DNA of 64,000 nucleotides from Gammaproteobacteria bacterium (lineage in GTDB: Bacteria > Pseudomonadota > Gammaproteobacteria > GCA-001735895), in assembly GCA_030066085.1 (NCBI GenBank), contig JASJCI010000015.1, positions 1 through 64,000 on the forward strand. Direction: 5' to 3'. Below, one piece after another: positions 1 to 64,000 of this stretch (within the stretch, counting starts at the first letter, position 1; the number at the start of each line of letters is the position of its first letter). Both the position numbers and the translations under genes were made by a program. The notes below the pieces were generated by a model. It did no database searches, had not been told where the DNA came from, and was given only the letters and a program-made list of their open reading frames with translations.

Positions 1-3000
1 TGTCCGCGGGCAGGGCCAGTCCTGCCACGGTTTGCTGCGAGCCGTCGCGACGCGTGAGCGTGATCGACGCTTCGGCGCCATCGTCCAGCCGGTAAACCAG
101 CGGCAGCTGGCACCAGGTAAACGCCAGGCAACCGCCGCCAACCTCGAGCTCGTGCCACTGGTCGTCTACGCCGAGGTAGCGAAACGCGCGCGCCTGGTCG
201 ACGAATTCACGCTCGCGCAACAGCCGCGGCTCGAAGCGAACCGCGCCGTCGTCGACGTGGATGCCGAGCTCGCCGAAGCGCGTCAGCACCTCTTCCTTGA
301 CCTGGCCGGTCATGCCGGGCTGGCGCGCGCCGGCGTGGCCCGGGGTGTGCGAGTAGGGATCCGTCGGAAAGGCGCCGTACTCGTCCGGCGTCTTGTTGAA
401 ACCGATGCCCTCGCGCACGCGGTAATAGAGCTCGCCGAGACGTTGCAAGGTTTCGCTGTCGCTGCCCTGCGCGGCTGCCGTGAAGAAGTTTTCCTGCACC
501 GCGAGCAGCAGCTTGGACACCATGTGCCAGTAGATACAGCCGAGTCCCTCGAAGCCGAACATGCCGCCCGAGCGGCCGGTGAACGCCTGGTGGTTGAATA
601 CGCGCTCGAACAGCGCGCGCAACCCGGGCCGGGCCCGTTCGATCTCGTCCGCGAACGGCGCTCCGTAATCGGTGGCGAGCAGATCCAGCATCGCATCCAG
701 GTCGCCGGCATTGGCGAATTCGCTGTTGAAGCGGTAGTCGCCATCGGCGTCACGCTCGGCAATGCGCCGGTCACCGCGCTCGAGCAGCGTGGCGAGCAGC
801 GGCAGCGCGTCGAAATCCTCGCGTGTTATGCGGTTCTTTTCGAGGAAGCCCGGCAGCTGCCGGTCCGGGTACAGCATGAAGGAGTGCTGGTCGGGGCGGT
901 AGACCGCGCTGGCGAACAGGGCTTCGAGCACGTCGACCGCGTCGGCTGGCTCGAGCGCGCCGGCACTGAGCGCGGCGACCTGGCCTTCCAGCATCGGGTA
1001 AAGCGTATCGACCCGCGCTTCCCCGGGCGCGAGCGACAGCAGGTTGTACGCGTGGTAGAGGCCGTCGTCGCGCCGGTTGGTCGCGATACTGTGATCGATC
1101 GCGGCCAGCGCGTCGTCGAGCAGGGCGACGATGCTTGCCGGCTCCAGCGACTGTTGTCCGGCAAAGCCGCCCTGCGCGTAAACGCGTTCGCGGTAACTGC
1201 TCGACGCCCGGCCGAGGCGCTCGAGACTTTGCAGGCGAAGTTGCGCATCAACCGGTCCGCCACCCAGCTGCGGTCTGACTTCGGCCAGCGCCGCCGCGGT
1301 CTCGAGCGTCCAGTCGACCACCTCGGCCGACAGCGCGACCGCGTCGGCCTGGTCCTGCAGTACCCGCTGCAGAAAAGTGATGTAGCGACGCATGTAATAC
1401 AGCGTCACCATCGACAGGCCCTGGCCCACCAGCGCGTTGTTGGCGTCGTTCCACTCGGGCCGCTGCGTGTTGAGCCAGATGCCGCCGTCGAGTACGAGGT
1501 TGCCGAGCTTGCCCAGCAGCGGCACCAGCAGTTTTTCCAGCAGGGTGACCTGGTACACGGCCCCCGACTCGTCGAGCAGCAGCTTGCCGTCGGCGCCCAG
1601 GCGCGCGACGCAGCCGTCGATTTGCCCGGCCATGGCATTGTCGTAGACGACCGTGCTCTTGGCGTCGGCCAGCAGGTCGTCGAACGGTTTGATCCGGTAG
1701 GGCACGTTGGCGTAGCTGAAGATGGGCTTGTGCAGCAGTGCGCCGAGCCGCTCCGGATGAAACCGGCGCGACAGCTCGAGCAGTTTCAGCAGGTAGATGA
1801 TCTGGTGGTCGCCCCAGTAGCCGATATAGCTCCAGGGATCGTCGGGTTCTTCCACTTCCCAGTCGATACCCTGCTTGGTAATCCGGTACGGATTGTAACC
1901 GTCGATCGTCGATGCGTTGACGAACTTGGTGATGATGTTTTCGATGAACTGCGGGTAACTCAGCGCCAGCGCTTCCCAGTTCTGGAATATATCCCGCCAG
2001 TTACCCTCGTAGGAGAGCAGTCGATTGCCGTGGCTATCCTTCAGCCGGATCGAGAAAGTGTTCCACGGACGGCTCGGGTCACCGTGCCGGCGGCCGAAGG
2101 TAATCGGCAGGTACTCGTAGGCCAGGCGCTCGAGCTGTCGATCGTCCGCCGCGCCGACCTGCTCGAGCAACTCGTCGAAATCGATCTGTTCGGGCAGCGT
2201 CTCGAGCATTGCGCGATGGCGCTGGAAAACATCCCGGTTGAACAGGCGAACGCTGGCGGCAAAATCGCGCCCGGGAACGCGGTACTGGTCGACGAAGGCG
2301 CCACCGCGCAGGATGTTGAACAGCACGTTGGCGTAGTGGTGCACCGACACATGCTCTTCCGCGCTGGCCTGGAAGCCGTCGCCGCCGGCCATGATGCGGC
2401 CCAGTTCGTCCGCGCCCTGGTGGATCGAGGCTTCGATCGCCGCGGCCAGCGAAGCCGGCTCGCGCAACTGTCGCCGCAGGTCGACCACCTGCGCCTGGCT
2501 GCGCTCGAGGTCGGCCACGAGTTGCCATTCGCGCGTCGCGCCGGGCGCCAGTTCGAGCGCGCTGTTGACCAGGTAGGCGCCGCGAAGACCGCGCCGCCGG
2601 TGTTCGACCTGCAGCGGCTCGCCCCGGCGAAAGCGTTCGAGCTGTTTCGACGACAGCAGCACCTGCGCATTTTCCAGTCCCAGCGCAAACACCGTCGTGG
2701 CATTGAGCGATTCACAGGGTTCGGCACGATCGCTGATACCCGAGTAGAGCGCAAAGATACCGAGCCCGGTCGATTCGTCGAGTTCGCTCCACTTGTAGGC
2801 ATCGACCAGGTTGCTCCTGGTCGTTTGTACCGGCAGCGGTGTGCCCGCGGGCAGCAGGTTTTGCAGGCCGTCGACCAGTTCGACACGAACCTGCTGCTGG
2901 CCGAGATTCTGCAGGCGGCACTGGCGGACGAAACCGTAAACGTCGCTGGTTGCCCAGGTGTAGCGAAAGGCCAGCTGCAGGTCGTGATTGATTTCCTCGA

Positions 3001-3379
3001 AACAGAGCTTGTTGCCCAGCGTGTTCTTGTAGAGATTACGCGCAAGACGGTAACGGCCGTTATGCTCGGGATTGAACGGTTCCCAGTTGCGCGTGCCCGC
3101 GCCCGTGTCGACCCGCAGCAGCGTCTTGCTGCCGGTGTCGGCGCCGCAACCGTGGATCTTGTCGACGGTTTCGTACGGGAACAGCGCGGTTTCCGGCGAG
3201 ACCCGGCCCGCGGTCAGGCCACCGGCGGAGGAAACGAACAGCCAGTGATCGCTGTTGGAAACCAGGCTGATGAAAAACGGCGCCATGCGGTCCACGTTGC
3301 GGATTGCGTAATACCGCTCGCCCGCCATGTTGATGAACTCGCCCGTAACGCAAGCGTTGGTGTCGTTGACTGTGTCCAT
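1..3379 (-). CDS. Large GH94-like glycoside phosphorylase/hydrolase-type protein, partial (C-terminus beyond window)
   Basis: The frame is open from an ATG at 3379 down to the left edge, so about 1,126 residues are visible and the end is missing. Near residue 45 a segment NSDHWLFVSSAGGLTAGR resembles the N-terminal beta domain of GH94-type phosphorylases; around residues 455-530 come NWRDIFQNWEAL and GYWGDHQIIYLLKLLE, typical of an (alpha/alpha)6-barrel core. No signal peptide is seen, so it is probably cytoplasmic. The assignment rests on motif resemblance only; substrate and even phosphorylase versus hydrolase activity are open. The start is chosen because a weak GGACAGG stretch precedes it and the protein-like sequence begins there. 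It is divergent from nei across a 333-bp gap. Confidence 0.6.
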   Translation of the reverse strand, partial: MDTVNDTNACVTGEFINMAGERYYAIRNVDRMAPFFISLVSNSDHWLFVSSAGGLTAGRVSPETALFPYETVDKIHGCGADTGSKTLLRVDTGAGTRNWEPFNPEHNGRYRLARNLYKNTLGNKLCFEEINHDLQLAFRYTWATSDVYGFVRQCRLQNLGQQQVRVELVDGLQNLLPAGTPLPVQTTRSNLVDAYKWSELDESTGLGIFALYSGISDRAEPCESLNATTVFALGLENAQVLLSSKQLERFRRGEPLQVEHRRRGLRGAYLVNSALELAPGATREWQLVADLERSQAQVVDLRRQLREPASLAAAIEASIHQGADELGRIMAGGDGFQASAEEHVSVHHYANVLFNILRGGAFVDQYRVPGRDFAASVRLFNRDVFQRHRAMLETLPEQIDFDELLEQVGAADDRQLERLAYEYLPITFGRRHGDPSRPWNTFSIRLKDSHGNRLLSYEGNWRDIFQNWEALALSYPQFIENIITKFVNASTIDGYNPYRITKQGIDWEVEEPDDPWSYIGYWGDHQIIYLLKLLELSRRFHPERLGALLHKPIFSYANVPYRIKPFDDLLADAKSTVVYDNAMAGQIDGCVARLGADGKLLLDESGAVYQVTLLEKLLVPLLGKLGNLVLDGGIWLNTQRPEWNDANNALVGQGLSMVTLYYMRRYITFLQRVLQDQADAVALSAEVVDWTLETAAALAEVRPQLGGGPVDAQLRLQSLERLGRASSSYRERVYAQGGFAGQQSLEPASIVALLDDALAAIDHSIATNRRDDGLYHAYNLLSLAPGEARVDTLYPMLEGQVAALSAGALEPADAVDVLEALFASAVYRPDQHSFMLYPDRQLPGFLEKNRITREDFDALPLLATLLERGDRRIAERDADGDYRFNSEFANAGDLDAMLDLLATDYGAPFADEIERARPGLRALFERVFNHQAFTGRSGGMFGFEGLGCIYWHMVSKLLLAVQENFFTAAAQGSDSETLQRLGELYYRVREGIGFNKTPDEYGAFPTDPYSHTPGHAGARQPGMTGQVKEEVLTRFGELGIHVDDGAVRFEPRLLREREFVDQARAFRYLGVDDQWHELEVGGGCLAFTWCQLPLVYRLDDGAEASITLTRRDGSQQTVAGLALPAD

Positions 3380-3550
3380 GATCCTGTCCGCCCCAAAAAA
3401 CAGTCGGAAAACAACGAAATAGAGTCCAGGGGCGCCTGTCTTGGCGACCGGACCGGTGTCGGGAATCCGGGCCTGGCGTGGTTCGGTGACCACTTGTTGT
3501 TTTTCCCGGTCAGTACCGGCTGGAATCGATCGCTGCCGGAACTGCTATAT

Positions 3551-3578
3551 AGCATACTCACGATTTGCCTCCCGTCTA
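3551..3578 (-). promoter_or_regulatory. Possible sigma-70 promoter for the GH94-like gene
   Basis: On the minus strand TAGACG (3578-3573) and TATGCT (3556-3551) are separated by 16 bp. This lies about 170 bp upstream of the ATG at 3379 in the divergent gap to nei. Both hexamers are imperfect, so this is only a candidate. The rest of the 3380-3712 gap shows no other gene. Confidence 0.25.
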
Positions 3579-3712
3579 CTTTTTTTTAGGCTTCGAAGCG
3601 CTCGGCCGCAAGAAAATGAAGGTTGCCGATACCTCCTGCCGGGCGAAATCGCTGTCGGGCGGTAGTCCGGCAGGGCAATATCCGCGTATTCGCTATTTTG
3701 AGGAGGTCCACC

Positions 3713-4540
3713 GTGCCCGAGGGACCCGAGATTCGACTCGCCGCCGACCGTGTCGAGGCCGCGCTGGCCGGCCGCAGAATCGATGCCATAGAGTTTGCGT
3801 TCGAGCATCTGCAAGCTTTCGAAAGGCGCCTGCGCGGCCAGGTGGTTACCCGTGTCGACACGCGTGGCAAGGCGATGCTGACCCGGATCGATAACGGCTG
3901 GACCATCTACAGTCACAACCAGCTTTACGGTCGCTGGTACGTCTGTGCGCGCGGCGAGACCCCGCGTACCGGGCGCCAGCTGCGCCTGGCCATTCACAAC
4001 GATCGGCACAGCGCACTGCTTTACAGTGCATCGGAGATCGACGTCCTCGCTGACGAGCGCCTGCTCGAACATCCATTCCTCGCGCGCATCGGCCCCGACC
4101 TGTTGAGCGAAAACCCCGGTGTGGAACAGATTGTCGAACGCCTGCAGGCGCGTCGGTTCCGGGGCCGTCAGCTTGGCGCACTGTTGCTCGACCAGGGCTT
4201 CGTCGCCGGCCTCGGCAATTACCTGCGCGCCGAAATCCTGACCCTCGCGCGGCTGCATCCGCTAACGCGCCCCGCCGATTGTTCAGCGGCGCAGTTGCGG
4301 CGGCTTGCGCAACAGATAATCCGGCTTACCCGGCGTTCCTACCGCACGCGCGGGATCGTCAATCCACCGTCGCTGGTCGCGCGGCTGAAGGCCGCGGGTT
4401 ACACGCGACGCGAGCAGTACCGGTTCAATACCTACGGACGTGACGGCGAGCAGTGTCACTACTGTGAAGGTATCATCGAGCAGGCTCCAGTCGGTGGTCG
4501 CAAGATGTATTACTGCCCGGTCTGCCAGCCGCGCGACTGA
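3713..4540 (+). CDS. nei: Endonuclease VIII (Nei) DNA glycosylase/AP lyase
   Basis: Base-excision repair enzyme that removes oxidised pyrimidines and cleaves the strand by beta/delta elimination. The start is GTG at 3713, preceded by AGGAGGT at 3701-3707, which places the catalytic PEGPE sequence right after the initiator, as the family requires (the N-terminal Pro after Met removal is the nucleophile). The conserved TRGKA lysine, SHNQLYG, and the helix-two-turn-helix LLDQGFVAGLGNYLR are present, and a C-terminal zinc finger (CHYC then CPVC) completes the protein. At 275 residues it has the usual length and looks closer to enterobacterial Nei than to Fpg. Confidence 0.95.
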   Translation: MPEGPEIRLAADRVEAALAGRRIDAIEFAFEHLQAFERRLRGQVVTRVDTRGKAMLTRIDNGWTIYSHNQLYGRWYVCARGETPRTGRQLRLAIHNDRHSALLYSASEIDVLADERLLEHPFLARIGPDLLSENPGVEQIVERLQARRFRGRQLGALLLDQGFVAGLGNYLRAEILTLARLHPLTRPADCSAAQLRRLAQQIIRLTRRSYRTRGIVNPPSLVARLKAAGYTRREQYRFNTYGRDGEQCHYCEGIIEQAPVGGRKMYYCPVCQPRD

Positions 4541-4551
4541 TTCTCCGCCGA

Positions 4552-4632
4552 CGGGGACGAGCGGTAGTGAATTACCGATAAACGGCAACGCGAATCCGCC
4601 GGAGCGGGGTCGCTTCGGCAAACTCGTCCCCG
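4552..4632. repeat. Nested inverted-repeat (three-way-junction-like) element
   Basis: A perfect 10-bp outer stem (CGGGGACGAG at 4552-4561 with CTCGTCCCCG at 4623-4632) encloses two hairpins. Hairpin A is CGGTA/TACCG (4562-4577, 6-nt loop). Hairpin B is a 9-bp stem, GCCGGAGCG/CGCTTCGGC (4598-4619, GGGT loop, one G-U pair if the + strand is transcribed). No T-tract follows, so it is not a standard terminator, and it lacks tRNA T-arm features. It starts 11 bp after the nei stop codon. Function unknown. Confidence 0.5.
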
Positions 4633-4807
4633 GGCAATCGCCGCAACCGGCCCGGTAACACGCCGGCAGCGAGCCAGAACCCACCCCGATCCAACCGTGA
4701 CAAGCCTTGCAGGTGTTTCGAATGTGACCGAGTCGTCATGTTTGCAGCGGTGTGCGCAAAACAGAACAAAAGCAGACGCCATGCTCAAAATGAGTTCAAA
4801 ACTATGA

Positions 4808-4816
4808 CCTATACTC
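4808..4816 (+). promoter_or_regulatory. CCTATACTC motif, likely -10 region of the signalling operon
   Basis: TATACT at 4810-4815 is a good -10 hexamer in an AT-rich stretch, about 185 bp before the ATG at 5000. No clear -35 box is present, suggesting an activator. The same 9-mer occurs at 18173-18181 and 22127-22135, each time upstream of a sensory or regulatory gene. Confidence 0.45.
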
Positions 4817-4999
4817 AGCTGTCCCGGGGTTAAAAACCGGTTTATTAGCCGGATTCAGATTCGTGGTTATTCGACTCGCGGTGGTCCGCTCGGGGCAGCT
4901 TTGTGCCCGAACGAGCAGACACTGAGCGGGAATCGCAATGGAGTTTGATTTTTTCAGTATTTGGCCGAGATAGACGAACAAAAAAAGGGACTATCTGCG

Positions 5000-7222
5000 A
5001 TGAAAGCGACACAGCCTGTGAGCTTGAGGACCGTCGACTCGGATATGCTGGATGCTCCGCTGCTGTCCCGGGAGCGTTTGAATTGTGACTGGCGAAGCGC
5101 GGCCCGCGGACCGGCGCTGGTGCTGGTGGCCGATGACGATCCGATGATACTGCTGCTCGCGCAGCAGGCGCTCGACCCCAGGTTCTATACCGTCGTTACC
5201 GCCGAGAACGGCCGGCAGGCGCTCGACCTTTTTAACGACAAGACCCCGGACCTGGTCCTGTGTGACGTCATGATGCCCGATATCAACGGTTTCGACCTGT
5301 GCAAGAAGATTCGGCTGCAGCCGGCGGGCGAACACGTTCCCATCATCATGTTGACCGGCCTCAACGATGCCGAGTCGATCGACCAGGCGTTTTCCGCGGG
5401 GGCGACGGATTTTTGCGAAAAGCCCGTGAACTGGGAGCTGCTGCCCTACAAGCTGAACTATGTCCTGCGCGCCGCCGCGACCTTCACCGAGCTGCAGGTC
5501 AGCGAAGAGCGTTACAGCCTGGTTGCGCGCGGTGCCAATGACGGTATCTGGGACTGGGATTACAAAAACGATCGCATCTATTATTCGCCGCGCTGGAAGT
5601 CGATGCTCGGCTTCGAGGATCACGCCATCGGCAGCGATCCGCAGGAATGGATTTCGCGCATACACGCCGATGATCGCGCGCGCGTCATTGCCGAACTCGA
5701 AGCGCACAAGGCCGCCCGGACCGAGCATTTCGAGTGCGAATACCGTGTCGAGAACGCCGAGGGTAACTACCGCTGGATGATGTGCCGCGGCCTGGCGATT
5801 CGGGGAGACGACGGTGTCGCCTGTCGCATGACGGGCTCACAGACCGATATCACGCTGCGTAAGCAGGTAGAGGAAAAGCTGGCCTTCGATGCCGTGCACG
5901 ATGCGCTTACCGGGCTGCCCAATCGGATCCTGTTTCAGGATCGTCTCTCGCACTGCATCGAGCTGTCCTCGCGGCGCGAGAACTACAGTTTCGCCCTGCT
6001 TTACCTCGACCTGAATCGTTTCAAGCTGGTCAACGACACGCTCGGGCACCTGCTCGGTGACCAGCTCCTGATCGAGGTTGCCTCGCGTATGCGCCAGGTC
6101 GTGCGCAGGGGCGATACGCTGTCCCGCCTGGGCGGTGACGAGTTCGTGATTCTGTGCGAAGACATCGAGGACATCACCGTGGCCACGGGCCTGGCCGACC
6201 GCATTCAGCAGCGGCTGCTGGAGCCCGTCGATCTCGACGGTCAAAAGGTCGTGATCGGCTGCGGTATCGGTATTACCGAAAGCAGTATCGGCTACCAACA
6301 GCCCGAGGACATGCTGCGCGATGCCGATGCCGCGATGTACCGCGCCAAGGCGCGTACGGGATCGGCTTACGAGATCTTCGACAAGACCATGCACCAGAAA
6401 GCGATGAACGTGCTGCAGCTCGAGGCCGACTTTCGCGTCGCGCTCGAAAACGGCCAATTCGAACTGCATTACCAGCCGATCGTCCGGATCGAGGGTGACA
6501 AGATCTCGGGTTTCGAGGCGCTGGTGCGCTGGGACCATCCGAAACTCGGTTTGATGCTGCCCGACGAATTTCTCGACATGGCGGCCGATTCCCGCCTGAT
6601 CGTGCCGCTCGGACGCTGGGTGTTACGCGAAGCCTGCCGGCAGATGCAGGAATGGAAGCGGCAGTGGCCCGAGGAGGCGAGCGACTGGACGATCAGCGTC
6701 AACCTGTCCGCACCCGAGCTGGCGCAGGCCGACCTGATCGAAGCGCTGGACGATATTCTGCACGCGACCGGGCTCGCCCCGACCTGTCTCAAGCTCGAGA
6801 TCACCGAAACCTCGCTGATCAAAAACGCCAGCCATGCACTGCGAACCATGAAGGCGTTGCGAGACAGGGGAATTCGCCTGTCGATCGACGACTTCGGCAC
6901 CGGCTACTCGTCGTTCAATTACCTCCACCAGTTTCCGTTCGACGAACTCAAGATCGACCGGACCTTTATCAGCGAACTCGACGATCGCGAGGACAAGCGC
7001 GAGATCGTCAATGCGATCGTATCGCTGGCGCACAATCTCGGCATGACGGTCGTGGCCGAAGGCAGCGCGTCGGCCGCGATCTACGAAAACCTTCGCGATG
7101 CTGCCTGTGAATGCGCCCAGGGATTTTCGATCATGGAACCCCGGCGGGCGGACAGGATAACGCAATCGGTCGCCGACGATGTAGATCGCACCGAGATAAC
7201 CGGGATCGGCAGCATCACATGA
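5000..7222 (+). CDS. Response regulator with REC-PAS-GGDEF-EAL domains
   Basis: Bifunctional cyclic-di-GMP enzyme under phosphorelay control; 740 residues from ATG 5000 (GGGA just upstream). REC spans about 38-155 with phospho-acceptor Asp89 (LCDVMMPD) and Lys141 (EKP). A PAS domain lies at about 170-290, and GGDEF at about 295-460 with intact GGDEF (378-382) and an intact inhibitory RxxD site (369-372). EAL covers about 475-715 with EALVRW (506-511), NLSAPEL, EITETS, DDFGTGYSS and AEG. Only the loop after AEG (normally VET) is altered to SAS. Both cyclase and phosphodiesterase activities look possible. The stop overlaps the next start (ATGA at 7219-7222), so translation is probably coupled; the operon's hybrid kinase is the natural phosphodonor. 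Confidence 0.93.
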   Translation: MKATQPVSLRTVDSDMLDAPLLSRERLNCDWRSAARGPALVLVADDDPMILLLAQQALDPRFYTVVTAENGRQALDLFNDKTPDLVLCDVMMPDINGFDLCKKIRLQPAGEHVPIIMLTGLNDAESIDQAFSAGATDFCEKPVNWELLPYKLNYVLRAAATFTELQVSEERYSLVARGANDGIWDWDYKNDRIYYSPRWKSMLGFEDHAIGSDPQEWISRIHADDRARVIAELEAHKAARTEHFECEYRVENAEGNYRWMMCRGLAIRGDDGVACRMTGSQTDITLRKQVEEKLAFDAVHDALTGLPNRILFQDRLSHCIELSSRRENYSFALLYLDLNRFKLVNDTLGHLLGDQLLIEVASRMRQVVRRGDTLSRLGGDEFVILCEDIEDITVATGLADRIQQRLLEPVDLDGQKVVIGCGIGITESSIGYQQPEDMLRDADAAMYRAKARTGSAYEIFDKTMHQKAMNVLQLEADFRVALENGQFELHYQPIVRIEGDKISGFEALVRWDHPKLGLMLPDEFLDMAADSRLIVPLGRWVLREACRQMQEWKRQWPEEASDWTISVNLSAPELAQADLIEALDDILHATGLAPTCLKLEITETSLIKNASHALRTMKALRDRGIRLSIDDFGTGYSSFNYLHQFPFDELKIDRTFISELDDREDKREIVNAIVSLAHNLGMTVVAEGSASAAIYENLRDAACECAQGFSIMEPRRADRITQSVADDVDRTEITGIGSIT

Positions 7223-9462
7223 CAGGCAGGCATCCCGACATCAACCGGGTACTCGCCGGTACCCGAGATCCGCTGCACGCACTGATCGCGGATGACGACA
7301 GCGGCATTCTGCTGACCCTGACCGCGTTGCTGGAACAAAAGGGGCACGCGGTGAGCGCGGTTGGCGACGGCGCCGCGGCGGTCGCCGCGCTGTCGACCAC
7401 GGATTTCGGTCTCATCCTGCTGGATATCTGCATGCCGGAACTGGACGGATTCGATACCTGCAGCACGATCCGTCAGCTGGAAAACGGCAAGAATGTTCCG
7501 ATCCTGATGCTGACCGGACAGGACGACACGGAGTCGGTGCGCAAGGCTTTCGAGGCCGGGGCAACGGACTTCGTCGCCAAACCCATCAACTACGCGTTGA
7601 TGAGCTACCGTATCGATTACATCCTGCGCGCGGCGGGTGTTGCCGAGGAACTGAGAAAGTCACAGCAGCGCTCGCGCCATGCGCAGCGGATCGCCAACCT
7701 GGGTCATATCGAATGGGATACTTCGCGCGACATCAAGCACTGCTCGCGGGGAATTCTCGAGATACTGAAACTGCCCGAGCAACCCGGTCTCAGCGGTTTC
7801 GACGACTTCGTGGCCTACGTACATCCCGAGGACCGTTCGCGGGTTGTCGCCGCTGTCGAACAGGCCCTGTTCCAGGGCAGTGCGCTCAACCTGGAGCATC
7901 GGATCGTCCGCAGCGACGGCGAGGTGCGTTTCGTGCTGCAGATCACCGAGGCCAGACCGAACCCCGGGGTGCTGGAGCGGATGGTGGTCACGCTGCAGGA
8001 TATTACCGATCGCATCGATATCGAAAACCGGATGCACGCGCTGGCTTACTACGACGACCTCACGGGCCTGCCCAATCGCAGCCTGCTGATTCAGCAGCTC
8101 GATCAGCTGCTGCGGGGCGCGGCGCGCTACGAACACAGTACGGCGGTCATCGTTTTCGGTGTCGACAGATTCGACAAGGTGGTCGAAGGCCTGGATCACC
8201 AGGAATCGGAAAATCTGATCAAGCTGATCGCGGAGCGGATCAAGAATACCTGTCGCGAATGCGACCTGCTTTCGCGCCAGTCCACCGAGGGTGCCGTAGA
8301 CGCCGGGACCGGCGCGAGCCAGCTTACGGCAAAACTGCGTAACGACGAATACGTCATCGTCCTGTCGGCAATCAACAGCCTGCAGGCGGCGTCGGTTTTT
8401 TTGCAGCGCCTGGTAGAGCAGTTCAGACACGCGTTTACCATTAGCGATCGCAGGATTTACCTGGCGACCAGCGCCGGCATCAGCCTGGCGCCGATCGACG
8501 GCGACTCGTCGAACCAGCTGATTAAGTTCGCTGAAATCGCTCGCGGCTTTGCCAGCCAGGAAGGCGGCGGCAGCTTCCGTTACTTCAAGCAGGAACTCAA
8601 CCAGCGAGTCATGCGCAAATTCTCGCTCGCCGACGATCTCAGAAAGGCGCTGCGCGAAGACCGACTCGAAGTCCATTACCAGCCCAGGATTCGGCTGGCC
8701 GACAACCACCTGGTGAGCGTGGAGGCGCTTTGCCGCTGGAAGCATCCCGAGATGGGCAGCATTCCGCCCACCGAATTCATCGAGATCGCCGAGGAAGAAG
8801 GTCTGATCGGTGAACTGGGTGCGCGCGTGTTCGAAACGGCCTGCAACCAGTTGCTCGACTGGCGCCGGGAGTTCGACTGCGACTTCGGTATCAGCGTCAA
8901 TCTGTCGCCCGATCAACTGCTGGACGAAGAAGCCATGCGGCGCATCTTCGAGTTCGTATCCAGTAGCCCGATCGACAACCACCTGGTCGAGTTCGAGCTG
9001 ACCGAAAGTACGCTGCTGGCCAATTTCGATACCAGTCTCAGTATTCTCAATCGTTGCGTCGATATCGGTTGCGGACTTGCGATCGATGATTTTGGTACCG
9101 GCTATTCCTCGCTCTCGTACCTCGGCAACCTGCCCGCGAAGACGCTCAAAATCGACAAGTCGTTCATCCACCTGATCGAGTCGAGTATGCAATACACGGC
9201 GATCGTGGGCGGCATCATCAAGCTTGCCCACAGCCTCGGACTGGTGGTGGTCGCCGAGGGTGTCGAAACAGCGCTGCAACGAACGATCCTGCAACAGGAA
9301 CAGTGTGACGAAATTCAGGGTGGCCTGGTCGGCTGGCCGATGCATGCGCAGGCTTTTGCGAGCTGGCTGGACGACTTTCAGCAGGAGCGATCCCGGCCGG
9401 AATATGCTGACAACGAAGGGGGGGTGGTCAGACAATGGCACTCAAACTATTCAGCTCGATAA
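7219..9462 (+). CDS. Response regulator REC-PAS-(degenerate GGDEF)-EAL, probable c-di-GMP phosphodiesterase
   Basis: A paralogue of the preceding gene; 747 residues from ATG 7219, overlapping the previous stop by 4 bp. REC occupies about 20-140 (Asp69 in LLDICMP), PAS-like about 155-265, and a GGDEF-type fold about 275-455. The cyclase signature is replaced by RNDEY (374-378) and preceded by an extra loop (about 352-372), so the cyclase site should be inactive. The EAL domain keeps EALCRW (502-507), NLSPDQL, ELTEST, DDFGTGYSS and AEGVET, so a phosphodiesterase is expected, possibly with the GGDEF-like part as a GTP-sensing module. The 3' end overlaps the following kinase gene by 28 bp. Confidence 0.92.
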   Translation: MTGRHPDINRVLAGTRDPLHALIADDDSGILLTLTALLEQKGHAVSAVGDGAAAVAALSTTDFGLILLDICMPELDGFDTCSTIRQLENGKNVPILMLTGQDDTESVRKAFEAGATDFVAKPINYALMSYRIDYILRAAGVAEELRKSQQRSRHAQRIANLGHIEWDTSRDIKHCSRGILEILKLPEQPGLSGFDDFVAYVHPEDRSRVVAAVEQALFQGSALNLEHRIVRSDGEVRFVLQITEARPNPGVLERMVVTLQDITDRIDIENRMHALAYYDDLTGLPNRSLLIQQLDQLLRGAARYEHSTAVIVFGVDRFDKVVEGLDHQESENLIKLIAERIKNTCRECDLLSRQSTEGAVDAGTGASQLTAKLRNDEYVIVLSAINSLQAASVFLQRLVEQFRHAFTISDRRIYLATSAGISLAPIDGDSSNQLIKFAEIARGFASQEGGGSFRYFKQELNQRVMRKFSLADDLRKALREDRLEVHYQPRIRLADNHLVSVEALCRWKHPEMGSIPPTEFIEIAEEEGLIGELGARVFETACNQLLDWRREFDCDFGISVNLSPDQLLDEEAMRRIFEFVSSSPIDNHLVEFELTESTLLANFDTSLSILNRCVDIGCGLAIDDFGTGYSSLSYLGNLPAKTLKIDKSFIHLIESSMQYTAIVGGIIKLAHSLGLVVVAEGVETALQRTILQQEQCDEIQGGLVGWPMHAQAFASWLDDFQQERSRPEYADNEGGVVRQWHSNYSAR

Positions 9463-12400
9463 GCTCCAAGATCGTAATTCTGATCAGCCTGGTGCTGGTG
9501 GTTACCGCGACCAGCATCATGTACTTCACCCAGCGGGACGTGGGTAAAACCATGTTCGACGCGCAGCAGAAATCGGCGCGTAACGTGCTCGAGCTCGTGC
9601 GTCTCAATATACGGGGTGGCTACAACCGCCTGATCGCGGACAAGATCGATATTCTCAACCGGATGAAGGCCGATTTGAAGTACATCGGTCACATCAATCG
9701 TTCCGTGATCGAGGAATTTCAACAGCTCGCAAGTCAGCAGGGCGCCGGCAATACCATCGCCAAGCAGCGTGCGCTGAAATGGTTGTCCAAGGGCAGCTAC
9801 GAACAGGTCGATGTTTTCGTCTTCAACACCGGCGGCAGGATTCTCGGCTTTTCCAATGCCAACAATACGTTCGAGGATTTTGCCTCGGTATACGACATCA
9901 AGAGCCGCAAGCTGGTGGAAGTGATGAACAGTCAGAACCTCGGCGAAGAAGGCGACATGGCGGTGTTTCACTGGCAGGCCGACGAGCAGAAGTCGGTGAA
10001 GAAGCTGGCCTATTTTATACCGGTGCCGGAGTGGGGATGGACAATCGCGGTAGCCATCGACTTCGACAATATCGAGGCCGAAAGCGAGCGCGTGCTGGAA
10101 AACATCATCAAGCTGCTGGAAAAAACCTTCAGCAAGATCAAGATCGCAAGTACCGGCTATGCTTTTCTGTTCACCGGTGACGGCGAAATCCTGATTGCAC
10201 CTCCGGGTGTCGAAGCGGCCGAAATGAGCACCGTGCTCAATTCCAGTACCGGCAATGCGCTGATCGGTGATCTCAAGAATGCCTACATGGACGAGGTCGA
10301 ATCGATACGTTTCCCGGATCCCTACAGCGATAACTACGAATTACTCGAGGCCCACGTCAGCTATTTCAAGGCTTTCGACTGGTATTTTGCGGTGGTCGTG
10401 CCGGTGGTCGAGATCGAGGCTCCCGGCAAGGCGATGCTGCAGCGGCAGATGCTCGTCATCGGTCTGATCTTCCTGGTCAGTACGGTCTTCACCTTCGTCT
10501 TCGTGTCGAAGATTTCACGCCCGCTCAAGGTGCTCAGCGAATACGCCAAGCAGTTGCCGAAGGTGGATTTCACGCGCGAGTCCAAGTCCACCGACCAGAT
10601 CGCGAAACTGCCGCTGAAGTATACCGACGAAGTCGGTCGCCTCGCGCATTCCTTCGTCTTCATGGAAAAAGAGCTGAAGAAAAATATCACGGCCGCGATC
10701 GAATCCACCGCCGCCAAGGAGCGACTCGAGCGCGAGGCCGCGGAAGAAGCCAGTCGGGCCAAGGGTGCGTTTCTCGCCAACATGAGCCACGAAATTCGAA
10801 CCCCGATCAACGGCATGCTGGGCATGCTCGAACTGTTGACCCATACCGATCTCAACAGCCGCCAGAAAGACTTCGTCATGACCCTGCGCGAGTCCGGCAA
10901 CAGCCTGTTGTCCATCATCAACAATATTCTCGATTTCTCCAAGATCGAGGCCTCCAGAATGGAGCTCGAGTCGACCCGTTTTCGGCCCGCCGAGATCCTG
11001 GAAAACACGGCCGCCATGTTTGCCGAGATGGCCCAGAACAAGGGCCTGGAACTGGTATGTACACCCGACGTCGAGCTGTTCGATACCTATATCGGCGATC
11101 CGTCGCGGGTACAGCAGATTATCACCAACCTGTGTGGTAACTCGATCAAGTTTACCGAAAAGGGTCACGTCGAAATGTCGGCCAATATCGTCGGTCGGGA
11201 AGACGGTCGCGTGCTGGTCAAGGTTGTCATACGCGATACCGGCATCGGTCTCGAGCAGGACGTGCAGGAGCATATCTTCGACTCGTTTTCCCAGGCCGAC
11301 AGTTCGACCACACGACGCTACGGCGGTACCGGGCTCGGGCTGTCGATCTGTAAACACCTGGTCGAACTGATGGGCGGTGAAATTGGCGTCGACAGCAAAC
11401 AGGGCAAGGGTTCGGCATTCTGGTTCACGATGCCGCTCGATCCTGTCGCCGGCGCGGCTGCCGACGAAGAGGAGCACGAGACAGGAGCGGAGGCGCCGTC
11501 ACAAGCGCAAAAACTGCTGCTGGTCACCGACTCGACCGTGCTCGGCGCCAGCTTTGCCAGGCGGATCACCTCCGAACAGTCGCTGGCGCCGGAGATAATC
11601 GCGTTTGCCGAGGTCGATAATTTCATTCACCAGCAACGCTCGCTGGCAAACGATTTCGACATCATCGTCTGCGACCTCGATGCCGATCGCGATCCGCGGC
11701 AAATGACCGAGCTGCTGGATAATCTCTGCCGTCATTCCGGCAGCGAAGCGGTGCGCAGCGGGCTGCTGATTCAGCTCAAACAGAAGTTCGCCGACGTCGT
11801 GACGGCGCTGGATCGCGTGGACTTTGCCATTGCCAAGCCGGTGCCGCGAGTTGCCATCCGGCGCATGCTCGCCGGTGACGGTCATTTCTGGCTGGATCGC
11901 AGCAGTGACGATCACCTCGGCCAGGATAGCCTGGCGGATACGCGCATCGGCGCCCGCATCCTGGTTGCGGAGGATAATCCCGTGAACCAGAAGCTGGTGA
12001 CCGAGGTGCTGCGGATTTTCGGTTGCGAGCTGACCCTGGTCGAAAACGGCGAACAGGCCGTGCAGATGTTTGCCGAAAACAGTTACGACATGATCCTGAT
12101 GGATTGCCAGATGCCGGAAATGGACGGCTTCGAGGCGACCCGCAGAATTCGCGCGATGGAACGCGAGGCCGGGGTGTCGCGAGCGATCTCGATCGTGGCG
12201 CTGACCGCCAATGCACGCAAGGAAGATCGCGATCGTTGCCTGGCCTGCGGGATGGACGACTACCTGAGCAAACCTTTCACGATGGTGCAGCTGCGCGACA
12301 TGTTGTTCAAGTGGCACTTCCGGGTGGATATGTCTTCGGGCGTTGCACCGGTGACAGCGCAAACGGACGCGGAGACGGTCGCTGACAAGGCCAGCGCCGC

Positions 12401-12764
12401 AGATGATTCGCTGCTGGATATCGATACGCTCAATGGCATTCGTGCGCTGCAGAACCCGCAGGCGCCGGACATCCTGTGGAAACTGCTCGAAATCTATCTC
12501 GCCAATGCGCCTGAACTCATGCGCCAGCTGGACGCGGCGATCGAGGATGGTAACTCCGAATCGATTCGCGAGTATGCGCACAGCCTCAAGTCGGCCAGCG
12601 GCAACATCGGCGCGCGCAAGATATTCGAACTCAGCGCGGAAATCGAAAACAGGGCGCGCGACGGCAAGCTCGACGGCGTGGCCGGGATGTTCGAGCAAGT
12701 CGAACAGTTCTTTCCGCCGACCTGCCGGTTGCTGGAACGGGAAGTTCAGCGCCCCGCGGCCTGA
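9435..12764 (+). CDS. Hybrid sensor histidine kinase (dCache-HAMP-HisKA-HATPase-REC-REC-HPt)
   Basis: Membrane sensor starting a phosphorelay; 1,109 residues from ATG 9435, behind a G-rich ribosome site. TM1 is about residues 12-31. A large periplasmic double-Cache-like region follows (about 32-335), then TM2 (about 340-358) and a HAMP-like linker. HisKA carries His452 (MSHEIRTP) and HATPase covers about 565-680 (DTGIGL, GGTGLGL). Next come a degenerate receiver (about 690-815), a canonical receiver (about 840-960; Asp890 in [14 protein letters not shown]) and a C-terminal HPt with His1049 ([12 protein letters not shown]). The HPt could pass phosphate to the two REC-GGDEF-EAL proteins encoded just upstream. 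The two orphan binding proteins downstream are possible ligand-presenting partners. Confidence 0.93.
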
Positions 12765-12799
12765 AGCGCGCGGGGAACCGGATTCGGGAATCGACGTTC

Positions 12800-13975
12800 A
12801 TGACCATCACCAATTTACGCGCGCTGAGAGATACCTTCGACGTCAGGATCGTCAAGGCGAGTTGTTTCGGTAACAACTTTCTGATTTACGACGCCACCGG
12901 CGAACCGCTGCTGGAAGAGCCGCAGTTCGCCGAGTTCGCGCGCCAGGTGACCGACCCCCAGTTCGGCATCGGCGCCGACAACTTCCTGGTTGTGCAGAAC
13001 TGTTCCGAGGTGGATCTGCTCGCGATCAACCAGGTGCACGGCTACTGGAAGAAATTACCCGCCGCGCGCGCCGATTACATTTTTCGCATGTTCGAACCGG
13101 ACGGTGCGGAGGCCCTGTGCTGCGGCAACGGCCTGATGTGTATCGCCAACTACCTCGCCGAAAAACTGGGCGAGGAAAGCGCCAGTGTCATGACCGAGAT
13201 ACCGCTGGCGCGGGTCAATCAGACCAGCATCGGTTATACCCGTGGCAAATCCTACGGCTGGGTCAACCTGGGCCTGCCGCGGCGCTTTCCGGCCGAGATC
13301 GGGATCGGTAGCGCCGCCGGCAGCTCCGTCGGTGAGATCCAGACCATCGGCGATTTACGCATCGGCTTTCGCAACCACGACTTGCACCCCTATTCGACCG
13401 CAACCGAACTGGCACTGAACGGATACCTGACCTTTACCGGTGAACCGCACCTGGTGTTGCTGCTGGACGACGAAGACGATCCGATCGCAGCCTTCGCCGA
13501 CGCCATATTTGCCCAGCATGACGATGGCCAGGGCGCCGGACCGTTGCTGCAGCGCCGCAGTGGCTTCGGTACCTGGCTGGTCGACCACATCGGCCATTAT
13601 CTGAATACGCATTATCGCGAGCTTTTCCCGGCCGGCATCAATGTCAATTTTGCCCGCCGGCAGCGTTATGGCGACGCGATCGAGTACCGCTGTTACGAGC
13701 GCGGGATATTCCGGGAGACGCTGGCCTGCGGCACCGGCGCCGTGGCGGTGGCTTTCATCATTGATCACTTCCGCGACCTGGCGGGCGCGGGCATCAGGAT
13801 TCTGCCGCATCGCTGTCGCTGGTACCGGCCGGACGCGACCATGGCCGTGCGTCGCGATCGCGACGGCTGGGTGCTGGAAGGTCAGCCGGATATCGTCGCC
13901 GAAATCGATTTCCGCTTCGAGCTGCCGGTCGGCAAGGCCGAGTCCGCCGGCGCACGCAGGGTTGGTCAGCGCTGA
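12800..13975 (+). CDS. Oversized diaminopimelate-epimerase-like (DapF family) protein
   Basis: 391 residues from ATG 12800, against about 275 for housekeeping DapF. Both catalytic cysteine motifs of the PLP-independent epimerase fold are visible: CCGNG with Cys108 and ACGTGA with Cys310. The N-terminal FGNNFLIYD and RMFEPDGAEA blocks also match the family. The extra length lies mainly between about residues 150 and 260. Its place in a signalling/transport operon, not a lysine or peptidoglycan cluster, suggests an amino-acid-like substrate other than diaminopimelate; that is inference. Gaps to its neighbours are 35 and 39 bp, consistent with one transcript. Confidence 0.75.
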   Translation: MTITNLRALRDTFDVRIVKASCFGNNFLIYDATGEPLLEEPQFAEFARQVTDPQFGIGADNFLVVQNCSEVDLLAINQVHGYWKKLPAARADYIFRMFEPDGAEALCCGNGLMCIANYLAEKLGEESASVMTEIPLARVNQTSIGYTRGKSYGWVNLGLPRRFPAEIGIGSAAGSSVGEIQTIGDLRIGFRNHDLHPYSTATELALNGYLTFTGEPHLVLLLDDEDDPIAAFADAIFAQHDDGQGAGPLLQRRSGFGTWLVDHIGHYLNTHYRELFPAGINVNFARRQRYGDAIEYRCYERGIFRETLACGTGAVAVAFIIDHFRDLAGAGIRILPHRCRWYRPDATMAVRRDRDGWVLEGQPDIVAEIDFRFELPVGKAESAGARRVGQR

Positions 13976-14014
13976 GCGCTGCTGCCAGATCGACAACCGG
14001 TTGCGATAGCGGAA

Positions 14015-16495
14015 ATGAGACTCAAACTGATCATCGGTTCGGCGGCATTGCTGGCCATTGCGTTTGCGGTCAATACCGCTTTTTTGCACGCGGCGCTGAC
14101 CGACGGCTACCAGGTTTCCGAAATCAAACGCCACCTGCTGTCGACCCGCACTGCCCGGGATTCCATCGAGCGCGTGCTCGGTAACAACAGGCGCCTGTCG
14201 GTGGCCGACATGCGCGCCATTCTGAACCGCGAGAAACAGGCGGTTAATCGGCACTGGGCGCGCACGCAACATCCGCAGCTGGATCATCGCGAACCGCAGA
14301 CACTCGACCTGGTCAATCTGTTCGTCGTGCTCAAAAGCGGTTCCAAGCTGGTGACGACCTCGACCGATAAAGCCGACCGCGCCACACCGGAAGAACTGGT
14401 TACCCAGATCCGCGAAATCTCGGATGGCCGGGCGCTGGCCGGACTGGGTTTTGTCGAGGATCATACCAGCTACTATCTGCCTTACCTGCTCTACGACGAG
14501 CAGGGGCGCTGGTTCCTCAGTCTCGTGTTTCAGTTCGAAAAGGATGCCCTGCGTTACTCGGTATCGCCGCACCTGGTAGTGCATTACCTGCCGACCATCA
14601 TCATCGCGCTGTTCAGCGCCTGCGGCATACTCTGGCTCAACAGCAAGCTGGTCACCGATCGCAACAGCATGCGCAAAAAGGACTTCGTGGTCGACTTCGT
14701 GCTCATCATGCTGGTTTCGCTGGCCTGTTCACTGCTTACCAATACCGTCATCTTCGAGCGCAACATTCTCGACCTTTCGGTGCAGACCGCGCGTGCAACC
14801 GGCGACGATATCTCGGCCGGGTTTCGCCAGCGCCTGGCGCAGCGCAGCCAGACCGATCCGTCTCTCCCCCGACAGTCGGGCTTTACCGAATTTTTCGGTC
14901 GCTTCGACAATTTCGAGGCGATCACGCTGGTGGATGACCGGCAAAACACCATCTTCAGATACCAGCCGGAACGTGACGGGACCTCCGCGGCGGAAAACCT
15001 GTTGCAGTCGCTGGTCATCGGCCATCTGCCCGAAGGCAAGTTCGAGGTATCGCAGGAACTCGATGGCATCAAGCGCAAAAACGGTTCGAGCCTGAACGCG
15101 CTGATTCGAATTTCGCGCGACGATATTTATCGCAACTCGCTGGCCATGCTGATCAACGGCTTGACCATGCTGTTTCTGACCGTGCTGGTCATTATCGAAT
15201 GCCTGTTTCTCTACCTGCATCTGCTGGGCAAACGAAAATCGATCAAGGCTAGCGCGCCTCGACACGAGCTCGGCTTCGTGCGGCCCGCGATGTTCATGTT
15301 CCTGTTTGCGATCGACCTGTCGATGTCTTTCCTGCCGCTGCACATGCAGCGGTTCGATTCGGAACTGTTCGGTCTCTCGCAGGATATCGTTTCAGGCCTG
15401 CCGATCTCGGCCGAGTTTCTCTGCGTCGGTATTTTCCTGCTGATCGCCGGTGTCTGGATGGATCGTCGCGGCTGGCACGAACCGTTTTTCATCGGCCTGG
15501 TCATCGTCGGGGCCGGCACCCTGTGCTCCTGGATTACCACCGATGCGCTGCTCTTCATCCTGTCGCGCGCGCTGGTCGGTGTGGGCTACGGACTGACGCT
15601 GATGTCGGCCCAGGGCCTGGTCATTCGTTACAGCGGCAGCAACGGGCGCGCGCGCGGATTTGCCAGCCTGTTCGCGGGTCTCTACTCCGGCAGTATCTGC
15701 GGCGCCGCGGCGGGTGCAATCCTGGCCGAGCGACTCGGTTACGGCAAGGTGTTCCTCATCGGCGCGGTAATCGTGCTGGTGCTGATCGCGTTCTCGTGGC
15801 GATTCCTGCATTCGGCGATCGATCGCGACCTGGTACCGAAGAAGGCGGAAAAATCGGGCGAGGGTATCAAGCTGGGGCCGCTGCTCAGGTTCATCGGCAA
15901 CCCGGTGTTCATCGCGCTGAATCTTTTGAGCAGCCTGCCGGCTTCCATCGCCGTGGCGGGTTTCCTGCATTTCTTTACCCCGGTCTATCTCGACCAGATC
16001 GGCGTGCGCGATTCGACCATCGGCCAGGTGCTGATTCTGTACGGTATTTGCCTTATTTATTTCGGTCCGCCGATCGGGCGCATGATTGATCGCTCGCTCA
16101 GCAAAAAGTATTTCATGCTGGTCGGCGGTGTCCTGGGCGGTCTCGCGTTTGCCACCTTCAATACCGATTTCGGCATTGCCTCGATGATTATCTCGGTTTT
16201 CCTGCTGGGCCTGTCGAGCAGCTTCGTATTGTCGTCGCAAAGCACGATCGTGCTCGAGCTGAAGGAATCTCGCGCGCTCGGCGAGGGCACGGCGCTGGGA
16301 ATTTTCCGTTCGATCTCGCGTATCGGCCAGGTCGTCGGGCCGATCATTTTTGGCTGGGTCATGCTGTCGGGCGACCTGACCGACATTATCAACTATTTCG
16401 GTTATGCCTACATCGGCGCGATGCTGGTGCTGGCCGTTTTCGTGATCAACCACCCCGGGAAAAGGGATGAATCCGAACTTGCGCTTCAAACCTGA
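14015..16495 (+). CDS. MFS transporter fused to two extracytoplasmic sensor-like modules
   Basis: 826 residues from ATG 14015. The first 400 residues are not transporter-like: TM1 (about 5-27), an extracytoplasmic Cache-like region (about 28-188), TM2 (about 191-210), TM3 (about 226-247), a second extracytoplasmic region (about 248-372) and TM4 (about 378-400). From about residue 420 a 12-helix major-facilitator domain begins, with the motif-A-like GVWMDRRGW in the 2-3 loop and a second half starting near GPPIGRMIDRS. The arrangement suggests a transporter that senses its own substrate or a signal outside the membrane. Substrate and direction are unknown. The 3' end overlaps the next gene by 29 bp. 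Confidence 0.82.
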   Translation: MRLKLIIGSAALLAIAFAVNTAFLHAALTDGYQVSEIKRHLLSTRTARDSIERVLGNNRRLSVADMRAILNREKQAVNRHWARTQHPQLDHREPQTLDLVNLFVVLKSGSKLVTTSTDKADRATPEELVTQIREISDGRALAGLGFVEDHTSYYLPYLLYDEQGRWFLSLVFQFEKDALRYSVSPHLVVHYLPTIIIALFSACGILWLNSKLVTDRNSMRKKDFVVDFVLIMLVSLACSLLTNTVIFERNILDLSVQTARATGDDISAGFRQRLAQRSQTDPSLPRQSGFTEFFGRFDNFEAITLVDDRQNTIFRYQPERDGTSAAENLLQSLVIGHLPEGKFEVSQELDGIKRKNGSSLNALIRISRDDIYRNSLAMLINGLTMLFLTVLVIIECLFLYLHLLGKRKSIKASAPRHELGFVRPAMFMFLFAIDLSMSFLPLHMQRFDSELFGLSQDIVSGLPISAEFLCVGIFLLIAGVWMDRRGWHEPFFIGLVIVGAGTLCSWITTDALLFILSRALVGVGYGLTLMSAQGLVIRYSGSNGRARGFASLFAGLYSGSICGAAAGAILAERLGYGKVFLIGAVIVLVLIAFSWRFLHSAIDRDLVPKKAEKSGEGIKLGPLLRFIGNPVFIALNLLSSLPASIAVAGFLHFFTPVYLDQIGVRDSTIGQVLILYGICLIYFGPPIGRMIDRSLSKKYFMLVGGVLGGLAFATFNTDFGIASMIISVFLLGLSSSFVLSSQSTIVLELKESRALGEGTALGIFRSISRIGQVVGPIIFGWVMLSGDLTDIINYFGYAYIGAMLVLAVFVINHPGKRDESELALQT

Positions 16496-18065
16496 CCGCG
16501 CGGACCCGCTGGCGGGCTACCTGGCAAGTATCCGAAGCCAGCTGCCGGCGGTCGATGCACTGATAACGCGCCACCAGGGCACGCGCCTCAGCCATTATGT
16601 CGGCGGCCTGGGCAAGCGGCGTCCACCGGCGCTGCAGTGTAAACGCGATTTTATCGCCGAAGTTGCGCGGCAGACGGCCGCTGCGCTGGGACCCTCGATC
16701 GGGGCCGCTATCGAGCAGGACTTGCTGGATACCCCGCAGGTTCTGACCGCGAATCACCATGGTATCGATACCTTTGCCCAGTCTACCCAGTCCAACCTGC
16801 TTTTTTCCCTGCGCCGGCGATCCGACGGTACGCCGATGAAAACCGTACCCGTACTCGCCTGCGGGAGCGTACCGCTGAATAACCTGACTTATCCCAGGGG
16901 CCTGCTGGTTTATGCCGGCGCGGACGAGGCCGGCATGTTGCGCTTGCCGATTTTTCCCGACAGCGCCAAGCGCAAACTCGTCAGCGTGGCCAGCGCCTTC
17001 AACGACGATATGCTGGACCGCACCGGTGCCAGGGCCGCGGGGCTGTCTCGACAGCGGCAGCTCAGCACACCGATGGCTGGCGCCGTCGATGTGCTGCTCG
17101 ACGATTTTCGCTCGTTGACGCGGGATTTCGAGCAATACGGCCGTCAGGCGACCGTGGCCAACAACCTGATCTGGCGCCGACTGTTCAGCGGTCGCTTCCA
17201 GCAATCGGAGCTGGTTTACATTGAACTCGAACGTGTGGCCAGCCGCTTGCTCGAGTTCGATCTGTTCGATCCCGGATCGATTTGTCATCAGCTGATGTTC
17301 GATCCGCAACTGCGTCGAAAACTGATCGAAAAACTGGATGGTCAGCGAGGTTGCTGGCAGCAGGAAGGCCTGGCGAGGCGCAACAGCGAAGCCGGAGAGG
17401 CCCGTGGCAACGGTGTCGCCATGGGTACGATGTTCTTCTGGGCGGTGGATGCAAAAAGCAGGCAGGTTCCGCTGCGCGTGGTCGAATGCGCGGCGGGTGG
17501 CGCCGAACTGCGCGGTGTTGATGACGCTGGCAACGAATGGTGCATTGCGTTGACACCCCAGTCGATTTTGCGCGAGTTGCAGCAGGGTCGACTGCTGCCG
17601 TCGATTTTTACCTCGTACCTCGTTATCGCGATCGCCCGGGGCGTAAGCTGTATCGGCGGCTATTACCAGGCCGATTACCTGCCGAACATGCAGGACGCGG
17701 TGCTGTCGGTGCTGGGTAACCTGACCTCGACGGCGCACAGGATCCGCGGGAACGCCGAGCCCGGGCCGGATTTATACCTGTCCGGTATGCAAACGATCGG
17801 CATCCGTGACGGGGAACGGATGCTGCCGGCCGGTCCGCTGGAAATGATCGCATGCGGCGGACTGGATGAAGATCAATATGCCCGGATTGGCGAAGTGACC
17901 GTATTTCAGTCGCATATCGCCTCCCTGTTCGACATGGTCATGGACGCTGCCCCCGGCGGTCACGATGCGCGCGGGGTGCAGGATGAAATCGCGAAACTCG
18001 TCTGCGCCAGCGTGGGCGAAAAAATCGTAACCATATCAATGGAATGGAAGCCGGTTTCCTGTTGA
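16467..18065 (+). CDS. Unrecognised 532-residue protein, possible enzyme of the epimerase/MFS cassette
   Basis: I do not recognise a family. The start at ATG 16467 overlaps the MFS gene by 29 bp, implying translational coupling. There is no signal peptide and no membrane segment, so it is probably cytosolic. Enzyme-like conserved-looking blocks include ANHHGIDTFAQSTQSN (about 92-107), VLACGSVPLNNLTYPRG (about 130-146) and IGGYYQADYLPNMQDAVL (about 395-412); the paired His and several Cys (CGS, ECAAGG, CIGGYY, ACGG) could bind a metal or substrate. Its constant partner appears to be the DapF-like protein, so processing of an amino-acid-derived molecule is one hypothesis. A hairpin follows its stop codon. 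Confidence 0.8.
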   Translation: MNPNLRFKPDRADPLAGYLASIRSQLPAVDALITRHQGTRLSHYVGGLGKRRPPALQCKRDFIAEVARQTAAALGPSIGAAIEQDLLDTPQVLTANHHGIDTFAQSTQSNLLFSLRRRSDGTPMKTVPVLACGSVPLNNLTYPRGLLVYAGADEAGMLRLPIFPDSAKRKLVSVASAFNDDMLDRTGARAAGLSRQRQLSTPMAGAVDVLLDDFRSLTRDFEQYGRQATVANNLIWRRLFSGRFQQSELVYIELERVASRLLEFDLFDPGSICHQLMFDPQLRRKLIEKLDGQRGCWQQEGLARRNSEAGEARGNGVAMGTMFFWAVDAKSRQVPLRVVECAAGGAELRGVDDAGNEWCIALTPQSILRELQQGRLLPSIFTSYLVIAIARGVSCIGGYYQADYLPNMQDAVLSVLGNLTSTAHRIRGNAEPGPDLYLSGMQTIGIRDGERMLPAGPLEMIACGGLDEDQYARIGEVTVFQSHIASLFDMVMDAAPGGHDARGVQDEIAKLVCASVGEKIVTISMEWKPVSC

Positions 18066-18072
18066 AACCGCG

Positions 18073-18092
18073 GGCGCCGGATTTCCGGCGCC
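18073..18092 (+). terminator. Strong hairpin closing the signalling/epimerase operon
   Basis: GGCGCCGG and CCGGCGCC form a perfect 8-bp stem with an ATTT loop, 8 bp after the stop codon at 18065. Only short T runs follow, so it may terminate weakly or stabilise the 3' end. Confidence 0.5.
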
Positions 18093-18172
18093 GGAGACTG
18101 TTTCCGGCGTTAGCAAGACACGTGAACCCGATCTCACCGATGCCAGAAAATCCGGATATATCAAGGGACTTG

Positions 18173-18181
18173 CCTATACTC
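18173..18181 (+). promoter_or_regulatory. CCTATACTC motif, likely -10 region before the first binding-protein gene
   Basis: TATACT at 18175-18180 is a good -10 hexamer, about 85 bp before ATG 18265. The flanks CCTATACTCAG-TTG closely match the copy at 4808 (CCTATACTCAGCTG). No good -35 box is seen. Confidence 0.5.
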
Positions 18182-18264
18182 AGTTGACTATTGCCGAAAG
18201 GCAGAAAGGTCCCGGGACGATTCGGGCGATCGCGAATAAAGCTGGTTTTTACAAGGGTTGCGCA

Positions 18265-19437
18265 ATGAAGCTTACATCGAAACTGAAAGTAGTGCTTTGC
18301 CTGAGTTTGGTATTGATCTGGCCGGTGGCCGGGTTTGCCGGGGACAAGACCTTCAAGGTCGATCCGATATCGAACGACGGCAAGAAGTGGCGCGTCGGCT
18401 ACTACGAGGGCGGCGCTTACATCAACTATCAGAAGCAGCTGACCGAGACGGTGAAAGGACTGATGTTGCTGGGCTGGCTGGAGACCGCCGAATTGCCGCA
18501 ACAAACCGGTGAGGCCACCGATACGCTGTGGAAATGGCTGGCTACCGAGGCGAAAAGCGATTACATCGAATTCGTCGAAGATGCTCACTACAGCGCGTTC
18601 TGGGAAAACGACAACCGCAGCAAGGTAGAGGACGAGATCGTTGCCCGCCTGAATCATGAAAAGGATATCGATTTGATGATCGCGATGGGCACCTGGGCCG
18701 GTAAAGGGCTGGCGAACTATCGCCATCGCGTCAACACTCTCGTGTTCTCGACCAGTAATCCAATCTCCTCCGGTATCATCAAGAGCGTCGAGGACTCGGG
18801 TTTCGATCACGTTCACGTGCGCGTGGATCCCAAGCGCAACGAGCGCCAGCTGCTGGTGTTTCATGAAATGATCGGCTTCCAGAAGCTCGGCGTGATTTAT
18901 GAAGACAGTATTGCCGGGCGCAGCTATGCGGCAATCGATACGATCGAAGCGCTGTCCGCTTCGCACAAGTTCGACGTTATCCGCTGCCACACCCAGAGTG
19001 ATACCAGCGATACGGAATCAGCGGAGCAGGGCGTGATCAACTGTTTCAACAAGCTGGTCGAGGAAGCTGACGCGATTTACGTTACCCAGCAGGGCGGTGT
19101 CAACAGCCGCAGTATTCCGACCCTGGTCGAAATTGCCAACCAGCACAAGATCCCCACCTTTTCGCAGTCGGGTGCGAGAGAAGTTCGCTACGGCATCCTG
19201 GCCAGCCTGTCACGTGCGGGATACAAGTACGTCGGCCGCTTTCATGCCGAAACCATCGCCAAGGTGTTCAACGGCGCCCTGCCCAACGAGCTGAATCAGC
19301 TGTTCGAGGAGCCGCCCAAGATCGCGCTCAACCTGAAAACCGCGGAAATCATCGGTTTCGACCCGCCGATCGTTCTGTTGGGTGCGACGGACGAGTTCTT
19401 CGAAGAGATTATCGTGGCCGCGCAAAAGTCTCAGTGA
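18265..19437 (+). CDS. Periplasmic ABC-type substrate-binding protein (ABC_sub_bind-like), orphan, copy 1
   Basis: 390 residues from ATG 18265. A clear signal peptide (about residues 1-25, hydrophobic core VVLCLSLVLIWPVAGFAG) predicts export. The fold signature is of the TrpX/PF04392 group of binding proteins: an early GYYEGG, IDLMIAMGTWAGK, the hinge-region KLGVIYEDS, and DAIYVTQQGGVNSRSIP. No permease or ATPase gene is adjacent, so a sensory role with the upstream Cache-domain kinase or sensor-MFS protein is plausible. It is followed after 63 bp by a paralogue. Its own promoter (18175) separates it from the signalling operon. Confidence 0.85.
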   Translation: MKLTSKLKVVLCLSLVLIWPVAGFAGDKTFKVDPISNDGKKWRVGYYEGGAYINYQKQLTETVKGLMLLGWLETAELPQQTGEATDTLWKWLATEAKSDYIEFVEDAHYSAFWENDNRSKVEDEIVARLNHEKDIDLMIAMGTWAGKGLANYRHRVNTLVFSTSNPISSGIIKSVEDSGFDHVHVRVDPKRNERQLLVFHEMIGFQKLGVIYEDSIAGRSYAAIDTIEALSASHKFDVIRCHTQSDTSDTESAEQGVINCFNKLVEEADAIYVTQQGGVNSRSIPTLVEIANQHKIPTFSQSGAREVRYGILASLSRAGYKYVGRFHAETIAKVFNGALPNELNQLFEEPPKIALNLKTAEIIGFDPPIVLLGATDEFFEEIIVAAQKSQ

Positions 19438-19441
19438 AACA

Positions 19442-19456
19442 CCGGCGTTGCGCCGG
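19442..19456 (+). other. Intergenic hairpin between tandem binding-protein genes
   Basis: CCGGCG-TTG-CGCCGG, a perfect 6-bp stem, starts 4 bp after the stop at 19437. No T-tract follows, so it more likely protects the upstream mRNA or sets relative expression than terminates. Confidence 0.4.
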
Positions 19457-19500
19457 ACCAGGGAATTAAATTGACTTAGCCTTTCGAACAGGACATCAGG

Positions 19501-20679
19501 ATGCTGGGCAAAAAACGATTCAAACTAGTGGCGGCGGCCATTGTGTGGTTGTTCGCCGCGTCTGCCGTGGCGGCCGAACCGCACTCCAAGGTTACGGAAC
19601 ATTTCGGAACCGCACCCGTGCTCAACAACGGGGAAAAATGGCGCATCATGTTTTACGAGGGTGGGCCACACTCCAACTATTACCATTACCTCGAAGCCAC
19701 GACGCTCGGCTTGATGAAGCTGGGATGGATCGAAAAAGCGGACCTGGACAAGATCCAGAGCAAGAACAAGGATACCCGCCGCTTGTGGAACTGGCTGGTC
19801 AGGGAAGCCAGGAGCGACTATCTCGAGTTTGTCGAGGACGGTTATTACTCGGCCAACTGGGACGACAAGTTGCGCCAGGAAAATCGGGCGCAGATTATCG
19901 AGATTCTGCGGCGTGGCACGGATGTCGACCTGGTGATCGCGATGGGTACCTGGGCCGGCCTGGACCTGGCCAACGATGAACATTCTATCCCCACGGTTGT
20001 CATGTCAACCAGTGACCCGGTCGAGTCGGGTATCATCAAAAGTGCGGAAGATTCGGGTTACGATCATGTCCATGCGCGGGTCGATCCTTACCGCTATGAA
20101 CGCCAGTTGCGGATCTTTCACGATATCATCAAGTACAAGAAACTGGGCATCGCGTTCGAGGACTCGATCTACGGACGCAGTTACTCGGCGATCGACACGG
20201 TCGAAAAAGTAGCCGCCGATATCGGCTTCGAGGTGATCAAGTGTTACACCAAGAGCGATATCTCCGACACCAGCATTGCTTCCCAGAGCGTGATCGAGTG
20301 TTTCGAGAAACTGTCGAAACAGGTGGATGCCATTTACGTGACGCAGCAGGGCGGAGTGAATCCCGAGTCGATTCCACGGCTGGTACAAATCGCTAACAGC
20401 AACCGGATACCAACCTTTTCGCAGCTCGGATCCAAGGAAGTGCAGCAGGGTGTTCTGTTCAGCATCTCGCGCCCCGGATTCAAACCGGCCGGTCTGTTTT
20501 TGTCCGCCACGATCGCGCAAATCCTCAACGGCGCGCAGCCTCGCCAGCTGAAGCAGCTGTTCGAGGAAAGCCCCAGTATCGCGATCAACCTGAAGACCGC
20601 GGAAATCGTCGGGCTGTACCTGTACGCGGATATTCTCGCCGCGGCCGATACCATTTACCGCGATATCAAGAATCCCTGA
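19501..20679 (+). CDS. Periplasmic ABC-type substrate-binding protein (ABC_sub_bind-like), orphan, copy 2
   Basis: 392 residues from ATG 19501 with an AGGACATC upstream. The signal peptide ends near AASAVAAE. It is clearly paralogous to the preceding protein (shared FVEDGYYSANW/FVEDAHYSAFW, DLVIAMGTWAGLDL, DHVHARVDP, VDAIYVTQQGGVNPESIP, IAINLKTAEI), yet diverged enough to bind a different ligand or isomer. Like copy 1 it lacks transporter partners. Two related binding proteins behind an epimerase gene would fit discrimination between isomers, but this is speculation. Confidence 0.85.
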   Translation: MLGKKRFKLVAAAIVWLFAASAVAAEPHSKVTEHFGTAPVLNNGEKWRIMFYEGGPHSNYYHYLEATTLGLMKLGWIEKADLDKIQSKNKDTRRLWNWLVREARSDYLEFVEDGYYSANWDDKLRQENRAQIIEILRRGTDVDLVIAMGTWAGLDLANDEHSIPTVVMSTSDPVESGIIKSAEDSGYDHVHARVDPYRYERQLRIFHDIIKYKKLGIAFEDSIYGRSYSAIDTVEKVAADIGFEVIKCYTKSDISDTSIASQSVIECFEKLSKQVDAIYVTQQGGVNPESIPRLVQIANSNRIPTFSQLGSKEVQQGVLFSISRPGFKPAGLFLSATIAQILNGAQPRQLKQLFEESPSIAINLKTAEIVGLYLYADILAAADTIYRDIKNP

Positions 20680-20718
20680 CCGGCGCGAACGCGCTGGCCG
20701 CGGGATCCGGTTCCCGGC

Positions 20719-21141
20719 TCAGGTCAGGGCCGGGTAGACGGAGATCGCAATAATCAAAAGCAGCTGCAGGGCGTTGATGGCGACGCTTTGCAGGTGCAGT
20801 CTTTTGAACCGCAGACCGGCTGAGCCGTCACCCTCGAGTTCCAGGTCACGCGCACGATTGATACGCGGCATCAGCAGCTGGCGCGCATACAGGAACAGCG
20901 CGGCCACCGTTGCACAAACCGCCGTGGTGATGACATCGGCGCCACCGACCAGGGCCGCCAGCGTGCACAGCAGCGCTACCACGAATCCCCAGAGGTAGTA
21001 GCGCGGGAAAAACCGGCGCAGAAAAGCGCCACCCTGTTCGACGGACAACACGCGGAACACGGTCGGCGCCACGGCCACGGCGAAGAACAGCATACTGCCG
21101 GCAAGTGCGCCGAGCAGGCTGGGTAATGCAATGTCGGTCAA
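20719..21141 (-). CDS. DUF4149 (TMEM205-like) small membrane protein
   Basis: About 140 residues starting at TTG 21141, with GGAG on the minus strand 10 nt upstream; an upstream in-frame extension is possible but looks non-coding. Four hydrophobic segments are visible (IALPSLLGALAGSMLFFAV near the start, YYLWGFVVALLCTLAALVGG, VITTAVCATVAALFLYARQ, and a C-terminal LLLIIAISVYPAL). The FFPRYY and LHLQSVAINALQLL blocks match DUF4149. Function in the inner membrane is unknown. It is convergent with the second binding-protein gene. Confidence 0.75.
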   Translation of the reverse strand: MTDIALPSLLGALAGSMLFFAVAVAPTVFRVLSVEQGGAFLRRFFPRYYLWGFVVALLCTLAALVGGADVITTAVCATVAALFLYARQLLMPRINRARDLELEGDGSAGLRFKRLHLQSVAINALQLLLIIAISVYPALT

Positions 21142-21358
21142 GATGGAAAGTCTCCATGAAAAGTTGCCGCAAACGCGGTCCGACGGGCGTCTTGTGCCGC
21201 CCGGGATCACGCCTTCCACTCTCCTCTACGCACGAGGTCCGTGCCCGGATTCCAGTGAACCCGGCTGCCCTGTTGCGCCCGCGGATCAAAATTACTGCCA
21301 TGCGCGGCGGTTGTCGTTTATGCTCGCGGTTTTGAATTCAGGCGCAAGGGCTCCCGGT

Positions 21359-21649
21359 ATGGGCAAGCAACTGACCATCGTGGCGAAAATCGAGGCTTAT
21401 CCCGACCAGGTCGAACTGGTGCAAGCGGAGCTGCTGAAACTGGTCGAACCGACCCTGCGGGAAGCGGGCTGTATCCAGTACGACCTGCACCAGGATAACC
21501 ATGATCCGGCCGTGTTCCTGCTGTACGAGAACTGGGAGAGTCGTGAACTATGGCAAGCGCATATGCAAAACGCGCATATCGCCGGGTTCGCGCAGGCGAC
21601 CGAGGGCGCCGTTGCCGATTTCAGCCTGCAGGAAATGACCCGGGTCTGA
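21359..21649 (+). CDS. Antibiotic biosynthesis monooxygenase (ABM) domain protein
   Basis: 96 residues from ATG 21359. The sequence shows the ferredoxin-like dimeric alpha/beta barrel of the ABM family: an opening TIVAKIEAYP strand, EPTLREAGCIQYDLHQD, and YENWESRELWQAHMQNAHI. Relatives are often quinol or small-aromatic monooxygenases, or heme-degrading enzymes without cofactor; no specific substrate can be read here. It stands alone between a divergent DUF4149 gene and a VOC gene, 51 bp before the latter. Confidence 0.85.
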   Translation: MGKQLTIVAKIEAYPDQVELVQAELLKLVEPTLREAGCIQYDLHQDNHDPAVFLLYENWESRELWQAHMQNAHIAGFAQATEGAVADFSLQEMTRV

Positions 21650-21700
21650 CGGGCCGGCGTCAGCTTTATCGAGCCCGGCACAGCAACCAGCGATAGCAGC

Positions 21701-22081
21701 ATGCAACTCGGCCAACTGGACCACGTCAACCTGCGCACCACCAGGCTCGATATCCTGGTCGACTGGTACACCAGGGTGCTCGGCATGCGCCCGGGTGTAC
21801 GCCCGAATTTCCCGTTTCCGGGGGCCTGGCTTTACGCCGGGGATGCGGCGGCGGTGCATATCGTCGGCATCGACGGTACGCCGGGTGTCGGTTCCGAGGC
21901 TGAACTCAGGCTCGAACACTTCGCGTTTTCCGCTACCGGCCGGCGCGCGTTCGAAGCCAGGCTCGAAGCAAACGGCGAGAAATACCACCGCACCGATATT
22001 GCCGATTTCAACATCATCCAGATCAACGTCTGGGACCCGGACGGCAACCATATCCACGTCGATTTCCCCGCTGACGAATAA
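21701..22081 (+). CDS. VOC superfamily (glyoxalase/dioxygenase-like) protein
   Basis: 126 residues from ATG 21701. It has paired beta-alpha-beta-beta-beta modules: DHVNLRTTRLDILVDWYTRVLGM at the start and LEHFAFSATG plus INVWDPDGNHIHVDF at the end. His8 (DHVN), His68 (LEHF) and the C-terminal acidic/His region are candidate metal ligands. Members are metal-dependent lyases, dioxygenases or resistance proteins; the substrate is unknown. It is probably co-transcribed with the ABM gene. Confidence 0.87.
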   Translation: MQLGQLDHVNLRTTRLDILVDWYTRVLGMRPGVRPNFPFPGAWLYAGDAAAVHIVGIDGTPGVGSEAELRLEHFAFSATGRRAFEARLEANGEKYHRTDIADFNIIQINVWDPDGNHIHVDFPADE

Positions 22082-22126
22082 CAGGTCGATCCATGCGGTT
22101 CCCGAGTGGCCAGATCGCATCTGTAT

Positions 22127-22135
22127 CCTATACTC
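22127..22135 (+). promoter_or_regulatory. CCTATACTC motif upstream of the FHA gene
   Basis: TATACT at 22129-22134 is a plausible -10 box about 105 bp before ATG 22241. It is the third copy of the 9-mer in the window. Confidence 0.4.
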
Positions 22136-22240
22136 GTGTACAGGCGACCGGATTACTTACGCAAACGGATCGTTACGCGGCAAGCCGGACCAAGCGCGCG
22201 GCAATGCCGCCTCGACACACTCCCGGGGAAGAAAACTGGT

Positions 22241-22588
22241 ATGGCAGAGTTACAACTATTGGTCGACGGCGTGGTGGTGAGCAATTTTCCGCTCGACAAG
22301 ACCAGTATCCTGATCGGCCGCGCGCCGCACTGCGACATCGTGATCGACGAAGACGCGGTCAGCGGCGAACATGCCAGGATCGAGCTGGTACCGAACGACC
22401 TGATGAACGGGCTTATCGACGTTTTCATCGAGGATCTCGGCAGTACCAACGGCACTTTCGTCAACGACGACTCGATCCAGCGCCAACAGCTGCAAAACCA
22501 GGATTACGTTCGGATCGCCTGGACCAACTTCAAGCTCGTTACCGATTTCAACCCGAAACTGGCCAAGACTTCCGTCATCGTCGAATGA
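22241..22588 (+). CDS. Small FHA-domain protein
   Basis: 115 residues, one forkhead-associated domain and little else. ATG 22241 follows GGGGAAG. The phosphothreonine-binding signature is complete: IGRAPHCDI (about 27-35), VSGEHARIEL (about 46-55) and LGSTNGTFVND (about 71-81). Such proteins read Ser/Thr phosphorylation or work as adaptors, for example in secretion or cell-division complexes. No kinase or phosphatase gene is adjacent, so its partner must be elsewhere. Confidence 0.92.
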   Translation: MAELQLLVDGVVVSNFPLDKTSILIGRAPHCDIVIDEDAVSGEHARIELVPNDLMNGLIDVFIEDLGSTNGTFVNDDSIQRQQLQNQDYVRIAWTNFKLVTDFNPKLAKTSVIVE

Positions 22589-22779
22589 TCGCTTGCGCGC
22601 GCTAGCCGCGGCGATCTGGTCCTGGCCATGCCGGTCGCGCGCCAGGCGTGGCCTGGTTTATGATTTCCAATTCAATAGCTCGAAAAGGATTAATTTAGTA
22701 AAGGCCAGGGTTCGCGCCATAATGGCAGGATTGGTCGCCGCCGCGCAGCATTCGGCGCCGCGACGCAAAGGAGTCGAAA

Positions 22780-24033
22780 ATGCCCAGTGAACGAATAGAT
22801 ACGCTCGTCGTCGGCGGCGGCCAGGCCGGTATCGCGATGAGCGAACACCTCGGCAAAAACGGTATACCGCACCTGGTGCTCGAGCGGCACCGCATCGCCG
22901 AGCGCTGGCGCTCGGAGCGCTGGGATTCACTGGTGGCCAACGGGCCCGCGTGGCACGATCGCTTTCCCGGGCTGGAATTCGAGCAGATCGACCCCGATGC
23001 GTTTGCGCCGAAAGAAATGGTCGCCGATTACTTCGTCGACTACGCGGACAAGATCGGTGCACCGATCCGCTGCGGCGTCGAAGTCACCGAGGTGCGGCAC
23101 AACGATCACCGTTGCGGATTCCGCGTGCAAACCTCGGACGGCGTGATCGAGGCCGGGCGCGTGGTGGCCGCCACCGGGCCATTTCAGCGGCCGGTGATTC
23201 CGCCATTGGTGCCGCGGGATGCACCGGTGACACAACTGCATTCCACGGCCTACCGAAATCCGCAGCAGTTACCCGCGGGCGCCGTGCTGGTGATCGGTGC
23301 CGGATCTTCCGGCGGCCAGATTGCCGACGAACTGCTGCGCGCGGGGCGATCGGTCTACCTGTCGGTGGGGCCTCACGACCGGCCGCCGCGAGCCTACCGT
23401 GGACGCGATTTCGTCTGGTGGCTGGGCGTGCTGGGCAAGTGGGATGCCGCCGCCCCGGGTCCGGGCACGGAACACGTAACCATCTCGGTGAGCGGCGCCT
23501 ACGGCGGCCGCACGGTCGACTTTCGTCGCCTCGCTGCCGAGGGCATGACACTGGTCGGGCGCAGCGAAGCCTTCGACGATGGCGTCATGCATTTTGCGCC
23601 GGACCTCGCCGATAACATCGCGCGGGGTGACGCGAATTACCTGTCGGTGCTCGCCGAGGCCGATGCCTACGTCGAGCGCAACGGCCTCGATCTGCCGCCG
23701 GAGCCGGCGGCACACGAAATTGGACCGGAACCGCGCTGCGTCACCGAACCGCTGCGCTCGCTGGACCTGGCGCAGGCCGGCGTCACGTCGATCATCTGGG
23801 CCACCGGTTTTGCTCTCGACTACGGCTGGCTCAAGGTCGATGCCTTCGACGCCGACGGCAAGCCCAGGCACCAGCGCGGCGTTTCCTCCGAGCCGGGCGT
23901 CTACTTTCTCGGCCTGCCGTGGCAGTCGCGCCGCGGCTCGTCGTTCATCTGGGGCGTGTGGCACGACGCCCGCTTCATCGCCGACCAGATTGCGATCCAG
24001 CGCGGCTACCTCGCCTACCGACCGTCGTCCTGA
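22780..24033 (+). CDS. Flavin-dependent monooxygenase (CzcO-like FAD/NADPH oxidoreductase)
   Basis: 417 residues from ATG 22780. An FAD-binding Rossmann motif (VVGGGQAGIAMSEHL, about 9-23), a middle NADPH-binding motif (VLVIGAGSSGGQIADELL, about 170-187) and the ATG-containing strand WATGFALDYGWL near the C-terminus define the family of flavin monooxygenases and CzcO-like proteins. Soluble, no signal peptide. The reaction is probably NADPH-driven oxygenation of a nucleophilic or carbonyl substrate. The last 19 bp overlap the convergent SDR gene. The 22589-22779 gap contains an AT-rich patch that could hold its promoter. Confidence 0.88.
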   Translation: MPSERIDTLVVGGGQAGIAMSEHLGKNGIPHLVLERHRIAERWRSERWDSLVANGPAWHDRFPGLEFEQIDPDAFAPKEMVADYFVDYADKIGAPIRCGVEVTEVRHNDHRCGFRVQTSDGVIEAGRVVAATGPFQRPVIPPLVPRDAPVTQLHSTAYRNPQQLPAGAVLVIGAGSSGGQIADELLRAGRSVYLSVGPHDRPPRAYRGRDFVWWLGVLGKWDAAAPGPGTEHVTISVSGAYGGRTVDFRRLAAEGMTLVGRSEAFDDGVMHFAPDLADNIARGDANYLSVLAEADAYVERNGLDLPPEPAAHEIGPEPRCVTEPLRSLDLAQAGVTSIIWATGFALDYGWLKVDAFDADGKPRHQRGVSSEPGVYFLGLPWQSRRGSSFIWGVWHDARFIADQIAIQRGYLAYRPSS

Positions 24034-24860
24034 CGCGCGGATCGATGGCTGGTCGCCACCAGCCGCGCAAGGATTTGCTCGATGGCTTGCAGGATTGCCC
24101 CCGCCTTGTCGGGATCGAGGGCATCGGCATGCGGCGGCGCGAAGCGGCCTGAATCATTGTCGTAATACTGGCCCGAGGCCGAATCGAATTCGGCCGACAG
24201 CGCGGCCCGCAGCAGTATATCGGCGCCGATACCGATATCGCCGCCATCCGTGCCGAATGCGTCCTTCACCATCTTGCTGCCCAGCAGCGAGCCGGGGTTG
24301 ACCGCGACGACAGCAGGCCCGTCCGCCTTGCGTTCGTTGCCCAGTTTGCAGGACCAGCTGGTGAGCGCGAGCTTGCTTTGCGCATAGGCCTCGAAGTCGG
24401 CGAGTTCGACTTCGCCTCGCAGCGCGCCGATATCGACCGCCGATTGCGCGGCCGACGACAGGTTGACGACGCGCCCGTCGGCCCCGAGCAGTGGCAGCAG
24501 GCGCTGCATCAGCAGGTAAGGCGCGATCGTGTTGACGACGAAGCGCACATCGAGCCCGTCGCGGGTAAGTCGACCAGGCACGCGCAACACGCCGGCATTG
24601 TTGATCAGTACATCGAGCTCTTTTTGATCGCGAGTAACCGCGTCGGCAAGCGCCTCGACCTCGTCGAGGCGGGACAGGTCGGCGACGTAACCCCGGAGGT
24701 TCGCATCGGGCAAGCGCTGGCGCAAATCCCGTTCGACGCCGGCAAGTTTTGCCGGGTTGCGGCCGTGCAGCAGCACGCGGTGGCCCAGGCCGGTGAGCCG
24801 CTCGACGGTCGCCAGGCCGATACCGTCGGTCGAGCCGGTAACCAGAATGGTTTTTGACAT
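24015..24860 (-). CDS. Short-chain dehydrogenase/reductase (SDR)
   Basis: 281 residues from ATG 24860. Classical SDR features: TGSTDGIG (residues 8-15) for dinucleotide binding, NNAG (87-90), and the catalytic Ser136/Tyr159/Lys163 (NLSS, YAQSK). Arg34 after the second strand (HGRN) suggests NADP preference. The C-terminal 40 residues resemble those of retinol-dehydrogenase/WW-oxidoreductase-type SDRs. Substrate unknown. Divergent from the aldo/keto reductase across 213 bp, possibly sharing control. Confidence 0.92.
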   Translation of the reverse strand: MSKTILVTGSTDGIGLATVERLTGLGHRVLLHGRNPAKLAGVERDLRQRLPDANLRGYVADLSRLDEVEALADAVTRDQKELDVLINNAGVLRVPGRLTRDGLDVRFVVNTIAPYLLMQRLLPLLGADGRVVNLSSAAQSAVDIGALRGEVELADFEAYAQSKLALTSWSCKLGNERKADGPAVVAVNPGSLLGSKMVKDAFGTDGGDIGIGADILLRAALSAEFDSASGQYYDNDSGRFAPPHADALDPDKAGAILQAIEQILARLVATSHRSARQDDGR

Positions 24861-25073
24861 GCGCCTTACCTGTCTGCGGAAGTGGGGACCGGGCGGGAAG
24901 CTGCCCGCCGCCCGCTATTGTCGCCCCGATGGCCATGCGGATAAAGCCCGGCTGTGGCGGGTTTGGCACGACCTTGCGTGGCTGACGGTTAAGAATTCGG
25001 CTGTTTCGGGATATAGTTCCGTTGCGGGCGTGTATGCGCGCGCCAGACAGCAAACCGAAAGGAGGCCACAAGC

Positions 25074-26054
25074 ATGATCGAACAGGCAGAACTGGGCCGC
25101 GGCGGGCCGCGCGTCGGACGACTCGGCTACGGTGCTATGGTGCTGGAAGGACTTTACGGCGCCAGCGAGGAAGCGGACGCTATTACCACGCTGGCGCACG
25201 CGATCGATGCCGGCATGATGATCGACTCGGCCGACGCCTACGGCGGCGGTCGCAACGAGACACTGGTCGGCAAGGCCCTCGGCACGACCGCGACGGAGGC
25301 CTTCGTCGCGACCAAGTTCGGCATCGTGTTCGACGACAACGAACGCGGCACGGAGTTGCCGACCGGCTGGGGTTTTTCGCTCAACATCAACGCCACACCG
25401 GAATATGTCGCGCGCTCGCTCGACGCGAGCCTGGCGCGCCTCGAACGCGATCATATCGACCTCTGGTACGCGCATTACCTCGATCCGGCGACGCCGGTCG
25501 AGGAGACCGTCGGCGCGATGGCCGCCGCGGTGACCGCGGGCAAGGTCCGCTACCTCGGTCTCAGTAACGCCACCGCCGACGAGATCCGGCGTGCGCACGC
25601 GGTGCACCCGATCAGCGCGGTGCAGTACGAATACTCGCTGTGGCGGCGCGAGGCCGAGCAGGACCTGTTGCCGACCCTGCGCGAGCTGGGTATCGCGCTG
25701 GTCGGCTGGTCGCCGCTGGGTGCCGGTTTCCTGACCGGCCAGGTCGCGCAGCTGGAGGAAAACGATTTCCGGCAGAATATCCCGCGTTTCTCGCAGGATA
25801 ACCTCGCCGCCAACCGCGACCGGTTCGCGCCGTTGATCGATCTCGCCGGTGAGCTCGGCATTACCCCGGCGCAGCTGGCGCTGGCCTGGCTGCTGCACCA
25901 GGGAGAAGACGTTTTTCCGATTCCGGGTACGCGCAAGAGCGCGCGCATCGACGAAAACGCGGCCGCGCTCGAGGTGGCGCTGGACGCGGATACGCTGGCG
26001 CGCATCGAGGCAATCGCCCGGCCGGGACTCGCGCTTGGTGCAACGCTGGTCTAA
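25074..26054 (+). CDS. Aldo/keto reductase
   Basis: 326 residues from ATG 25074, preceded by GGAGG. TIM-barrel NADPH-dependent reductase with the catalytic tetrad visible: Asp51 and Tyr56 (DSADAYGGG), Lys81 (ATKFG) and His134 (YAHYLD). The C-terminal IPGTRKSARIDENAAA forms the cofactor phosphate-binding part typical of the YajO/AKR11-13 type. Probably reduces aldehydes or ketones; no pathway neighbours point to one substrate. Confidence 0.93.
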   Translation: MIEQAELGRGGPRVGRLGYGAMVLEGLYGASEEADAITTLAHAIDAGMMIDSADAYGGGRNETLVGKALGTTATEAFVATKFGIVFDDNERGTELPTGWGFSLNINATPEYVARSLDASLARLERDHIDLWYAHYLDPATPVEETVGAMAAAVTAGKVRYLGLSNATADEIRRAHAVHPISAVQYEYSLWRREAEQDLLPTLRELGIALVGWSPLGAGFLTGQVAQLEENDFRQNIPRFSQDNLAANRDRFAPLIDLAGELGITPAQLALAWLLHQGEDVFPIPGTRKSARIDENAAALEVALDADTLARIEAIARPGLALGATLV

Positions 26055-26133
26055 CCCGGATTTCGGCACCGATCGATTTGGCGCCTGCCGTCGTATACAC
26101 GGCACAGCCGGACCCCGGCCTGATATTGCCGAT

Positions 26134-26571
26134 ATGAAACTCAAGATTACACTGGTGCTGATGATGCTTGCCGCCAAACCCCTTTACGCCGCCGACGCCG
26201 CGCGCCTGATGCCGGAACTGACCTGGGAGAAACGCGTCCTGCTGGTTTTTGCGCCCGCCGCCAACCACCCCGAGCGCCAGCGGCAGCGAGCCCTGCTCGA
26301 CGCGGTCGAAGGCGGCCTGCACGAGCGCGACATGACCGTGATCGAGGCGTTCGCCGACGATCGCCTGGCAATCGATGGCCAGCCGCAGGCTGCCACCGGC
26401 GCAAGTTTTTACCGCCGCTTCGCTGTCGCCAGCGACGAGTTCCGCGTCGTGCTCGTAGGCAAGGACGGTTCGGTCAAGCTCGAACGCAATCACGCCGTCG
26501 CCAGCGGTGACCTGTTTGCGCTGATCGACTCGATGCCGATGCGCCGCCACGAGATGCTGCAGGATGACTAG
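26134..26571 (+). CDS. DUF4174 exported protein
   Basis: 145 residues from ATG 26134. The signal peptide (about 1-19, LVLMMLAAKPLYAA) predicts export. The mature part shows the DUF4174 pattern: RVLLVFAPAANHPERQRQ, then a thioredoxin-like VVLVGKDGSVKLERN and LFALIDSMPMRRHEM at the end. The fold resembles thioredoxin but no CXXC is present. Function unknown. It precedes the renalase-like gene by 15 bp. Confidence 0.85.
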   Translation: MKLKITLVLMMLAAKPLYAADAARLMPELTWEKRVLLVFAPAANHPERQRQRALLDAVEGGLHERDMTVIEAFADDRLAIDGQPQAATGASFYRRFAVASDEFRVVLVGKDGSVKLERNHAVASGDLFALIDSMPMRRHEMLQDD

Positions 26572-26586
26572 CTCGAGCAGGGCGCG

Positions 26587-27570
26587 ATGTCCCGTGTCGC
26601 GGTAATCGGCGCCGGCCTTGCCGGGCTGGTGGTTGCGCAAGGCCTCGTCGACCGTGCGCAGGTTCGCGTCTTCGAAAAATCGCGCGGTTACAGCGGTCGC
26701 ATGGCGACCCGTCGTCGCGCTGATTACCAGTTCGATCACGGTGCCCAGTTCTTCACTGCCAAGTCCGGGTCTTTTCGCGAGTTTCTCGAACCCTGGCTTG
26801 CGGCCGGGGTAGTCGCGCGCTGGGATGCCCGTTTCGTCGAAATCGAAGACGGTTGCATTACCAGTAGGCGCACCTGGGACGACGAGTACCCGCACTACAC
26901 CGGTGTTCCCGGCATGAACGCACTCGGGCGCGCGCTCGGTGAAACGCTGGACGTGGCGCTGGAAACGCGGGTCGCATCGATCCTCGGCGAACCCGGCGAC
27001 TGGCTGCTGCAGGATGAAAACGGCACCGAACTGGGACGCTTCGACTGGGTCGTCTCCGCCATTCCGGCGGCCCAGGCCGCGGCGCTGCTGCCGCGCGAAT
27101 TCGAGCATCATGCGCAAGTATCGGCGCGCGACATGCCGGGCTGTTACTCGCTGATGCTCGCCTTCGATCAGGCGCTGGATCTCGCCTGGGACGCCGCGCT
27201 GGTCAAGGACCCGGTGATCAGCTGGATCAGTGTCGACAGCAGCAAACCCGGCCGCCCCGGGGGCTACCGGCTGCTGGTGCACGCCAGCAATCGCTGGGCC
27301 GAGGCCAACATGGAGCTCGCCGACGACGCGGTCATCGCGGCGCTGATCGAGCCAACCGCGAAAACCACCGGCGTCGACGTCGGCGTGGCCGCGCACGTCG
27401 GCCTGCACCGCTGGCGTTACGCCAACCCCGGGCCGCGCACGGGCGAACCCGCGCTGGTCGATGCGCCGAATCGGCTGGCCGCCATCGGTGACTGGTGTAT
27501 TCGCGGTCGAATCGAAGCCGCCTTTCACAGCGGGCGGGGTGCGGCCGAGCGGATCCTGCCCCTGCTCTAG
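26587..27570 (+). CDS. Renalase-like FAD-dependent amine oxidoreductase
   Basis: 327 residues from ATG 26587. The FAD motif VIGAGLAGLVVAQGL (about 6-20), an acidic FEKSRGYSGRMATRR segment and FDHGAQFFT are characteristic of the renalase/bacterial NAD(P)/FAD-dependent oxidoreductase group; the C-terminal IGDWCIRGRIEAAFHSGRGAAE closes the FAD site. Known renalases oxidise dihydro-isomers of NAD(P)H, a metabolite-repair role that would fit a stand-alone gene. It may be co-transcribed with the DUF4174 gene. Confidence 0.85.
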   Translation: MSRVAVIGAGLAGLVVAQGLVDRAQVRVFEKSRGYSGRMATRRRADYQFDHGAQFFTAKSGSFREFLEPWLAAGVVARWDARFVEIEDGCITSRRTWDDEYPHYTGVPGMNALGRALGETLDVALETRVASILGEPGDWLLQDENGTELGRFDWVVSAIPAAQAAALLPREFEHHAQVSARDMPGCYSLMLAFDQALDLAWDAALVKDPVISWISVDSSKPGRPGGYRLLVHASNRWAEANMELADDAVIAALIEPTAKTTGVDVGVAAHVGLHRWRYANPGPRTGEPALVDAPNRLAAIGDWCIRGRIEAAFHSGRGAAERILPLL

Positions 27571-27604
27571 CCGGGGCGCCTGCTGGCCGCGGACGAACCG
27601 GAAT

Positions 27605-28558
27605 TCAGCCGCCGGCCTGCTCGACCGGGAAAAAGCTGCGCCACTTTTGTAACTGGTACTCGCCGTAGTCGAACGGCGCGAAGCTGTTGCTGCCGTCCAG
27701 CGGCGCAATGGTCACCCGCGCGCCGGGATTGACGAAGTAGGGGATCGAGTAACGATCGACGCCATTGCGGTTGATCACCCGGTGCGGCGTGGAGGCGAAG
27801 CGGCCGTTGCTCCAGTACTGCAGTATATCCCCGATGTTGACGACGAAGCTGTCCGCGAGCGGCGGCGCGCCGACCCATTCGCCGCTTTTCGAGCGCACTT
27901 CGAGCCCGCCGTGCGCGTCCTGCCACAGGATCGTGAAGGCACCCGAGTCGGTGTGCGGTACCACGCCGATGTTGTCGACCCGCTCGGGATTGTGCTGCGG
28001 TGGATAGTGGTTCAGCTTCAGGCGCGAAGTCGGGCGCGCGAAGCGGGTGGCGTAAAAGTCCCGCGCCTGCCCCAGGGCTTCGGCAAACGCCTGGCCCAGC
28101 CGCGCGGCAAGCGTTTCGACGGCATCGAGGTAGGCCGTCATCGCGGGTCTGAGCGCGCTGGCCGTGGCGGGCCAGCGATTGGCTGCCTCCAGCGGGTGTT
28201 GTCGATCTGCGCCGAAGTCATGACCGATCCAGAAGCCTTCCTGGTGACTGGTGCCGGCAAAATCGTCGCTGATCTGGCTGCGGTAGTAGAGCGGCAGGTA
28301 ACCGCGCATCGATGGATCCAGCCCGATGGCGCGCTTGTCGACTTCCGCCAGGGCGAAAAACTCCTGCGCGGCGTCGCGCAGGCTGGTCGTCAGCGACCTG
28401 TCGAGGCCATGGCCGACGACGTAGAAGAAACCGACGTCGCGGCAGGCCCTGTCGAGTCGCTCGATGACTTCTGCGCGGCTCGCCGGGTCTGTCAGCGGGG
28501 CGACATCGATGACGGGAATTTCGTCGAAATCGAGGCAGCGGGATTTGGGTATGGTCAT
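27605..28558 (-). CDS. Isopenicillin-N-synthase-family 2-oxoglutarate/Fe(II) oxygenase
   Basis: 317 residues from ATG 28558. N-terminal DIOX_N region (IPVIDVAPL) followed by a jelly-roll with the iron facial triad His202/Asp204 (PHTDSG) and His259 (STPHRV), and the 2-oxoglutarate-binding RxS at 269-271. Members hydroxylate or desaturate small molecules. It lies 30 bp downstream of a LysR gene on the same strand, so both are likely co-transcribed, divergent from the GcvT/DmdA-like gene. That context suggests, but does not prove, a role in methylated amine or sulfonium metabolism. Confidence 0.9.
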   Translation of the reverse strand: MTIPKSRCLDFDEIPVIDVAPLTDPASRAEVIERLDRACRDVGFFYVVGHGLDRSLTTSLRDAAQEFFALAEVDKRAIGLDPSMRGYLPLYYRSQISDDFAGTSHQEGFWIGHDFGADRQHPLEAANRWPATASALRPAMTAYLDAVETLAARLGQAFAEALGQARDFYATRFARPTSRLKLNHYPPQHNPERVDNIGVVPHTDSGAFTILWQDAHGGLEVRSKSGEWVGAPPLADSFVVNIGDILQYWSNGRFASTPHRVINRNGVDRYSIPYFVNPGARVTIAPLDGSNSFAPFDYGEYQLQKWRSFFPVEQAGG

Positions 28559-28588
28559 CGGGTTTTCTGTCGACCTGTGAGCGTGACA

Positions 28589-29443
28589 CTACGGGGTGAA
28601 GAATCGCGTGACTTCTGGCTCGATTACGTCGCGTAGCGCGGCGGGCAGTGAGGCATGCGTGCGCAGCACGAACGAAACCTTGACGGGATGATGGAACTCG
28701 CGCGACTCTGGCCATTCGCACTGATCGTCGGCCAGCAGTCCCCGGTTGATCAGGGTCACGCCCATGCCGGCCGATACGATACCCTGAACGCCAAGCAGGC
28801 TGGGGGATTCCATCGATACATAATAGTCGACACCCGCATCCTTTAGCATGGCGAGCGCCGCTTCGCGATAGGTGCAGTTTGGCGAAAACGTCACCAGCGG
28901 TACCGGCCGGTCCAGTGGGAAGTCGTTCGAGCGACCCTGGGCCCAGATCAATTCGTCCGACCACAACAGGATATCGTCTTCGAGCAGCATATCTTCCTCG
29001 AGTGGAAAGATGGCGACATCGATGGTTCGATCCTCGAACCACTCGATCAACGCGAGCTGTTGCTCGACACGAATCTCCAGCCGAACGCCCGGGTAATTGC
29101 GATGAAAAGCTGCGACGAAAGCCGACAGTCGAGTCGAAGCCAGGTCGTCGGTGATGCCCAGGACGATGCGACCTTCGGTCGGGGACTGGTGAAACTGGCG
29201 CACCGCGCGGTCGTGGGCGTCGACAATGACCTCGGCGTATTGCAGCAACTGGCTGGCATCGCTGGTGGGCTGAATCTGGTGGCCGTTGCGCTGGATCAGT
29301 TTTCTGCCCACGCGCTCCTCGAGCCGCTTCAGTTTCCAGCTGACGGCGGAAGGCGTCATGCACAGGTGTCGCGCCGCGGTCGTCAGGCTGCCGAGGTCGA
29401 CTGCAGTCTTCAGCGTGCGCAGGGATTCGGTGTCGAGTCGCAT
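28589..29443 (-). CDS. LysR-family transcriptional regulator
   Basis: 284 residues from ATG 29443. The N-terminal winged helix-turn-helix (LGSLTTAARHLCMTPSAVSWKLKRLEERVG, about 17-46) is followed by a LysR substrate-binding domain. It probably regulates itself, the downstream 2OG oxygenase and the divergent GcvT/DmdA-like gene through the inverted repeat in the 102-bp gap between them. Confidence 0.93.
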   Translation of the reverse strand: MRLDTESLRTLKTAVDLGSLTTAARHLCMTPSAVSWKLKRLEERVGRKLIQRNGHQIQPTSDASQLLQYAEVIVDAHDRAVRQFHQSPTEGRIVLGITDDLASTRLSAFVAAFHRNYPGVRLEIRVEQQLALIEWFEDRTIDVAIFPLEEDMLLEDDILLWSDELIWAQGRSNDFPLDRPVPLVTFSPNCTYREAALAMLKDAGVDYYVSMESPSLLGVQGIVSAGMGVTLINRGLLADDQCEWPESREFHHPVKVSFVLRTHASLPAALRDVIEPEVTRFFTP

Positions 29444-29452
29444 CCCAGTATT

Positions 29453-29489
29453 TTGACAAGAATTTTGTTTTTATCAATTATTTTGTCAA
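29453..29489. promoter_or_regulatory. Divergent promoter/LysR operator with inverted repeat
   Basis: TTGACAA (29453-29459) and TTGTCAA (29483-29489) are perfect inverted repeats 23 bp apart in an AT-rich stretch between divergent genes. Each arm is also a consensus-like -35 (TTGACA) reading toward one of the two genes, so bound regulator would sit on both promoters. The -10 boxes are not obvious. Confidence 0.5.
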
Positions 29490-29545
29490 TTGCTTGAAAA
29501 GTTGCCAGGTGATACGGTGACCCGTAATTTCACGAGGAGGCAGAC

Positions 29546-30733
29546 ATGGCATCGAGCGACGGCAAAACCCGCGACCTGGTATCGACGATCCCCGGCGCCG
29601 GCTGGGATTATTCCCTGCACCGGCATCCCTACCACGAAATCGAGCGGCCGCTGGGGCCGCACTATTGCGTTTACAACCGGCGGCTGATGGCCTGCTGCTT
29701 CGACCAGCTGTCGACCGAGGACGGCTACTGGCTGCTGCGACAGAAAGCCGCGGTCCTGCACACCGGTGAATACGTGCTGCAGTTCAGGGGTCCCGATGCC
29801 GAGCGCCTGCTGGACAAGCTGTTCACCAAGGACATCACCCGTGTGCGGCCGATGCGCTGCGGCTACGGCCTGGCCTGTTACGAGGACGGCGGCCTGCTGG
29901 TCGACGGCGTACTGCTGAGGCTTGCCGATGACCTGTTCTGGTACGCGCAGGCCGACGGCGATTTTTACAGCTGGGCGCGCGCGCATGCGGTCGGTCTCGA
30001 TGTCGAGATCAGCGACCCCGGGGTTTTTGTTTCGCAGGTGCAGGGGCCGAGCTCGCTCGATATCCTGGCCGCGGCGGCCGACGACGGTATGCCCGATCCG
30101 TTCGGTTATTTCGGCATCGCGCGCGTGCGTTTCGCTGGCCAGGAGGTGGTGATCACGCGCACCGGCTACACCAACGAACTGGGCTGGGAATTCTACACCG
30201 AGCCCGGGCACGATGCCGCCGCGCTGTGGGGCCATCTCGCCGCCGCCGGTGAAGCGTTCGGCATGCAGATATTCGGCCTGGACTCGATGCATATCCGCCG
30301 CATCGAGGCCGGTATCCTGAATGCCGGTGCGGATTTCGATCATACGACCACGCCGTATGACGCCGGGCTCGGTCGTTTCGTCGATGAGCACAAGGATGAT
30401 TTCATCGGCAAGGCGGCGCTCGCCGATGCGCCGCGCGAGACCCGCCTGACCGGGCTGTACTGCGACGCCGAGCCGCACATCGGTGGCGAGATCCTCGTTG
30501 GCGAGCAGGTAGCGGGACGTGTCTCGGCCGGTGCGCTATCACCGTATCTCGGTCGGGGCGTCGGCATCGGCATGATGCACCGCGCGGGCTTCGGCGAAGG
30601 TGATGCGGTGCAGGTTCGCTGTATCGATGGACAACTGCATGCCGGCGAACTCGCATCCTTGCCGCTGTACGACAAGGAGGCAGAGATTCCGCGCGGCAAA
30701 CGGGTCGATATCCCCGTGCGTCCGCAGCGCTAA
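29546..30733 (+). CDS. GcvT/DmdA-like tetrahydrofolate-dependent aminomethyltransferase/demethylase
   Basis: 395 residues from ATG 29546 with GAGGAGG at 29534-29540. The GcvT fold is visible in VLQFRGPDAERLLDKLFTKDI, SQVQGPSSLDIL, TRTGYTNELGWEFY and RRIEAGI; the C-terminal barrel carries GCVT_C. Without the other glycine-cleavage genes nearby it is more likely a stand-alone demethylase such as DmdA (dimethylsulfoniopropionate) or a dimethylglycine-type enzyme. The betaine-type importer directly downstream supports a methylated osmolyte as substrate. Assignment between these is inference. Confidence 0.85.
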   Translation: MASSDGKTRDLVSTIPGAGWDYSLHRHPYHEIERPLGPHYCVYNRRLMACCFDQLSTEDGYWLLRQKAAVLHTGEYVLQFRGPDAERLLDKLFTKDITRVRPMRCGYGLACYEDGGLLVDGVLLRLADDLFWYAQADGDFYSWARAHAVGLDVEISDPGVFVSQVQGPSSLDILAAAADDGMPDPFGYFGIARVRFAGQEVVITRTGYTNELGWEFYTEPGHDAAALWGHLAAAGEAFGMQIFGLDSMHIRRIEAGILNAGADFDHTTTPYDAGLGRFVDEHKDDFIGKAALADAPRETRLTGLYCDAEPHIGGEILVGEQVAGRVSAGALSPYLGRGVGIGMMHRAGFGEGDAVQVRCIDGQLHAGELASLPLYDKEAEIPRGKRVDIPVRPQR

Positions 30734-30901
30734 ATTGGTCCACTTTTGGTCCAGCATTGAGAAATTTTATTCATTCAGCGTACCTCTTTGATTTTCTTGA
30801 AGCAGGTTCCAGGCACGTGGATACGCCAATAAACCCATGAGATAAAAGGGTATTTCGTCGTTTTGGCACGTTTTGGGGCAAATCGTTGGGTATTTTAATC
30901 G

Positions 30902-30944
30902 GTACAGAACCGGTTCTTTACAATTGCCGCGAATTGGATAGTAT
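30902..30944 (+). promoter_or_regulatory. Promoter with overlapping palindromic operator for the betaine-type importer
   Basis: GTACAGAACCGGTTCTTTAC (30902-30921) is a 20-nt palindrome with one mismatched pair; its core AGAACCGGTTCT is perfect. TTTACA (30917-30922) and TAGTAT (30939-30944), 16 bp apart, make a plausible sigma-70 promoter, so the palindrome covers the -35. Palindromes centred on CG with AACCGGTT are typical of LacI-family operators, but no such regulator gene is in view. The surrounding gap 30734-31019 has no other gene. Confidence 0.5.
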
Positions 30945-31019
30945 GGGGGCGCCAAAAAGAGCAAAACAATAACAATCGTTCCGTTTTCACCAACGTCTAG
31001 CTCATTCAGGAGGAGACAC

Positions 31020-31973
31020 ATGAAATTAACCAAGTCAATCCGCGCGCTAACGGTCGCCGGATGCGTTTCACTGCTGGCCGCGACCGGTGTCGCCCAGGCC
31101 AAGGACAGCACCAAGCCGATCGTGATCCCGATCCACAACTGGTCGAGCCAGGTCGTGATGGCCTACGTGCTGGGCGGCATGTTCGAAAGCATGGGCAATA
31201 ACGTCGAGTACGTACCGGCAGACACCCAGGCCGTGTACGAATCCATCCGCAACGGCGACGTGACCATTTCGCACGAAGTCTGGCAGTCGACCTTCGGCAA
31301 GTCGTTCTACAACGCGATGGCCAAGGGCGGCGTGATCGACGCCGGTACCCACGCGGCAACCACGCTGGAAGAAATGGGCGTACCGACCTGGGTCATCGAA
31401 AAAGATCTTTGCCCCGGCCTGCCGAACTGGGAAGCGCTGAAAAGCGAAGCCTGCTACAAGAACTTCACCACGGCCGATTCCGGTGGCAAGGGCCGCTGGC
31501 TGGAAGGCCCGCAGAGCTGGCACGGCAACCTGATGCCGGAGCGGCTCGAGGCGCTGGGCCTGGCTGACAAGTGGACCGTCAAGTTTGCCGGTGGCGCCGA
31601 TGCACTGTGGACCGAGCTGGCCTCGGCCAAGAAAGAAGGCCGCGGCACGGTCGTATTCAACTGGACGCCGAACTTCACCGACGCCGAGGGTTTCACCTTC
31701 ATCGAGTTTCCGCCCTACGAGGATGGATGCCGCAAGGAAGACGGCGGTGACGGCAAGTGCGGCTCGCCCAAGGGCTGGCTGAAGAAAGCGGCCAACTACC
31801 GCTTCCCGAAGACCCACCCGGCGGCCTACACGGCGTTCTCGAAGGTATCCTTCACGACCCAGCAGATCGGCGAAATGGCCGCGCTGGTCGATATCGACAA
31901 GATGGACCACAAGGATGCCGCCAAGAAATGGCTGGCGGACAACGAAAAGGTCTGGAAGCCCTGGACCATGTAA
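31020..31973 (+). CDS. Glycine-betaine/proline-type ABC transporter substrate-binding protein (OpuAC family)
   Basis: 317 residues from ATG 31020 with AGGAGG at 31008-31013. The signal peptide ends near GVAQAK. The OpuAC fold is evident: IPIHNWSSQVVMAYVLGGMF at the start, SHEVWQSTFG, and a C-terminal domain with GTVVFNWTP. Several Trp residues could form the aromatic cage for a quaternary ammonium or sulfonium compound. A terminator separates it from the ATPase and permease genes, which would let the binding protein be made in excess. Confidence 0.92.
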   Translation: MKLTKSIRALTVAGCVSLLAATGVAQAKDSTKPIVIPIHNWSSQVVMAYVLGGMFESMGNNVEYVPADTQAVYESIRNGDVTISHEVWQSTFGKSFYNAMAKGGVIDAGTHAATTLEEMGVPTWVIEKDLCPGLPNWEALKSEACYKNFTTADSGGKGRWLEGPQSWHGNLMPERLEALGLADKWTVKFAGGADALWTELASAKKEGRGTVVFNWTPNFTDAEGFTFIEFPPYEDGCRKEDGGDGKCGSPKGWLKKAANYRFPKTHPAAYTAFSKVSFTTQQIGEMAALVDIDKMDHKDAAKKWLADNEKVWKPWTM

Positions 31974-32005
31974 CCCGCGGGAATCCGTAAAGCTGTAACC
32001 TGACG

Positions 32006-32044
32006 AACCCCCCGGCCGCTTGATGCACCGGGGGGTTTGTTTTT
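32006..32044 (+). terminator. Rho-independent terminator/attenuator after the binding-protein gene
   Basis: AACCCCCCGG (32006-32015) and CCGGGGGGTT (32028-32037) form a perfect 10-bp stem with a 12-nt loop, followed by a T-rich tract (to 32044). Partial read-through would set the ratio of binding protein to membrane components. Confidence 0.88.
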
Positions 32045-32114
32045 GGCCGACGGTATTTCCCGTCCGCCGAATATGGTAGCTTTAGGCACCGGGGGATATA
32101 ACCAGAATAACGAC

Positions 32115-33191
32115 ATGACTGCTGAAGCCGAAATCACGACTGCGCAACAACCGGTCATCCGCTGCGAATCGGTGTACAAGATATTCGGTGACAACGCCGA
32201 GAGCATGCTGGAGGAAGCGGATGGCGTGGTCGACGCGGACAAGTTTCACCAGGCCGGCTGTATCGTCGGCGTCAACGACGCGTCCTTCGAGGTCCACCAG
32301 GGCGAGCTGCTGATCATCATGGGGCTTTCGGGCTCGGGCAAGTCGACGCTGCTGCGCTGTATTTCGCGCCTGACCGATGCCACCGCCGGCAAGATCTTCA
32401 TCGAAGGCGACGATATCCTGCAGATGAACAGCAAGCAGCTGATCGAACTGCGCCGCAGCAAGATGGGCATGGTGTTCCAGAGTTTCGCGCTGCTGCCGCA
32501 CAAGACCGTGCTGGAAAACATCGCCTTTCCGCTACAGGTCAAGGGCGTCAGCACCCGGGACAGTATCCAGCGCGCCAAGGAAATGGTCGACCTGGTCAGC
32601 CTCAGCGGCCGCGAGAACTACTTTCCCCGGCAGCTGTCCGGCGGCCAGCAGCAGCGCGTCGGTATCGCGCGCTCGCTCGCGATCGAACCCGATATCTGGT
32701 TTCTCGACGAACCCTTTTCCGCGCTCGATCCGCTGATTCGCAAGGAAATGCAGGACGAGTTCCTGCGCCTGCAGGACGTGCTCGGCAAGACCATCCTGTT
32801 CGTGACCCACGATTTCGACGAGGCTTTGCGCCTGGCCGACCGCATCGCGATCATGAAGGACGGCGTGATCGAGCAGCTCGATACGCCGGCCAACATCGTG
32901 CTCAACCCGGCTACCGAGTACGTACGCAAATTCACCGAGGAAGTTCCGCGCGAGAAAGTACTGAAAATAAAGTCGGTGATGGACCCGTTCGATCCCGCTG
33001 AAGATTTCAGCGACTTCAGGGTGCCGCAGGATGCCATCATCGAAACCGTGGCCGAGTCCGTGTTGAACGCCGGCAAACCCGTCCGGGTGGTCGACGATGC
33101 CGGCGAGGTCGTCGGTGCCTTACATGCATCCCACATCGTTCACGTGCTGTTCGGCGGGCACGCCGATCACGCGGCCGAGAAATCGTCGTGA
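32115..33191 (+). CDS. Glycine-betaine/proline-type ABC transporter ATP-binding protein (ProV/OpuAA family)
   Basis: About 358 residues from ATG 32115; an in-frame TTG at 32037 lies inside the terminator and is rejected as start. Walker A is GLSGSGKST, the Q-loop FQSFALLPH, the signature LSGGQQQR, Walker B FLDEPFSALDP and the switch His in VTHDFDEAL. An N-terminal extension before Walker A and a C-terminal CBS-like tail (FRVPQDAI to VHVLFGG) are typical of ProV/OpuAA proteins, where CBS domains sense ionic strength; here only one CBS-like stretch is recognisable. The stop overlaps the permease start (GTGA, 33188-33191). Confidence 0.93.
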   Translation: MTAEAEITTAQQPVIRCESVYKIFGDNAESMLEEADGVVDADKFHQAGCIVGVNDASFEVHQGELLIIMGLSGSGKSTLLRCISRLTDATAGKIFIEGDDILQMNSKQLIELRRSKMGMVFQSFALLPHKTVLENIAFPLQVKGVSTRDSIQRAKEMVDLVSLSGRENYFPRQLSGGQQQRVGIARSLAIEPDIWFLDEPFSALDPLIRKEMQDEFLRLQDVLGKTILFVTHDFDEALRLADRIAIMKDGVIEQLDTPANIVLNPATEYVRKFTEEVPREKVLKIKSVMDPFDPAEDFSDFRVPQDAIIETVAESVLNAGKPVRVVDDAGEVVGALHASHIVHVLFGGHADHAAEKSS

Positions 33192-35248
33192 GCGAGGCGC
33201 TGCGGCAAAACAAGTACCTGCAGTTCGCACTGCTGCTGGTCGTCTTTGTCCTGCTGTGCATGCTAATCACGCCGACGGAAAGCAACTGGTTCTGGCGCCT
33301 GCCGCCGCTAATCCAGCAGCTGCCGTTCATCATCAACGATTCGGTCGACTACCTGATGTTCGAGTGGTGGCCGATCGAAGTCTACGACCCGGAAATCGAG
33401 GACTACGAGGAAAAACCGCTGGTCAGGGAGATCACCCGGTCGACCTCCGGCCTGATCCTGTTCATGATCGAGTTCGTGCGTGAAATCCTGCTCGGTGGTG
33501 TCAAGACGATCGTCACCTTCATGGGCTGGGACTGGGCCACCGAAAACAAGTGGGCGCGCTGGCCCGCGCTGCCGTGGACCGTGGTTGCCGGCGGCGCCGC
33601 CATTCTCGGCTACGCGCTGGGCGGCTGGCGGCTGTCGCTGTTCGTCGGCGCGACCTTCGTTTACATCGCGGTTTTCGGGCAGTGGGAACCGTCGATGGAG
33701 ACCCTGTCCTTCGTCCTGGTCGCCGCGCCCGCGGCGGTATTGCTCGGCCTGCTGTTTGGCGTCTGGGCTTTCAGGAACAGGACCGTCGAGGCGATTCTCA
33801 ACCCGATCCTGAACATCATGCAGATCGTGCCGCATTTTTCCTACCTGATCCCGGTCATGGTGTTTTTCGGTATCGGCGATCATGCCGGTGCGATCGCGAC
33901 GATCATCTTCGCGACGCCGCCCATGGTGCGCCTGACCCTGCTGGGCCTCAAGCAGGTGCCACCGGAGGTCGGCGAGGCCGGGTTGATGAGCGGCTGCAAC
34001 AGCTGGCAACTGCTGGTCAGGGTGCTGTTGCCGACCGCGCGGCGCGATATCCTGATCGGCGTCAACCAGGTCATCATGTCCTGCCTGGCGATGGTCGTCA
34101 TCGCCTCGCTGATCGGCGCCAAGGGCCTCGGTAACGACCTGTTGATCGCGCTGAACCGGCTGCGTATCGGCCTCGCGCTCGAAATCGGGGTCTGTATCGT
34201 GCTGATCGCGATCATGCTCGACCGGCTGTCGCTGGCCTGGGCCAACAAGCAGACCGATTACTTCGCCGACCTGTCGTTCGTGCAGCGCAACAAGTATTCG
34301 CTGATGTTCGGCGGCGTTTTTGTCGCCGGTATCGTGCTCGCCTGGATCGGTTCGTTCATTTTCCGCGAGGGATTCAACTATCTCTACCTGATCCCGCACA
34401 ACAAGGGCATTACCACCGAGAATTTCTGGCAAGCCGGTGTCGACTGGATCTGGGATACTTTCTTCTACACGCTCAAGGGATTCAACGAGTGGCTGATCGT
34501 CGAGGTACTGGTGCCGGTCAAGACCGCCTACCTGGCGATGCCGGTAGCAGCAACTTTCGTGCTGGCCATGGGTATCGGCTTCATCATCGGCGGTATTCGC
34601 TCCGCGCTGATCATCGGCGGCCTGCTGCTGTTCATTGCCCTGACCGAGTGGTGGGATCGCGCGCTGATCACCGCTTACCTCGTCACCGTCAGCGTCGTGA
34701 TTTCGACCTTCCTCGGCGTCGTGGTCGGCACTATCTGCGCGCAGCACCCGGTCAGTTCGCGCTTCATACTGACCGTCTGCGACACCTTCCAGACCTTCCC
34801 GTCGTTTATCTACCTGATCCCGGTCATGATGTTGTTCGGCGTTACCGATACCTCGGTGCTGATCGCGATCGTGATCTACGCCACGGTACCGGCGACGCGC
34901 TATACCGTCGAGGGATTGCTCAGCGTGCCGCCTTCGCTGCACGAGGCCGGCTCCATGTCCGGCGTCAATCGCCTGCAGCGATGGCTGTTCATCGAGCTGC
35001 CGATGTCGTTTCCGCACATGGCGCTGGGCGTCAACCAGACCGTGGTGTTCGCGTTATCGATGGTCATCATCGGCGCGATGATCGGTACCGACGATCTCGG
35101 CCAGCTGATTCTCGGCGCCCTGTCGGAGAAAAACGGCGTCGGCAACGGTCTCACGCTCGGCATCTGCGTTGCCTTCATCGGCCTCGCTATCGACCAGGTG
35201 CTGCGCACCTGGGCCAACCAGCGCAAGTCCCAGCTGGGCCTCGCCTGA
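33188..35248 (+). CDS. Double-length glycine-betaine-type ABC permease (two fused ProW domains)
   Basis: 686 residues from GTG 33188, overlapping the ATPase stop. Two permease domains in tandem, each with an EAA loop: EAGLMSGCNSWQLLVRVLLP (about 270-290) and EAGSMSGVNRLQRWLFIELP (about 580-600). Both have the preceding PHFSYLIPVMVFFG / PSFIYLIPVMMLFG motif. A single polypeptide would therefore form the whole transmembrane pore. Together with the binding protein and ATPase it gives a complete importer, likely for betaine, DMSP or a related osmolyte. Confidence 0.92.
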   Translation: MSEALRQNKYLQFALLLVVFVLLCMLITPTESNWFWRLPPLIQQLPFIINDSVDYLMFEWWPIEVYDPEIEDYEEKPLVREITRSTSGLILFMIEFVREILLGGVKTIVTFMGWDWATENKWARWPALPWTVVAGGAAILGYALGGWRLSLFVGATFVYIAVFGQWEPSMETLSFVLVAAPAAVLLGLLFGVWAFRNRTVEAILNPILNIMQIVPHFSYLIPVMVFFGIGDHAGAIATIIFATPPMVRLTLLGLKQVPPEVGEAGLMSGCNSWQLLVRVLLPTARRDILIGVNQVIMSCLAMVVIASLIGAKGLGNDLLIALNRLRIGLALEIGVCIVLIAIMLDRLSLAWANKQTDYFADLSFVQRNKYSLMFGGVFVAGIVLAWIGSFIFREGFNYLYLIPHNKGITTENFWQAGVDWIWDTFFYTLKGFNEWLIVEVLVPVKTAYLAMPVAATFVLAMGIGFIIGGIRSALIIGGLLLFIALTEWWDRALITAYLVTVSVVISTFLGVVVGTICAQHPVSSRFILTVCDTFQTFPSFIYLIPVMMLFGVTDTSVLIAIVIYATVPATRYTVEGLLSVPPSLHEAGSMSGVNRLQRWLFIELPMSFPHMALGVNQTVVFALSMVIIGAMIGTDDLGQLILGALSEKNGVGNGLTLGICVAFIGLAIDQVLRTWANQRKSQLGLA

Positions 35249-35490
35249 GCGGCGCCGAACCCGGCATCAAGCTTCAATTTCGCCACTCGTGACCGGCCGG
35301 CAGGTTGTGCTGCTCGGTACGACCGGGCGGTTGGGATTTTTTGCCCGGATTCCGCGCCGTTGACTACAGTTTTTCGACCGCCTGTCGATAGTAAGGCAGG
35401 GTTCGGCCGAATCGCAGGATCCCGCGCGCCAGATGAGCTAAAAATGTTCTGCTGCGGCGGGATCCGCGCGTTCGATAGCAAGGGGATTTC

Positions 35491-36819
35491 ATGGATCCAA
35501 TCGAGTTTCAGACGACTTTCGACACCGACCAGTATATTTTCAGCGAAGGTGATCCGGGAGACTGCGCCTACATCATCGACACCGGCATGGTCGAGGTATC
35601 GCTGGAAAAGGACGGCCGCCGCCACGTCATGGCCACCCTGACCAAGGGTGACATCCTCGGTGAAATGGCCATTATCGATCGCCAGCCGCGTTCGGCCTCG
35701 GCGCGCGCCATCGTGCCGACCGTGGTGACCGCGATTCCGCTCGACTATATCAGCCAGAAAATCGAACAGTCCGATCCGACCGTGCGCATGTTCCTGCGCC
35801 TGGCGATGGCTCGCTACCGCGACATGAACGCACGCCTCGGCCAGGTGTTCGACGAGCTGTCGCACCTGCAGGAGGATGCCACCGTCGGCACCTATGCCTC
35901 GACCACGATGGAGCTCAAGAGCGTGATGTCGCAGTTCGAGGAGATGCAGAAGCGCATCGACACCGCCGTATCCAGCCCCTCGACCGCGGCCAACCCGGCG
36001 ATGTTCGGCGAGCAGACCCTGCGCGAAACCAAGAACCAGATCGTCGAGGAAAAGCTGCTGAGCACGGCGCTGGCGCAAAAGCAGTTTCGCCTGCACTACC
36101 AGCCGATCATCGACCTGGCCTCGAACACGATCGCCGGCTGCGAGGCGCTGGTGCGCTGGAACCATCCCAGTGGCGAGTTGCTGGGTCCGTTACACTTCAT
36201 CCCGCTGGCGGAAAGCAGCGGCATGATCGTCGATCTCGGTTACTGGATCGCCGAGGAAGCCTGCCAGTTCCAGAGCCGCCTGTGCAACGATTTCCAGCAG
36301 GAGATCGCGGTGTCGATCAACCTGTCGGCACGCCAGTTCGAGGACCAGTTCCTGGTGGCGACGCTCGGCGACATCATGGACCGTACCGGCGCCAGGCGCG
36401 ACCTGGTCAAGTTCGAGATCACCGAAAGCCTGCTGATGGACAATCCCGAACTCGCGACCCAGTCGCTGCAGCAGCTCAAGGATGCCGGCGTCAAGCTCGC
36501 CATCGACGACTTCGGTACCGGCTACTCGAGTTTCAGTTACCTCCACCGCTTTCCGTTCGATACGCTGAAAATCGACCGCGTGTTCGTCAGCGCGATGGCG
36601 CGCAGCGAAAAGAGCAACCAGATCGTGCGCTCGCTGGTCAACCTGTCGCACGATCTCGGCATGGACGTCGTCGCCGAGGGCATCGAGTCCGAGCGCGAAG
36701 CGGAAATCATGCGCGAGTACCAGACGGGTTACGGCCAGGGGTTCTACTTCGCCCGCCCGGTCACCGAAGCCGAGTTCGTCAAGCTTTTGAGCCAGCCACG
36801 GATCGACCTCGCCGGTTAA
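35491..36819 (+). CDS. Cyclic-nucleotide-binding EAL-domain protein (cNMP-regulated c-di-GMP phosphodiesterase)
   Basis: 442 residues from ATG 35491 (AAGGGG upstream). Residues 1-120 are a cNMP-binding domain: GDPGDCAYIIDTG, then the phosphate-binding cassette GEMAIIDRQPRSASARA. A helical, probably coiled-coil linker runs to about 190, then an EAL domain (about 195-435) has CEALVRWNHP, NLSARQFED, EITESLLMD, DDFGTGYSS, LKIDRVF and AEGIES, all intact. There is no GGDEF. It should hydrolyse c-di-GMP in response to cAMP or cGMP; domain order resembles Bdellovibrio Bd1971. Transcribed alone; the 242-bp gap upstream holds no other gene. Confidence 0.92.
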   Translation: MDPIEFQTTFDTDQYIFSEGDPGDCAYIIDTGMVEVSLEKDGRRHVMATLTKGDILGEMAIIDRQPRSASARAIVPTVVTAIPLDYISQKIEQSDPTVRMFLRLAMARYRDMNARLGQVFDELSHLQEDATVGTYASTTMELKSVMSQFEEMQKRIDTAVSSPSTAANPAMFGEQTLRETKNQIVEEKLLSTALAQKQFRLHYQPIIDLASNTIAGCEALVRWNHPSGELLGPLHFIPLAESSGMIVDLGYWIAEEACQFQSRLCNDFQQEIAVSINLSARQFEDQFLVATLGDIMDRTGARRDLVKFEITESLLMDNPELATQSLQQLKDAGVKLAIDDFGTGYSSFSYLHRFPFDTLKIDRVFVSAMARSEKSNQIVRSLVNLSHDLGMDVVAEGIESEREAEIMREYQTGYGQGFYFARPVTEAEFVKLLSQPRIDLAG

Positions 36820-37733
36820 CCGGCCTGCTGCCGCGCGCGCCGCGCCACCACCGCTTCGCGGTGGATGATGTAAAGCCCGCTGAACACGATCAGGCAGGCG
36901 CCCACGATGGCGTTGATAGCCGGAATATCGCCCCACAGCAGGTAACCCAGGATAGCCGAGAAAATCAGCGCGGAGTATTCGAACGGCGCGATCAGCGACG
37001 GCGTGGCGATCGCGTAAGCCTTGGTCAGGCAGAATTGCGCGATCACGCCGAAAAAAGCGATACCCGTGATCAGGCCGAAATCGTACCAGTCCAGCGATTG
37101 CCACAGCCACAGCTGCGGCAGCCACATGGTCAGCGCGAAGCCGAGCAGGGTATAAAACAGCACGGTGCTGGTGTTCTCGGTTTCACCGAGCACCCGGGTC
37201 GCGGTCGCAACCAGCGACCAGCCGAACGCGGCGCCGAGCATCAGCAGCATCGGCCAGTCGATACCGGCGACGGGATTGGTGATGAACAGCACGCCGACGA
37301 AGCCGACCAGGATCGCCAGCAGGCGCCGGGCGCCCACGGTTTCGCCGAGCAGCGGCACCGACAGCAGGGCCAGGAACAGCGGAAAGGAAAAGAACAGCGC
37401 CACCGCCGTTGCCAGCGGCAGGTACTGCAGGCCGGTGAAAAACAGCAGCCACGACAGCACGTTGACCGCGGAGCGAAACAGCAGCAGCCACGGCCGCTGT
37501 ACGCGCAGGCGAATGCGTTCGCCCGTCAACGGCTGACTGGCCCATAACATGGCGATACCGAGCAGTGCGCGCACGAACAGGATTTGCACCACCGCCAGTT
37601 CGGCTGACAGCCACTTGACGCCGGAATCCTGGATCGCGAAACACAGGCCGCCCAGCAGCGTGATCGAGATGCCCAGGGTCACGCGGTTCGCGCGTGTGCT
37701 GGTGACGCTGCTGGCGGGGCCGGCATCGGGCAA
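36816..37733 (-). CDS. EamA/DMT-family membrane exporter
   Basis: About 305 residues from TTG 37733, which has GGAAA 7 nt upstream; a GTG at 37682 is an alternative. A far longer open frame continues to 38870 but is antisense to the LysR gene and is not protein-like there. Ten hydrophobic helices form two EamA repeats (the first starting ITLLGGLCFAIQDSGVKWL, the second MLLMLGAAFGWSLVATATRVL). Probable metabolite or amino-acid exporter. The 3' end overlaps the convergent cNMP-EAL gene by 4 bp; it is divergent from the LysR gene. Confidence 0.87.
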   Translation of the reverse strand: MPDAGPASSVTSTRANRVTLGISITLLGGLCFAIQDSGVKWLSAELAVVQILFVRALLGIAMLWASQPLTGERIRLRVQRPWLLLFRSAVNVLSWLLFFTGLQYLPLATAVALFFSFPLFLALLSVPLLGETVGARRLLAILVGFVGVLFITNPVAGIDWPMLLMLGAAFGWSLVATATRVLGETENTSTVLFYTLLGFALTMWLPQLWLWQSLDWYDFGLITGIAFFGVIAQFCLTKAYAIATPSLIAPFEYSALIFSAILGYLLWGDIPAINAIVGACLIVFSGLYIIHREAVVARRARQQAG

Positions 37734-37928
37734 GGTGCTGTTTCCGGTTCGAGACTCGAATCGCCTGTGTAACACAGGAGCGCGTACCCGGTACAGGCAA
37801 AATTCTCCTGCCGGGCTGGCGGCACCGGTGAAGCGGCATGCGCGATCCGGCAGGCCGGCGGTTAAAGGCTGGACTGGACGGGAGGCAGGCGTATTATCGG
37901 CCTGTCGCTCCGTGCAGGGGTCAGTACG

Positions 37929-38843
37929 CTGAATTTCAACCTGAAACAACTGCAAGCCTTCGTCTGGGTCGCGGACCTCGGCAGTTTCCGCAAGGCCGCC
38001 GATCGACTCAACACGACCCAGCCGAATATTTCGGCGCGGATCTCGGCGCTCGAGTCCGCGCTTAACCTGAGCCTGATGCAGCGCGATGCCGGTTCGGTGC
38101 GCCTGACCTCGCGTGGCCAGGTTCTGCTCGAATCCGCCCGCGCCGTCCTGCGCGCGGCCGACCAGTTGATCGAGGCCGCGGGCCAGAATGCCCTGATCGA
38201 CGGCCAGCTGCGGCTCGGGGTCACCGAGATGATCGTGCATACCTGGGTGCGCGAATTCCTGCGCGTGCTCAAGGAGCGTTACCCGGGCATCACGGTCGAA
38301 CTGACCGTCGATCTCTCGGCCAACCTGGAAACGGAACTCGCCGAAAAGTCGATCGACCTCGCTTTCCAGAGCGGGCCCTTCAGGCTGCAAACCTCGGGCA
38401 GCATGGAGCTGGGAGTTTATCCGTACATCTGGATCGCGGCGCCCGAGACGGGCCTGCAGGACCTGGCGGACATCCCGGTCGAGACCCTGCTGCAGTACCC
38501 GATCCTGACCCATGCGCGGGGTACCGTGCCCTATAACGAGGTCTCGAATCACTTCGCCTCGCTGCCGGATGCGCGCGCGCGCCTGGTGCCGTCGAGCAAC
38601 CTGGCGGCCTGTATTCACATGACCGTGCAGGGGCTCGGCGTCGCCACGGTACCGGCGGCGATGGTAACCGACGAACTGCGGCGCGGCGAGCTGGTGCGCA
38701 TTCACTACGCCTGGACGCCGAACAGTCTCGCGTTTGCCGCGCGTTACGATGCGGAGCGCGCGGCGACCTATGTTGCGCGTGCGGCGGCGATTGCGAGCGA
38801 AGTGTCGCACGCCTACCGACTTGACCTCGAGGAAACCGGATAG
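37929..38843 (+). CDS. LysR-family transcriptional regulator with apparent CTG start
   Basis: About 304 residues. The first ATG (38076) would delete the whole DNA-binding helix-turn-helix, whereas the same frame upstream encodes a perfect LysR N-terminus (NFNLKQLQAFVWVADLGS, then FRKAADRLNTTQPNISARI). No ATG, GTG or TTG precedes it after the in-frame stop at 37863; the best initiator is CTG 37929, 8 nt after AGGGG. The substrate-binding domain follows. It lies divergent from the EamA exporter and 113 bp upstream of hyuA, and so probably controls one or both. Confidence 0.85.
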   Translation: MNFNLKQLQAFVWVADLGSFRKAADRLNTTQPNISARISALESALNLSLMQRDAGSVRLTSRGQVLLESARAVLRAADQLIEAAGQNALIDGQLRLGVTEMIVHTWVREFLRVLKERYPGITVELTVDLSANLETELAEKSIDLAFQSGPFRLQTSGSMELGVYPYIWIAAPETGLQDLADIPVETLLQYPILTHARGTVPYNEVSNHFASLPDARARLVPSSNLAACIHMTVQGLGVATVPAAMVTDELRRGELVRIHYAWTPNSLAFAARYDAERAATYVARAAAIASEVSHAYRLDLEETG

Positions 38844-38865
38844 CGCCAATAAATAAAAATATATT

Positions 38866-38900
38866 ATCAATTTGATCCTATAAAATAATTGGATTTTATC
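38866..38900 (+). promoter_or_regulatory. Candidate promoter/operator for the hyuAB catabolic genes
   Basis: In an AT-rich gap before hyuA, ATCAATTTGAT (38866-38876) is a perfect 11-nt palindrome. TTGATC (38872-38877) and TTTATC (38895-38900), 17 bp apart, could be -35 and -10. LysR-type control by the preceding gene is plausible. Confidence 0.35.
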
Positions 38901-38956
38901 GATTGCCCCGATTTAGACTGCCGTTTCGTTTTGCAGCCTGCCGCGAGGACAAGCCA

Positions 38957-41035
38957 ATGGGATCAGCATCCGTCCGTATGGGCGTCGATATCGGCGGTAC
39001 CTTTACCGATGTCGTACTCGAAATCGGTGATCAGCGTTACTCGACCAAGGTCCTGACCACCTATGCCGCACCCGAAGACGCGATTCTCGACGGCATGCGT
39101 CGCGTGTGTGCGCAGGCGGGCATCGAGCCGACCGGCATTGAGCAGATCATTCACGGCACGACGCTCGCCACCAACGCGCTGATCGAACGGCGCGGGGCGA
39201 AGACCGCGCTGATTACCACCGAGGGTTTTCGCGACGTGATCGAAATGCGCAGCGAATCGCGCTTCGAACAATACGATCTCGACCTGACCCTGCCCGAGCC
39301 GCTGTTGCCGCGCCAGCAGCGTTACACCCTGTGCGAGCGCATCAGCGCCAGCGGTGATGTCCTGCTGGCGCTCGATCGCGCCGAAGTCGAGCGCCTGGCG
39401 GACAAGATCGCGATGGCCGACTACGAAAGCGTCGCGATCGGCCTGATGCATTCCTATCTCAACGATGCCCACGAGAAAATGGTGCGTGACGTGCTCGCGA
39501 CCAGGCTGCCGGGACTGTCGATCTCGCTGTCGTCCGAAGTCTCGCCACAGATGCGCGAATACGAACGTTTCAATACCGTCGTCGCCAACGCCTACATCAA
39601 GCCGATGATGAAGTCCTACCTCGGCCGTTTACGCGGCCAGCTGCAGGCAGAGGGTGCCGACTGCCCGGTTTTCCTGATGCATTCCGGCGGTGGCATTATC
39701 TCGATCGAGAGCGCGGCCGAATTCCCGGTGCGGCTGGTCGAATCGGGTCCTGCCGGTGGCGCCGTGTTTGCCGCGCACATCGCCGCCCGCTACGGTCTCG
39801 ACAAGGTGCTGTCGTTCGACATGGGCGGGACCACCGCCAAGATCTGCCTGATCAAGCACCAGGCACCCAAAACCAGCCGCGTGTTCGAGGTCGCCCGTAC
39901 CTACCGCTTCAAGAAAGGATCCGGCATGCCGATTTCGATCCCGGTGATCGACATGGTCGAGATTGGCGCTGGCGGTGGTTCGCTCGCGCAGGTGGATGCG
40001 CTGCGCCAGATTCGCGTCGGGCCGGAGTCGGCCGGCTCCGAACCCGGGCCGGCCTGCTACGGCCGCGGCGGTGAGCGCCCCGCGGTTACCGATGCCGACC
40101 TCGTGCTCGGTCGCCTCGATCCGGATAATTTCGCCGGGGGTTCGATCCGGCTCGATCCGGGTAACTCGAGCAGTGCGCTGGAGCAAACCCTGGGTGCACC
40201 GCTGGACATGGATGCGGAGACCGCGGCCTACGGACTGTCCGAGGTGGTCGACGAAAACATGGCCAACGCCGCGCGCATGCACGCGGTCGAAAACGGCGAG
40301 GACCTGTCCGAGTACACCATGATCGCGTTCGGCGGCGCGGCCCCGCTGCATGCCGGCCGCCTGTGCGAAAAACTCGGCATCAGCCGCCTGCTGGTGCCGC
40401 CCGGCGCCGGTGTCGGTTCGGCCATCGGTTTCCTGCGCGCACCTTTCAGTTTCGAGGCCAATCGCAGCGTCTACATGCGCCTGTCCGACCTGGATGCCGG
40501 CCTGGTGAGCGGATTGCTCGCCAACCTGCGCGAAGAGGCGACCACTTTCGTACGCTCCTGCGACGCCGGGGCCGAGATCCTGACCGAGTTCAAGGTTTAC
40601 ATGCGCTACGCCGGGCAGGGCGAGGAAATCCCGGTGGTGATCAGTGCCGAGCTCGCCGCCGATCCCGATGCGGCGGCCTACCAGGCCCGCTTCGAGACCG
40701 AGTACCGCGCGCTGTTCGCGCGTACCGTGGACGGCATGGACATCGAGATCACCGTCTGGTCCGCGAACGCGACCACGCGGCCGCAGCCGGCGCAGCCGGT
40801 CGACGCGCTGGCCGAGATCGTGCCGATCGAAACCAGCAGTTCGCGCCAGATATTCGATCCCGCGCTCGGCCGGCGAGTCGAGTCGTCGGTGGTGTTACGT
40901 GAAGGGCTCGAGGCGGGTAACCGCGTCGACGGCCCGGCCGCGATCACCGAGGACGAAACCACCATCGTGCTGCCGTCGAGCCGGCACGCGATCCGCCAGC
41001 CCGACGGCTGCATCGACGTCGTCACCGGGGCCTGA
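38957..41035 (+). CDS. hyuA: Hydantoinase/oxoprolinase A-type subunit (HyuA family)
   Basis: 692 residues from ATG 38957, with GAGGA upstream. ATP-dependent amidohydrolase subunit of the hydantoinase A/acetone-carboxylase-beta family: N-terminal actin-like motif GVDIGGTFTDVV (about 8-19), HGTTLATNAL, ESGPAGGAVFAA and a second phosphate loop SFDMGGTTAK. With HyuB it opens cyclic amides such as N-methylhydantoin or 5-oxoproline using ATP. The substrate cannot be told from sequence; the following amine oxidase, OCD-like and DadA-like genes favour an amino-acid-derived ring. Ten bp before hyuB. Confidence 0.9.
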   Translation: MGSASVRMGVDIGGTFTDVVLEIGDQRYSTKVLTTYAAPEDAILDGMRRVCAQAGIEPTGIEQIIHGTTLATNALIERRGAKTALITTEGFRDVIEMRSESRFEQYDLDLTLPEPLLPRQQRYTLCERISASGDVLLALDRAEVERLADKIAMADYESVAIGLMHSYLNDAHEKMVRDVLATRLPGLSISLSSEVSPQMREYERFNTVVANAYIKPMMKSYLGRLRGQLQAEGADCPVFLMHSGGGIISIESAAEFPVRLVESGPAGGAVFAAHIAARYGLDKVLSFDMGGTTAKICLIKHQAPKTSRVFEVARTYRFKKGSGMPISIPVIDMVEIGAGGGSLAQVDALRQIRVGPESAGSEPGPACYGRGGERPAVTDADLVLGRLDPDNFAGGSIRLDPGNSSSALEQTLGAPLDMDAETAAYGLSEVVDENMANAARMHAVENGEDLSEYTMIAFGGAAPLHAGRLCEKLGISRLLVPPGAGVGSAIGFLRAPFSFEANRSVYMRLSDLDAGLVSGLLANLREEATTFVRSCDAGAEILTEFKVYMRYAGQGEEIPVVISAELAADPDAAAYQARFETEYRALFARTVDGMDIEITVWSANATTRPQPAQPVDALAEIVPIETSSSRQIFDPALGRRVESSVVLREGLEAGNRVDGPAAITEDETTIVLPSSRHAIRQPDGCIDVVTGA

Positions 41036-41045
41036 GGAAACAGTT

Positions 41046-42770
41046 ATGACGCAAACGAAAAACCATGCCCGCAGCAACACGGTAGCCAACCAGGTCATGT
41101 GGAATCGCCTGATCTCGGTGGTCGAGGAACAGGCGCAGGCGCTGGTACGCACCGCGTTTTCGACCTCGGTGCGCGAGGCCGGCGACCTGTCGGCGGGCGT
41201 ATACAACGTTGCCGGCGACATGCTCGCGCAGGCGGTCACCGGCACCCCGGGACACGTCAACTCGATGGCGGACTCGATGCATCACTTCATCCGCCGCATC
41301 GGCTACGACAACATGTTCGAAGGCGACGTCTATATCACCAACGATCCCTGGGAAGGCACCGGTCACCTGCATGACATCACCGTGTTCACGCCGTCTTTCC
41401 ATCGCGGGCAGCTGGTGGGCTTCTTCGGCTGCACCGCGCACGTGGTCGATATCGGCGGCCGCGGTTTCGGCGCCGACGCCAACTCGGTCTACGAGGAGGG
41501 ACTGTATATCCCGATCATGAAATTCGCCGAGCGCGGCGAAGTCAACCGCAGCCTGGTGCAGATCGTGCGCGGTAACGTGCGCGAACCCGACCAGGTGGTC
41601 GGCGACATGTACGCGCTTGCCACCTGCAACGAGATCGGTCACCGGCGCCTGGTCGACATGATGACCGAGTTCGGCCTCGACGACCTGGTCGGGATTTCGC
41701 AGTTCATCCTCGAAAATTCACGGCGGGCGACGCTCGAATGTATCGCCGCGTTGCCGCGCAAGCAGGCTTCCGGCTCGATGACCATCGATGGCTACAGCCA
41801 GCCGGTCGAACTCAGGGTAGCGCTCGAGTTCCTCGAGGATCGCGTAACCTGCGATTTTGCCGGCACCTCGGGACCGGACAAGAAGGGTATCAACGTGCCG
41901 ATGGTGTACACCAAGGCCTATGCCTGTTACGCGCTGAAGTGCGCGATCGCGCCCGACATTCCGAACAATGCCGCGTCGCTGGCGCCGTTCGAAATCAGCG
42001 CGCCGGAAAACACGATCCTCAACGCGGTGCACCCCGCGCCGGTGGCCTTGCGGCACGTAATTGGCCACATGATCCCGGATACGGTCTACGATGCGCTCGA
42101 CAAGATGTTGCCCGATCGCGTGCCCGCCGAGGGTGCCGGTACCCTGTGTAACTTCCAGGTGTCGCTGCGTCCGCGGACCGATGCCGAGGCGCCGGCCGAC
42201 GCCCGCCGTGCCGAGGTGCTGACCTTCAACTCCGGGGGATCCGGTGCGCGTCCCCAGGCTGACGGTATGAACGCCACCGCGTTTCCGTCCGGGGTCATGA
42301 CCATGCCGGTCGAAGCCACCGAGCACACCGGGCCGATCGTGATCTGGCGCAAGGAACTGCGTCCCGACTCGGGCGGTGCCGGCAGGTTTCGCGGCGGCCT
42401 CGGGCAGTACATGGAAGTGGGCGCGCGCGAGGGCCACGAATTCGATTTCTCGGCGATGTTCGACCGGGTCGATCATCCCGCGCGCGGTCGCCAGGGCGGG
42501 CAGGACGGTGCTCCGACCACGATCGAGCGCGATGACGGCGCGCCGATGAAGGGCAAGGGCAAACAGTTCGTGCCCGCGGGTCGGCGCGTGCGGCTGGCGT
42601 TTCCCGGCGGTGCCGGCTACGGCGCGCCGGAGCAGCGCGACCCGGCGCTGGTAGGGCGCGACCTGGCGCGCGGATATATCAGCGCTGAAACGGCGCGCGA
42701 TGTCTACGGGCTCGGCGAAGATCAAATCGCCGAGATCAATGCCGCCGTGGTGCGCGGGGAAGCCGTTTGA
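41046..42770 (+). CDS. hyuB: Hydantoinase B-type subunit (HyuB family)
   Basis: 574 residues from ATG 41046. Partner of HyuA: ITNDPWEGTGHLHDITVFTP, FFGCTAHVVDIGG and the C-terminal GGAGRFRGGLGQ are family hallmarks, and the acidic/His residues in these blocks bind the catalytic metal. Length is usual for the family. The stop overlaps the TTG start of the FAD oxidase (TTGA, 42767-42770), indicating an operon. Confidence 0.92.
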   Translation: MTQTKNHARSNTVANQVMWNRLISVVEEQAQALVRTAFSTSVREAGDLSAGVYNVAGDMLAQAVTGTPGHVNSMADSMHHFIRRIGYDNMFEGDVYITNDPWEGTGHLHDITVFTPSFHRGQLVGFFGCTAHVVDIGGRGFGADANSVYEEGLYIPIMKFAERGEVNRSLVQIVRGNVREPDQVVGDMYALATCNEIGHRRLVDMMTEFGLDDLVGISQFILENSRRATLECIAALPRKQASGSMTIDGYSQPVELRVALEFLEDRVTCDFAGTSGPDKKGINVPMVYTKAYACYALKCAIAPDIPNNAASLAPFEISAPENTILNAVHPAPVALRHVIGHMIPDTVYDALDKMLPDRVPAEGAGTLCNFQVSLRPRTDAEAPADARRAEVLTFNSGGSGARPQADGMNATAFPSGVMTMPVEATEHTGPIVIWRKELRPDSGGAGRFRGGLGQYMEVGAREGHEFDFSAMFDRVDHPARGRQGGQDGAPTTIERDDGAPMKGKGKQFVPAGRRVRLAFPGGAGYGAPEQRDPALVGRDLARGYISAETARDVYGLGEDQIAEINAAVVRGEAV

Positions 42771-43990
42771 GCGGGCAGTCGCTGCCGACCGAGGCACCGC
42801 AACAACGCTCTTACGACGTCGTCATCGTCGGCGGCGCCATGTACGGTTCGTCCGTGTCCTGGTTTCTCAGCGACAATCCCGATTTCGACGGCTCGATCCT
42901 CGTGGTCGAGCGCGACCCGAGCTACCAGGCCTGCTCGACCACGCATACCAACAGCTGCATGCGCCAGCAGTTCTCGCGCGAACTGAACGTGCGGATCTCG
43001 CAGTTCGCGGCGGATTTCGTCAAGAACCTGCGCGACTACATGGGCGGTGACGAGCGCGTGCCGAACCTGCCGATCCAGAGTTTCGGTTACCTCTACCTTG
43101 CCGACAGCGAGGACTTCGCCCGGGTGCTGCGCGCGGGGCAGAAAATCCAGGCCGAATGCGGCGCCGGCACGCGCTACATGACCGCCGACGACATCAGGCG
43201 CGACTACCCGTTCTTCAACCTCGACGGTATCGTCGGCGGTAATCACAATCGCATCGACGAGGGTTACTTCGATGGCGGTACGCTGTTCGACTGGTGGCGC
43301 CGTTCCGGGCGCGAACGCGGGGTCGAGTTTATCGGCAACGAAGTGGTGGCGCTGGGCCTGAACGCTGCCGGCACGCGGGTCGAGAGCGTGACCCTGAAGT
43401 CCGGCGAGGTTGTCGGCTGCGGTACGCTGGTCAATGCCTCGGGTCCGCGCGCGCTGCTGACCGCGCGCATGGCCGGCATCGAAATCCCGGTCGAACCGCG
43501 CAAACGCTATACCTTTATCTTCGAGGCCGAGCAGCCGCTGGATCGCGATCTGCCGCTGACCATCGACCCGAGCGGCGTACACATGCGCACCGACGGCGCG
43601 TATTACCTCGCCGGCTGTCCGCCGGATATCGATCCGGCGGTCGACTACGACGACTTCGCGGCGGACCACGACATCTGGATGAACAAGCTGTGGCCGATTA
43701 TCGCCACCCGTATCCCGCAGTTCGAGGCGATTCGCGTGGTCAATAGCTGGGTTGGACACTACGCGTACAACACGCTGGATCAGAACGCGATCCTCGGCCC
43801 GCACACGCGGGTCGAGAACTTTTTTTTCGTCAACGGCTTCTCCGGCCACGGCCTGCAGCAGTCGCCGGCGCTCGGGCGCGGTACCGCCGAGCTGATCACC
43901 TGCGGCGAGTACCGCACGCTCGACCTGACGCCGTTTCACTACGACCGCATCGAGCGTAACGAGCCGTTCAGCGAAGCGGCGATCATCTAG
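42767..43990 (+). CDS. FAD-dependent amine/amino-acid oxidase (DAO family, sarcosine/glycine-oxidase-like)
   Basis: 407 residues from TTG 42767, four bp overlap with hyuB and GGGGA upstream. The FAD motif VVIVGGAMYGSS (about 18-29) and a C-terminal FVNGFSGHGLQQSPALGR closing the flavin site place it in the DAO superfamily. It probably oxidises or demethylates a secondary amine released by the hydantoinase, for instance an N-methyl amino acid. No cytochrome or dehydrogenase partner gene is adjacent, so oxygen or an electron-transfer flavoprotein may be the acceptor. Confidence 0.87.
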   Translation: MSGQSLPTEAPQQRSYDVVIVGGAMYGSSVSWFLSDNPDFDGSILVVERDPSYQACSTTHTNSCMRQQFSRELNVRISQFAADFVKNLRDYMGGDERVPNLPIQSFGYLYLADSEDFARVLRAGQKIQAECGAGTRYMTADDIRRDYPFFNLDGIVGGNHNRIDEGYFDGGTLFDWWRRSGRERGVEFIGNEVVALGLNAAGTRVESVTLKSGEVVGCGTLVNASGPRALLTARMAGIEIPVEPRKRYTFIFEAEQPLDRDLPLTIDPSGVHMRTDGAYYLAGCPPDIDPAVDYDDFAADHDIWMNKLWPIIATRIPQFEAIRVVNSWVGHYAYNTLDQNAILGPHTRVENFFFVNGFSGHGLQQSPALGRGTAELITCGEYRTLDLTPFHYDRIERNEPFSEAAII

Positions 43991-44099
43991 CGCCGCCGGC
44001 TATTTCCTTGCTCAACGGCGACTTGCGCCGCACAATGACGCGGGCCGGTGCTGGCGCGGGCAGGTGTCCGCCACGAATAACCGGAGCGAGGGTAAACCC

Positions 44100-45044
44100 A
44101 TGTCCGATATACCTTTCCTGTCCGAAGCCGAGCTGGTCGGTCTCGGTATCAGCACCGGCGAAGTCATCGACAGTATCGAGGCGGCCATCCGCGGCGCGGC
44201 CGGGGGGCGCGTCTGGAGCGCACCCAAGGCGGTCATCATTCCGCCCGACGACGGTCGCTACATGATGGCGGCGCTGGCGGCGATGGATGACCCGTCGTTG
44301 CTCGCGGTCAAGACCGTCGTGCTCAACCCGGATAATCCGGATCGCGGGCTGCCGCAGATCAACGGCCTGGTGACGATGCTCGACAGCCAGACCGGATTGC
44401 CGGCGGCGCTTATCGACGGTAACTGGATTACCGCGGTACGCACCGCCGGCCTCAGCGCAACCGCGGCCCGGCGACTGGCGAATCCCGCTGCCGCGTCGAT
44501 CGGCTTCGTCGGTTGCGGCGTGCAGGCGCGCAGTCATCTCGATGCCTTTGCCGACCTGTTCCCATTGAAATCGGCGCGCCTGTTCGGGCGCGGGCAGGCG
44601 AATATCGACCTGCTGACGGCGGCGCTTGGCGAACGCGGCGTCTCGGTCGAGGTCTGCGCCAGCGGCCAGGACGCAATCGAAGGTGTCGACCTGGTGGTGA
44701 CGTCGATTACCGCGACCGGTGGGCCCGAACCTTTTCTCGATGCCGGTGGCATGCAGCGGGGTGCTTTTGCCGCGATAACCGACCTCGGCGTGCCGTGGAT
44801 GCGCGCCAGTTTCAATGCGCTCGACCGGGTCGTGATCGACGATGTCGAGCAGGAAGCCGCGCTGCCCAACAAGCTGTGCGATCCGGCCTGCGTCAGCGGC
44901 GACCTGTCGGGGCTGGTGCTCGGGACAATCGATGGCCGCCAGGCCCCCGGGGAGCGCAATGCCTTCCTGTTTCGCGGCCATGCGCTGGGCGACCTGGCGC
45001 TGTCCGCGCTGGCGCTGCAAAAGCACCGCGCCCGGCGAGACTGA
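44100..45044 (+). CDS. Ornithine cyclodeaminase/mu-crystallin family protein
   Basis: 314 residues from ATG 44100. NAD(P)-binding segment IGFVGCGVQARSHLDAF (about 136-152), the substrate region VLNPDNPDRGLPQINGLVTMLD, and AVRTAGLSATAARRL are characteristic. Members are cyclodeaminases, imine reductases or N-alkylamino-acid dehydrogenases. After the hydantoinase and amine oxidase genes (109-bp gap), reduction or formation of a cyclic or N-substituted imino acid is a sensible guess. Confidence 0.9.
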   Translation: MSDIPFLSEAELVGLGISTGEVIDSIEAAIRGAAGGRVWSAPKAVIIPPDDGRYMMAALAAMDDPSLLAVKTVVLNPDNPDRGLPQINGLVTMLDSQTGLPAALIDGNWITAVRTAGLSATAARRLANPAAASIGFVGCGVQARSHLDAFADLFPLKSARLFGRGQANIDLLTAALGERGVSVEVCASGQDAIEGVDLVVTSITATGGPEPFLDAGGMQRGAFAAITDLGVPWMRASFNALDRVVIDDVEQEAALPNKLCDPACVSGDLSGLVLGTIDGRQAPGERNAFLFRGHALGDLALSALALQKHRARRD

Positions 45045-45068
45045 ATCGCCCGCCTGGTTACCGCGTCC

Positions 45069-46334
45069 ATGTCGAGCGCTGATTCCGGCGAACTTGCCAC
45101 CGAAGTCGCGGTTGTCGGCGGCGGTATCATCGGCCTGTGTATCGCCGAAGCGCTGGCGGATGCCGGGCTCGAAGTCACCCTGGTCGAAAAAAGCCGGATC
45201 GCCGCCGGCGCCAGCGCGGGCAACGCGGCCGGGTTCGCCTTCTCCGAGGTCATGCCGATGGCGTCGCCGGCAACGGTGCGCAAGGCCGCCGGCTGGTTTG
45301 TCGATCCCACCGGACCGTTCGCGGTGGTGCGCGGCGACCTGCACCGGACCGCGGGCTGGCTGTTGCGCTTCCTGTTCGCGGCCCGTCGCGCGACCTTCGA
45401 CCGCAGCCTGCAAAGCCTGGGCGCACTGATGCAGCTGGAGCAGCAATGCCTGCCGCTGCTGCTCGAGCGCGCCGGTCTGCAGCACATGGTGCGGGAAACG
45501 GGCGCGCTATATCTCTACCAGTCCCGGCGGGCGCTGCAACGCGAACGGGCCGACTGGGAACGCCGCCGCGCGCACGGTACCGAATTCGAGCTACTGGAGC
45601 GATCGAGCCTGCACGCGCTGCAGGATGGGCTGTCCGAGCGGCTGGTGGCCGCGGTACACGCGCCGCGATTCCGCATGGTGACCGATCCGGCGGCCTATTG
45701 CGAAGCCCTGCATGCCCGGCTCTCGACGCTCGGGGTCGAAACGGTATATGCGCCGGTCGAGCGGCTCGCGGCCGATGCTTCGGGGGTAAGCCTGCAGGGG
45801 GGCGAGGGCAGGCTCGGCCGGGCCGAGCGCGTGGTTGTCGCGGCCGGCCCCTGGTCGGCGCGCCTGGCCGCCGGCCTCGGCGACCGCCTGCCGTTGGTCG
45901 GCGAGCGCGGCTACAACACGACATTTCCCCGCGATGCTTTTGCGTCACTCGAGCGCCTGATGTTTTTTGCCGAGCATGGTTTCGTCATTTCGCCCGTTGC
46001 CAGCGGCATCCGCGTCGGCGGGGCTTCCGAAATCGCCGACCTGGAACGCGCGCCCAACTTCGAACGTGCGCGCGCGATGGTGCGCCGTGCCCGGGACCTG
46101 GTGCCGGGACTGGCCGAATGCAAAGGGGTCGAGTGGATGGGTATGCGGCCGACGACACCGGATACCGTGCCGATCGTCGGCCGCGCGCGCGACTCGGGTC
46201 GCGTCGTCTACGCCTGCGGCCACGGCCACCTCGGATTGACGCTGGCCTCGTCCACCGCCCGCCTGGTCGCCGACCTGGTGCTGGGTCGTTCCCCGGCAAT
46301 CGAGCTCGCCGCACTGGCGCCGGGGCGCTTCTAG
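45069..46334 (+). CDS. D-amino-acid-dehydrogenase-like FAD oxidoreductase (DadA family)
   Basis: 421 residues from ATG 45069. FAD motif VAVVGGGIIGLCIAEALADAG (about 13-33) and the DadA-type ASAGNAAGF segment, plus the C-terminal GMRPTTPDTVPIVGRA and GHGHLGLTLASST. It would oxidise a D-amino or imino acid, passing electrons to the quinone pool. It lies 24 bp after the OCD-like gene and ends the catabolic run; the stop overlaps the convergent ABM gene by 4 bp. Confidence 0.9.
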   Translation: MSSADSGELATEVAVVGGGIIGLCIAEALADAGLEVTLVEKSRIAAGASAGNAAGFAFSEVMPMASPATVRKAAGWFVDPTGPFAVVRGDLHRTAGWLLRFLFAARRATFDRSLQSLGALMQLEQQCLPLLLERAGLQHMVRETGALYLYQSRRALQRERADWERRRAHGTEFELLERSSLHALQDGLSERLVAAVHAPRFRMVTDPAAYCEALHARLSTLGVETVYAPVERLAADASGVSLQGGEGRLGRAERVVVAAGPWSARLAAGLGDRLPLVGERGYNTTFPRDAFASLERLMFFAEHGFVISPVASGIRVGGASEIADLERAPNFERARAMVRRARDLVPGLAECKGVEWMGMRPTTPDTVPIVGRARDSGRVVYACGHGHLGLTLASSTARLVADLVLGRSPAIELAALAPGRF

Positions 46335-46615
46335 ATTTTCTCCAGCAGCCGCAGCTGCTTGTCGCGGACCCAGCCGCTGACGCTGGCATCAAAATCCAGG
46401 AAGTGCGCCGAGGCGAGGTGGGCGTCGAACGCGGCGCGGTCGTCGTAAACCTCGTACAGCAGCACGTGGTCTTCGCGCTCGGGGTCCCGACAGACGTCGA
46501 ACACCCGGCAACCGGCTTCACGCGCAAGCGAGTCCGCGGCCTGCTGGCGCACGCGCGCGACAAATTCCTCGAGATACCGCGGTATTAGCGAGAATTCGAC
46601 GATGACGACATACAC
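46331..46615 (-). CDS. ABM-domain putative quinol/small-molecule monooxygenase
   Basis: 94 residues from ATG 46615. The ferredoxin-like ABM fold is recognisable: VVIVEFSLIPRYLEEFVARV, REAGCRVFDVCRDPEREDHVLLYEVYDDRAAFDAH and a trailing HFLDF. Similar to YgiN/LsrG-like proteins, but the exact substrate is unknown. It is on the same strand as, and 54 bp downstream of, the IPMDH-family gene, so the two may share a transcript. Confidence 0.87.
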   Translation of the reverse strand: MYVVIVEFSLIPRYLEEFVARVRQQAADSLAREAGCRVFDVCRDPEREDHVLLYEVYDDRAAFDAHLASAHFLDFDASVSGWVRDKQLRLLEKI

Positions 46616-46669
46616 GGGTCAAGCCTCCGGGGGATGATTTTTGCCTGTCGCGGTTTGCTGCGGCACCTG

Positions 46670-47767
46670 TCAGGCTTCCCGCAGTTGCGTGATGACTTCG
46701 TTGGTGACAGCGCGGGTGCCCATGTCGCCGCCGAACTCTCTCGGCCGGATGCGGTTGGCGGCAAAGCCCCGCTCGACCGCGGATTCGATTGCGCTCGCGG
46801 CGCGCGCCAGCGCGTCGCAGGCGGTTTTTTCGGCGAGGTAGTCGAGCATCAGCGCCCCGCTAAGGATCGCCGCCAGCGGGTTGGCCAGGTCCTGGTCCAT
46901 GATATCGGGCGCGCTGCCGTGCGCCGGCTGGAACAGGCCGGTTGTGTCGCCGATCTCGGCGCAGGCGGCCATACCCATGCCGCCGACCAGGCCGCCGGCA
47001 AGGTCGGACAGGATGTCGCCGAACATGTTTTCCGTCACCAGCACGTCGAAGTCCCAGGGCCGCCGGATAAAGTCCAGCGCCTGCGCGTCGACATAGTTGT
47101 AGCCTGTTTCGACGTCGGGGAACTCGGCCCTGATCTCGTCGAAGATCTGGCGGAAAAACGCCATCGAGGTGAACACGTTGGCCTTGTCGACGCAGGTCAG
47201 CAGGCCGCGATGTCCGCGTGCCCGGCGCTTGCGCGCCAGCTCGAAGCCGAAACGATGCAGTTTTTCGGTGGTCGCGCGCGTGATGCGCAGCGTGTCGCGT
47301 ACCTCGCGATCGTCGATCACCTCGCTGCGACCGTGCACCGCGGCCGAGTAGAACAGGCCCTCGGTGGATTCGCGCAGGATGACCAGGTCGATGTCGGCCG
47401 CGCGCGGATCGGCCAGGCGCTGCGGTGCATTGGGGTAAGCCCTGACCGGGCGCACGCCGGCATAGAGACCGTAGATGTCGCGCAGGCGCAGGTGCGGAGA
47501 AATCTCGGTGCCGTCGGTGTGACGGATGGCCGGCAGGCCGATGGCGCCGAGGAAAATGGCGTCGCATTCCCCGGCCGCGGTTTCCCCGCCAGGCTCGATG
47601 TCGATGCCGTTGTCGGCGTAGTAGCCGGCGCCTGCCAGTATTTCGCGGTACTCGAGATCGAAGCCGCCGACTCGTGCGCGTGCCGCGTCGATAACGGCCA
47701 GCGTCGCGTCGGTCACGTCGATGCCGATGCCGTCGCCGCGAATGATGGCGACTTGCGCGTGGATCAT
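46670..47767 (-). CDS. Isopropylmalate/tartrate-dehydrogenase-family beta-decarboxylating dehydrogenase
   Basis: 365 residues from ATG 47767. Metal-dependent NAD(P) 2-hydroxyacid oxidative decarboxylase fold: RGDGIGIDVT at the start, the substrate loop RESTEGLFY, CVDKANVF, the metal-binding VTENMFGDILSDLAG and the cofactor segment PAHGSAPDI. It is detached from leuCD, and the substrate loop resembles tartrate/homoisocitrate-type members more than LeuB, so it is probably catabolic. Divergent from the DUF364 gene. Confidence 0.88.
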   Translation of the reverse strand: MIHAQVAIIRGDGIGIDVTDATLAVIDAARARVGGFDLEYREILAGAGYYADNGIDIEPGGETAAGECDAIFLGAIGLPAIRHTDGTEISPHLRLRDIYGLYAGVRPVRAYPNAPQRLADPRAADIDLVILRESTEGLFYSAAVHGRSEVIDDREVRDTLRITRATTEKLHRFGFELARKRRARGHRGLLTCVDKANVFTSMAFFRQIFDEIRAEFPDVETGYNYVDAQALDFIRRPWDFDVLVTENMFGDILSDLAGGLVGGMGMAACAEIGDTTGLFQPAHGSAPDIMDQDLANPLAAILSGALMLDYLAEKTACDALARAASAIESAVERGFAANRIRPREFGGDMGTRAVTNEVITQLREA

Positions 47768-47891
47768 GCCTGTTGTCTCGCCCTGTCTTTATTGCGGGTT
47801 GGCCATGCTGCGCCGAGTTTATCCGATTTTCGGACCGCTGTTGTGGTCGGATTGGGTAAACTGGCGGGGTGTTTTTGGCGGAGCCCGGGAC

Positions 47892-48731
47892 TTGAGCCTC
47901 GACTCGCAAATCATCTCGCTCGGTCGACGTCTGTACGTCGAGCTGAAGCCGCCCGCGGTAGCGGGGGTTTACCTGCCGGCCCTGGTGCAGGACGACGAAT
48001 ATCGCGATGAATTTGGCTTCGTCTTTCTGCAGGACGGTACCGCGGCGCCGTTTTACGTCAGCCTGCCCGGCACGCTGGCCGCGTTGCACGCGCGTTTTCC
48101 CGGGCAGGCGCAGGCAGAACTCGACCTGCTCGAGTGCCTGCAGGGATTCGAGTCGAGCGAGTTGGCTATCCGTGCGCTCGCGCTCGGCGCGTGGAATGCG
48201 CTGGGCCAGCACCTGTTCAAACGCGCGGAATTCGCATTGCCGCCGCGCGGCAGCCTCGCTGGATTCGATCCGCACCCGGGGGAACGCGTCGGCATGGTCG
48301 GTTACTTTTGCCCGGTCATCGACCGCCTGGTCGAACGGGGAGTCGAGGTACTGGTGATCGAGCAGCAACCGGGGCGGGTACCGGCGCGCGAGCGGGTGCA
48401 GTTGTCCGAGGATCCGGCGTCGCTGGCCGAATGTCGGCTGGTTTACTGTACCGCCTCGACCCTGGTCAACGGATCGCTCGAGCAGATACTCGGGCACTGC
48501 GGCAAGGCCGAGATTATCGACCTGATCGGCCCCAGCGGCAGCGGGTTACCGGACTTGCTGCTGGCGCGCGGCATCCACGCGGTCGGCGGTGCAAGCTTCC
48601 CCGACAGTAACGCGCTGCGCGGCGCGCTTGCAAACGGGCAGTCCTGGGGATCGGTGGCGCAGAAGTACGAGCTGGGGGCGGCCAGTTATCCAGGCGTCGA
48701 GGTTCTGCTCGACCGGGTAGAGCAGGTCTAG
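47892..48731 (+). CDS. DUF4213/DUF364 (putative heavy-metal chelation) protein
   Basis: 279 residues from TTG 47892, which has GGCGGAG 8 nt upstream; an in-frame ATG at 47805 would add a non-conserved stretch. The C-terminal DUF364 domain shows GMVGYFCPVIDRLVERGVEV, TASTLVNGSLEQIL and IGPSGSGLPDLLLARG. The family is linked by structure to Rossmann-like proteins and by genome context to metal or cofactor handling; its reaction is unknown. The stop overlaps the convergent esterase gene by 4 bp. Confidence 0.82.
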   Translation: MSLDSQIISLGRRLYVELKPPAVAGVYLPALVQDDEYRDEFGFVFLQDGTAAPFYVSLPGTLAALHARFPGQAQAELDLLECLQGFESSELAIRALALGAWNALGQHLFKRAEFALPPRGSLAGFDPHPGERVGMVGYFCPVIDRLVERGVEVLVIEQQPGRVPARERVQLSEDPASLAECRLVYCTASTLVNGSLEQILGHCGKAEIIDLIGPSGSGLPDLLLARGIHAVGGASFPDSNALRGALANGQSWGSVAQKYELGAASYPGVEVLLDRVEQV

Positions 48732-49663
48732 GGCGCCTCGGTCCGGTTGCTGAAAAAAGACCAGATCACGTCGCTGGCGTGGATGTCGAGATTGACCGCG
48801 CCGGCCACCGCGGGCGCAATCACGCCCTCGACTCCGGGCCAGTTGTGCCCGCCGCCGAGCACCGCGTAAAGCGCAACACGGGCATCGCGGACACATTCCC
48901 GCGTTTCGATGATGCGCACGCGGGTACCGGGTGACAGGCCGCCCGCGGGCAGTTCGCGCATGCTGACATCCGGATTGCAGCCATTGCGGTCCGCCCAGTA
49001 CTTGAGCGAGGACGAGACCGGTAGCGCAACCGTTTGCTGGTTACCCTGGCCGTCACGCACGCCGGCGCCTGCCCAGGGTATCGTGCGATCCTCGGTACCG
49101 TGGATGTAGAGCGCATCGATCGGCCGAATACGCCGGCAGATTTTCGGCATGACGCCGAAGCCGCCGGCGGCGACCGACGCAAACGCGGCGATTGGACCGT
49201 CGGCCTCGCAGGCCAGCCGCTGTGCCATGAAGCCGCCATTGGAAATACCGGTCGCGTAGACCCGTTCGGAGTCGACCGGGTAAGCCGCGCTCAGCACCCG
49301 GGTCAACGCGACCAGGAAATCGACGTCGTCGGGACCTGCCTGCGCGCCGGGAATCCCGTGCAGGTAGTTCCAGTGGTTTTGCAGGCTGTTCGGGTAGGCC
49401 ACGATAAACCCGTGTCGCTCCGCCCGCTGATCGAAGCCGGTCAGGCGAGCCATGCGCGCACCGTCGCCCGCGCGACCGTGCAGCGCGAGCAGCAGCGGCA
49501 GGCGCGCGTCGGCGGGGCGCGATTCCGGCAGGTATAGCTGGTAACTGCGCACGAGACCGTCGTGTTTCAGGGTCAGTTGCAGCGTTTCGGCAGTAGCGGC
49601 GGTAAACGGCAACAGGCACAGGCCCAGCAGGCAGATCACGAGGCGAATGGCGGTGTCCTCCAC
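48728..49663 (-). CDS. Secreted PHB-depolymerase-family/LpqC-like esterase
   Basis: About 311 residues if started at GTG 49663. The best ribosome site (GGAGG) in fact lies 8 nt before an ATT codon at 49648, and an ATG exists at 49732, so the start is uncertain; all keep the signal peptide (LVICLLGLCLLPFTAATA). Alpha/beta hydrolase with LHGRAGDGARM near the oxyanion hole, nucleophile Ser in GISNGG, and HGTEDRTIPW plus GGGHNWPG carrying the Asp/His. Family members cleave polyhydroxybutyrate oligomers, feruloyl or acetyl esters; the substrate is unknown. Exported. Confidence 0.85.
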   Translation of the reverse strand: MEDTAIRLVICLLGLCLLPFTAATAETLQLTLKHDGLVRSYQLYLPESRPADARLPLLLALHGRAGDGARMARLTGFDQRAERHGFIVAYPNSLQNHWNYLHGIPGAQAGPDDVDFLVALTRVLSAAYPVDSERVYATGISNGGFMAQRLACEADGPIAAFASVAAGGFGVMPKICRRIRPIDALYIHGTEDRTIPWAGAGVRDGQGNQQTVALPVSSSLKYWADRNGCNPDVSMRELPAGGLSPGTRVRIIETRECVRDARVALYAVLGGGHNWPGVEGVIAPAVAGAVNLDIHASDVIWSFFSNRTEAP

Positions 49664-50010
49664 GATTGATGTCGAGGCGCCAGTATAGCAGTAGCGATTA
49701 TCACTGCCCTGTTGCCGTTGCGAATGATCCATCCTCGATTTGCGCGCGTAACATGCTCGCGGGGCGCTTGGCAGTACTGGCCGGGCACCCTCTTGTTTGC
49801 CCTTGTAAGATGGCGTTTTCTCCTCCCTCCCTGAAATCGCCAGGCCCGGACAGGGGAGCGCCCCGCACTTTTTTTCAAACCCAAATCATTCGTTCGTACT
49901 AGCGCCGCGCGCCATCCTGGTGAAAACCCGACCCTGGTGATCCGCATTCGAAGGGTTGTCGTATCCACCGCCCGCATTGATTGCGAACCACTACTTATCC
50001 GGAGGATAAA
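49664..50010. other. Intergenic region between the esterase and fasciclin genes
   Basis: No gene found. It must carry divergent promoters, but no clear -35/-10 pair stands out. A GGGG-AGCG-CCCC hairpin followed by seven T (49853-49875) is too short to call a terminator. GGAGG at 50001 serves the fasciclin gene. Confidence 0.5.
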
Positions 50011-50496
50011 ATGTCAAACCTGAAAAAATTTCTCATTGCGCTTGTAGCTATTTCACCGCTGGCCTTCGCCGGTCAGGCCGTCAAGGCAGGCGATATCGTC
50101 GATACCGCCGCGTCCAGCGACCAGTTCAGCACCCTGGTAGCCGCCGTCAAGGCTGCCGGTCTCGTCGACACCCTGAAGGGTGACGGTCCGTTCACCGTGT
50201 TTGCACCGACCAACGACGCTTTTGCCGCGCTGCCGGAAGGCACCGTCGAGAGCCTGCTGAAGCCGGAGAACAAGGAGCAGCTGGTTGCCGTCCTGACCTA
50301 CCACGTCATCCCGGGCAGGGTCATGTCCGCGGACATCGCCGGCAAGACTGCCGAAGTCAAGACCGTACAGGGCAGCGAGCTGTCCATCGATGCAACTTCG
50401 GGCGTCATGGTCGACAACGCGTCGGTAACGACTGCCGACATCATTACCAGCAACGGCGTCATCCACGTCATCGACAAGGTCGTACTGCCGAACTAA
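50011..50496 (+). CDS. Secreted fasciclin (FAS1) domain protein
   Basis: 161 residues from ATG 50011, just after GGAGGATAAA. The signal peptide ([20 protein letters not shown]) is followed by a single FAS1 domain: H1 box [31 protein letters not shown], and H2 box [13 protein letters not shown] at the C-terminus. Such proteins act in adhesion or as periplasmic/extracellular scaffolds. Strong ribosome site and strong terminator suggest high expression. Confidence 0.95.
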
Positions 50497-50518
50497 GGCC
50501 CGACGATCAATCGATGCG

Positions 50519-50550
50519 AAAAGGCTGGCACTTGCCAGCCTTTTCTTTTT
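50519..50550 (+). terminator. Rho-independent terminator after the fasciclin gene
   Basis: AAAAGGCTGGCA (50519-50530) and TGCCAGCCTTTT (50533-50544) form a 12-bp perfect inverted repeat followed by CTTTTT. One of the clearest terminators in the window. Confidence 0.93.
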
Positions 50551-50568
50551 CCGCGAGTCTTCCTGATC

Positions 50569-52140
50569 ATGACTGCAACAACCTCGTCCGCAAGCTGTCG
50601 CAGGCTACGCCTGGTGCTTGGCGATCAGCTCAATCATGCGCATTCCTGGTACGACAGCACGGACCCCGATACGCTGTACCTGGTGGTGGAACTGTTGCAG
50701 GAAACCGCCTACGTGCGCCACCACGTGCAAAAGCTGTGCGCTTTCTTTGCCGCGATGGCAGCCTTTGCCGACGGCCTGCGCGAGCACGGGCACGCGGTGT
50801 TGCACCTGACGCTCGACCAAAGCTCGCGCTACCGGGACCTGCCCGAACTGATCCTCGCCCTGTGCGAGCGCTACCAGGTCGAGACCTTCGAGTACCAGGC
50901 ACCGGACGAGTACCGCCTGCGACGGCAGCTGCGCGAGTTCGACATGCCCACCGGCGTCGCGCGCCAGGAGTACGACAGCGAACACTTCCTGTTGCCGCAA
51001 AGCGAATTCGAAAGCTGGATCAAGCCAGGCCGGCACAACCGCCTGGAAAGCTTTTACCGCCGCATGCGCAAGCGTCTCGACCTGTTGATGGACGGCGACC
51101 AGCCGCGCGGCGGGCAGTGGAACTACGATCACGATAATCGCAACAAGCTGAAACCCGCCGATCTTGCCGAAATCCCGCCGCCGCGGCTGTTCGCCAACGA
51201 CGTCGGTGACATCGTCGAGCGCCTCGAGCGCCACGGGGTCGATCATTTCGGCAGGGTCATGAGCGAACTGCCGTGGCCGGTCGACCGCGACCAGGCCCTG
51301 GAACTACTCGATTATTTTGTCGCGACCTGCCTGCCGCGCTTCGGCCGTTTCCAGGACGCGATGACCGCGCGGCACGAACATGCCTGGAGCCTGTACCACT
51401 CGCGGCTGTCGTTTGCGCTCAACAGCAAGCTGCTGCATCCGCGCGAAGTGGTCGACGCGGCGATCACGGCTTTCGATGCCGATGACTCAGCTATCGATAT
51501 CGCCCAGGTCGAGGGCTTCGTGCGGCAGGTCATCGGCTGGCGCGAGTACGTGCGCGCGGTCTACTGGGTCAACATGCCGGCCTACGCCGAGCGTAATCAA
51601 CTCGATGCCAGGCGCGACCTGCCGGCTTTCTTCTGGACCGGCGAGACGCGCATGAACTGCATGCGCCATGCGCTCGGCCAGTCGCTGGACTGGGCCTACG
51701 CCCATCACATCCAGCGGCTGATGATTACCGGGAATTTCTGCCTGCTCGCCGGTATCGCGCCGGACCAGGTCGACGCCTGGTACCTCGGCATCTATGTCGA
51801 TGCGATCGAGTGGGTCGAGATGCCGAACACGCGCGGCATGAGCCAGTTCGCCGACGGGGGCCTGATCGCAACCAAGCCCTACTGTGCCGGCGGCAACTAC
51901 ATCAACAAGATGAGCGACTACTGCGGCGGCTGTCACTATGACGTGCGCGCCAAAACCGGCGAAAGAGCCTGCCCGTTCAACAGCCTTTACTGGGATTTCA
52001 TGCTACGTCACCGCGAGCGGCTGGCGACCAACCCGCGAATCGGCGTAATGTATCGGAACTGGGATCGCCAGGACGAGGAAGTCCGGTCGGCGACGCTGGC
52101 GCGCGCGCGCGATTGCATCGACAACCTGGAAAAGCTCTAG
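50569..52140 (+). CDS. Fe-S cluster cryptochrome/photolyase (FeS-BCP, PhrB-type (6-4) photolyase-like)
   Basis: 523 residues from ATG 50569. N-terminal photolyase-related domain (LRLVLGDQLNHAHSW), helical FAD-binding C-terminal half (GWREYVRAVYWVNMPAYAERN, GMSQFADGGLIATKPY), and four cysteines for a [4Fe-4S] cluster (one in RMNCMRH, two in YCGGC, one in ACPFNSLYW). The family repairs (6-4) photoproducts with blue light or acts as a photoreceptor. A DUF2256 gene, often linked with this family, lies 1.2 kb downstream. The stop overlaps the convergent GNAT gene by 4 bp. Confidence 0.92.
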   Translation: MTATTSSASCRRLRLVLGDQLNHAHSWYDSTDPDTLYLVVELLQETAYVRHHVQKLCAFFAAMAAFADGLREHGHAVLHLTLDQSSRYRDLPELILALCERYQVETFEYQAPDEYRLRRQLREFDMPTGVARQEYDSEHFLLPQSEFESWIKPGRHNRLESFYRRMRKRLDLLMDGDQPRGGQWNYDHDNRNKLKPADLAEIPPPRLFANDVGDIVERLERHGVDHFGRVMSELPWPVDRDQALELLDYFVATCLPRFGRFQDAMTARHEHAWSLYHSRLSFALNSKLLHPREVVDAAITAFDADDSAIDIAQVEGFVRQVIGWREYVRAVYWVNMPAYAERNQLDARRDLPAFFWTGETRMNCMRHALGQSLDWAYAHHIQRLMITGNFCLLAGIAPDQVDAWYLGIYVDAIEWVEMPNTRGMSQFADGGLIATKPYCAGGNYINKMSDYCGGCHYDVRAKTGERACPFNSLYWDFMLRHRERLATNPRIGVMYRNWDRQDEEVRSATLARARDCIDNLEKL

Positions 52141-52655
52141 GCCGCGCTGCTGTCCTTGTCGGCGAGAGATTTCCACAGCAACCACGGGTAGTCGTTACCG
52201 AGGTCGACCTGCGGCAGCCGCTGGTAGCCGCTGGATTCGAAAAAGCCGATAGACTCCGGCCGCGAACGCACGCGCATGCCGCGGCCCTGCAGCCGCGCGA
52301 TGTCTTCGGCGGCTCGCAACAGCTGCCTGCCCACGCCGCGGCGCTGCAGTTGCGGATGCACGTAAAGCCCATGCAGCAGAACCGCGTGGTCATCTGCTGC
52401 TGATTCGAGTGCGGAAACGCCGAGAATTTCGCTACCCTCGGCTACCACCAGGTCGAGGTGGGCAAGATCGATTTCGGTGTAACGGTACAGCGGCAAGCTC
52501 AGGCGTAGCACGCGCGGGCTGACGAGCCAGGTCGCAATGGCCTGCTCGATGATTGCGTTTATCGCGGGTAAGTCGCCTGCGTTTGCCCGGCGCAGGCGCG
52601 CCGCAGGACTCGCCGGCGATGACCCGGGCTGGCTGTTCAGGGGGACGATGTTCAT
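52137..52655 (-). CDS. GNAT-family N-acetyltransferase
   Basis: 172 residues from ATG 52655. The acetyl-CoA-binding motif A is clear: LLHGLYVHPQLQRRGVGRQLLRAAE (about 92-116, QRRGVG loop), followed by SIGFFESSGYQRL. Substrate unknown. Convergent with the photolyase gene and divergent from coq7. Confidence 0.88.
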   Translation of the reverse strand: MNIVPLNSQPGSSPASPAARLRRANAGDLPAINAIIEQAIATWLVSPRVLRLSLPLYRYTEIDLAHLDLVVAEGSEILGVSALESAADDHAVLLHGLYVHPQLQRRGVGRQLLRAAEDIARLQGRGMRVRSRPESIGFFESSGYQRLPQVDLGNDYPWLLWKSLADKDSSAA

Positions 52656-52775
52656 CAGAATCTCCGGGTGGTCGCTAGCATGCGACTCACAGGCAATATA
52701 CGGATGCTCGACTGCCGGGGATCATAATTGGCGGCAACAGCGAACCTTTTTGCCGAGCGCTGCGTAGACACCGGC

Positions 52776-53348
52776 ATGAATATGCCTGTACCCGAAGCGT
52801 TTGTGCGACATGCGAGGCCGCTTGACTGGCCGCGGCATATACCCGCGGACATGCTGCCCGAGTTGCGTTCGGATCACGCCGGCGAGACCGGGGCAGTCGA
52901 GATCTACCGCGGTATTATCGCGCTGACTCGTGACCCGGCAGTGCGCGAATTTGCGTTGCATCATCTCGAGACCGAGCGGCGTCATCTCGAGTGGATGAAC
53001 CGCTTGCTGCCGGCGCACGAGCGCAGCCGGCTGCTGCCAGTGTGGCGTGTTGCCGGCTGGGTTACCGGTGCGTTGCCGGCCCTGTTTGGCGCGCGCGCGG
53101 TGTTTCGCACCGTCGATGCGGTCGAAAGTTTCGTCGATCTGCACTACACGCAGCAGATCGACCTGTTGCGCGACCGCGAGCAACACGCGGCCCTGCGCGC
53201 CCTGCTGGAAGCCTGCCGCGCCGATGAGATCGAGCACCGCGAGGATGCACGTGCACGGCTCGGGCGTCCCGGGCTGGCTGGCCGGGCCTGGGCCGCGCTG
53301 GTCGGCGCCGGCTCGCGCGGCGGGGTGTATCTCGCCAGCCGGTTCTAG
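52776..53348 (+). CDS. coq7: COQ7-type demethoxyubiquinone hydroxylase (ferritin-like di-iron)
   Basis: About 190 residues from ATG 52776; an in-frame TTG at 52728 would add 16 residues. A di-iron four-helix protein with the expected ligands: [39 protein letters not shown] and [10 protein letters not shown]. It hydroxylates demethoxyubiquinone in aerobic ubiquinone synthesis, replacing UbiF. A COQ8/UbiB-like gene follows 260 bp on, consistent with a ubiquinone role for this block. Confidence 0.88.
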
Positions 53349-53388
53349 CCGGCGCGGCGACCGGTGCAACAATACGGCTGACTCGAGC

Positions 53389-53553
53389 ATGGCACATCAC
53401 AAGCCCCATCTACCGCACAAGACCTGCCCGGTTTGCCAACGGCCGTTCGCCTGGCGCAAGCGCTGGCGCAACAACTGGGAACAGGTGCGGTACTGCTCGC
53501 GCCGATGCGCGTCATCCCGCGCTGCGACGGCGGAGCTGCGCGTCCCGCGCTGA
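53389..53553 (+). CDS. DUF2256 small zinc-finger-like protein
   Basis: 54 residues from ATG 53389. The pattern [20 protein letters not shown] followed by VRYCSRRC is diagnostic for DUF2256: four cysteines in two pairs, likely binding zinc, with aromatic and basic residues between. The family commonly neighbours cryptochrome/photolyase-related genes, as here. Function unknown, perhaps an accessory for the Fe-S photolyase. Confidence 0.9.
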
Positions 53554-53605
53554 AGCCGGAGACGCGGGCAGCCCGACACGAGATACGAGCCGATAACCGA
53601 AAACC

Positions 53606-55027
53606 ATGCCACCCATTCGCCATAAACCCCTGCCGCGCGGCCGCCTGGGACGCGCGCTGCGTCTCGGCAAGCTTGCTACCGGCGTTGCCGGTGGCGTGGT
53701 CGGTGCCGGTGCCGGGCAGTGGCTGCGCGGCAAGCGGGTCGGCGCGGTCGACCTGTTGCTGAACCCGGCCAATGCAACGCGTATTAGCGCGCAGCTGGCG
53801 GAAATGCGCGGCGCGGCGATGAAGGTCGGCCAGCTGCTGTCGCTGGAGGCGGGTGACTGGCTGCCCGACGAGGTGACGCAGATCCTGGCCAGCCTGCGCG
53901 ACGGCGCATACGCGATGCCGCCGGAAACCCTCGAGCAGGCGCTGGAGCAGGCCTGGGGCGCGCAGTGGAGCGATCATTTCGACGACTTCGAACGCATGCC
54001 GTTCGCCGCTGCCTCGATCGGCCAGGTGCATCGTGCGGTCGATCGCGCCGGGCGTCGGCTGGCGGTCAAGGTGCAGTATCCCGGTATCGCCGAGAGCATC
54101 GACAGCGATGTCGACAATGTCGGCCGCATGCTCAAGCTGTTGCGCCTGGTGCCGCCGGGACTCGACCTGGATGAATTGCTCACGATCGCGCGTTCCCAGC
54201 TGCATGACGAAGCCGATTACCGCCTCGAGGCGGAAAGCCTGCGCAGCTTTCACCAGCTGCTGGACGGCGACGACGTGTTCCGCGTACCCGAGGTTGTGAC
54301 CGCTCTCAGTACGGAGAGCGTGCTGGTGATGACTTATCTCGATGGTGAACACATCGATGCGCTGGTGCGGGTCGAGCCGCCGCTACGCCAGCAGCTGGTC
54401 GGTCGGCTGATCGACCTGACCCTGATGGAGTGCCTGCACTGGGGGGCAGTGCAGAGCGACCCGAACTTCGCCAATTTCCTCTACGATGCCGCCAGCGGCA
54501 CGATCGGGCTGCTCGACTTCGGTGCGCTCAGGCGTTTCGAGCCGGGCCGCTGCCGGGCCTTTGCCGCGCTGGCCGCGGCGTTGCTCGACGACGACCTGGC
54601 CGCGGTCGACGCGGCTGCGCGCGAGGTCGGTTACCTCGACGCGGAGGACAGTTTCAACAACCGCATGGCGATCGTCGAACTGCTGCAGATGGCCGCCGAG
54701 CCGGCGCTTGCGACCGAGTGCTTCGATTTTGGCGGTTCGGACCTGATGCAGCGCATGGGCGATCGCTTGCTGGAATTGCGCTCGCGCCCCGAGCTGCTGA
54801 CGCTGCCGCCCGCGGACGTGTTGTTTCTGCACCGCAAGCTGGCCGGGATCTACCTGCTGTGTGCGCGCGCGGGCGTGCGAATCGACGTGCGTGCACGCGT
54901 CGAAGCAGCGCTGAACCGCGCATACAGCTCGCCACAGGCCGCGCCGACCGGGCTCGTGAATCCCGTCTCGCCGCCGATAGTGCCGGCGTCACCGGCTGTT
55001 GACACGGTCGCCGCGACCTCGAACTAA
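53606..55027 (+). CDS. ABC1/AarF-UbiB-family atypical kinase (COQ8-like)
   Basis: 473 residues from ATG 53606. The signature of the family is present: [17 protein letters not shown] (KxGQ, about 68-84), an Ala-rich loop [11 protein letters not shown], the lysine in AVKVQYPG, the [10 protein letters not shown] acid pair, [12 protein letters not shown] as catalytic loop and LLDFGA as metal-binding motif. SDPNFANF matches the COQ8/ADCK3 type more than UbiB (DPHPGN). It supports ubiquinone biosynthesis as ATPase/kinase. No obvious transmembrane helix at the C-terminus, unlike UbiB. Confidence 0.9.
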
Positions 55028-55082
55028 GCCGAAGATATGAACCGGCCTGGAGAATTTCTGCGCGGCATTGCTGACACATTGC

Positions 55083-55119
55083 AAAGTTGTATTGACAACT
55101 TTACCGATATCCTTAAACT
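55083..55119 (+). promoter_or_regulatory. Promoter with HutC-type palindromic operator for gntR-trpBA
   Basis: AAAGTTGT-ATTG-ACAACTTT (55083-55102) is a perfect 8+4+8 inverted repeat, and its centre TTGTATTGACAA resembles HutC/GntR operators. It overlaps a -35 box TTGACA (55092-55097), followed after 16 bp by TAAACT (55114-55119). Binding by the GntR protein encoded 29 bp downstream should block transcription. Confidence 0.75.
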
Positions 55120-55147
55120 GCCATTATCGTTCGTCGCTGCTGGTGTC

Positions 55148-55906
55148 ATGACCCTCAACGTCAATTCCCCGATTCCGCTGTATCGCCAGCTGGCGCTGCG
55201 CATCCGCGATCACATCGACCGCGGTGAAATCGCGGTCAGCGAGAGGATCCCGTCGGAAAATGCGCTCGCGCGCGAGTACGGAATCGGCCGACCCACGGTG
55301 CGCCAGGCAACCGACCTGCTGGTGCGAGAGGGTATCCTGCAGCGCCGCCGGGGCTCGGGCACCTTCGTGCTGCCGCCGACACGGCGTATCGACCTGTTCT
55401 CGCTGGCCGGCACCAGTGCCGCGCTGCGCGAACTGGGGCAGGCGGTGGCAATGTCGTTACTCGGTCCGCAGCGGCTGATCACCGGTCTCGACCGCCTGCC
55501 GGGCCGGCTCGCCGGCAAGCCGGTTTACGAAGTGCGGCGGCTCAGCCGTATCGACGGCGAACCGGTGTTGCTCGAGAACCTGTACCTCGATGCCGGTCTG
55601 TTCGCCGGGCTCGAGCGCTTCGACCTGGAAAACGCGTCGCTGGCGCAAATTGCGCGCGAGCGGTTTTTTCTCGAGGCGACCAGCGCCGACCAGGCTTTCG
55701 AGATCCATATCGCCGACACCGAGACCGCGGGCCTGCTCGCGCTGGAGGCGGGCAGCCCGGTACTGAAAGTCAGCCGCCGGCTGCATTTCGGCCAGTACAG
55801 CGGCGCCATCTATGCCGAAATCTTTTGCCGCACCGACCGTTACCGGTTTTCGCAAACCATTACCACGCCCGATTTACAGAGCAAGGAACCCGACCATGTT
55901 GAATAG
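55148..55906 (+). CDS. GntR-family (HutC/UTRA) transcriptional regulator
   Basis: 252 residues from ATG 55148. Winged helix-turn-helix at about 8-75 (PLYRQLALRIRDHI, ENALAREYGIGRPTVRQAT, RRRGSGTFV) and a UTRA ligand-binding domain (about 95-245; VYEVRRLSRIDGEPVLLENLYLD). It is transcribed with trpB, which it overlaps by 11 bp, and probably autoregulates through the palindrome at 55083. The effector might be tryptophan, indole or a precursor. Confidence 0.93.
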   Translation: MTLNVNSPIPLYRQLALRIRDHIDRGEIAVSERIPSENALAREYGIGRPTVRQATDLLVREGILQRRRGSGTFVLPPTRRIDLFSLAGTSAALRELGQAVAMSLLGPQRLITGLDRLPGRLAGKPVYEVRRLSRIDGEPVLLENLYLDAGLFAGLERFDLENASLAQIARERFFLEATSADQAFEIHIADTETAGLLALEAGSPVLKVSRRLHFGQYSGAIYAEIFCRTDRYRFSQTITTPDLQSKEPDHVE

Positions 55907-57131
55907 AGGTTACTACGACCGCTTCGGCGGCGCCTTCATCCCCGAGATCCTGGTGCCGACCTTCGACGAACTCGAGCAGGCGTTCAACGACGCCCAGGCC
56001 GATCCCGCGTTCTGGCAGGAGTACGTCGAGCTGATGTCGACCTACTCGTGCCGCGCGACGCCGCTAACGCGCTGTGACAACCTTACCGGGCACTTTGGCG
56101 GCGCGCAGATCTACATCAAGCGCGAGGACCTGAACCACACCGGCGCGCACAAGGCCAATAACGTCATGGGGCAGGGCTTGCTGACCAAACGCATGGGCAA
56201 GACCCGCGTCATCGCCGAGACCGGCGCCGGTCAGCACGGCGTGGCCACCGCGACCATGGCCGCCAAGTTCGGTTTCGACTGCACGATCTACATGGGAGAG
56301 CTCGATGTCGAGCGCCAGCGCCCCAACGTGTTCTGGATGGAGCGCATGGGCGCCGAGGTCATCCCGGTCACCGACGGCAGCAGGATTCTCAAGGATGCGA
56401 TCAACGAAGCCTTTCGCGACTGGGTCACCAACATGGACAACACCCACTACGTGCTCGGCACCGCCTGTGGTCCGCACCCGTTCCCGACCATGGTCAGCTG
56501 GTTCCAGTCGATCATCGGCAAGGAAGCGCGCGAGCAGATCCTCGAGGCCCACGGCAAGCTGCCGCGGCGGGCCTACGCCTGCGTCGGCGGCGGTTCCAAC
56601 GCGATGGGCCTGTTCAGCGGTTTCTTCGACGACCCGGAAGTCGAACTGGTTGGCGTCGAGGCCGGCGGCCGCGGTCACGGCATCGGTGAACACGCGTCGC
56701 GGCTGGCCTACGACGATGCCAGCATCGGCATTGCCCAGGGTTACAAGACCTACTTCCTGCAGGACGAGGACGGCCAGATGCAGGATACGCACAGCGTGTC
56801 GGCGGGGCTGGACTATGTCGGCGTGTCGCCGATCCTGGCCAGCCTGCACGACAATGGCCGGGTGCGTTTCGAGGCGGCCACCGACAAGGAGGTGGTCGAA
56901 GCGATGGAGCTGACCGTGCGGCGCGAGGGCCTGATCCCGGCGCTGGAGTCGTCGCACGGTTTCGTGCAGGCCTTCAAGGAGGTCGGCGATCTCGACCCGC
57001 AGGACGCGATCATCATCAACCAGTCCGGCCGCGCCGACAAGGATATCTTCACCGTGGCCGACGCGGTCAAGGATCCGAAGTGGGAAGAGTTCATCATTGC
57101 CAAGGCCGAGGAGTACCGGAAACATGCCTGA
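55896..57131 (+). CDS. trpB: Tryptophan synthase beta chain (TrpB)
   Basis: 411 residues from ATG 55896 with AAGGAA upstream. PLP enzyme joining indole and serine: the Schiff-base Lys86 in HTGAHKANN, catalytic Glu in AETGAGQHGVA, the phosphate-binding glycines CVGGGSNAMG, and GPHPFPTMV. Standard TrpB1 length. Unusual is the context: a GntR regulator and only trpA follow, with no trpF, trpC or other trp gene, so the pair may salvage indole or serve a specialised route. Confidence 0.95.
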   Translation: MLNRGYYDRFGGAFIPEILVPTFDELEQAFNDAQADPAFWQEYVELMSTYSCRATPLTRCDNLTGHFGGAQIYIKREDLNHTGAHKANNVMGQGLLTKRMGKTRVIAETGAGQHGVATATMAAKFGFDCTIYMGELDVERQRPNVFWMERMGAEVIPVTDGSRILKDAINEAFRDWVTNMDNTHYVLGTACGPHPFPTMVSWFQSIIGKEAREQILEAHGKLPRRAYACVGGGSNAMGLFSGFFDDPEVELVGVEAGGRGHGIGEHASRLAYDDASIGIAQGYKTYFLQDEDGQMQDTHSVSAGLDYVGVSPILASLHDNGRVRFEAATDKEVVEAMELTVRREGLIPALESSHGFVQAFKEVGDLDPQDAIIINQSGRADKDIFTVADAVKDPKWEEFIIAKAEEYRKHA

Positions 57132-57900
57132 AAACAAACTTGAACAGTACATTCGGCAGCGGCGCGAACACAAAGACCTGCTGCTGATGACGCATATCGT
57201 GCTCGGTTACCCGAGCTTCGATGATTCGCTGCGCGTGGTCGAGAGCATGGTCGAGGCCGGTGTCGACCTGATGGAACTGCAGATTCCGTTCTCGGAGCCC
57301 ATGGCCGACGGTCCCGTGATTCTCAAGGCCAACTCCGACGCGCTGTCGCACGGGGCGAGGGTCGAGAAGAGTTTCGAACTGGCGGAGCAGATCGTGCAGC
57401 GTTTCGATATCCCGTTCGTGTTCATGACCTACTACAACATCCTGTTTCGCCACGGCGTCGAAAAATTTGTCGACGAGATGGCCGCGATCGGTATCCAGGG
57501 CGCGATCATCCCGGACCTGCCGCCGGAAGAGGGCGAGGAATACCTTGCCGCGATGCAGCGTCACGACATGGCGCCGATTCATATCTTCACCCCGAACAGC
57601 AGCGACGAGCGCATGCAGCTGCTGAGCGAGCGCAGTGCCGGCATGATTTACGCGGTCGCGCGCAAGGGTGTAACCGGCAAGGAGACCACGTTTTCCGACG
57701 ATCTCGGCGATTACCTCGCGCGCTGCCGTGCGGCCACGTCGCTGCCGCTGGCACTCGGTTTCGGTGTCAAGTCGCATGACGACCTCGACTTTATCCGCGG
57801 CAAGGCCGATATCGCCGTGGTAGGGTCGGAGACGATTCGCGTGCTCGAGCGCGACGGCGTCGACGGCGTCGCGCCGTTTATCGAGGCACTGCAGGCCTGA
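57124..57900 (+). CDS. trpA: Tryptophan synthase alpha chain (TrpA)
   Basis: 258 residues from ATG 57124, overlapping trpB by 8 bp. TIM-barrel enzyme releasing indole from indole-3-glycerol phosphate; catalytic Glu51 (MELQIPF) and Asp62 (ADGP) are kept, as are YYNILFRHG, PDLPPEEG and GFGVKS. SEPMADG in place of the common SDPLADG is a mild variation. Partner of TrpB in the alpha2beta2 channelled complex. Confidence 0.93.
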   Translation: MPENKLEQYIRQRREHKDLLLMTHIVLGYPSFDDSLRVVESMVEAGVDLMELQIPFSEPMADGPVILKANSDALSHGARVEKSFELAEQIVQRFDIPFVFMTYYNILFRHGVEKFVDEMAAIGIQGAIIPDLPPEEGEEYLAAMQRHDMAPIHIFTPNSSDERMQLLSERSAGMIYAVARKGVTGKETTFSDDLGDYLARCRAATSLPLALGFGVKSHDDLDFIRGKADIAVVGSETIRVLERDGVDGVAPFIEALQA

Positions 57901-57908
57901 TCATGGCG

Positions 57909-57940
57909 CCGGCGGCCGCAAAGCGGCCCGCCGGTTTGTG
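57909..57940 (+). terminator. Terminator-like hairpin after trpA
   Basis: CCGGCGGCCGC (57909-57919), loop AAA, and GCGGCCCGCCGG (57923-57934) pair along their length with a one-base bulge, followed by TTTGTG. It starts 9 bp after the trpA stop. Confidence 0.65.
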
Positions 57941-58050
57941 ATGCAGGTCGCATTCCGCTGCATGTGCCGCCGGTTGTGACTTAGTTGGCAGGATTTTATC
58001 GTGGCGACGACTACCTTAAACAGGAAGCGAGGTGAAGCAGGCAGTCACGA

Positions 58051-58284
58051 ATGAGCCGCGAAAACATGACAACGGAGTGTTCGATTTTCGATTACGCCGA
58101 CCAGGAAAACGGCAGCCGGGTAGCCGATGCCACGAATATATCCTGGCGCATGAAGCAGGACCGCCAAACGCTCGAGCGCAAGGAAGAGCTGCGTCGCCAG
58201 CTCGTGCGCGAACAGCACCAGCGCAAGAGCCGCCAGAGCACACCGTCGCCATCGATATTGCGCAAGTTCCTGCGCCTCTCCTGA
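58051..58284 (+). CDS. Small hypothetical protein
   Basis: 77 residues from ATG 58051 (a second ATG at 58066). Highly charged and probably helical (RMKQDRQTLERKEELRRQLVREQHQRKSRQ), ending LRKFLRLS; no cysteines apart from one and no signal peptide. I recognise no family. The composition looks like a real small cytosolic protein, but the ribosome site is weak. Confidence 0.4.
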   Translation: MSRENMTTECSIFDYADQENGSRVADATNISWRMKQDRQTLERKEELRRQLVREQHQRKSRQSTPSPSILRKFLRLS

Positions 58285-58792
58285 ACGAGGCAAGCGCCGC
58301 AGTCCGCGAGATCGACTCTCGGGCGGCCGTGCCAGCTAGCGAAACACGCTCGCCACCCTTTCCCCGACTCCTGCCCTGTTACTGCCAGCCGCGGTGATGC
58401 CGACCCGTCACGATCCGAGCTTGCCTTGCCCGGATGCGATCGCGCTACATGCCTGGCTCGATGCTCAGGCCTGGAAACTGGTGATGCAAATCCCGGATTT
58501 TGTGCGCCCTGTGCTCTGGGAGCAGGCTCTAAAGAGCTGTACAATCGGGCGCCGCAGCGGAACCGGCTTGCGACGATACGCGCACGGCGATGTCCGCGGT
58601 GAAAGACGGGTGGCCGGTGCGTAACCCCGGATCGTTCGATCCGAAAGCCGTTCGCGCGCGTAAACCGAATAGCACTCATTCATTCAGCCCGTCAAAGAGC
58701 GGCACACAGGCAGTCGGCGTGGATTTTACGGCGACCAAACAGCGTGTTAACACCGCGCCCGCGGGCGCATACCAGGGAGTCAGGAGGTCATC
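58285..58792. other. 508-bp region without a firm gene before the molybdenum hydroxylase cluster
   Basis: Nothing convincing. A 76-codon open frame (58394-58624) begins protein-like but ends in shadow-like sequence and has no ribosome site. The 3' end must carry the promoter for the IorA-like gene; AGGAGG at about 58783 is its ribosome site. Confidence 0.45.
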
Positions 58793-59254
58793 ATGAAATT
58801 CACCCTCAACATCAACGGCAGTCCGCGCGAGGTCGACGCCGAACCCGGGACACCGTTACTGTGGGTCATCCGCGACGAGCTGGAGCTGACCGGCACCAAG
58901 TTCGGTTGCGGCGTCGCCGCCTGTGGCGCCTGCACCGTGCACTACAACGGCACGCCGATTCGTTCCTGTTCGTTTCCGGTGGACGCGGCAGTCGGTAATC
59001 AGATCACGACCATCGAAGGCCTCGAGGGCAAGGTTGCCGAGGCCGTGCAGGCGGCCTGGCGCGAGCGCGACGTGGTCCAGTGCGGCTACTGCCAGTCCGG
59101 CCAGATCATGTCGGCGGTGGGACTGCTGAGCACCAACACCAGCCCCAGCGACAGCGATATCGACAACGCGATGGGGGGTAACGCCTGTCGCTGCGCCACC
59201 TATGTGCGCATTCGTGACGCGGTCAAGCTGGCCGCCGGCAAACTGGAGGCGTGA
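58793..59254 (+). CDS. [2Fe-2S] subunit of a molybdenum hydroxylase (IorA/CoxS-like)
   Basis: 153 residues from ATG 58793, after AGGAGG. An N-terminal plant-type ferredoxin domain (FGCGVAACGACTV then RSCSFPV) and a C-terminal all-helical [2Fe-2S] domain (CGYCQSGQIM, NACRCATYVRI) pass electrons from the molybdenum site. Length and motifs match the small subunit of isoquinoline 1-oxidoreductase-type enzymes. One bp before the large subunit gene. Confidence 0.94.
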   Translation: MKFTLNINGSPREVDAEPGTPLLWVIRDELELTGTKFGCGVAACGACTVHYNGTPIRSCSFPVDAAVGNQITTIEGLEGKVAEAVQAAWRERDVVQCGYCQSGQIMSAVGLLSTNTSPSDSDIDNAMGGNACRCATYVRIRDAVKLAAGKLEA

Positions 59255-59255
59255 C

Positions 59256-61415
59256 ATGACGATGCAGGTATCACGCAGGGGTTTCCTCAAAACTTCCGCC
59301 GCGGCCGTGGCCGCGCTTTACGTCGGCTTCGACCCGCGCGGCGCACTCGCCGCCGGCGATACGGCGACCGAAATCAACCCGTTCGTGCGCATCGACGCCG
59401 ACGGCACGGTGACCGCGGTCGCCAAGCATTTCGAAATGGGGCAGGGCACAACCACCGGTCTGACCACGTTGATCGCCGAGGAACTGGACGCCGACTGGAA
59501 CCGCATCGAGGTCGATTTTGCACCCGCCGATGCGGCTCGCTACAAGAACCTGGCCTGGGGCTCGCAGGGCACCGGCGGCTCGTCGGCGATTTCCAACTCT
59601 TTCATGCAGTATCGCGAAGCCGGCGCCGCCGCGCGCGATCTGCTGGTGCGCGCCGCGGCGGCGGAGTGGGGTGTCGATGCTGCGGCCATCACGGTTTCCG
59701 AGGGCGTGCTGCGGGCCGCTAACCGCGAGGGGCACTTCGGCCAGTTTGTCGCGCGCGCTGCCACCCTGGCTCCGGTTGAAAAACCGGTGCTCAAGTCGCC
59801 GGACCAGTTCAAGCTGATCGGCAAGCTCGATCTGCCGCGCAAGGACAGCGCCGGCAAGACCGACGGCAGTGCCGTGTTCGCCATCGACGTCAAGCTGCCC
59901 GGCATGGTCTACGTCGCGATCAAACGCAGCCCGCGTTTCGGCGGCAGCCTGAAATCGTTCGATGCCGCTCAGGCGAAACAGGTCGGCGGCTACCTTGATG
60001 CAAAAGCGCTGCCCAACGGTGCCGGGGTTGCGGTCTACGCGCACAACACCTGGTCCGCGTTCAGGGCACGCGACGCGATCGAGGCCGAGTGGGATTTCAG
60101 TGCCGCCGAAAACCGCGACACGGACGCGATGCTGCAGGCCCATCGCGAGCTGGCGAAGGCGCCGCAGTTCAACGCCGGCAAAACAACGCCTGCCGATGCC
60201 GAGGCCGCGATTGCCGCGGCAGCCGAGACCGTCGAGGCCGAGTTCGTGTTTCCCTACCTCGCGCACGCCCCGATGGAACCGCTCAACTGCGTGATCGAAC
60301 CGACCGCGAATGGCGTGCGTTTCCACGATGGCTGCCAGGGACCGAGTTTCGTGCAGGGCGCCATCAGCAAGGTGCTGGGTCTCGAGCCCGCGCAGATCGA
60401 AATCGTAACCGTCTATGCCGGCGGTTCGTTCGGCCGGCGCGCGACGCCGACCTCGGACTACCAGGTCGAAGCGGCACTGGCCTTCGACCTGCTCGGCCGC
60501 AAGACGCCGGTCAAGCTGGTCTGGAGCCGCGAAGACGACATTCGCGGCGGTTACTACCGCGGCATGGCGCTGCACCAGACGCGTATCGGCCTCGGCGGCG
60601 ACGGCCGTATCCTCGGCTGGGATCACCGCATCGTGACTCGCCCGATTCTGAAAGGCACCTTCATGGAAGGCTATTTCGTCAAGAACGGGGTCGACAAGAC
60701 CTCGGTCGAGGGTGTTGCGGACACACTGTACCGGCTGCCGGCCCACGCGGTCGGGCTGAGCGATTTCGATTCGCCGGTGACCACGCTGTGGTGGCGCTCG
60801 GTCGGGCATACCCACAGCGCCTACGTGATGGAAAGCCTGCTCGACATGCTGGCGCGCTCGAGTGACCGGGACCCGGTCGAGCTGCGCCTGTCGCTGCTCG
60901 ATCGCGGCGATCCGCAACAGTCGCGCATGGCCGGCGTGATCGAGACAGCACGCGATATGGCCGGCTGGAAACCCGGTGACAGGCGTGGCTTCGCGGCCCA
61001 CTTTTCGTTCAACACCTGGGTGGCGGTGGTCGCCGAGGTAACCGCGCAAGGCAACAAGGTCCATGTCGATAAACTGCACATCGCGGTCGACTGCGGGATC
61101 GCGGTGAATCCCGATGTGGTGGTCGCGCAAATGGAAGGTGGTGCCGGTTATGCGCTGAACGCCGTGATGCGCGAGGAGATCACTTTTCGCAATGGCGAGG
61201 TCGAGCAGTCGAACTTTCCCGACTACCAGCCGCTGCGTATTACCGACATGCCGCAAATCGAGGTTGTCATCGTGCCCTCGGCGGAAGCACCGAGCGGGGT
61301 CGGCGAGCCGGCCACGCCGCCGACCGGGCCGGCGGTGGCCAACGCAGTCTTTGCCGCGACCGGCATTCGCATCACCGAGTTGCCGATGACGAAAGCCGGC
61401 CTGCAGTTCGTCTGA
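59256..61415 (+). CDS. Molybdopterin-cytosine-dinucleotide hydroxylase large subunit (IorB-like, Tat-exported)
   Basis: 719 residues from ATG 59256 with GGAGG upstream. The N-terminus SRRGFLKTSAAAVAALYVG is a twin-arginine signal, so the folded enzyme is exported with its small subunit. Xanthine-oxidase-family motifs include GSQGTGGSS, GGSFGRRATPTSDYQVEA and the catalytic Glu loop GVGEPATPP. It hydroxylates an N-heterocycle or aldehyde using water. No FAD subunit and no cytochrome c gene are adjacent, so the periplasmic electron acceptor is not evident. Confidence 0.92.
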   Translation: MTMQVSRRGFLKTSAAAVAALYVGFDPRGALAAGDTATEINPFVRIDADGTVTAVAKHFEMGQGTTTGLTTLIAEELDADWNRIEVDFAPADAARYKNLAWGSQGTGGSSAISNSFMQYREAGAAARDLLVRAAAAEWGVDAAAITVSEGVLRAANREGHFGQFVARAATLAPVEKPVLKSPDQFKLIGKLDLPRKDSAGKTDGSAVFAIDVKLPGMVYVAIKRSPRFGGSLKSFDAAQAKQVGGYLDAKALPNGAGVAVYAHNTWSAFRARDAIEAEWDFSAAENRDTDAMLQAHRELAKAPQFNAGKTTPADAEAAIAAAAETVEAEFVFPYLAHAPMEPLNCVIEPTANGVRFHDGCQGPSFVQGAISKVLGLEPAQIEIVTVYAGGSFGRRATPTSDYQVEAALAFDLLGRKTPVKLVWSREDDIRGGYYRGMALHQTRIGLGGDGRILGWDHRIVTRPILKGTFMEGYFVKNGVDKTSVEGVADTLYRLPAHAVGLSDFDSPVTTLWWRSVGHTHSAYVMESLLDMLARSSDRDPVELRLSLLDRGDPQQSRMAGVIETARDMAGWKPGDRRGFAAHFSFNTWVAVVAEVTAQGNKVHVDKLHIAVDCGIAVNPDVVVAQMEGGAGYALNAVMREEITFRNGEVEQSNFPDYQPLRITDMPQIEVVIVPSAEAPSGVGEPATPPTGPAVANAVFAATGIRITELPMTKAGLQFV

Positions 61416-61425
61416 GGCGTAAATC

Positions 61426-62421
61426 ATGAGTAACCAGTTACACGACTTGCTGGCAGCCTGGAAAGCGGGGCGCGACGACACCGACTGGGTGCTCGGTACG
61501 GTTTACCGCACCGAGGGTTCAGCCTACCGCAAGGCGGGCGCAATGATGCTGATCGACGGTTTCGGCCGTCATTTCGGTCTGCTCAGCGGCGGCTGCCTCG
61601 AGGCCGATATCCTGCGGCACGCGCGCAAGGTCATGACCACCGGTGAAGTCGCGATGCTGGTTTACGACGGCAGCGACGAGGATGACTGGTCGTTCCAGCT
61701 CGGAATCGGTTGTGGTGGCAAGGTGTACATCATGCTGCAGCCGGTTCGGCGCGAAAACGATCTCGGGCTCGGTGAACTGGCCGCCGCGCTGGCTTCCCGG
61801 GTCGGCGGTACCTATCGACTGAAACTCGGTTCCGCCGAGGGGTCTTTCGAGATCGCCGAAACGCCGGCTCGCGTGCGCGCCACGATCGAGACCGGTACGG
61901 ACGGCGACTGGCTGGTGATGCCGATTCGACCCGAGCCGCACCTGCTGGTGGTTGGTGGCGGTGTCGACGCGCGCCCGCTGGTGGCAATCGCGGCCGAGCT
62001 CGGCTGGCGCGTCAGCCTCGCGGATCCGCGCAGCGCCAACGCGCGCGAAGCTTACTTTCCGCGAGCCGCGGTCATCCTGCGCGAACTCGGTGACGACCTG
62101 GCCAACTACCTGCAGCAAGCGCGGGTGGATGGCGTGGTCATCATGTCGCACAACGTCGCGATCGACGCCGAGGCGCTGCGCCTGTGCCAGTCGGCGAACC
62201 TCGAATACCTCGCGTTGCTCGGCCCCCGCCACCGCTACCGGCGCGTACTCGAGGCGGCGGAGCTGGATGAAAGCCAGCTCGCGTTGCCGGTTTCGGCGCC
62301 AGCCGGTCTCGATATCGGCGGCCAGTTGCCGGAAAGTATCGCCTTGTCGATCCTGGCCGAATGCCATGCCGTGCTGCATCGCGCCGGCAGCCTGCCGGCG
62401 CTGCGTCTCGCGGCCAACTGA
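61426..62421 (+). CDS. xdhC: XdhC/CoxI-family molybdenum-cofactor maturation chaperone
   Basis: 331 residues from ATG 61426, ten bp after the large subunit. XdhC_CoxI domain (VLGTVYRTEGSAYRKAGAMML, SGGCLEADI, LGIGCGGKVYI) followed by a Rossmann domain (LLVVGGGVDARPLVAIAAELGW) with LGPRHRYRRVL. It binds and sulfurates the cofactor before insertion into the hydroxylase. Its stop codon overlaps the next start (TGATG at 62419-62423). Confidence 0.93.
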   Translation: MSNQLHDLLAAWKAGRDDTDWVLGTVYRTEGSAYRKAGAMMLIDGFGRHFGLLSGGCLEADILRHARKVMTTGEVAMLVYDGSDEDDWSFQLGIGCGGKVYIMLQPVRRENDLGLGELAAALASRVGGTYRLKLGSAEGSFEIAETPARVRATIETGTDGDWLVMPIRPEPHLLVVGGGVDARPLVAIAAELGWRVSLADPRSANAREAYFPRAAVILRELGDDLANYLQQARVDGVVIMSHNVAIDAEALRLCQSANLEYLALLGPRHRYRRVLEAAELDESQLALPVSAPAGLDIGGQLPESIALSILAECHAVLHRAGSLPALRLAAN

Positions 62422-62993
62422 TGCGTCTCGCCGCGCTGCTGCTGGCAGCCGGCGAGGGCCGGCGCTTCGGCGGCTGTAAGCAGCTCGCGCAGGTCGCGGG
62501 CAAGCCGCTGGTGCGCCACGCGCTGGAGAACCTGGCGTCGATTTTCGCTAGCGATCTCTACGTGGTGCTGGGCGCCCGGGCGCGGCAGATCCGGCCCCAT
62601 GTCGACGATCTCGCAGGAGTGATCGAACACGACGGATGGTCCGCCGGGCTCGGCAGCTCTATCGCCTGCGGCGTGAGCGCGATCGAGCGTAGCGGGTCTT
62701 ATGACGGCGTATTGATCGCGCTCGCCGATCAGCCCGCGCTGACCTCGAAAGACTATGCCCGCTTGCTGGCCGGGTTCGATGGGAAGCATGTCGTGGCTAG
62801 CGCGCACGGCGAGCGCAAAGGGGTGCCTGCCGTTTTCCCGGCGGCCTGGTTCAAGCAGCTGCGGCAACTGGACGGCGACCGGGGCGCGCAGGCACTGCTG
62901 CAATCCGCCAGCGATATCCGGACGCTAACGCTCGCCGCGGCCGCGATCGACGTCGACCGGGTTGCCGACATCGAACAAGTTGGCGAACGCTGA
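62421..62993 (+). CDS. MobA/MocA-like molybdopterin cytidylyltransferase
   Basis: 190 residues from ATG 62421, one-base overlap with the xdhC stop. Nucleotidyltransferase motifs LLLAAGEGRRFGGCKQL (about 6-22), a central LIALADQPALTSKDY, and GVPAVFP match MocA-type CTP:molybdopterin cytidylyltransferases. It would make the cytosine dinucleotide form of the cofactor needed by the IorAB-like enzyme, completing a self-sufficient cassette. Confidence 0.9.
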   Translation: MRLAALLLAAGEGRRFGGCKQLAQVAGKPLVRHALENLASIFASDLYVVLGARARQIRPHVDDLAGVIEHDGWSAGLGSSIACGVSAIERSGSYDGVLIALADQPALTSKDYARLLAGFDGKHVVASAHGERKGVPAVFPAAWFKQLRQLDGDRGAQALLQSASDIRTLTLAAAAIDVDRVADIEQVGER

Positions 62994-63151
62994 GTCGGCA
63001 AGGCAGCTTGCCTGTGCGGCAGCGGCAGGCTGCCACCAGCCCGGCAAGCCACTCAAAGTCGTGGTGGTGCGCACGGCTGCCGGTTTACAATCGGGCTAAC
63101 GATCGGACATCGCGGTCGGCACGCCAGGTGCCGCCGCAGCGCAGGCAGAAC

Positions 63152-64000
63152 ATGACCCAGGGTAAAACGGCAAGACCACGCCTCGGCGGTGACGAGGATT
63201 TCGATGGACTGACCCGGGCCGAGGCGGCGCTGCCCGCGCACTGGTACTACGATGCCGAAACCTACCGCGCCGAACTCGAACGCATTTTCTTTCGCGACTG
63301 GCTCTACGTCTGCCACGCCAGCGCCCTGGGCGAAAACCGCAGTTATCGGCGCTTCGATATCGGCGGGCAAAGCCTGCTGCTGCTGCGTGACAACGACGGC
63401 ATCCTGCGCGCTTTTCACAACACCTGCCGCCACCGCGGATCGGAACTCTGCGCTGAACGGGAAGGGCGTTTCAGCGGCAAGCTGATCGTGTGCCCGTATC
63501 ACCAGTGGTCGTTTGCGCTCGACGGCCGCCTGGTCGCGACCACGTCGCATGCCGAGGCGGGCGATTTCGACAAGGCCGAATACCCGCTGCTCGAGGTCGG
63601 CGTACGCGAATTCCGCGGCGGCATATTCGTGTCACTGGACGAGGATCCGCCGGATTTCGAGGACGGTTTCATCCGCGGCAGCGACCGGGTCGAGAACTGG
63701 CCGATGGCGGATCTCGTGGTCGGCCATCGCTGGCGTGAAACCATGGCCTGCAACTGGAAGGTATTCTGGGAAAACTTCAACGAGTGCCTGCACTGCCCGA
63801 ATATCCATCCGGAGCTGTGCGACCTGGTGCCGATTTACGGTCGGCGCATCTCCTATTACCGTGACGAGCCGGGCTGGTCCGCGCATGTCGCTGACGCGCA
63901 GCCGAAGTACCGCGGTGGCTTGCGTGAAGGTGCTGTTACCTGGTCGACCAGCGGCCAGGCCAGTGGCCCGGTATTCCCCGACCTGACCGACGAGGAGGTT
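63152..64000 (+). CDS. Rieske-type oxygenase alpha subunit, partial (C-terminus beyond window)
   Basis: 283 residues visible from ATG 63152 to the right edge. Rieske cluster ligands Cys92/His94 (CRHRG) and Cys114/His117 (CPYHQW), then the mononuclear-iron site with His214 and His219 (NFNECLHCPNIHPEL). The ring-hydroxylating alpha-subunit family includes aromatic dioxygenases and also choline-, carnitine- and betaine-type monooxygenases; the visible part looks closer to the latter (FENFNEC-HC pattern), which would fit the osmolyte genes in this window, but that is inference. The reductase is not in view. Confidence 0.9.
   Translation, partial: MTQGKTARPRLGGDEDFDGLTRAEAALPAHWYYDAETYRAELERIFFRDWLYVCHASALGENRSYRRFDIGGQSLLLLRDNDGILRAFHNTCRHRGSELCAEREGRFSGKLIVCPYHQWSFALDGRLVATTSHAEAGDFDKAEYPLLEVGVREFRGGIFVSLDEDPPDFEDGFIRGSDRVENWPMADLVVGHRWRETMACNWKVFWENFNECLHCPNIHPELCDLVPIYGRRISYYRDEPGWSAHVADAQPKYRGGLREGAVTWSTSGQASGPVFPDLTDEEV

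Follow-up and report, generated by a model that had tools for sequence, protein, structure and literature searches.

Staphylopine and pseudopaline (cnt) clusters combine a racemase of the DapF fold (CntK in Staphylococcus) with an MFS exporter and a periplasmic binding protein. A histidine racemase and an MFS efflux protein are typical of one kind of cnt-type cluster (PMC7438024). DapF, CntK, HisR and DcsC are cofactor-independent racemases with catalytic cysteine motifs in common. Amidoligase operons, which Iyer et al. (cited in PMC8939145 and PMC4431377) reportedly described in 2009, are said to carry ATP-grasp enzymes, a GCS2-type COOH-NH2 ligase and GNAT-type ligases. Their linked peptide-bond-forming enzymes are predicted to make peptide-derived metabolites (PMC4431377).

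The window, by which we mean the whole 64,000-nucleotide stretch of DNA analysed, resembles the cnt clusters in its DapF-fold protein, MFS protein and periplasmic binding proteins. It differs in that nicotianamine synthase (CntL) was not found in the draft genome, and the gene for a protein that we call P0001 stands in the locus instead. Where cnt clusters have CntK, the window has a DapF-like protein with altered residues; its binding proteins belong to the ABC_sub_bind family, no ABC importer lies among the genes scanned, and kinase and c-di-GMP genes are added. The DapF-like protein shares the catalytic cysteine motifs of DapF, CntK, HisR and DcsC, but differs from them in its length of 391 amino acids, in the replacement of two consensus Asn by Glu, and in a DapF score below cut-off. 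P0001-linked modules are like amidoligase operons in having linked peptide-bond-forming enzymes, but P0001 itself matches none of the ATP-grasp, GCS2 and GNAT families.

A literature search, with most subscription journals outside its coverage, yielded no apparent account of the P0001 family or module, and searching by identifier (four superfamily members, one Vibrio neighbour and a guessed locus tag) yielded no mention; part of the module may have an earlier description. A single solved member of the superfamily would annotate many 'hypothetical proteins'.

The operon

In the genus, the operon of P0001 also encodes two RR-GGDEF-EAL proteins, a Cache hybrid kinase, a DapF-like epimerase, a sensor-MFS and two ABC_sub_bind proteins. 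Loci L002-L005 keep this eight-gene order up to the limit of the contig or of the stretch retrieved. The features in the window are:

4961..7222, + strand, response regulator-PAS-GGDEF-EAL protein 1 (Pfam)
7111..9462, + strand, response regulator-PAS-GGDEF-EAL protein 2 (Pfam)
9435..12764, + strand, hybrid histidine kinase with dCache, HisKA, HATPase, receiver and Hpt domains (Pfam; same place in L003, L004 and L005)
12800..13975, + strand, DapF-like epimerase, not the housekeeping DapF (PF01678, E 1.1e-19)
14015..16495, + strand, sensor-fused MFS, the sensor part putative (PF07690, MFS_1, E 2.3e-31)
16467..18065, + strand, P0001, member of an unnamed soluble superfamily and proposed biosynthetic enzyme (no TM segment by hydropathy)
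18184..19437, + strand, orphan periplasmic binding protein 1, ABC_sub_bind (PF04392, E 1.8e-13)
19501..20679, + strand, orphan periplasmic binding protein 2, ABC_sub_bind (PF04392, E 9.4e-18)

No ABC_sub_bind gene other than these two was found in the draft genome, and the 17 window proteins scanned around them include no ABC permease or ATPase companions.

The DapF-like epimerase keeps both catalytic Cys motifs, and its alignment with the DapF consensus places the two Asn-to-Glu changes at FNADG (here FEPDG) and GNPH (here GEPH). Its score on the DapF equivalog model, 112.3 bits, narrowly misses the cut-off of 114.65 bits, and a separate canonical DapF scoring 284 bits is encoded on contig C44 of the draft genome. 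Among its best plasmid matches is a DapF-like protein from a Streptomyces cluster, at E ~1e-36 as against 1e-8 for ordinary DapF, and this protein carries both Asn-to-Glu changes too.

The P0001 gene

The P0001 ORF occupies exactly 16467..18065 of the + strand, with an ATG start and 532 codons for amino acids. Its start overlaps the end of the MFS ORF (14015-16495) by 29 bases, which bears out the translational coupling to the sensor-MFS gene claimed in the earlier note; by the listed ORFs, the corresponding overlap is 17 bases in L002, 29 in L004 and 16 in Streptomyces. Four relatives within the genus are 55–62% identical to P0001, with dN 0.30 and dS 1.35 against L002, and dN 0.36 and dS ~3.1 (saturated) against L003. 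Because of this identity, and of dN well under dS, the conservation exceeds chance: the protein had been called conserved-looking, rightly so, and judged by its sequence it is under purifying selection. It is present in 5 of the 31 genomes of the genus, and in the gammaproteobacteria sampled it was found in one genome out of 369, the window's own, so it is rare in the class.

Family searches

That P0001 would fall into no nameable family had also been anticipated, and the searches agree: there was no match in Pfam, NCBIfam or PHROGs at E<=1, in PADLOC at E<=0.01, or among PDB sequences (phmmer) at E<=10. A PDB profile search gave two Arc-like chains (E 0.36 and 1.2), which we consider chance. 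When 14 superfamily members were scanned against Pfam, a single weak match to DUF7708 (E 0.032) appeared. The GCS2 gene that occupies the same slot after the MFS gene in Aureimonas prompted us to consider kinship with GCS2; hhalign of the P0001 family with the single Aureimonas GCS2 protein gave a probability of 0.1%, and Pfam GCS2 matched none of the 14 members scanned. Metal or PLP dependence, which the earlier note would count towards a biosynthetic role, may yet apply; lysine is absent from the positions at least 80% conserved in 29 P0001-family sequences, and the cysteines vary across the family. A viral origin was likewise rejected: phage records gave no match, and all 57 pattern matches in viral contigs were discarded.

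Extent of the superfamily

By profile comparison, P0001 belongs to an unnamed superfamily absent from the four curated libraries searched. Its relatives on Streptomyces and Nitratidesulfovibrio plasmids are 32–35% identical to it, and rhizobial relatives are joined to it by reciprocal profile matches at E ~1e-10 to 1e-18. None of the 22 rhizobial sequences scored worse than E 8e-11 against a profile of the gamma/Streptomyces/Nitratidesulfovibrio set, and none of the seven in that set scored worse than E 2e-15 against the rhizobial profile; in the controls (500 shuffles and 456 ORFs) the other matches were the same proteins and the L005 relative, re-read from the loci, and nothing else. In hhalign the two sets matched at 99.6% over 404 columns.

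Eight residues are invariant in all 29 superfamily sequences: His97, Asn232, Thr321, Phe324, Trp325, Gly397, Gly398 and Tyr404. The enzyme-like blocks quoted in the earlier note are indeed present in the ORF, but the several Cys that it listed beside them are not conserved family-wide; C132 and C296 are invariant among the eight nearer sequences only. Superfamily relatives occur on 145 rhizobial-type plasmid records, of which 121 are predicted conjugative. Carriers include a Streptomyces plasmid cluster, a gutless-worm symbiont and p42d, the symbiotic plasmid of Rhizobium etli CFN42, on which the P0001-like gene is RHE_RS30280 and its MFS neighbour RHE_RS30275.

Gene neighbourhoods

Neighbourhoods were compared at 31 distinct loci, drawn from a much larger number of hits: the window, four further loci from the genus, 3 of the 9 records from one search, 8 of the 145 plasmid records and 15 rhizobial places. 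The rhizobial places left out are G097, G582 and the second place in G318, and L053 and L054, duplicates of L003 and L002, are not counted. The chromosomal context of the superfamily is thus a sample of loci. The gene directly upstream of the P0001-like gene encodes an MFS protein at 13 loci and a methyltransferase-labelled protein at 11; at the other seven (L030-L033, L035, L060 and L062) it encodes neither.

The 13 MFS-preceded loci span three phyla, with the two genes overlapping or separated by a gap within ~35 bases; they are partly redundant, five coming from the genus, and L012/L013 and L028/L055 are close pairs. Their MFS partners differ: those of the window and Nitratidesulfovibrio carry a long N-terminal part, and those of Streptomyces and Rhizobium are plain. 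At L026 the MFS ORF is short, with 287 aa, and is perhaps a broken gene.

The 11 loci preceded by a SAM-methyltransferase-labelled gene (labelled by PGAP, or by similarity to a PGAP-labelled gene) are all rhizobial and have no MFS gene directly beside the P0001-like gene. A LuxR-type gene lies directly upstream in 9 of the 11 and a GNAT gene downstream in 8. Smaller variations were seen: the methyltransferase-labelled gene of L059 is split over two ORFs, L049 has an MFS gene past the GNAT gene, L034 has a LuxR-type gene 2.6 kb upstream, L062 has an MFS gene two genes upstream, and L060 has a different, short methyltransferase-labelled gene ~3 kb upstream.

Judging by its gene content, the cluster around the Streptomyces relative is of biosynthetic type: it encodes TauD, cupin, methyltransferase, Orn/DAP/Arg-type PLP decarboxylase, SDR, amidinotransferase, ADH, ATP-grasp/LAL, MFS and DapF-like proteins.

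Proposed role and alternatives

Our preferred reading, to which we give a probability of about 0.45, makes P0001 a cytosolic enzyme, from a superfamily as yet uncharacterised, that takes one step toward a small molecule probably derived from an amino acid. A part in small-molecule synthesis is probable because the P0001 family repeatedly adjoins export-type transporters or amino-acid-modifying enzymes. We infer enzyme status, pathway order, epimerase substrate, export and sensing from genes, families, linkage and conservation. The DapF-like enzyme would invert the alpha-carbon of an amino acid other than diaminopimelate, and P0001 would convert or conjugate the product, the class of partner in other loci suggesting ligation or transfer. 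The co-encoded sensor-MFS would then export the result. Both orphan periplasmic binding proteins, together with the Cache hybrid kinase, may detect this product or one related to it and signal onward to the pair of RR-GGDEF-EAL proteins. The invariant polar residues His97, Asn232, Thr321 and Tyr404 count in favour of an enzyme; against it count the seven loci where the gene directly upstream is of neither the MFS nor the methyltransferase-labelled kind, and the fact that neither a cofactor motif nor a biochemical relative was found. It is gene context alone (MFS, methyltransferase-labelled, GNAT and DapF-like genes, and the Streptomyces cluster) that speaks for the biosynthetic role raised in the earlier note.

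A non-catalytic cytosolic partner of the MFS protein, such as an assembly factor, regulator or substrate-loading subunit, would fit both the direct coupling to MFS genes across three phyla and the absence of an enzyme signature in every library scanned. We think this unlikely: 18 of the 31 loci have no MFS gene directly upstream, the types of MFS vary between long and plain forms, and P0001 is not simply an MFS accessory, since 11 rhizobial loci pair its relative with a methyltransferase-labelled gene and no adjoining MFS. P0001 could also protect the cell by inactivating a toxic metabolite exported by the cluster, and its relatives do follow an exporter-type gene in the Streptomyces cluster and in the AraC-MFS type of Rhizobium; the loci with a methyltransferase-labelled gene, usually with GNAT and LuxR-type genes, have no adjoining exporter, however, and neither Pfam nor NCBIfam gave a resistance or other family match, which leaves self-protection very improbable.

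An opine- or citrate-type metallophore operon resembling that of staphylopine, with DapF-like racemase, P0001 as synthase and MFS exporter, seems to us decidedly unlikely. The pairing of racemase and MFS protein, as in the one cnt-type kind (PMC7438024), argues for it, as does a weak match of the MFS domain to the rhizoferrin exporter FslB (E 3e-8; 33 bits, where the cut-off is 600). But the draft genome, 96.6% complete, gave no match to the nicotianamine-synthase family PF03059 at E<=0.001, the flanking genes scanned include no uptake ABC transporter, and no TonB-receptor plug domain lies on this contig, the three in the genome being on C5, C11 and C18.

Sensor-MFS and binding-protein modules

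The N-terminal part of the sensor-MFS comprises ~400 residues, with TM helices called at 5-23, 187-205, 224-242 and 376-394 before the MFS helices. These four predicted helices flank two stretches assigned as extracytoplasmic, a topology from which we infer a putative sensor; Pfam gave no convincing domain match to this part. It co-occurs with P0001 in the same 5 of 31 genus genomes.

Related long-form MFS genes were collected from 22 loci: 11 kept of the 13 examined among 30 records, and 11 that make up all the genomes other than the window's own in a further search. L075 and L082, with MFS proteins of ~500 aa and no adjoining ABC_sub_bind gene, were dropped before this count, and the 22 include several close pairs. 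The distant relatives match mainly across the MFS domain, so that their N-terminal sensor part is assigned from length and TM pattern; L078 and L083 have one extracytoplasmic stretch only. In 20 of the 22 an ABC_sub_bind gene adjoins the MFS gene or is separated from it by a single gene, that of L080 being recognised by a weak BLAST match as its sole basis. An Alr, ATP-grasp, GNAT-like, GCS2 or P0001-like gene accompanies 13 of the 22, two of which (L104 and L108) are counted on weak BLAST similarity to GNAT alone, with no Pfam match. Nine modules (L078, L081, L099-L103, L105 and L109) have no such enzyme gene, so the compound that the module senses may be of outside origin rather than made by the cell itself. 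If the ligand is self-made, the module would represent an unrecognised signalling route.

More speculatively, a make-export-sense module of a kind not described before can be imagined. Its enzymes would be interchangeable (racemases of DapF-like or Alr type, ATP-grasp, GNAT, GCS2, and P0001 as a new enzyme superfamily) and would make an amino-acid-derived molecule, probably D-configured. The sensor-fused MFS would handle this molecule, and an orphan ABC_sub_bind protein would read it to control c-di-GMP output or secretion systems, the latter being T6SS in some lineages. We doubt that this joint reading, enzymes included, holds as a whole.

The combination of MFS and orphan binding protein is found again in distant bacteria, sometimes next to T6SS and c-di-GMP genes; some of the related modules lie within T6SS clusters or border on them.

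The P0001 gene and its superfamily

The gene considered here is

16467-18065, + strand: P0001, a 532-residue protein

Its start is overlapped by 29 bases by the end of the upstream ORF for sensor-MFS, a protein with a putative N-terminal sensor part and an MFS domain. The earlier note had been unable to name a family for P0001, and this was borne out: there is no match in Pfam, NCBIfam, PHROGs or PADLOC, and no PDB chain is similar by sequence search. Hydropathy predicts no membrane-spanning segments in it.

Relatives with 55–62% identity are encoded at four other loci of the window's genus. Comparison with one of these (L002) gave dN 0.30 and dS 1.35, which fits the expectation for a working protein. 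Another belongs to the Gamma 3 symbiont of Olavius algarvensis (L005), where the P0001 frame is broken. The operon there appears damaged (1409-3283 and ∼11098-11182), and a putative transposase-like ORF separates two pieces of the kinase gene.

Nine plasmid records, six from Streptomyces and three from Nitratidesulfovibrio, hold a relative at 32–35% identity. With a profile from the genus and plasmid relatives, homologues turned up in 10 further genomes of the 398 sampled across the phylum, and one of these, a Rhizobium-type protein, matched as query 145 plasmid records, mostly from Rhizobium, Sinorhizobium and Agrobacterium. The profile of the nearer set matched all 22 rhizobial sequences (E ≤8e-11), and the rhizobial profile matched all 7 nearer sequences (E ≤2e-15); the control for these searches (500 shuffles and 456 ORFs) gave zero unrelated matches. 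Aligning the two branches with hhalign gave 99.6% over 404 columns. Homology between the branches is solid in both directions. Invariant in 29 superfamily sequences are Pro27, His97, Leu130, Asn232, Thr321, Phe324, Trp325, Leu336, Leu371, Pro378, Gly397, Gly398, Tyr404 and Gly440; the cysteines to which the earlier note drew attention are invariant within the nearer branch, and only there. The results support placing P0001 in a new, as yet unnamed protein superfamily.

Genes adjoining P0001-like genes

An MFS gene lies directly 5′ of the P0001-like gene at 13 of the 31 loci read: all five of the window's genus, both from Nitratidesulfovibrio, the single one from Streptomyces, and five of Rhizobium type, which have an AraC-type regulator and include plasmid p42d of R. 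etli. At 11 loci this position is taken by a gene that PGAP labels SAM-methyltransferase, or that is similar to one with this label; a LuxR-type gene stands immediately upstream of it at 9/11, and a GNAT gene comes after the P0001-like gene at 8/11. Neither an MFS nor a methyltransferase-labelled gene precedes the P0001-like gene at L062 or at six loci that make up a third type. The five methyltransferase-labelled proteins scanned reached no cut-off in Pfam (L027, L028, L034) or NCBIfam (L055, L056); that of L034 matches Methyltransf_24 weakly in Pfam (E 0.003). The rhizobial order LuxR-type, methyltransferase-labelled, P0001-like and usually GNAT is seen at L056-L059, L061, L048-L050 and L052, and at L056 and L061 this set adjoins conjugation genes. 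On the Nitratidesulfovibrio plasmids (L012 2484-6681, L013 404-4610) the module adjoins an annotated DUF3626 protein and a CesT-type T3SS chaperone.

In its gene content the Streptomyces locus resembles a biosynthetic cluster, since it has genes for TauD, cupin, methyltransferase, PLP decarboxylase, SDR, amidinotransferase, ADH, ATP-grasp/LAL, FemAB-like and DapF-like proteins. The window has a DapF-like gene just upstream of the MFS gene, and its nearest relatives on plasmids come from the Streptomyces clusters (E ∼1e-36, versus 1e-8 for ordinary DapF). In the DapF-like proteins of both, the two catalytic cysteine motifs are intact, and Asn is twice replaced by Glu (FNADG to FEPDG or FEQDG, GNPH to GEPH) in 5/5 full-length sequences aligned. 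The housekeeping DapF of the draft genome retains both asparagines; in the H. influenzae enzyme, these hold the far end of DAP. For histidine racemases, characteristic residues have been proposed (PMC11602996). Gene context supports a part for the superfamily in the synthesis of a small molecule derived from amino acids.

The operon and its possible function

The operon reads RR-GGDEF-EAL, RR-GGDEF-EAL, Cache hybrid kinase, DapF-like, sensor-MFS, P0001, SBP1 and SBP2 (the last two being ABC_sub_bind proteins), an order kept in the four genus relatives as far as contigs or fetched stretches extend. P0001 and the MFS N-terminal part occur in the same five of 31 genus genomes; one relative genome has a second, partial copy of the latter (G024:C172:2642-3661, locus L072). 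The two ABC_sub_bind genes found in the draft genome are both in this operon, and the flanking genes scanned around them include no ABC permease or ATPase. An FHA-domain protein encoded shortly after the operon (22106-22588) also matches the T3SS YscD cytoplasmic domain model.

That the operon makes a metallophore is weakened, because the draft genome gave no nicotianamine synthase match and no local receptor was found. P0001 could instead be an accessory subunit, a reading that loses ground because 18 of the 31 loci have no MFS gene directly upstream. The boldest reading to survive is signalling, based on orphan binding proteins, kinase and c-di-GMP genes in the same operon.

A wider MFS and ABC_sub_bind module

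A search at E 1e-50 of 398 genomes sampled from the phylum found long-form relatives of sensor-MFS in 11, not counting the genome that holds the window. Thirty plasmid records also match, mainly across the MFS domain; of the 13 read, 11 have the long form, giving 22 long-form loci. These are raw counts, and the loci, with close pairs among them, are not independent. Length and predicted helices, rather than sequence similarity, suggest that the distant relatives bear an N-terminal sensor part. ABC_sub_bind is adjacent or one gene off at 20 of the 22.

At 13/22 there is an enzyme potentially active on amino acids: alanine racemase with GNAT (two Azospirillum loci), ATP-grasp of D-Ala-D-Ala ligase type (two Vibrio loci, L106 and L107), ATP-grasp (two further Azospirillum loci), GCS2 (Aureimonas), a P0001-like gene (two Nitratidesulfovibrio plasmids) and weak GNAT-like genes (L104, L108). 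At the other nine none was seen, so the ligand there may be external. Four loci lie inside or beside T6SS genes, by annotation (L076, L077) or Pfam (L078, L083).

The long-form MFS (∼670–1000 aa) with an orphan ABC_sub_bind partner recurs independently of P0001 (L073, L074, L076-L080, L083, L099-L108), in places adjoining T6SS or GGDEF/EAL genes. The pair appears to be a sensory transporter module that is so far undescribed. In two Vibrio T6SS clusters FHA genes likewise come after the sensor-MFS module.
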